From positions 1 through 20,690 of the IMG/VR virus record IMGVR_UViG_3300024999_000468: a DNA stretch of 20,690 nucleotides. One strand, given 5' to 3'. The notes beneath the pieces are model-generated. The model was not told the origin of the DNA and made no database searches. It worked only from the letters and a program-made list of their open reading frames with translations. This document shows positions 1 through 20,690 of the stretch, one piece after another. How positions within the stretch are numbered: the first letter of the stretch is position 1; the number at the start of each line of letters is the position of its first letter. This stretch comes from a virus. A program made the translations under genes and the position numbers.

Positions 1-342
1 GTTTGCATTTTCTTTGCGTGTACTTTTAAGGAATCTCTGAAATTCTGCAACTAGCTTAATTTCTTCTAGGCTTGCGTTCGGTATCGTTCCGGTTACAGCT
101 ATACCAAGCTGGCTTTTTATATCAGCTAACTTTTCATATATTGTTCCGTCTACAAGCCCATCGATTGGGGCACAGTTCATTTTCTCGGCAATGCTTTCGC
201 CTATTGACGCGCTACTAAAGGCATACAGTATTTCGGACAACTTCGTATAGAGTGCGTCGAAATCGGCATCTACAGCCTCAGCGTCAGCAGGTGTCCCATT
301 AACAAAGTCATTGGTTCTAGTTATGTTTTGTATCATTCCCAA
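1..342 (-). CDS. Partial phage structural protein (N-terminus only)
   Basis: This gene starts inside the window and runs off its left edge. I read it by hand: MGMIQNITRTNDFVNGTPAD, then an acidic helical stretch. A TTG start at 342 is preferred because AGGTG lies 7 bases upstream of it; the in-frame ATG at 336 lies 13 bases from that site. The opening (N-x-T-R-T-N-D-F-V-x-G-T-P-A-D-A-x-x-V-D-A-x-F) resembles the N-termini of many phage tail or appendage proteins that follow the nozzle gene. It lies just after the nozzle stop, in the same operon. The rest of the protein is not visible, so its function cannot be assigned beyond a likely virion appendage protein. Confidence 0.7.
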   Translation of the reverse strand, partial: MGMIQNITRTNDFVNGTPADAEAVDADFDALYTKLSEILYAFSSASIGESIAEKMNCAPIDGLVDGTIYEKLADIKSQLGIAVTGTIPNASLEEIKLVAEFQRFLKSTRKENAN

Positions 343-352
343 GCCGTATCAC

Positions 353-2059
353 CTACCTTATTCGTTTTAGTTTGTAGAGAATGCCGAATCCGTAAAACTG
401 AGAAGGAATAGAGTCACTTCCTATTTTCACTCTAAAGTAATTATCTTTCCGGAAAATAGTTTGAGATTCTTGACCAGGAGAGGATTGACCACCCCATAGT
501 TTACCCCACAGACTATTGGGACCCCATTCCATATATCCATTAGCAGTTCCTACCATCAGTTTCTCTCCATAACCAACCTTGTCTGTACCAAACTGAACAT
601 ACAGGCTATCGCTAATCGTTTCTTTCCGGTAATAAACAAATATCTTTCTAATCTTCTTCAGTTGACTACGACTACCCATATCGAAGTCCTTGCCGACAAC
701 GAACGAGCTAATTATCACTCCGTTAAAGCTCTTACTCATCCCGAACTGCATCGTTCCTTTTATTGTTCCAAAAAGAAGTTTATTGGCAGTTGTTACTAAG
801 AATGATTTCGGGGTATCAGGAAAAACATACTTCGTGAAGTAGTTCCTTCGATAATCGTAAACAAAGACGGACTTTCCGATCTTCAGCCAATACCTTCCGT
901 CATAGTCAACGCTAATAGGAGATGACTCATTAATCAGAAGACTCTTAATCCTCATTCCGACAGGAACAATACTCCGTTCATCTTGAACCAGTGTAGGTTG
1001 GATTTGATAGAGGTCGTCAACACCCATAAAAATTATGTTGTTATCTAGGAGTTGGATTGTGTCAGGATACGGGCACCCTCGACTATCGTTAATCGTCTTG
1101 AAGTTCCACGAAGACGGTTCGCCATCTACGGAGAGCATTTGAATTGAGCGTTCCTTTAGAATTACAATCCAATCATTTAAAACTTTTATACCTGTAATCC
1201 TGTCCCCGCCATCGTTACAGATAATGTAATTCGCCAATGGAAATACTTCAGGCTTATTCAGCTTAGAGAAGTAAAGGAATGAACCTTGTGCCAAGAACAA
1301 ACGGTTCTTATGTTCTAGGATGTAGCTCGATTTAATTGGAGGATCATTATCAGTCTCTAACGCATTCCCAATAATAAGAGAACTTCCAGCCATGTTGTCG
1401 GTATACGTTGTTGTTGTGTTGTCTGCAATTTCGGTTAATAACCAAATGCCAGTTGTGCTTCCGATGGTAGCATAAGCGTATATCCTTCGTTTAACAGCGT
1501 TTGAGTCGCCGATTGGTATATCTGTTAGGTCAACCTCTTTTAACGAAGGAGAGACAGTATTAGAGGCGGGTGAAGGATTACTTTCTTGTCCTCGATCATT
1601 TACGAAGGTTACGTAATATGATCTTTCCTCATTTGGTAATCCAGTTTCGGTAGACACTGTAGCCGTGCAGGTAGTTTCTGGTTTCTCTATTCCCCACACC
1701 GAGATAAAGCCATTCCATATAAAAGACGTTTCAACATTCGTACAGAACAACAAGTCTTGATACGTCTCAAAAGAAAGAAGCCCGACAATGCCAGACTTCA
1801 CTAAAGTTCCATCAATATATAATTTATCCGCTACCTGTTGAACGAGCTGTACGGTTCCGTCTCGCTTTGCGTAGTTGTATATCCTATCCGCCACTAAGGA
1901 GTCTATCGAGCTGTACCCTTCGCACGTTGCCGCCTGACCGGGAAGGAAGTCAATGTTCTGACAATCCTGTACCTCGTTATCATTTATCAAGTGCGGTTTG
2001 GCTCCGACGTTTAAGCCGCCAGACATATCCTTTACTTCATAAAGAAGTTTTTCTGACAT
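353..2059 (-). CDS. Tail nozzle / P22 gp10-like stabilisation protein
   Basis: A 568-residue, mostly beta-rich protein with no signal peptide or membrane segment. The N-terminus carries the pattern SGGLNVGAKPHLINDNEVQD followed by N-I-D-F and a G-Y motif, typical of podovirus tail nozzle or stabilisation proteins such as the P22 gp10 family. A fibronectin-like stretch (SYYVTFVNDRGQESNPSP) lies near residue 150. Repeated W/F-x-F-x-V blade-like segments fill the middle (RITGIKVLNDWIVILKERSI, NIIFMGVDDLYQI). In P22-type tails this protein closes the channel below the adaptor, and here it directly follows the adaptor gene. The ATG at 2059 overlaps the adaptor stop as TAATG with AGGTGG upstream; the GTG at 2065 is the alternative. 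Family assignment is from motif recognition and gene order. Confidence 0.75.
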   Translation of the reverse strand: MSEKLLYEVKDMSGGLNVGAKPHLINDNEVQDCQNIDFLPGQAATCEGYSSIDSLVADRIYNYAKRDGTVQLVQQVADKLYIDGTLVKSGIVGLLSFETYQDLLFCTNVETSFIWNGFISVWGIEKPETTCTATVSTETGLPNEERSYYVTFVNDRGQESNPSPASNTVSPSLKEVDLTDIPIGDSNAVKRRIYAYATIGSTTGIWLLTEIADNTTTTYTDNMAGSSLIIGNALETDNDPPIKSSYILEHKNRLFLAQGSFLYFSKLNKPEVFPLANYIICNDGGDRITGIKVLNDWIVILKERSIQMLSVDGEPSSWNFKTINDSRGCPYPDTIQLLDNNIIFMGVDDLYQIQPTLVQDERSIVPVGMRIKSLLINESSPISVDYDGRYWLKIGKSVFVYDYRRNYFTKYVFPDTPKSFLVTTANKLLFGTIKGTMQFGMSKSFNGVIISSFVVGKDFDMGSRSQLKKIRKIFVYYRKETISDSLYVQFGTDKVGYGEKLMVGTANGYMEWGPNSLWGKLWGGQSSPGQESQTIFRKDNYFRVKIGSDSIPSQFYGFGILYKLKRIR

Positions 2060-3576
2060 TACCACACCACCTGCGCAAATGATGGTTGCAAGGCTCCGTT
2101 AACTTGATCAATCATCAAATCTTTTTTCTTCTCAAACGCTTTTTCAAGGGTTGCTGCTTCCTGTAGTTTACCCTTAGATTGCTTGTACCTCATGGCGGCA
2201 TACAAAACTAAAGCATAATGAGAACTAACAGGAACGTCCGTGGGTAAATCAGAGGCATTGACCAGGTAAGTAGGTTTCCGGTAATAAAACAAATCGACAG
2301 TTCCATCTAATGGATCATCGCGGAATATAATATTTCCACCCCAAATATCAAATGGTAATGCAATTTCCGTAATAGATAAACAGTTGGACGGAATTGGATA
2401 GCTCAACGTACCTGCGACCGTTGTTATTTGCGAAGTTGTCTCAATTCCCAAATCGTTTGTCAGCTCGTTAATTCCGTCATTCAGCCATTCTTTTGCAACG
2501 TCCCACAATACAACATCTTCTACCAGTTTATTAAGCCTAGATAACAGCGTATTGTCAGTAGAGGCTTTCTTTGATTTCCTATCCCGAACGTATTGAATTA
2601 GCAGCGTCTTTTTATTTGAAAATTCTTTTTCAAAGGAAATAGCTTGGTCAAAGTCCTTCTCGGATTGCTTGTACCGCATTGCCGCATACAAAACAAGAGC
2701 GTAATGGAAATTAACCGGAATGTCAGCAGGTAAGTCTTGGACATTTACAAGGTATCCTGGTTTTCGATGATAATAAATAGTTGCTGTGCCGTTGCCGGGA
2801 TTATCATAGAAAACAATATTACTCCCCCATGTATCGAACGGTTTATCCGCTTTAACAACCGAAATACAATCAGAGGGAATTGGATACGACATAACACCTG
2901 AAGTTGTGACTATCTGCGCCGATGTTTCGATATCCAGCTCGTTTGTTAATTCATTAATGCCGTCATTCAGCCAACCCTTTGCGATATCCCACAGGACAAT
3001 ATCTCCTACTAACTTATTCAACGATGACAACAGAGTATTTCCAGAAGCCTCTTTCAGTTTCTTCGCCTTGATATATTCGATCAGTAGAGCTTTCTTTTTC
3101 TCGAAAGCCTTCTCGAATTCCTTAGCTTGCTCGAAGTCATCCTCTGATTGCATATAACGCATCGCAGCGTAAAGAGCTAATGCGTAATGTGCGTTACTTG
3201 GAACATCTGCTGGAATATCATAAACAGTCGCTAAGTACAATGGTTTTCGATAATAGTAAAGGTTGAATGAGCTATTGCCTGGATCGCCATAAAGGATAAT
3301 ATCCGTTCCCCATGTGTCGAAAGGTAAATCGGCCTTGTAAATAGATTGACAATCGAGGGGTATAGGGTAATTCAGGGTTCCGGCAGTAGTTGTAATTTGA
3401 CTTTTTGTTTCAATCTCAAGGTAATTAGCTAATTCGTTAATGCCATCGTTGAACCACTTAACGGCATCCGACCATAGTACCGTATCGCTGATAAGCTTAT
3501 TAAGCGCATCAAGAAGTGTCGTGCCGTCTGTTATATTTATCTCCTCAGTTGCTATGTCAGCCCCATATGTAGGCAT
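2059..3576 (-). CDS. Head-tail adaptor with three tandem adaptor domains
   Basis: A 505-residue protein made of three complete copies of one domain, at about residues 20-180, 181-342 and 343-505. Each copy runs in order: TLLxxLNKL helix, W-NDGINEL helix, I-E-T strand, a YPIP-x-x-C turn, PFD-x-W, a YYxRKPxYL strand, then HYALxLYAAMRY-x-QS and a charged E-K-rich helix. By hand count over 150 ungapped positions the copies are about 62% (1 v 2), 62% (2 v 3) and 59% (1 v 3) identical. The pattern fits the SU10/P22-gp4-like adaptor family, whose members I know as single-domain proteins of about 150-200 residues that form a 12-mer under the portal. Its place before the nozzle gene supports this. The start is ATG with AAGGTGGTG upstream. 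Confidence 0.75.
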   Translation of the reverse strand: MPTYGADIATEEINITDGTTLLDALNKLISDTVLWSDAVKWFNDGINELANYLEIETKSQITTTAGTLNYPIPLDCQSIYKADLPFDTWGTDIILYGDPGNSSFNLYYYRKPLYLATVYDIPADVPSNAHYALALYAAMRYMQSEDDFEQAKEFEKAFEKKKALLIEYIKAKKLKEASGNTLLSSLNKLVGDIVLWDIAKGWLNDGINELTNELDIETSAQIVTTSGVMSYPIPSDCISVVKADKPFDTWGSNIVFYDNPGNGTATIYYHRKPGYLVNVQDLPADIPVNFHYALVLYAAMRYKQSEKDFDQAISFEKEFSNKKTLLIQYVRDRKSKKASTDNTLLSRLNKLVEDVVLWDVAKEWLNDGINELTNDLGIETTSQITTVAGTLSYPIPSNCLSITEIALPFDIWGGNIIFRDDPLDGTVDLFYYRKPTYLVNASDLPTDVPVSSHYALVLYAAMRYKQSKGKLQEAATLEKAFEKKKDLMIDQVNGALQPSFAQVVW

Positions 3577-3591
3577 ATTTTCACCACCTTA

Positions 3592-5571
3592 TTAGATAGT
3601 TGTTATAGTTTGATATTCCCAATGCCACACTCTTGGGTGAAGAACACCCGGTGGGTCATAATATTCCTCAACATCCGTAACCTGCCAAGCATTTAATAAT
3701 TCCCCCGAGCCAGTTACTTCTCCAATAATGAAACGAGGATTATCAATAGGGTCTTGCCAAGTGTAATACACAATCTGAAATGGACTATTGTTCTCGATAT
3801 CTAATGTAAATCCTACTTGATCAAGGATGTCTGCATAATCTGCAGAAATAACTTGCAACCAAATTCTACCTTCTATTATTGGGGAATTAAGAGGGTATTC
3901 GTTTGCTATTTCGTCAATTATCCACGAGTAAGTTACGCCTCGTTCATCTCCTGTAATTATTAACTTGCCAAACATTCTTTCGTTAATATTTCCATACAAG
4001 TAAGGATCTCGCTGGTCTGGCTCCTTTGGATTATACGAGCTTATGGTTAATTTCGGCGCGGAATCATCGTATGAAACTATTACAATAATGAAATTCCAAG
4101 TAGGTTCTAGCGGAACGGGTGAGCGACTAGCAACAATTACTCCTATTAGGAATCCGTTTTTAAAATCAGTGCTCACGGAGACGGTACTGCTCTCGTATTC
4201 TACTTTCGTAGAGAGTGGTTTCGAATACCCTGTGTTAAGGCCTAATTGATACCCTAATTCGTAGTCTGATAGATTCACGACCGAATTGGATACATACGGA
4301 GAAACCGTCTGAATTTCAGCAGTTACAACATCCACCACAACCGTTGTTCCAGACTGAATGCTTGGGTTTTGAAGGGTAATCGACGACACTACGGATGGCT
4401 GAATAACATTTACCGAAATTGGTGTATCCGTAAGCTCCACGGCATAGATACTAGACGTACTTGACAATGTGTCAGTGTACCCATTTTGGGCCACAGATAG
4501 GACGAATATCATATATGACGTCCCATTAACAATTGGTTCCCCTGATATAGTCGTTAGGTATTGAGAAAGAGTTAATACATGTTGTACGCCGTTTCCGCTC
4601 TTTGGAACAGAAACATAGAAATCACTAGACAACGAAGATGCCATACTTTGGGTAAAAGCCGTGTATTCAGCCAATGTTGAGACGAATATTCTGTACTCAT
4701 AAATATTTGTCTCATCGGTAGCAGATGTAAATCCATACTGTATATCACGGGCATCATTAAAATTGCTAACATCAGCCCTTGAAAGGTAAGTGGCAGCAGG
4801 AACGTTATTCGTTAGAGTTAAGGGAAAGTCTGATATAGAAAAACTAGACACTCCATCAAGACCTACGGATTGAATTATTGCGTTATAGGAAATACCATTA
4901 GCGATAGCATTACCGTTAACATCTTGAATAGTGGATGTTAAATCAACAGTATGAAAGCTTCCTGAAATTCCCTTGGTTGCCGAAACGAATTTCGGAGAAG
5001 TTAATGATAATATAAAATCGCCAGTTATGGTTGCTATATCACTAGTCGGAGCTACGCAAACCTTATAATAAGCTATATTCGAATTAAACGTTGGTTCCCT
5101 GAATGTTATCCTAATGTCTGAAGCATTCCCATTATTACCGATATCGTACATCTTGGTAACGCCGCTATTCGGTGCGGCGCAGTTCGTAACAAGTGTAAGC
5201 GCATTAGATGGGAGAGTAATTCCATTATCATAACCATTTCTCCCAACGCTTAATACGAAGGAAACGTAAGAAACACCCGCCGTTATAACGTTTCCGCTAT
5301 AGTCTTTTGAAGTTGAAAGGTATGATACATTGCGAAGAATACCATTGCCATACTCGCTTAATATTGAGGTATAAAAGGTAGTGTCTGATATTGCACTAGC
5401 TACGGATAAGGTGAATAATCCAACATCTGACTCAGGGACTATAAAAACCCTGTACTCCGACACATTAGTTTGAACAAAAGGAAAATAAAAGTGAGCCATT
5501 AAATCCCTAGCGTCACCATTATTGCTAATGTCTTGGATTTTCAAGATAGTACATAAAGGCGCGGTAGGCAT
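3592..5571 (-). CDS. Large virion protein with three Ig/FnIII-like repeats
   Basis: A 659-residue beta-rich protein. The first about 375 residues hold three repeats of about 115-120 residues. Each opens with a D-I/V-x-N-x-x-D/N-A-x-D-I motif (near residues 14, 142 and 268), then an EYRVFIV-like strand, and ends with a GxSYxxFVLSVGxxGY-like strand, as in fibronectin or Ig-type folds. The remaining about 280 residues form a different region with a GYQLGLNTGYSK segment and a tryptophan-rich C-terminus (WHWEY). No enzymatic motif is seen. It lies upstream of the adaptor and nozzle genes in the same operon with AGGGGTGATA before the ATG. It is probably an exposed head or tail decoration or host-attachment protein, but that is inference. 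Confidence 0.65.
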   Translation of the reverse strand: MPTAPLCTILKIQDISNNGDARDLMAHFYFPFVQTNVSEYRVFIVPESDVGLFTLSVASAISDTTFYTSILSEYGNGILRNVSYLSTSKDYSGNVITAGVSYVSFVLSVGRNGYDNGITLPSNALTLVTNCAAPNSGVTKMYDIGNNGNASDIRITFREPTFNSNIAYYKVCVAPTSDIATITGDFILSLTSPKFVSATKGISGSFHTVDLTSTIQDVNGNAIANGISYNAIIQSVGLDGVSSFSISDFPLTLTNNVPAATYLSRADVSNFNDARDIQYGFTSATDETNIYEYRIFVSTLAEYTAFTQSMASSLSSDFYVSVPKSGNGVQHVLTLSQYLTTISGEPIVNGTSYMIFVLSVAQNGYTDTLSSTSSIYAVELTDTPISVNVIQPSVVSSITLQNPSIQSGTTVVVDVVTAEIQTVSPYVSNSVVNLSDYELGYQLGLNTGYSKPLSTKVEYESSTVSVSTDFKNGFLIGVIVASRSPVPLEPTWNFIIVIVSYDDSAPKLTISSYNPKEPDQRDPYLYGNINERMFGKLIITGDERGVTYSWIIDEIANEYPLNSPIIEGRIWLQVISADYADILDQVGFTLDIENNSPFQIVYYTWQDPIDNPRFIIGEVTGSGELLNAWQVTDVEEYYDPPGVLHPRVWHWEYQTITTI

Positions 5572-5583
5572 TTTATATCACCC

Positions 5584-6018
5584 CTACGGTGTAGATATCA
5601 GGAACATTCCTGAAGTAAACCATGTTATTAAGAAATTTGTAGCAGTTGAAGAAAGGTCGCTTCCGAAGTCAACATATCCAATAAGTAAAGATGTTGAATC
5701 CGTTCCAGTAGAGATATAAATCACGGCATATCGAGCAGTAATAGTAGACGTTCCCCACACTACATCGTCAGCATCAAGCTTTACTATGTTAGAGTCGGGC
5801 AAATAACTTATAGTTTTATTAGCTAAGGTTATTCCTCCTGCTGTATATGCAGTTCCGACAACCTCGTTAGTAACACTTGATTTGTAGATATGAGTATCCT
5901 GATTAGGAGAGTACCCTGAAGTACAAAGCATCACCTTAATTGTGTCTGTGTTCCAATCAACCTCTTTATTCAACGCTTTTAGTAAGAAGTTTCCGTACAT
6001 CTTTGATGTTATTGCCAT
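5584..6018 (-). CDS. Conserved-type phage virion protein, unknown role
   Basis: A 144-residue protein with no membrane segment. It opens MAITSKMYGNFLLKALNKEV and continues with D-T-I-K-V-M-L-C. Its middle has AYTAGGITLANKTISY and D-A-D-D-V-V-W-G-T-S-T-I-T-A-R-Y-A-V-I-Y. I recognise this layout from small proteins found in the tail regions of many phages; they have no assigned enzymatic role and probably form a compact beta-rich virion component. The gene follows a 76-residue ORF and precedes the Ig-repeat gene by 12 bases. The start is ATG with GGGGGTGTC upstream. Family recognition is moderate; function is unknown. Confidence 0.65.
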   Translation of the reverse strand: MAITSKMYGNFLLKALNKEVDWNTDTIKVMLCTSGYSPNQDTHIYKSSVTNEVVGTAYTAGGITLANKTISYLPDSNIVKLDADDVVWGTSTITARYAVIYISTGTDSTSLLIGYVDFGSDLSSTATNFLITWFTSGMFLISTP

Positions 6019-6043
6019 TCAGACACCCCCATAAATAAAAAAG

Positions 6044-6274
6044 TTAAGCAACCGAAACAACTCTTCCGCTATCACTAGTCATACCCGTAATATTCCCACT
6101 TTCATCCTTCACCCATATCCATACTTCATCCACGGTATCCTTTGTTACAGTAACACCCGTCGATGAATACGTTAATGACATTTCCATAACAATCGGACAA
6201 TCAATATTCTCAACAATTGTTGTCCCGATCGACATTCCTATTATTAATCCTTCTTCCCAATCCTTTGAAACCAT
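6044..6274 (-). CDS. Small hypothetical protein (76 aa)
   Basis: A short protein opening MVSKDWEEGLIIGMSIGTTI, followed by beta-rich sequence with alternating T/V residues (YSSTGVTVTKDTVDEVWIWV). I do not recognise a family. There is no signal peptide, cysteine pair or catalytic motif. The gene starts 3 bases after the stop of the 107-residue gene; the GGAGGG of its ribosome binding site overlaps that stop, which suggests translational coupling. Its position between virion genes makes a small structural or accessory virion role likely, but this is inference from context. Confidence 0.55.
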   Translation of the reverse strand: MVSKDWEEGLIIGMSIGTTIVENIDCPIVMEMSLTYSSTGVTVTKDTVDEVWIWVKDESGNITGMTSDSGRVVSVA

Positions 6275-6277
6275 TTC

Positions 6278-6601
6278 TTAACCCTCCGTTGTTCTGGTTA
6301 TAGTATATGTTCTCTCTCCCCTCGTCATGGAATCTATCCTAGTCTGAGAATCCCTTGTTATTGCCCACGACTCCTGCTCTCCATCCCTGAATATGTCAAT
6401 CGTCGCTTCTCCTATTACAACCTGAACATTAGTTGGTGGAGTAGTAGAAATGTTGTTTACCTCTTCAACAGTTTGGGTTAATAGAGTTTCAACTGCCACG
6501 ATTGCATCCTGAACATCGTTAATGTCTTGAGAAAGAATAGGGCTAATATGGTCTATTTTCGTTGTGAAGGAGTCTATTTGGGCAGGGTATTTTGTGGTCA
6601 T
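6278..6601 (-). CDS. Small phage structural-region protein (107 aa)
   Basis: The N-terminal half has the pattern TTKYPAQIDSFTTKIDHISP, then S-Q-D-I-N-D-V-Q-D-A-I-V-A-V-E. This is a helical motif I recognise at the N-terminus of many podovirus tail-region proteins, where it begins longer fibers or stands alone. The C-terminal half (residues about 60-107) is short and beta-like (VQVVIGEATIDIFRDGEQES). It is the first gene after the terminator at 6727-6766. AAGGCGGCGATAAA precedes the ATG. A structural or linker role is likely; no enzymatic function is seen. Confidence 0.6.
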   Translation of the reverse strand: MTTKYPAQIDSFTTKIDHISPILSQDINDVQDAIVAVETLLTQTVEEVNNISTTPPTNVQVVIGEATIDIFRDGEQESWAITRDSQTRIDSMTRGERTYTITRTTEG

Positions 6602-6625
6602 TTTATCGCCGCCTTAAAGTAGGAT

Positions 6626-6642
6626 GAGGGGTGCGGCCCCTC
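6626..6642 (-). other. GC-rich intercistronic hairpin
   Basis: GAGGGG at 6626-6631 and CCCCTC at 6637-6642 form a perfect 6-bp stem with a 5-base loop, just upstream of the 107-residue gene. There is no adjacent T-run. It resembles the GAGGGG/CCCCTC hairpin after the capsid gene (10160-10177). A role in mRNA end protection or processing is inferred. Confidence 0.5.
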
Positions 6643-6726
6643 TGTTGATTGAGGAAGTCTTAACAGCATAATTGTTTTAAATCTTTTGGACATTCATCTA
6701 AATAAATAAAAAAATACCCATACAAT

Positions 6727-6766
6727 AAAAAGAGAGGGTATAAAAAATATACACCACCTCTTTTTT
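6727..6766 (-). terminator. Rho-independent terminator, possibly bidirectional
   Basis: AAAAAGAG at 6727-6734 pairs with the CTCTTTTT tract that begins at 6758. TATA arms inside the structure close an A-rich loop, with an imperfect middle. Runs of A on one side and T on the other mean that either strand would end its hairpin with a U-run. It sits in the gap after the tail-collar gene and before a new run of virion genes. The minus-strand late message would be at least partly interrupted here. Confidence 0.6.
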
Positions 6767-6811
6767 GTTAATTTTTATATTTCAACAATCCAGTCTTTAG
6801 CGAAGATCGAT

Positions 6812-7297
6812 TTAATGCTTAATCATATAGTTCAGTGCAATGTAAGGTTGCAAATTATTATGTGCTAAACCGCCTCCTGCGGAAGACGTCCAATACTGGC
6901 TATTCCCAGTATCAAGTCCTGAATAATTAGAAAATATGTCATTCTCGTCATAAGTAGTTCTGGTATAGCCTTGTACATAGTGACTGTGGCTAGGCATTTG
7001 TTCAGTCGTAAGCGCATGTGTTTTCGCTCCTCCTGTCTTGCCTAATGTATCAAATTCTGTTTGCTCCACGTCTAACCCAAGTGGTACTCTGCCTTTTAAA
7101 TTTGGTAAGTTAAAGGTAGTAGAACCATCTCCAGCACCATAACTATTTCCAATCACATCAAATAATGCTGAATATATTGTTCTGGATACTGCTGATCCAT
7201 CACAAATCAACCATCCCCAAGGGGCAGTTAGCCCGGCATGTATTCGAATAAAACCAGGGGCAATAGCGCCTATGCCCTGAGGGGGACAAGTGTGCAT
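6812..7297 (-). CDS. Phage tail collar domain protein
   Basis: A 161-residue protein of the phage tail collar / microcystin-dependent-protein type. The family signature is clear: WGWLICDGSAVSRTIYSALF, then GNSYGAGDGSTTFNLPNLKG and R-V-P-L-G. A histidine-rich stretch follows (KTHALTTEQMPSHSHYVQGY), and it ends NNLQPYIALNYMIKH. The collar domain covers about residues 18-100 and the C-terminus resembles short-tail-fiber tips. Such proteins form trimeric spikes or fibers that contact the host. The start is ATG at 7297 with a strong AGGAGGAG site 5-6 bases upstream. The gene stands slightly apart from its neighbours, with stem-loops on both sides and a 12-bp direct repeat flanking it (6794-6805 and 7398-7409). 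Confidence 0.85.
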   Translation of the reverse strand: MHTCPPQGIGAIAPGFIRIHAGLTAPWGWLICDGSAVSRTIYSALFDVIGNSYGAGDGSTTFNLPNLKGRVPLGLDVEQTEFDTLGKTGGAKTHALTTEQMPSHSHYVQGYTRTTYDENDIFSNYSGLDTGNSQYWTSSAGGGLAHNNLQPYIALNYMIKH

Positions 7298-7381
7298 ATT
7301 ATACTCCTCCTACCAAAGCACCATAATTTTTATACTCTCCGTCTGTCGAACAATGGGTCTAATACGACATAGCTTTATACA

Positions 7382-7410
7382 CCTTTCGCTATTTGCATCT
7401 TTAGCGAAGG
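7382..7410 (-). other. Stem-loop after the hydrolase gene
   Basis: CCTTTCGCTA near 7382-7391 pairs with TAGCGAAGG at 7402-7410, with one bulged base and a loop of about 10 bases. It starts directly after the hydrolase stop codon on the minus strand. The T-run expected of an intrinsic terminator is absent (TGTATAAAG follows), so it may be a weak terminator or an mRNA 3'-end stabiliser. Confidence 0.4.
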
Positions 7411-8289
7411 TTAAAACGAAAACCTTAGCGAATCGCCTATTCTTTCGTAAGCATTTGTTACTAACGCTAATTCAGTTTCGCTGATTTTGACGTATGCCCT
7501 TATAAATTGCCTTAAATCATTACCTACTTTTATTTTAACGCTCGGTACTTCATTGATAAAAGTTGAAAGATAAGAGAATACTTCTGCTAAAAATACTGTC
7601 TCGCTTAAATCACTATCATGTGCTCCTCCCTCAACAATTCTTACCTCAACATTGTTATTACCCGCTAAAACATTAACTCCATCCCTAAAGCCTGTAGATT
7701 GATTGGGATTTACTACTACATCTAGGCTACCGTGCCATATTTGCATGTGTAGATCGGCATCGGCGTAATCCTGAAATCTACTCCAAGGGTTATATCCAGA
7801 CGTTAACACTGCGTAAGTATCCGAACTGCAACCAAACGCCGTATTGATTTCGCTTGAAAAATCAGTATTCCCTGTTTTTGGTTGATAAGGAGCGTCTAAA
7901 TCACTTTCCGGATAAAGTGCTACTATGCATTTATAATTAACAGGGTATCGAACAAACGAATTTAGAGCGATTAATCCACCCATGCTATGACCAACTAGAA
8001 TTGCTTGAGACTCGACATTATAATTTTCTTTAATGTAATTATAGACGGTTAAATTATTGTCTATAGATACTTGATTTCCCCAAGCATTTACACCCGTCAT
8101 TGGAGCGACAAATACATATCCATGTGTGACGAAAGTATTAATTATTTCATCCCAGTTGTCTGTAGTCACGTCCACTCCAGTACCATGCTCAAATATTACC
8201 CATTTGCAAGGAGTGTCAACCGACGAGTAGTTGGCCGGTGTTTCAAAGATAGTGTCGTATCCTCCAATCGAAATATGACTGTGTGCCAA
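7411..8289 (-). CDS. Tail-associated alpha/beta-hydrolase (putative esterase/depolymerase)
   Basis: A 292-residue protein with an alpha/beta-hydrolase core over residues 1-245. Visible elements are an oxyanion-type HGTG at 35-38, the nucleophile elbow G-H-S-M-G-G with Ser102, a probable acid Asp190 in WHGSLD, and His224 in GGAHD. The arrangement is close to PHB-depolymerase/lipase-like hydrolases. The last about 45 residues form a separate small region (VKIKVGNDLRQFIRAYVKIS, then a second V-x-N-A-Y-x-R-I-G-D unit) that resembles short beta repeats at the ends of phage tail proteins. No signal peptide is present. Lying between lectin-like and collar genes, it probably cleaves ester groups on host surface polymers from the virion. 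The start is TTG at 8289 behind GAGGGGG. The substrate is unknown. Confidence 0.75.
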   Translation of the reverse strand: MAHSHISIGGYDTIFETPANYSSVDTPCKWVIFEHGTGVDVTTDNWDEIINTFVTHGYVFVAPMTGVNAWGNQVSIDNNLTVYNYIKENYNVESQAILVGHSMGGLIALNSFVRYPVNYKCIVALYPESDLDAPYQPKTGNTDFSSEINTAFGCSSDTYAVLTSGYNPWSRFQDYADADLHMQIWHGSLDVVVNPNQSTGFRDGVNVLAGNNNVEVRIVEGGAHDSDLSETVFLAEVFSYLSTFINEVPSVKIKVGNDLRQFIRAYVKISETELALVTNAYERIGDSLRFSF

Positions 8290-8300
8290 AATACCCCCTC

Positions 8301-9101
8301 CTATATTTCCGTATATTGGGTTATTTTCATGCTACCGAAAAATAAGTCCGTGAATACATCCCCCCATGATAACCAAATTGGATCTGGATAACTTACAGCA
8401 TTTGCCCATAAAATAGCACCTGTGTCTCCCAAGATAGTTCCAGACGCATCAAGCAATTGAAGTTGGAAAGATGTAGTCGTGAGTATAAACTTTGCTTTAT
8501 AAGTTGTATTAAGGGCCACTGATATAGTAGCAACTAACACATCAGCATTGCTAGCGTTTTTGTAATACACCTTGACTTGATTGCCACCACTAAAAGCAAT
8601 CCAGCATAGTATGTTTTCAAGATTTGAAGTAGTTTTTAATGTTGGGGCAATCGCTTTTTGTTCGATATACAAGGGATATAAGTAATTACTCGCTGTTTGT
8701 GCCGTGACTTGGAAATCCTCTATTATAGTTGCGCTGTCTACGCCTTTAGTAAACCCTTTTTTGCGATAAGTTAAAGTCCCCTGCGTTGCTAAAGTAGAAC
8801 TAATTACCAATCCAGAACTTCCTTCTACAGCACTCCCGCCCGAAACAACGGTTCCGAATTTATCTGCATCCAACGATGAGTCATTAAACTTGTCGTCAAC
8901 TACAAAAGGAGTGAATATATCTCCGTAAACAATAAATAAATCGCCTACACTCATTACTGATCTATCATCAACTGTCGGGTTAACATTGCTATGAAAAACA
9001 CGTGGTCTAGATAAAATTTCTTCTATTTGGTTCGCATTCTCTGCCTTATCCGACAGATACTGTGCAGGAGTTACATCTCCCTGTGGAGGCGATTTAACCA
9101 T
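8301..9101 (-). CDS. Putative lectin-like (LamG/ConA fold) virion protein
   Basis: A 266-residue protein. Residues 1-60 are polar and helical (YLSDKAENANQIEEILSRPR), perhaps a virion anchor. From about residue 66 the sequence D-D-K-F-N-D-S-S-L-D-A-D-K-F-G, followed by alternating beta strands, looks like a concanavalin-like jelly-roll: W-I-A-F-S-G-G near 165, then K-V-Y-Y-K, and a LQLLDASGTILGDTGAILW segment. Such folds bind glycans and are common in receptor-binding proteins. The gene lies 11 bases upstream of the hydrolase start, so binding and cleavage of a surface glycan by the two products is plausible. The start is ATG with GTAGGGGGG upstream. The fold call is by eye and tentative. Confidence 0.55.
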   Translation of the reverse strand: MVKSPPQGDVTPAQYLSDKAENANQIEEILSRPRVFHSNVNPTVDDRSVMSVGDLFIVYGDIFTPFVVDDKFNDSSLDADKFGTVVSGGSAVEGSSGLVISSTLATQGTLTYRKKGFTKGVDSATIIEDFQVTAQTASNYLYPLYIEQKAIAPTLKTTSNLENILCWIAFSGGNQVKVYYKNASNADVLVATISVALNTTYKAKFILTTTSFQLQLLDASGTILGDTGAILWANAVSYPDPIWLSWGDVFTDLFFGSMKITQYTEI

Positions 9102-9102
9102 C

Positions 9103-9456
9103 TTAAATCCCCCCTACCCAGTTGATTTGCACGGTCGCCCCAACAGATAGTTGGAGGTTATATGCAATACCTGCCACTAATAAGATATCAAACGCATATA
9201 GATTACCAGCTTCTAAGGCTATGCCACCGTTAAGTTTTCCCATCACTCCATCAACTTCCAAGGATAGTACCCCTGTTGTATTTGTCTGCACCATGAGGGT
9301 TGATTTTTGATAGACTGCAGGCGTGTAGTCCGCAAAGATATCCGTATTGGCGAGTACGGCTATGTTTTTTCCGCGCTTCGCTAAACTCCCAACTATCTTA
9401 GCCGGAACAGCATTTTCCACGCTATAAGCATTTCCAAACTCATCATGTAACACCAT
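9103..9456 (-). CDS. Hypothetical virion protein (117 aa)
   Basis: A beta-rich small protein opening MVLHDEFGNAYSVENAVPAK, with a hydrophobic segment (YAFDILLVAGIAYNLQLSVG) near residues 88-107 that looks like beta strands rather than a membrane helix. I do not recognise a family. It overlaps the end of the preceding 78-residue gene by 14 bases and is separated from the following lectin-like gene by one base, so the three are probably co-translated. An AGGGGG site precedes the ATG. A small head- or tail-attached beta-sandwich is a reasonable guess only. Confidence 0.6.
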   Translation of the reverse strand: MVLHDEFGNAYSVENAVPAKIVGSLAKRGKNIAVLANTDIFADYTPAVYQKSTLMVQTNTTGVLSLEVDGVMGKLNGGIALEAGNLYAFDILLVAGIAYNLQLSVGATVQINWVGGI

Positions 9457-9679
9457 TTTTACTTTTCCCCCTCTTAGAAACAGAAAGAGCGGTCGTATCC
9501 TTCGCGATTGGACGCGCCCGCACCTTTGGTTTCTGCTGAATTTGTTCTGGCTTTTGTTTTTGCTTAATTTCCTTTTGCTCTAATAATTGTTCGAGCAGCT
9601 TTGTTTGTTTGCGTAATTCGTTCAGGAGATCGTTTTTATACCTGTGTTCTGGACTGACTTCGTTTGAAAAATGATCCAT
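9443..9679 (-). CDS. Small coiled-coil protein (78 aa), unknown
   Basis: A highly charged, Q/K/E-rich protein. Residues about 14-45 (DLLNELRKQTKLLEQLLEQK) show heptad spacing of leucines, suggesting a coiled coil. The C-terminal third is basic and proline-containing (KPKVRARPIAKD). There are no cysteines and no membrane segment. It lies just after an intercistronic hairpin pair whose lower stem includes its own ribosome binding site (GGAGGG, ATG at 9679). Similar small coiled-coil proteins in this place in phage genomes may connect fibers to the head or assist assembly, but no function is established here. Confidence 0.55.
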   Translation of the reverse strand: MDHFSNEVSPEHRYKNDLLNELRKQTKLLEQLLEQKEIKQKQKPEQIQQKPKVRARPIAKDTTALSVSKRGKSKNGVT

Positions 9680-9682
9680 AAA

Positions 9683-9716
9683 CCCTCCGTAGTGAGGGAG
9701 GGAGATTAATCCCTCC
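9683..9716 (-). promoter_or_regulatory. Two overlapping, mutually exclusive hairpins over a ribosome binding site
   Basis: Hairpin one pairs GGAGGG (9697-9702) with CCCTCC (9711-9716) across 8 bases. Hairpin two pairs CCCTC (9683-9687) with GAGGG (9694-9698) across 6 bases. They share bases 9697-9698 and cannot both form. In minus-strand RNA, hairpin two buries the GAGGG that serves the gene starting at 9679. This may tune translation of that gene; the pairing is seen, the role is inferred. Confidence 0.4.
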
Positions 9717-9721
9717 TGTAT

Positions 9722-10150
9722 TTAGATATCGGAAGAAATGCGAGTAACCTCTGACCCTGCGTTGTTAACCTGAACCATTGCTGTCTTAGATGCCGCTATC
9801 GTAATAGCTGAACCGCCAGCTACCTTAATTAAGGCTGCTGCTCCTGAATCGGCATTAACTACAACATAAAGTTTGCCAGGCATAGCAACGGGAACGATGA
9901 TAGCATTCGTGGCATGTCCTGTGCTGACCTCAAGTCTTGTATTAAGGGCTTGGGCTGCGGTCATGGTTAATGCGGCGGTTCCAAGATTTATTGCCGCTAA
10001 GACTTTGAAGTCGCCAGAGGAATTTCCTTCAACGTCTCCGGTAACATTGCCGACCACATTGCCTGTGACGTTTCCTGTTAGCGGCCCGGTAACGCCTTCA
10101 GGAGCAGAGATAGAACCAAAGTTTGTTGTTCCTATGATAAACACCTCCAA
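9722..10150 (-). CDS. Putative head-fiber-like protein with GN repeats
   Basis: A protein of about 137-142 residues. Near the N-terminus is a repeat of the form G-N-V-T/V-G (PLTGNVTGNVVGNVTGDVEG), which is common in trimeric phage fibers. The rest is beta-rich (KLYVVVNADSGAAALIKVAG, then A-S-K-T-A-M-V-Q-V-N-N-A-G-S-E-V-T-R-I). It follows the major capsid gene, as head-fiber genes often do. The start is unclear: the open frame has TTG at 10150 and GTG at 10144, but the good GGAGGTG site lies at 10142-10148. The codons at correct spacing after it are ATC (10138) and ATA (10135), so initiation may be at a rare codon. The coordinates given are the outer limit. Confidence 0.6.
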   Translation of the reverse strand: MEVFIIGTTNFGSISAPEGVTGPLTGNVTGNVVGNVTGDVEGNSSGDFKVLAAINLGTAALTMTAAQALNTRLEVSTGHATNAIIVPVAMPGKLYVVVNADSGAAALIKVAGGSAITIAASKTAMVQVNNAGSEVTRISSDI

Positions 10151-10177
10151 AAAATGAAGGAGGGGAATGAACCCCTC
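10149..10177 (-). terminator. Terminator-like hairpin after the major capsid gene
   Basis: GAGGGG (10160-10165) and CCCCTC (10172-10177) form a perfect 6-bp stem with a 6-base loop. On the minus strand it is followed, after about 5 bases, by six Ts (10149-10154). The T-run is slightly far from the stem, so termination is probably partial. It would lower expression of the downstream fiber genes relative to capsid. Confidence 0.5.
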
Positions 10178-10211
10178 TCAAGCTATATTACATTTATTTA
10201 CTTATATGGAA

Positions 10212-11093
10212 TTATCCGGCACTTCCAACGAACATACGCCAATTCTCTATGGCAGTACTGTGTCTAAAGTAGCCCTGCCACACCCAACTACCGTTAGGAC
10301 GCATCTTGTCTTCGCGCTTAAACTCAGGCTTTACGCGGGAATAATGAACTAACTTGTGGCGAGTCCCTTGGAGGAACCACGCCGTTTGTGATGCCATAAA
10401 GTCAAGCTCAACCAGCTCAAGAGCTGGCAAGACGTTCTTGTCATTGTTGGCAGTTCCGGCAACTTGCGAGGATTGAAGGATTGTAAGTGCAAGGAATTGT
10501 TTGGACTGGTGAACAATCAACTTTTTAGCACGACTTAGAATCTGTTTCCCTGCCTCATCCTTCTGTTGGCGGAAGAGAACTAAACCACTCTTGAGGGTAG
10601 CATCCGACAACGCTCCGGTATGAAGGTTTGTCTGCGTTCCTCCACCTTCACCACGGTTAGGATGAGAAGCTGAACAAAGCGGCACGCCATCGTATTGATT
10701 GGTGGTAAACGCTCCATCAAGGACAAGGACGTTTTCGGACTCAAGGGTTTCACGCCCGGCGTGTCCGGCATCGCGGGTCATGCTCTCAACTTCTTTGTAT
10801 TTCGAGTCCTCTACTTGCTCGCGGGACATAACGATTTCGACAGCAAACGGTTGATGGGTGGTTGTGATGATGTCGCCGAGCTTGAACTTTTGTTCAGTAG
10901 GGTTGGCAAGCTCATCTTTCTTACCCCATTTTCCGATACCAGCAATGTTTTGAGTTACTTCGGCATTTTGGGTAGAACTTTCATTTTGGAGATATTTGGG
11001 CCATTGCTCAGGTTCCTCGTCCCAAGCCTCGAAAAATGCTCGGTCAATCTTTTTGAGGTAAAGGTTGTCAAACTGTTGTGTATTCATTGGCAT
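10212..11093 (-). CDS. Major capsid protein (Mu gpT-like)
   Basis: A 293-residue protein resembling Mu gpT-type major head subunits, which build the icosahedral shell. It opens MPMNTQQFDNLYLKKIDRAF and has the segments PFAVEIVMSREQVEDSKY and TLESENVLVLDGAFTTNQYD. The characteristic D-G-V-P-L-C-S-A-S-H-P-N follows at about residues 134-145, and a late V-L-P-A-L-E-L-V-E-L-D-F strand precedes the C-terminal WVWQGYFRHSTAIENWRMFV. It follows the scaffold and decoration-like genes, which is the normal order. AGAGAGG lies 9 bases before the ATG at 11093. No N-terminal propeptide or insertion domain is obvious. The role is secure from order and motifs; the exact subfamily is less sure. Confidence 0.85.
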   Translation of the reverse strand: MPMNTQQFDNLYLKKIDRAFFEAWDEEPEQWPKYLQNESSTQNAEVTQNIAGIGKWGKKDELANPTEQKFKLGDIITTTHQPFAVEIVMSREQVEDSKYKEVESMTRDAGHAGRETLESENVLVLDGAFTTNQYDGVPLCSASHPNRGEGGGTQTNLHTGALSDATLKSGLVLFRQQKDEAGKQILSRAKKLIVHQSKQFLALTILQSSQVAGTANNDKNVLPALELVELDFMASQTAWFLQGTRHKLVHYSRVKPEFKREDKMRPNGSWVWQGYFRHSTAIENWRMFVGSAG

Positions 11094-11108
11094 CTAAATC
11101 ATCCTCTC

Positions 11109-11546
11109 TTAGTATACTAAATTTGCATCGTCAAACACGACATCGCAGGTTAAGGCGGTGTTATCGTAGGCCACAATGTGGCACATGCCGCCAGTGGTGT
11201 CGTCAGGGGCTACGGACGTTTTATCCAACAGGTCAAACTTGGTGGCGAATAAATCTGCATCAGCAAACGTCTTTTTTGATCCTGCGGCTGTAAACGGAAG
11301 GCGCACTACAGCACCCTTTAAAAGTGTGACAGGGATTCTGTCGGCAGCAGTTGGACTTGAGGTTGTGGTAATATCAGCCTCCGCAATACCGTATAGGGCA
11401 GCAGACGCGGCAACGGCGGCAATTCCAAGGCCTGAACTAATTGCAATAAGGTTTCCGGTTACGATAGTTTGACTTGCTCCGATTTTAATCCAGTCTGTTT
11501 TTGGTTCGTTGTTCCCGGTGGTAGCTGATTTAATATAACGTGCCAT
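11109..11546 (-). CDS. Putative head decoration protein
   Basis: A 145-residue, alanine- and threonine-rich protein between scaffold and major capsid genes, the usual place for a capsid decoration protein. It opens MARYIKSATTGNNEPKTDWI, then has T-G-N-L-I-A-I-S-S-G-L-G-I-A and AALYGIAEADITTTSSPTAA, a layout seen in small decoration or DUF2190-like head proteins. A beta-rich C-terminus ends D-V-V-F-D-D-A-N-L-V-Y. There is no membrane helix or catalytic motif. The start is ATG with AAGGGATGATC upstream, and it is separated by 6 bases from the scaffold stop. Its role is inferred mainly from position and composition. Confidence 0.65.
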   Translation of the reverse strand: MARYIKSATTGNNEPKTDWIKIGASQTIVTGNLIAISSGLGIAAVAASAALYGIAEADITTTSSPTAADRIPVTLLKGAVVRLPFTAAGSKKTFADADLFATKFDLLDKTSVAPDDTTGGMCHIVAYDNTALTCDVVFDDANLVY

Positions 11547-11552
11547 TTAAGA

Positions 11553-12398
11553 TCATCCCTTCTTTTGTTGTTTTTTCTTGCGGAAGTCGTCGATGTTGGT
11601 GTAATCAGAACTCAGTAACTCCAACGCTTCATGGTGGGTCATTCCCATTTGCTTCCTTAATCTTTCGTTCTCGGCATCGAGAGGGGGAAGGGTTCCGCTA
11701 TCGCCAGTTGAGCTATCAGTCTGAACAGTTCGCTTTGGTTGAGCTTTCTTCACGACAGCCCTTTGCTCAGCCTCTCGTTTGAGTTGTTGCGCCCTTGCTT
11801 CTCCGCCTATTGCCCAATATGCTTCCTTAGCCGTTGAACCTGTCCGAAGCATGTAATCCTTAACTTCCTTCTCTGCTCTTTTTATATCAGAATAGAGAGG
11901 ATTGTCCCTCAAGTCATTAATTTGATCCTTGGCTCGAAGATCAAAAAGTTCAGCTTGCATTCTCTTTTGCTCAACGTACAAAGCAGAATCTTCGGGATTT
12001 TCGTAACCCTGACTTGCTGCCTCCTTCGCCCATGCCTGTTCTTGGAATGCCTTTTCAATTGCGTCAGGATCGCCTCCAAGGGAGTCAATAATTCTTTGAT
12101 GCTTGGCAAACTTTGCGGATTCCTCAGCTTGGATTTGTTCGCGAAGTTTCTTTTGTTCGCGTTCAAGGCGTTTGGCAAAGGCTGTCTTTTGTTCCGGAGG
12201 GAGTTCAGGAAGGTCGTCTGTTTCCTCGGTTGTTTCTTCGGTTTCTTCGGAATCCGTAGACTCGGTTGTTTCCTCTGTCTCGGTAGTCTCGGTGGTTTCT
12301 GCTTCTTCTGTGGTTTCCGTGGCTTGCACCCCGTCGTCAGGCACATCTACGACCGTTTCAGCGAATTTCTGTAAGTTCATGGATAAAAGTCTTTTCAT
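11553..12398 (-). CDS. Scaffolding protein
   Basis: A 281-residue scaffold for prohead assembly. It starts MKRLLSMNLQKFAE, an N-terminus common among Firmicute phage scaffold and capsid proteins. A long acidic, threonine/glutamate-rich low-complexity tract follows (about residues 24-60). A strongly helical charged middle comes next (TAFAKRLEREQKKLREQIQA, then R-R/K-rich helices), and the C-terminus is basic (DDFRKKKQQKKG). These are the hallmarks of phage scaffolds, which bind capsid through a basic C-terminal helix. The ATG at 12398 is chosen because GGAGGAATT lies directly upstream; a further ATG at 12428 lacks a site. It is first in the head block after a terminator and is followed by decoration-like and capsid genes. 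Confidence 0.85.
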   Translation of the reverse strand: MKRLLSMNLQKFAETVVDVPDDGVQATETTEEAETTETTETEETTESTDSEETEETTEETDDLPELPPEQKTAFAKRLEREQKKLREQIQAEESAKFAKHQRIIDSLGGDPDAIEKAFQEQAWAKEAASQGYENPEDSALYVEQKRMQAELFDLRAKDQINDLRDNPLYSDIKRAEKEVKDYMLRTGSTAKEAYWAIGGEARAQQLKREAEQRAVVKKAQPKRTVQTDSSTGDSGTLPPLDAENERLRKQMGMTHHEALELLSSDYTNIDDFRKKKQQKKG

Positions 12399-12477
12399 TG
12401 CAATTCCTCCGTAATTTGATGGCGGCATCCCATCATTTCGCCCGTATCGTCTTTCCGATTGTCATAAATAGACATAT

Positions 12478-12498
12478 AAAAAGAGCTATCATTAGCTC
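12478..12498 (-). terminator. Rho-independent terminator before the scaffold gene
   Basis: GAGCTA (12483-12488) and TAGCTC (12493-12498) form a perfect 6-bp stem with a 4-base loop. On the minus strand five Ts follow at once (12482-12478), then ATAT. It lies just after the Tad2-like gene. Scaffold and capsid genes downstream would need read-through, antitermination or their own promoter; no convincing promoter was seen between 12399 and 12477. Confidence 0.7.
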
Positions 12499-12510
12499 GT
12501 CGGTTGGTGT

Positions 12511-12930
12511 TTATTTCGTTATCTTCCAATCTTCTGCCAAGATATCAGTAATGCTCGGAACCCATGTGTTATATTTACCAGTGACATTAAATAGCAACAG
12601 GCAATCATTGTTTACCTGTATGTTGTCAGGGGTATAGAGCTTAGTTCGAGTAACGTGCATGTTTTTTCCATTCCATCCTTCACGTTCCACGCAAAAACCC
12701 TTTCCTGTTGCCTCAATAGCCAAGCCAAATGTCATCCCGTCTGTTTTTCGATACGCTTCATCGAAAACACTTTTAGGCGACCACGATACATATCCATCAG
12801 GATAAACAACCTTATATCCTTCCGTTCCCCGTGTAGCAGGAATGACTTTGTTGTGGTTGTGGTTTTCGTTAAAATCATGTATAGTCATGGGTTCTGCTTC
12901 GATAATTTTTACACCAATATATTTATTCAT
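12511..12930 (-). CDS. Tad2-like (DUF2829) putative anti-Thoeris protein
   Basis: A 139-residue two-part protein. Residues 66-138 match the DUF2829/Tad2-like domain: MTFGLAIEATGKGFCVEREG, W-N-G-K-N-M at 86-91, then LLLFNVTGKYNTWVPSITDI with the family ending L-A-E-D-W. The known Tad2 proteins sequester the cyclic ADP-ribose signal of the Thoeris defence system. Residues 1-62 form a second module often joined to it in phages (KYIGVKIIEAEPM, then GYKVVYPDGYVSWSPKSVFD). The ATG at 12930 overlaps the upstream stop as TAATG; an ATG at 12936 is the alternative. The gene sits among late head genes and is followed by a terminator. Many DUF2829 proteins have not been tested, so anti-Thoeris activity is inferred from family. 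Confidence 0.75.
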   Translation of the reverse strand: MNKYIGVKIIEAEPMTIHDFNENHNHNKVIPATRGTEGYKVVYPDGYVSWSPKSVFDEAYRKTDGMTFGLAIEATGKGFCVEREGWNGKNMHVTRTKLYTPDNIQVNNDCLLLFNVTGKYNTWVPSITDILAEDWKITK

Positions 12931-13079
12931 TAACATTTTCCGCCCTTCTTGCTTCCTTTCTTTGCGCCCTTTCCCTTCATCGGCATCGGACCGCCTTTCA
13001 TCATCGGGATACCCATCATCATACTTGCAGATTCTTTTGGTTTTTTCGTTGGTTTCTCTTCGGCATTATTATTTACCAT
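12930..13079 (-). CDS. Tiny basic Met/Gly/Lys-rich protein (49 aa)
   Basis: A small ORF that I read by hand. It begins MVNNNAEEKPTKKPKESASM; methionine- and glycine-rich sequence follows (MMGIPMMKGGPMPMKGKGAK) and it ends in lysines with a final cysteine. It overlaps the end of the metallopeptidase-like gene by 11 bases and its stop overlaps the start of the Tad2-like gene (TAATG), so it fills that interval exactly. Low-complexity basic proteins of this kind occur near phage portal and scaffold genes, with unknown role. The AGAAGGG site is very close to the ATG, which makes the start uncertain. Confidence 0.5.
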   Translation of the reverse strand: MVNNNAEEKPTKKPKESASMMMGIPMMKGGPMPMKGKGAKKGSKKGGKC

Positions 13080-13446
13080 CCCTTCTCAATCCCACTAAAG
13101 CCCTCGCTATAATATTGATAGCTTGTTCTTCGTGAACCTTATGACTATCCTCAACCTCCATCGGGGCAAGTACAAGATGAAGTAATTCGTGGACAAGAGA
13201 CACTTCCATATCGTAACTAAAGTCTGTTGATTCCCAATCTATTGGGTCCATTTGCTTTATAAGTGCTTCTAACCCACAAAGACGGTAACTTACTGTACCT
13301 TGCGATTTTTCCAAGTCCATATTTTTGTCGCGCGTTATTTTTGCTACAATATCCCATTGGTCAAGAGTTAATACATCTTTCCAGTATTTAAGTTTCTTTT
13401 GCTGCTCCGACTCATCATAGATGCATAACTGGCGTTTAAAGCTCAT
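13069..13446 (-). CDS. Putative zinc metallopeptidase-like protein (HExxH)
   Basis: A 125-residue protein with the zinc-metallopeptidase motif H-E-L-L-H at residues 86-90 (SLVHELLHLVL) and a following helix with E106/E107 (SHKVHEEQAINIIARAL) that could supply a third ligand. The N-terminal part has a long helix and the beta-strand WDIVAKITRD. The motif plus the preceding D-M-E-V-S-L-V-H pattern matches small phage metallopeptidase-like proteins. It lies between a zinc-ribbon gene and a tiny basic ORF, in the portal-scaffold interval where prohead proteases are often encoded, but its small size does not match any protease family I know to process heads. The start is ATG in TAATG overlap with the upstream gene. 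Confidence 0.65.
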   Translation of the reverse strand: MSFKRQLCIYDESEQQKKLKYWKDVLTLDQWDIVAKITRDKNMDLEKSQGTVSYRLCGLEALIKQMDPIDWESTDFSYDMEVSLVHELLHLVLAPMEVEDSHKVHEEQAINIIARALVGLRRDGK

Positions 13447-13706
13447 TACTTATACCATCCTTCGCTTAAATGGGTCTTCAGTTTGTGCGTTTTTTCTTTA
13501 GGGGTAAACTTTCCACATGATGGACATAAAATGCCGTTCTCATGCCAAAATGCAAGCCGCTCGCAGGAGCAGACAGGCTGATTCAAGGCACGAATCCTTG
13601 GGTCCCCAAACATCCCTTGTGTCCTTAAAAAACTCCCAATCAAGGGATCACCACTTAACGAGTGCAACCAATATCTTTCTTCCTGCGCTGTCATTTCATG
13701 TGGCAT
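13446..13706 (-). CDS. Small zinc-ribbon protein (86 aa)
   Basis: The protein carries C-S-C at residues 46-48 and C-P-S-C-G at 61-65, a four-cysteine zinc-ribbon spacing (C-x-C...C-x2-C). The N-terminus is helical (MPHEMTAQEERYWLHSLSGD) and the C-terminus is basic (PKEKTHKLKTHL). Start and stop both overlap neighbours as TAATG (13706 with portal, 13446 with the metallopeptidase-like gene), so it is probably translated by coupling to portal. Phage zinc ribbons may bind nucleic acid or protein; which applies here cannot be told. Confidence 0.65.
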   Translation of the reverse strand: MPHEMTAQEERYWLHSLSGDPLIGSFLRTQGMFGDPRIRALNQPVCSCERLAFWHENGILCPSCGKFTPKEKTHKLKTHLSEGWYK

Positions 13707-15583
13707 TATCCCACGCCCCTATACGATGATAATATCTTGCTTATTTGTCCTTGCCGACCGCTCATGTTGTCGGGATTAGGAATAGGCATTTGACCAGGTA
13801 TCTGTCCGGGCATCATTGGTTGACCGGGCATTCCGGGCATTCCGGGCAACTGCGGTTGAGAAGCGTTCATATCATCCTCTAATGGCAATCCAACCTCTGT
13901 TCGCAGGTACTCCCTGAATTCTTTCCATGTGATGACAGAGCGACCGTCGATGATTGCCTTAGACAGCTCTGCAACCGTCTGATACATAAACGCCTTATCG
14001 GAAGGAAGTCCGTTGCCCATAGATAAAGAGAGGTCTAACTGAACCTCCCTTGTCATTTGATTTCCATCGTCGTCCTCTAATGGCTTGATGAAATGCTCAT
14101 ATTCTCCTGGAATTGGTATTCCACTTTCGTCCAACATTTGTCTTTGATCCGGTATCATTTGTGGGACGTTACTCAACTTCGAGGGGTCATAGAACCTGAA
14201 GTCCGGCTTCTCTCCGCCAACTCTAACCCACATTTCTGTATCCCAGTTGGTGATAATCTCATCCATTATCAGTTCGAGAACGTCACGCCAGCCTGTCTTA
14301 AACATTTCTGCCTTATGAGTTACACCCTTTTGGCCTTCCTGCTTAATAGCCATGATAGCACTTGCCGCTCTTACTGCGCCGTAACTTTGCTCGAAGCTAA
14401 TATCAGTCCTGCCAGATATGACATTAGCCTCCATGAACCCTTTTTCACGACGATTTATGATGTCGGATGAGACGCTTTGGGGTTCCACTACTCTCCAAGC
14501 GTTGATGTCCCTCATTGGAATGCGTAGTCCAGGCATGTTTGTCCATTTACGATAATCGAATGATCTTCCAGCCCCCATGCCAACGACTATTTGCGGATTG
14601 CCCATAAGTCGAGCTGTGATCCTGATATTATCATCCATGTCATTGATAACATCTTGAACAGGAATAAGCATTTCGATGTCCGATTGGCCCCAAATCTGTC
14701 CTCGTTGGATATAACAAGGGATAACAACAAAAGGATATACATCCCTTCTGTTAACCTTCTTGCCCTTCAGGACTTCTCTTGAGTCCTCTAGGAGAATATG
14801 GTTGGCGACATGTAGGCAGTACATCGAACCGTCTTTATCCTTCATGTAGCACTCAAGGAGCAATGCCTTTTCGCTCGTTGTTACCTCTGTTTCGTCTGCA
14901 CCTTGATCTTCGAATATCTCAGGGTTATACGGAACAGATACTTCGCGCACAACATACTTGCCCTTATCCGGCCATTGCTTACGAAACCATGATAAGGGAC
15001 GCGGTACGGCATGAATCATAAATTCACATTCTTGGAGTAGGTGGGCTGTCTGTACCTTTGGGTCAGGGAAGTAATTCGCAGGGCTTATAGGCTCGAATAT
15101 CGGAAGCCCTCTTCCGCCTAAAGTATCATGATCAAAGTATACCTTCATTATTGTTGTGCCAAGTTCTAGCCTGTCATGCTCCGACTGATTGAGCTTAATC
15201 TTGAATCGATTACGGTCGAGTACAAATTCAAGCATGTGCTTTGATTGCTCGGAGAGCATATGGTCTGATGGCTCCCAGCCCTTTGCTTCCACAGAGGAAG
15301 GTTTGTCCACTAGGTCGGCAATCATAGCCTCAATGATAGGATGAATGATGTTCGTTACACTTCCGGGGTCTATTTCGCTAGTTGGAGGATTCTGCCTGTT
15401 GTGTTTGTAGTCGTCGCACTTCTTCCATATCTCTGACTTTCCAAGTTGTTCTTTTGCATTGTAGGAAGCCGTGAATAACTCCTGTACCCTTGCGGCTAGT
15501 GCTTTTTCTTCTTTTGTTTGGATAATTGACTCTGGATTTCTTATTTTAGAGTCTATTACGTCAATTGGTTTGTCTTTGTCCAC
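13706..15583 (-). CDS. Portal protein (P22-type)
   Basis: A 625-residue portal, the size of podovirus (P22 gp1-like) portals, which form the 12-subunit ring for DNA passage at one vertex. Recognisable parts are the N-terminal helical region (ALAARVQELFTASYNAKEQL), V-T-N-I-I-H-P-I-I-E-A-M-I near residues 80-92, and the wing-stem region with ERLELG-like sequence (SEHDRLELGTTIMKVYFDHD). The crown side carries Q-D-V-I-N-D-M-D-D-N-I-R near residues 310-321 and the clip side LELIMDEIITNWDTEMW. The last about 45 residues are rich in P, G and M, ending in a helix. The start is GTG at 15583, four bases after the previous stop. It is followed by overlapping TAATG starts. Confidence 0.85.
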   Translation of the reverse strand: MDKDKPIDVIDSKIRNPESIIQTKEEKALAARVQELFTASYNAKEQLGKSEIWKKCDDYKHNRQNPPTSEIDPGSVTNIIHPIIEAMIADLVDKPSSVEAKGWEPSDHMLSEQSKHMLEFVLDRNRFKIKLNQSEHDRLELGTTIMKVYFDHDTLGGRGLPIFEPISPANYFPDPKVQTAHLLQECEFMIHAVPRPLSWFRKQWPDKGKYVVREVSVPYNPEIFEDQGADETEVTTSEKALLLECYMKDKDGSMYCLHVANHILLEDSREVLKGKKVNRRDVYPFVVIPCYIQRGQIWGQSDIEMLIPVQDVINDMDDNIRITARLMGNPQIVVGMGAGRSFDYRKWTNMPGLRIPMRDINAWRVVEPQSVSSDIINRREKGFMEANVISGRTDISFEQSYGAVRAASAIMAIKQEGQKGVTHKAEMFKTGWRDVLELIMDEIITNWDTEMWVRVGGEKPDFRFYDPSKLSNVPQMIPDQRQMLDESGIPIPGEYEHFIKPLEDDDGNQMTREVQLDLSLSMGNGLPSDKAFMYQTVAELSKAIIDGRSVITWKEFREYLRTEVGLPLEDDMNASQPQLPGMPGMPGQPMMPGQIPGQMPIPNPDNMSGRQGQISKILSSYRGVG

Positions 15584-15587
15584 TTAA

Positions 15588-15863
15588 TCATCTTCTTTCC
15601 GCGCTAAGTGGGTTCGATGGGTCCCAACCTGTTCTGGATGGTCTGTCCGTGGTTCTTTCGCGACTATTGGAATCTAATTGATAATTTAGTTGCTCGATAA
15701 CTTCTTCCATTCCATCAATCTGTTTAATAGCCAAGTCAATACGAGTTTGGTTATCGCCGGATATTTTAATGATTTCGCCTATTTTTAGGCCCCAATAGAA
15801 AGCCCCTGCGGTTATGACAAGGGTTAAGGTTAGACATATTGAAATTATTAGAGGTATTGACAT
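15588..15863 (-). CDS. Single-pass membrane protein with coiled-coil tail (91 aa)
   Basis: Residues 3-27 (SIPLIISICLTLTLVITAGA, continuing F-Y-W-G) form one membrane helix. It is followed by a helical stretch with heptad-like hydrophobics (TRIDLAIKQIDGMEEVIEQL) and a polar basic C-terminus. There is no signal-peptidase site or lipobox cysteine. The layout resembles inner-membrane spanin- or holin-accessory-type small phage proteins, but its place between terminase and portal is not typical of lysis genes. AGGAGGACCCC precedes the ATG. Its job is unknown. Confidence 0.65.
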   Translation of the reverse strand: MSIPLIISICLTLTLVITAGAFYWGLKIGEIIKISGDNQTRIDLAIKQIDGMEEVIEQLNYQLDSNSRERTTDRPSRTGWDPSNPLSAERR

Positions 15864-15875
15864 TGCGGGGTCCTC

Positions 15876-16040
15876 CTATTTATGGATACTCAATTTTTGG
15901 CGCAATTCTCTCATCTCTCCAAGCCACAACGTTGCTCTAGCATAATATTCGGCATCTTCTTTACTCTTTGAAACTCCAACCATTTTTATAGCATAATTAA
16001 TCGCCTCATTTATATCTCTAATTGTTATACTATTGTCCAT
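15876..16040 (-). CDS. Small hypothetical protein (54 aa) after terL
   Basis: A 54-residue ORF read by hand. It opens MDNSITIRDINEAINYAIKM, then S-K-E-D-A-E-Y-Y-A-R-A-T-L-W, and ends L-R-Q-K-L-S-I-H-K. It is helical, has no cysteine pair or membrane segment, and resembles no family I recognise. The ATG at 16040 overlaps the terL stop by one base (TGATG), with GGGTGGG upstream, and the next gene follows after 12 bases, so coupling to terL is likely. Helix and codon use look coding. Confidence 0.6.
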   Translation of the reverse strand: MDNSITIRDINEAINYAIKMVGVSKSKEDAEYYARATLWLGEMRELRQKLSIHK

Positions 16041-17554
16041 CACGAATCCCACCCTTTCATGAATTGGCTCTCTTCATCCATGTCATCTTCAATCTCCGAC
16101 CAATGCCTTGTTCCCTCGTACATGTTGCCAGGATCGCGATTTGCCGATATTGGCTTAGGTACTGCAATCCCTATTTCTAGCTCTTTTAGTTCAGGTTTCG
16201 ACATAATATAATAACGCATTTCGTCGAGGCCGTGATCGTTCTTTTTTATAGGCTCGTCTCCGTCAGGTTTCCACCTATAACTCTTTATTTCTTTTATGAG
16301 ATTCGTACACGTCCTAAAAATAAATAACTTGGGTTTTCCCTTGGGCCACACTGTGGTTTGCGGATTTGGTCTGAGCTTTAGGTATTGCTTAACTCGCTGT
16401 ATGCCTGACCATTTGTTTTTATCAACTACAGTATCGGCTTCAATCCCATGCTCACCAAACAACTCGGCAACAGACTTTTCAGCCGCTAAAGTCTTCTGAT
16501 TGGCAGCAGAGTCGAATAAAGCGTCGAGGTATCCCCTATGTCTAGGCCAGCCTAACTCGGTGGCGATCCTATGGATTTGCTTAGAATGATACTCTATTGT
16601 CTCCCCAGCTTTGTAGTGTTCTGCTATAACGTAGATATTGCCATCGCCATCGTAAGCATAAAAATGACAACTAAGTGGGGCTGCTAGGCCGGGGTCTATG
16701 CTTATATTGTCGTACCAATCAAGGGGTATTGGAATGGGGTCAATTACATGGATGTCCTCAACAAACTCCTTATAAACAAGTCCCGACATTGCGACGAACT
16801 TACCGTATTGGCGGGATTCCCTTTCCTCTTCCGACATTGTTGACATAAGGGATTCTATTTCGTCAGGTGACAGGTGGGGGTTGTCAGCCCATTCCATCAA
16901 CCAGTATTTGACGTTGGGGTCGTTGTTCTCATTGACGTATATTGTTTCGTATACCCACGTTAGACCTTGCAACGGTGTCATGGTTCCCCATATATCACCG
17001 CGGGTATCAATGATACGCATTTTGCACTCGTCATAAATTTCCTTGGGTGGCTCCTCGTCAAACCATATCCACTCTAAGGATGTTCCTTGGAATTTAGGCC
17101 GCCCTTGGTCTACAGACTTAAAAGCAATAGTAGAGCCGTTCTTTAGGACGATAAAATCAAGGATAGCATTTTCAGGGTCATCTTTCCTGCCTGATCTAAC
17201 ATGAACGTCTGCTATCTCGGCCTTTGGTAGCCATTTAAGAACTTCCTTTTGGGCAACGTCACGCTGAACTTCGTTTGTGAGAGATACAACCCATCCTTTG
17301 TTTGGAACCTTTACGCTTCTGTATGGGTGTGTTCCTGTCGCCATGTAAACCGCTTCTACTGCACCGCACACTGTTTTTCCTGTGCGATTCCCCCCAAGAC
17401 TCCATCTATTTCTTTTATTCGACATATGAAAATCCAACTGCTTCTTATGGGGAACATAATACCTTAGTGCTTCCTCTTTCTTCCGACGAGCTATTTCAGC
17501 ACGTACTACTTCAAGAGAAGGTATGTCCTTATTCGTAAGTTTTGGTTTAGCCAT
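16040..17554 (-). CDS. terL: Terminase large subunit
   Basis: A 504-residue packaging ATPase-nuclease. Numbered from the ATG at 17554: Walker A G-G-N-R-T-G-K-T at 54-61, Walker B W-I-W-F-D-E-E-P at 162-169, and the coupling motif TMTPLQG at 191-197. The RNase-H-type nuclease acids fit D287 (SIDPG), D348 (LFDSA) and D444 (GLDEM). The ATPase is about residues 35-250 and the nuclease 270-450. It translocates DNA into the prohead through the portal and cuts the concatemer. The ATG is preferred over an upstream GTG at 17563. It overlaps the 56-residue gene by 8 bases and is followed by small ORFs and portal, the usual order. Confidence 0.95.
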   Translation of the reverse strand: MAKPKLTNKDIPSLEVVRAEIARRKKEEALRYYVPHKKQLDFHMSNKRNRWSLGGNRTGKTVCGAVEAVYMATGTHPYRSVKVPNKGWVVSLTNEVQRDVAQKEVLKWLPKAEIADVHVRSGRKDDPENAILDFIVLKNGSTIAFKSVDQGRPKFQGTSLEWIWFDEEPPKEIYDECKMRIIDTRGDIWGTMTPLQGLTWVYETIYVNENNDPNVKYWLMEWADNPHLSPDEIESLMSTMSEEERESRQYGKFVAMSGLVYKEFVEDIHVIDPIPIPLDWYDNISIDPGLAAPLSCHFYAYDGDGNIYVIAEHYKAGETIEYHSKQIHRIATELGWPRHRGYLDALFDSAANQKTLAAEKSVAELFGEHGIEADTVVDKNKWSGIQRVKQYLKLRPNPQTTVWPKGKPKLFIFRTCTNLIKEIKSYRWKPDGDEPIKKNDHGLDEMRYYIMSKPELKELEIGIAVPKPISANRDPGNMYEGTRHWSEIEDDMDEESQFMKGWDS

Positions 17555-17717
17555 GATCAGCACACCACTCTATCCAAGGTATTAGCCATATTTCTTCACG
17601 GCATTTGTATTTGGCGTAGTTCCATCGTTTGCAGGTGGCGCAGTTTAGTAGAGTGTTGGGGTGTAGGGGTTTATGTTCAGGGCATGATCTGTTTTCCTTA
17701 TTAAGTGATTTGTTCAT
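17547..17717 (-). CDS. Small cysteine-rich protein (56 aa)
   Basis: A 56-residue ORF read by hand: MNKSLNKENRSCPEHKPLHP, then N-C-A-T-C-K-R-W, K-C-R-E-E and a tryptophan-rich end with a final cysteine (W-C-A-D-H-G). Five cysteines (12, 26, 29, 39, 52), including C-x2-C, and nearby histidines suggest a zinc-binding fold. It overlaps its upstream neighbour as TAATG at 17717 and runs 8 bases into terL, which supports a real coupled gene. The function is unknown. Confidence 0.6.
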   Translation of the reverse strand: MNKSLNKENRSCPEHKPLHPNTLLNCATCKRWNYAKYKCREEIWLIPWIEWCADHG

Positions 17718-17965
17718 TATAGATTCGCCTTCCTTGACCTCTTGAATCTAATCAGACCCTCACCTTGTACGGAACGAAGTTCCTTAATCACGTAATCTTC
17801 TCCACTTATAGTTTCGTTGCTCTCCACTAGCGATACAACGAACACACCATTATCCATAATAACCGCGTATTCATCGCCTACTTCCATATCCCGTATTAGC
17901 TTATGATTATGGCGAGCAAGGATACCAATTGCAATATGAGGATCAACATACTTTTTCTTAGGCAT
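17717..17965 (-). CDS. Small hypothetical protein (82 aa)
   Basis: An 82-residue protein: a basic start (MPKKKYVDPHIAIGILARHN), a beta-rich centre (DEYAVIMDNGVFVVSLVESN) and a basic end (RFKRSRKANL). I do not recognise a family; there is no cysteine or membrane segment. The ATG at 17965 is chosen because AAGAAGGTG lies 6 bases upstream; a GTG at 17974 would lack this. It overlaps the preceding GIY-YIG-like gene by 8 bases, so it is co-translated in the early part of the packaging operon. A nucleic-acid-binding role is possible from charge alone and is only a guess. Confidence 0.6.
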   Translation of the reverse strand: MPKKKYVDPHIAIGILARHNHKLIRDMEVGDEYAVIMDNGVFVVSLVESNETISGEDYVIKELRSVQGEGLIRFKRSRKANL

Positions 17966-18611
17966 TAACCACACCTTCTTTCACAGAGGTATAGTTATGC
18001 TTTCTTTTTAGTTCGTTAATCTTATCCATCACGCAATCATCCGGTCTAAACCACTCTCCGTTAAGCCTAGAGCCTTCAAATTGACGATAGAATATCTTCT
18101 CGGTGTACTCGTTGCCTGGTATCATTACCAATATCCTTAAAGTGTCCGGATATCCGGTTTGCAGTTCCTTGAGTCTTCTTTGTGGATTAACCGAATATCC
18201 AATCTTTATTGCTCCGCCAAGCTGTCCTTGGATAAAGTAAATATATCCTTTGTACCTCGGCTTCTTTCCTTTTGAATCACTGTCTTTTTCCACTTTAGCG
18301 CGACAGTCTATTTCTTTCCTAAGACGCTCAACTCTTACGACCTCGTTTTTCTTGTTCCAATACTCGGTCCATCTAGGATCGTCTTTTCTCCACGACCACT
18401 TATTGATTTCGTTTTCCAAGATACTCATAAAGCGGCGGTCATTTTTAAAAGAGTTAAGCTTGTCTTGGCTTCTCCAAATACCAAAGCTTATTCCTTTTTC
18501 CGTGTGACCTTCCTGCTCAAGTCTTTTTAAGAACACCTTAATCTTTGCGTCTATTGGAATTCCCAATACACCAATAAATGCTTGGCTGTAAGTCGTAACT
18601 CTATTAGGCAT
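17958..18611 (-). CDS. T5orf172/MUG113 GIY-YIG-like protein
   Basis: A 217-residue protein. From residue 122 it shows the T5orf172/MUG113 variant of the GIY-YIG nuclease fold: G-Y-I-Y-F at 122-126, A-I-K-I-G-Y-S near 134-140, P-Q-R-R at 143-146, a helix with E171 (T-E-K-I-F-Y-R-Q-F), and G-E-W-F at 185-188. The N-terminal 100 residues are helical and charged (GISFGIWRSQDKLNSFKNDR) and of unknown type, perhaps DNA binding. The family includes nucleases and homing-type endonucleases. Many phages carry one near terminase, where it may act in DNA cutting or site entry. The ATG at 18611 has AGGAGG upstream; TTG at 18617 is the alternative. Activity is inferred. Confidence 0.7.
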   Translation of the reverse strand: MPNRVTTYSQAFIGVLGIPIDAKIKVFLKRLEQEGHTEKGISFGIWRSQDKLNSFKNDRRFMSILENEINKWSWRKDDPRWTEYWNKKNEVVRVERLRKEIDCRAKVEKDSDSKGKKPRYKGYIYFIQGQLGGAIKIGYSVNPQRRLKELQTGYPDTLRILVMIPGNEYTEKIFYRQFEGSRLNGEWFRPDDCVMDKINELKRKHNYTSVKEGVVNA

Positions 18612-18613
18612 AA

Positions 18614-19153
18614 TCAATCGCCCTCCTTACTCATCTTCCCTTTTTTAATCAACCTCGAGGAAATAACATAACCGCCATCAGTCGAATGAAGGAGTTCGTT
18701 ATCCCTCATATCACCCAATAAGCGGTTCAACTTCTTGTTTCCATAGCCAAGTATAATTTGTAGCTCTTTATACTTCAAGGGGTTCTTAGTTCTCGTATTG
18801 ATCAACTTCCCAGTGTTCCACTCAATGTGCTTTCCTAAAGAAACCAAGTTCCCGATTAGCTCTCCGGAATTCTTAACCCCACTCTTTTTAAGCCTTTCGA
18901 TTTCATCAATCATAAGCATGACGTAGGGCTTCTTTCCTCCTGTATGCTTAGGAGGATCTTTATCTTTTTTGGCAGGTTTATTTGGATTACTCCACCAAGT
19001 ATCAACTACAAGTTCTTTGCCATCTCCATTAGGCATCTTCAATGTCATGAAGTTTGTTCCGTTAGGTGACTTCTCACGAACAATGTAAGAACCGACTGGA
19101 AGAGGTAAAATATCTGACTCATTATTGTAAAAATCCACTATCTTTTTGTCCAT
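18614..19153 (-). CDS. Putative winged-helix DNA-binding protein
   Basis: A 179-residue protein. The C-terminal part (about residues 100-170) looks like a winged helix: GELIGNLVSLGKHIEWNTGK, then L-K-Y-K-E-L-Q-I-I-L-G-Y-G-N-K-K-L-N-R-L-L-G as helix-turn-helix, and G-G-Y-V-I-S-S-R-L as the wing. The pattern is similar to RepL-like or phage regulatory proteins. The N-terminal half is polar with a lysine/proline linker (NPNKPAKKDKDPPKHTGGKK). It stands at the head of the genes leading to terL, after a hairpin-rich leader, and its SD (GAGGTG) lies in a possible attenuator. It may regulate transcription or assist packaging or replication; the family call is tentative. Confidence 0.55.
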   Translation of the reverse strand: MDKKIVDFYNNESDILPLPVGSYIVREKSPNGTNFMTLKMPNGDGKELVVDTWWSNPNKPAKKDKDPPKHTGGKKPYVMLMIDEIERLKKSGVKNSGELIGNLVSLGKHIEWNTGKLINTRTKNPLKYKELQIILGYGNKKLNRLLGDMRDNELLHSTDGGYVISSRLIKKGKMSKEGD

Positions 19154-19158
19154 ATTTT

Positions 19159-19210
19159 ACACCTCAAAAGCCCTTTCAATGGGCATGTGTTAGGTGTCAA
19201 AACGACACCT
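19159..19210 (-). promoter_or_regulatory. Possible translational attenuator: mutually exclusive stems
   Basis: On the minus strand three short elements follow each other: A, AGGTGTC (19204-19210); B, GACACCT (19192-19198); C, AGGTGT (19159-19164), which overlaps the ribosome binding site of the gene at 19153. A pairs with B in a 7-bp stem with a 5-base loop. B can instead pair with C over 6 bp and hide the start site. A small hairpin (GCCC/GGGC, 19170-19184) lies between. The short ORF 19212-19385 ends 2 bases before A, so a ribosome on it could block A. Pairings are seen; regulation is inferred. Confidence 0.45.
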
Positions 19211-19211
19211 T

Positions 19212-19385
19212 CTAAAAATGGCACTCAGCCTTACTCTCCCTAAGAGTGTAGGGTTTTTGGCATGTAATTCGTTTATATATACGTTCTAGCCTCGTTATTT
19301 CTTCGGCATTACTAAAACCTCCAAAATTGAGAGTCGCTAAAAATTTGACTTCAGTTTTTGGGGTTGTGATTTGTTTGGGGTTCAT
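19212..19385 (-). CDS. Putative 57-residue ORF (leader or remnant)
   Basis: An open frame read by hand, starting MNPKQITTPKTEVKFLATLN, then F-G-G-F-S-N-A-E-E-I-T-R-L-E-R-I-Y, and ending with C-Q-K-P-Y-T-L-R-E-S-K-A-E-C-H-F. The sequence looks protein-like (amphipathic helix near residues 27-40, two cysteines and one histidine) and its AT-rich codons match the phage genes. No clear ribosome binding site precedes the ATG. It may be a real small protein, a leader peptide for the attenuator at 19159-19210, or the C-terminal piece of a gene broken by the GC-rich island. I do not recognise a family. Confidence 0.4.
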   Translation of the reverse strand: MNPKQITTPKTEVKFLATLNFGGFSNAEEITRLERIYKRITCQKPYTLRESKAECHF

Positions 19386-19837
19386 GCTTGTTGATATGAT
19401 AATGATTGATTAAAATAGCTTGTATTATTGAGTTTGAATGGAGAGTGTGGAGTATACATATCCATGGGTATACCCTCCCCACAGCTTGGGTGGTTTCGCT
19501 ACCCTCCCCGGCCCTGCCGTTGCCAACAACGTTTGCCGCCAGGTTGATCGCCCCATACCTGGTCCATAACGCCGGACAAGCCAAAACGCCAGCAATACCA
19601 ACAGGCTGACACCCAAAGAAGGAAGGAGGAACGACAACCGCCACAAAACATCAGCAATCAGATCAGCATCAGCAATGCGACGATGCAATGCCTTGAGCCT
19701 CTCAGTATCAGCCGAATGTGACACAACAGCCTTTTGTCACATTCGGAAAATGGCTGAATCCCTTGCAGGAGTAGGCTCCCAGCGTTTTTGGCATACAAAA
19801 TAGCCGGGATAAGTGCCTAAAGTCCGTCTGTCGTGGA
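19386..19837 (-). other. Gene-free, locally GC-rich, hairpin-rich island
   Basis: No secure gene lies between the small terminase and the next ORF. A stretch near 19480-19720 is much richer in GC than its surroundings: 39 of 60 bases in 19501-19560 are G or C, while the line 19381-19440 is strongly AT-rich. It holds several hairpins: CGTTG/CAACG near 19518, CCAGGT/ACCTGG near 19542-19565, a GTATAC-containing stem at 19449-19478, and the inverted repeat at 19712-19746. The 14-mer CAGATCAGCATCAG occurs at 19659-19672 and again inside terS at 19889-19902. It may be a structured RNA, a mobile-element remnant or a recombination scar. A GTG-started membrane-like frame (19425-19724) is not supported by an SD. 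Confidence 0.45.
19712..19746. repeat. Perfect 12-bp inverted repeat
   Basis: CCGAATGTGACA at 19712-19723 and TGTCACATTCGG at 19735-19746 are exact reverse complements separated by 11 bases. Neither side has a T-run, so it is not an intrinsic terminator. It lies at the right edge of the GC-rich island and could be an element end, an operator or a stable RNA stem. Confidence 0.65.
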
Positions 19838-20314
19838 CTATTCTGGGAGTAATGCCTCATTCCTGGCAAGAATTTCTTCTAATTTCAGCAGATCAGCATC
19901 AGGGAGTTTAGTCACATTTGTGAGTTGGATTGGTCCTCCGTTTGGCCCGGTCAGCTCTGTTTCTGTTTTATCTTTCCAGCCATAGTTCTTTAGGGCAAAA
20001 ATAGCACCTGTTGGATTATTTCCGAACAGCCTATTCTCGGCATAATCCTCGATTCTTTGTTTAAGCTCTTTTAGTAGGTCAGAAAACACGTTTATATCAT
20101 CATCATATCTTCCACTCTCATACTCTAAAAAAGTGCTCTTAACTATCCCCAAAGCAATATACAACCCTGTAATAGTTAAATGCTGTTCCTTTGATATCCT
20201 ATCTTCTATATACCTCAATCCAACATCGAACATTTCATTAGCAGAAGTAAACTTCCTTAGCCTACCTCCACCTTTATTCCCTACTGCATGTTTATTCCCT
20301 AACGGACCACCCAT
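19838..20314 (-). CDS. terS: Terminase small subunit
   Basis: A 158-residue DNA-recognition subunit of the packaging terminase. The N-terminus MGGPLGNKHAVGNKGGGRLR is the typical glycine/lysine start of this family. A helical region with an HTH-like part follows (SKEQHLTITGLYIALGIVKS). The strongly conserved G-N-N-P-T-G-A-I-F-A-L-K-N-Y-G-W-K-D-K comes at about residues 98-116, then an E-L-T-G-P-N-G-G-P-I linker and a C-terminal helix ending in N-E-A-L-L-P-E. It binds the packaging site and hands the DNA to the large subunit. AAGAGGTGATAAAG precedes the ATG. It is the first minus-strand gene of the window and is about 2.3 kb from terL, wider than usual. Confidence 0.85.
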   Translation of the reverse strand: MGGPLGNKHAVGNKGGGRLRKFTSANEMFDVGLRYIEDRISKEQHLTITGLYIALGIVKSTFLEYESGRYDDDINVFSDLLKELKQRIEDYAENRLFGNNPTGAIFALKNYGWKDKTETELTGPNGGPIQLTNVTKLPDADLLKLEEILARNEALLPE

Positions 20315-20484
20315 ATCTTTATCACCTCTTCATATCTAATCTAAACCCCTACAACCATCATATAAGCCCACTAATTACACAATCCATACAATCCCCACCA
20401 ACTGCATAATTACTAAGCTCAAATACTTTCCTTCTATAGAGCAACACATCCCCAAACAAATAAAAACTTTATCTTGATTATGTA

Positions 20485-20522
20485 TTGACATATCAACCTA
20501 ACATATGCTATGATTACGTCAA
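20485..20522 (+). promoter_or_regulatory. Strong sigma-70 promoter with inverted TTGAC(A/G)TA motifs
   Basis: TTGACA at 20485-20490 and TATGAT at 20509-20514 are spaced by 18 bases, with an extended -10 TG at 20506-20507. This fits a strong vegetative promoter for the plus-strand gene at 20549. TTGACATA (20485-20492) is repeated in inverted form as TACGTCAA (20515-20522), and TTGACATATCAA is itself nearly palindromic, so an operator may overlap it. A weaker minus-strand match (TTGATA/GATAAA) leads to terS. No other feature is seen in 20315-20484. Confidence 0.7.
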
Positions 20523-20548
20523 CACTAAAACAGAGGAGGAAAACAGCA

Positions 20549-20690
20549 ATGAAGTCTTACCAAATAAATTTCCTAAACGCATATGGCGAAGAGTGCCAAA
20601 CAATCGAAAGAGGATCAAGTGAAAATGACGCTATAAAAAACTTTGAAAACTGGATGCCCGAAGGAACTATCCAAAAAATTATAACGAAAG
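20549..20690 (+). CDS. Partial plus-strand small protein gene, unknown
   Basis: This gene runs off the right edge; 47 residues are visible. They begin MKSYQINFLNAYGEECQTIE, then S-E-N-D-A-I-K-N-F-E-N-W and E-G-T-I-Q-K-I-I-T-K. It has a strong AGAGGAGGAAA site 6-7 bases before the ATG and a good promoter upstream (20485-20514), so it is expressed on its own and divergently from the late operon. I do not recognise the family from this fragment; it may be an early, regulatory or replication-region protein. Confidence 0.65.
   Translation, partial: MKSYQINFLNAYGEECQTIERGSSENDAIKNFENWMPEGTIQKIITK

Follow-up and report, generated by a model that had tools for sequence, protein, structure and literature searches.

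The rings of the phage neck are a classic case of symmetry mismatch, in which a 5-fold vertex, a 12-fold portal and a 6-fold nozzle meet. In SU10 and T7 the adaptors form a dodecamer between the 12-fold portal and the 6-fold nozzle, and one nozzle subunit rests on two adaptors (PMC9509320; PMC6702177). How might such a ring be built when three adaptor domains are encoded in a single reading frame? The question is raised by a gene within positions 1 to 20,690 of the IMG/VR virus record IMGVR_UViG_3300024999_000468, the whole of which was analysed and is referred to here as the window (20,690 nucleotides).

A tandem adaptor gene with three intact domain copies

The adaptor reading frame lies on the minus strand, with its ATG at 3576 and its stop codon at 2061-2059, and its 505 aa product is composed of a 19-residue leader followed by three gap-free domain copies of approximately 161 residues each. 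The parts of the gene are as follows.

2059..3576, minus strand: tandem head-tail adaptor gene, three SU10_adaptor domains (505 aa; PF24175 match)
3520..3576, minus strand: N-terminal leader, residues 1-19 (MPTYGADIATEEINITDGT), present once (alignment of relatives)
3037..3519, minus strand: adaptor copy 1, residues 20-180 (identities to relatives; AlphaFold2; Foldseek)
3037..3069, minus strand: junction 1-2, KAKKLKEASGN, residues 170-180, taking the place of a free C-terminal tail
2551..3036, minus strand: adaptor copy 2, residues 181-342 (identities to relatives)
2551..2586, minus strand: junction 2-3, RDRKSKKASTDN, residues 331-342 (copy alignment)
2062..2550, minus strand: adaptor copy 3, residues 343-505 (identities to relatives)
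2062..2106, minus strand: free C-terminal tail, residues 491-505 (QVNGALQPSFAQVVW), in the last copy only

Local alignments between the copies scored 535, 459 and 513, against a maximum of 53 among 200 shuffles, which bears out the initial annotation, where three full, gap-free copies of about 160 residues had been described. The identity of 59-62% counted there by hand was about right, the computed values over 153 gap-free columns being 61% (copies 1 and 2), 58% (copies 1 and 3) and 61% (copies 2 and 3), and the NDGINEL, YPIP and HYAL.LYAAMRY motifs are, as had been claimed, preserved in each of the copies. We detected no start codon inside the gene that has a Shine-Dalgarno match and, since the frame is open, one polypeptide is predicted. 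A single frame encodes the three intact SU10-adaptor domains, with a free N-terminus and a free C-terminal tail occurring once each. The leader has nearly the same sequence in an alignment with one- and four-copy relatives. The last copy closes with a type of tail that also closes single-domain relatives, and its end is identical to that of one of them (L005) at 12 of 20 positions, compared with 4 of 20 for copy 1.

In the window, as in its relatives and in SU10, the adaptor gene belongs to a head-tail module, where it lies downstream of an SU10-type portal gene and a head protein gene and beside fibre and nozzle genes. The putative nozzle gene is directly downstream and overlaps the adaptor stop codon. 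The neighbouring genes are listed below.

353..2065, minus strand: putative nozzle / stabilisation protein (PHROG 511 and 3287; weak tblastn match to 'phage stabilization protein')
3592..5571, minus strand: putative fibre gene adjoining the adaptor gene, 659 aa, with three internal repeats of ~125 residues
6044..6274, minus strand: small protein with the N-terminal motif KDWEEGLIIGMSIGTT, which is common to fibre-like genes adjoining the adaptor gene in relatives
10212..11093, minus strand: major head protein (PF10124, PHROG 371)
13706..15583, minus strand: portal protein, the expected ring partner (PF23899 SU10_portal, E 1.5e-13)

No counterpart of the putative fibre gene at 3592..5571 was found in the relatives; its repeats are beta-rich by look, and the count of three may be a coincidence, or the gene may indeed encode a fibre. 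Between the head protein gene and a gene at 6278-6601, the window carries an extra cluster (6812-10150, minus strand) that is absent from the relatives and includes, besides unknown ORFs, a phage tail collar protein (6812-7297) and an alpha/beta hydrolase (7411-8289); these may be receptor-binding or depolymerase parts. A protein with a Tad2-like anti-defence domain (12511-12936, minus strand; PF11195, E 2e-18; PHROG 872) is encoded inside the structural module, between the portal gene and a scaffold-like gene, and is 86% identical to its equivalent in one-copy relatives and 72% in the four-copy relative. A protein with a T5orf172/MUG113 (GIY-YIG-like) domain (17958-18617, minus strand) lies between the terminase genes.

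Each third is an SU10-type adaptor domain

The window protein matches the Pfam family SU10_adaptor (PF24175) with an E-value of 1.4e-44 and 153.3 bits, the curated cut-off being 27 bits. The six matched stretches form pairs of an N-part and a C-part, one pair per copy. When domain sequences were tested singly (alignment A5), 12 of 12 matched PF24175, window copies included, and SU10 gp11 matches the same model. Checked against other families, every third of the protein proved to be SU10_adaptor, and no non-adaptor family emerged.

AlphaFold2 gave a confident model for copy 1 with twelve related domains in the alignment (pLDDT 86.1), with predicted helices at residues 21-29, 35-50, 127-144 and 148-178 and strands within 56-110, which is the helical bundle plus beta (fibre dock) domain of the adaptor fold. 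The whole triple chain was predicted poorly (pLDDT 55.7). When the copy 1 model was searched with Foldseek, the top solved structures were the neck adaptors of LME-1, N4, cyanophage A4, crAss001, DEV, KHP30, SU10 and KP32, with TMq values of 0.60-0.67 for SU10, 0.64 for KHP30, 0.60 for N4 and 0.58-0.59 for crAss001; the T7 adaptor (8e4g) was a weaker match (TMq 0.54, E 0.23).

Sequence searches of the PDB with the window adaptor returned chance matches only, and hhalign comparison of the shallow domain profile (A5) was not significant against the single sequence of SU10 gp11 and revealed no similarity to that of P22 gp4. The window adaptor has no match to P22_Tail-4 (PF11650), the model that P22 gp4 itself matches. 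The initial description of the domain as 'SU10/P22-gp4-like' thus stands for SU10, on the PF24175 and fold matches, and applies to P22 only at the level of fold class. Together these results show that each third of the window protein is an SU10-type adaptor domain.

Close relatives carry one or four copies at the same locus

A search for other tandem adaptor proteins, suggested in the initial annotation, led to four-domain proteins of 666 aa in close viral-contig relatives (L002, L003 and L004); in others (L005-L010) the same locus encodes one domain of 182 aa. In the relatives and the window alike it lies between fibre genes and the nozzle gene. The four-copy gene is identical in the three assemblies, and the three-copy form was seen in a single contig only. 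One adaptor domain is present in L012 and L023, which are less closely related. The L012 adaptor bears an 85-residue N-terminal extension (5060-5314, plus strand) in which no partial adaptor domain was recognisable, and the same contig has an IS605/TnpB-like ORF, named by look, between the head protein and fibre genes (1117-2235, plus strand). In L002, two tandem paralogous repeat-rich proteins (5892-7972, plus strand), propeller-like by look, share the same N-terminal motif.

The neighbours vary little around this locus. The putative nozzle is about 89-91% identical whether the phage has one, three or four copies, the portal is 82-83% identical between the window and its one- and four-copy relatives, and the major head protein is 80-83% identical across relatives. 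A separate single-domain adaptor gene, which the initial annotation had named as evidence against a fused adaptor, did not appear: no second SU10_adaptor gene is present in the window, in a 66.5-kb four-copy contig or in one-copy contigs of 52 kb and 65.8 kb. Copy numbers of 2, 5 and 6 were sought through nozzle, head-protein and portal searches and none was found, nor were relatives recovered from the phages and plasmids collections (protein query) or from genome_contigs (domain and nozzle profiles). Two BFVD models of roughly twice the usual length, A0A6J5Q433 (402 aa) and A0A5Q2W8Q5 (410 aa), are adaptor-like structural matches and may be two-domain adaptors.

History of the copies

Copy 1 of the window is 86% identical to the L005 single-domain protein and 88% identical to copy 1 of L002. 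Copy 2 is 73% and 72% identical to copies 2 and 3 of L002, and copy 3 is 73% identical to its copy 4, so that conservation between the lineages is lower for copies 2 and 3 (72-73%) than for copy 1 (88%). The dN/dS of copy 1 is 0.05, indicating purifying selection. In the tree, a group with support 95/98 unites the first copies of the window and four-copy proteins with the close single-domain proteins, and another joins the last copies of both tandem proteins (support 97/96). A separate duplication in the window lineage was rejected (p-AU 2e-81). The simplest history, in which duplication followed divergence from the single-copy relatives and all tandem copies make up a clade separate from the single-domain proteins, was disfavoured without being formally rejected (p-AU 0.058).

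Along most of the chain the single-domain proteins look like copy 1, but at 15 of 20 and 12 of 20 positions their final 20 residues are identical to the last copy, compared with 4 of 20 for copy 1. This pattern fits the collapse of a tandem gene when its first copy recombined with its last, and it fits equally well an ancestral end that was retained by the last copy. The copies would have arisen by tandem duplication in an ancestor common to the window phage and the four-copy phages, and copy number was probably altered later by recombination between them.

A proposed pseudo-symmetric ring of twelve domains

We propose that the adaptor of this short-tailed (podovirus-like) phage is a tandem fusion, and that one ring of twelve domains is assembled in this group from 12 x 1, 4 x 3 or 3 x 4 chains, a stoichiometry that we infer and a reading to which we give a probability of about 0.7. 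All domains would lie side by side in a single ring on the portal, whose 12-fold symmetry is assumed from the family. Four triple chains would supply the twelve domains of a pseudo-12-fold ring of real 4-fold symmetry, and the relatives would use twelve single or three quadruple chains. One face of the ring would meet the portal and the other six nozzle subunits, each placed over two adjacent domains as in SU10 and T7. The four-chain ring had already been put forward in the initial annotation, and it is well supported by the one- and four-copy relatives with their nearly unchanged neighbours: since the partners stay constant whether a chain has one domain, three or four, it is simplest that all domains enter the same ring. 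The numbers 1, 3 and 4 are all divisors of twelve, as such a ring demands; with three states only, the agreement could be chance.

Segments likely to contact the partners point the same way. The putative nozzle-facing D.VLW loop that joins helices 1 and 2 and the putative portal- or fibre-facing YPIP and YYYRKP segments, whose facing is assigned by analogy with T7 and SU10, are kept in every copy with small changes. This is expected if all copies meet the same partners, although such conservation may reflect folding rather than contacts. No alternating A/B signature was seen in the four-copy protein. The short Lys-rich junctions (KAKKLKEASGN and RDRKSKKASTDN) would substitute for the free C-terminal tail in all copies but the last. 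Because the tail is present on the last copy only, a fused ring would carry four tails (triple chains) or three (quadruple chains), not twelve. Should the free tail be what embraces the portal, two in three positions of the triple ring would be without it, a testable cost of fusion.

A different use of the same chain can be envisaged, in which one domain, probably copy 1, forms the 12-mer and the other two hang outside it or are stacked in additional rings, so that the neck is longer or decorated. Copy 1 is the copy most conserved between lineages and the one that clusters with the single-domain proteins (95/98), and the faster divergence of copies 2 and 3 would also suit such an arrangement. 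We nevertheless consider it improbable, because a nozzle and portal that are nearly unchanged at one, three or four copies are hard to square with a longer or crowded neck, because all copies retain the putative nozzle-facing loop and portal-facing motifs, and because the junctions are short.

Cleavage at the Lys-rich junctions, turning a polyprotein into single domains that form an ordinary mixed 12-mer, appears less probable still. In its favour, every domain is complete and the junctions are charged and probably exposed, but the freed copies 1 and 2 would be without the C-terminal tail that is present in all close single-domain relatives, and no dedicated maturation-protease gene was recognised among the ORFs scanned, a subset of all; weak protease matches (PHROG 133/4523) belong to the head protein. 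That the three-copy form occurs in a single contig might suggest an assembly artefact or a decaying duplication. This can practically be dismissed. The copies are 57-63% identical in DNA, too far apart for a recent duplication, and reads would tell them apart, making assembly duplication very unlikely; the frame is open with its motifs intact, and three assemblies agree exactly on the related four-copy gene.

Possible fibre docking on unequal domains

Each long fibre of SU10 is docked on a pair of adjacent adaptors (PMC9509320). Within the ring model, which this idea would extend and not strictly replace, the fused copies might have specialised, such that unequal domains create two or three kinds of docking site for several fibre types in fixed ratios. 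A fibre spanning two adjacent adaptors, as in SU10, would meet the pairs (1,2), (3,1) and (2,3) in a 4 x 3 ring, giving three kinds of site, and the pairs (1,2) and (3,4) in a 3 x 4 ring, giving two. Switching between 12 x 1, 4 x 3 and 3 x 4 within one phage group would then pattern the ring, and each virion might bear several types of fibre whose ratio and order are fixed, an idea that we regard as possible and on balance doubtful.

Fibre-like genes with the motif KDWEDGF..GIAVGST number one in each close single-copy relative in which the fibre region was seen, and two, as paralogues, in the four-copy phage; the window has one short form in addition to other fibre-like genes, including the extra cluster with its hydrolase and collar protein. 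The match between these counts and ring patterning is suggestive at best, given that there are three independent states only, that fibre genes vary widely among phages in any case, and that the anchor role of the motif is a guess. Divergence between copies is not clearly greater in the dock region than in the helices, and diversification of the dock region alone is not clearly supported by the copy comparison.

Comparison with known systems

The window adaptor resembles SU10 gp11 (PF24175; PDB 7Z47, 7Z4B, 7Z4F) in Pfam family and Foldseek fold, and the two phages have a comparable gene context of portal, head protein, adaptor, fibre and nozzle genes, with an SU10-type portal upstream. However, gp11 is a one-domain protein of 250 aa present as twelve chains per ring, whereas the window protein has three shorter domains in one chain, and there is no significant direct pairwise similarity between them. 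One domain per chain is usual in SU10_adaptor, if not required by the family, and the window protein departs from it with three. P22 gp4 (PF11650) and T7 gp11 are functional counterparts that form 12-mer rings between portal and nozzle; both are single-domain proteins, unlike the three-domain window adaptor, which is also without a P22_Tail-4 match.

Fusion of ring domains is known from other phage proteins. T5 pb6 has two domains per chain, so that a trimer stands for a hexamer, and ring-domain fusion also occurs in myophage hubs and type VI spikes (PMC5717097); HFTV1 BTC has fused ring domains with pseudo-symmetry (PMC12494034). The window adaptor likewise carries an internal duplication of a ring-forming domain in one chain, and as in T5 pb6 and HFTV1 BTC, duplication and fusion would lead to fewer chains and pseudo-symmetry, the chain number for the window being the one proposed above. 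The two known examples are two-fold fusions of another fold in six-fold tail rings, whereas in the window group three- and four-fold fusions occur in a neck adaptor whose ring is expected to have 12-fold symmetry, and the copy number varies among close relatives. In the open-access literature searched we found no description of a three- or four-fold fused dodecameric adaptor, in agreement with the initial annotation, which was aware of no triple adaptor, nor of an adaptor copy number varying among such close relatives. Fused pseudo-symmetric phage rings are thus already known, and what is new here is a natural 1/3/4-copy series at one locus.

The chain number of one ring has seemingly varied from 12 to 4 to 3 while its neighbours stayed almost unchanged. 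The series provides a natural example of ring-subunit fusion, and perhaps of different tail fibres at set positions. It also allows phages to be compared to learn whether tail assembly and DNA retention depend on true 12-fold symmetry, on twelve free C-terminal tails or on equal subunits. Sliding clamps offer a parallel, in that the same domain ring is made from chains that differ in domain number, PCNA from three chains of two domains and bacterial beta from two chains of three. The clamps differ between domains of life, whereas here the switch is found among phages with ~90% identical neighbour proteins.
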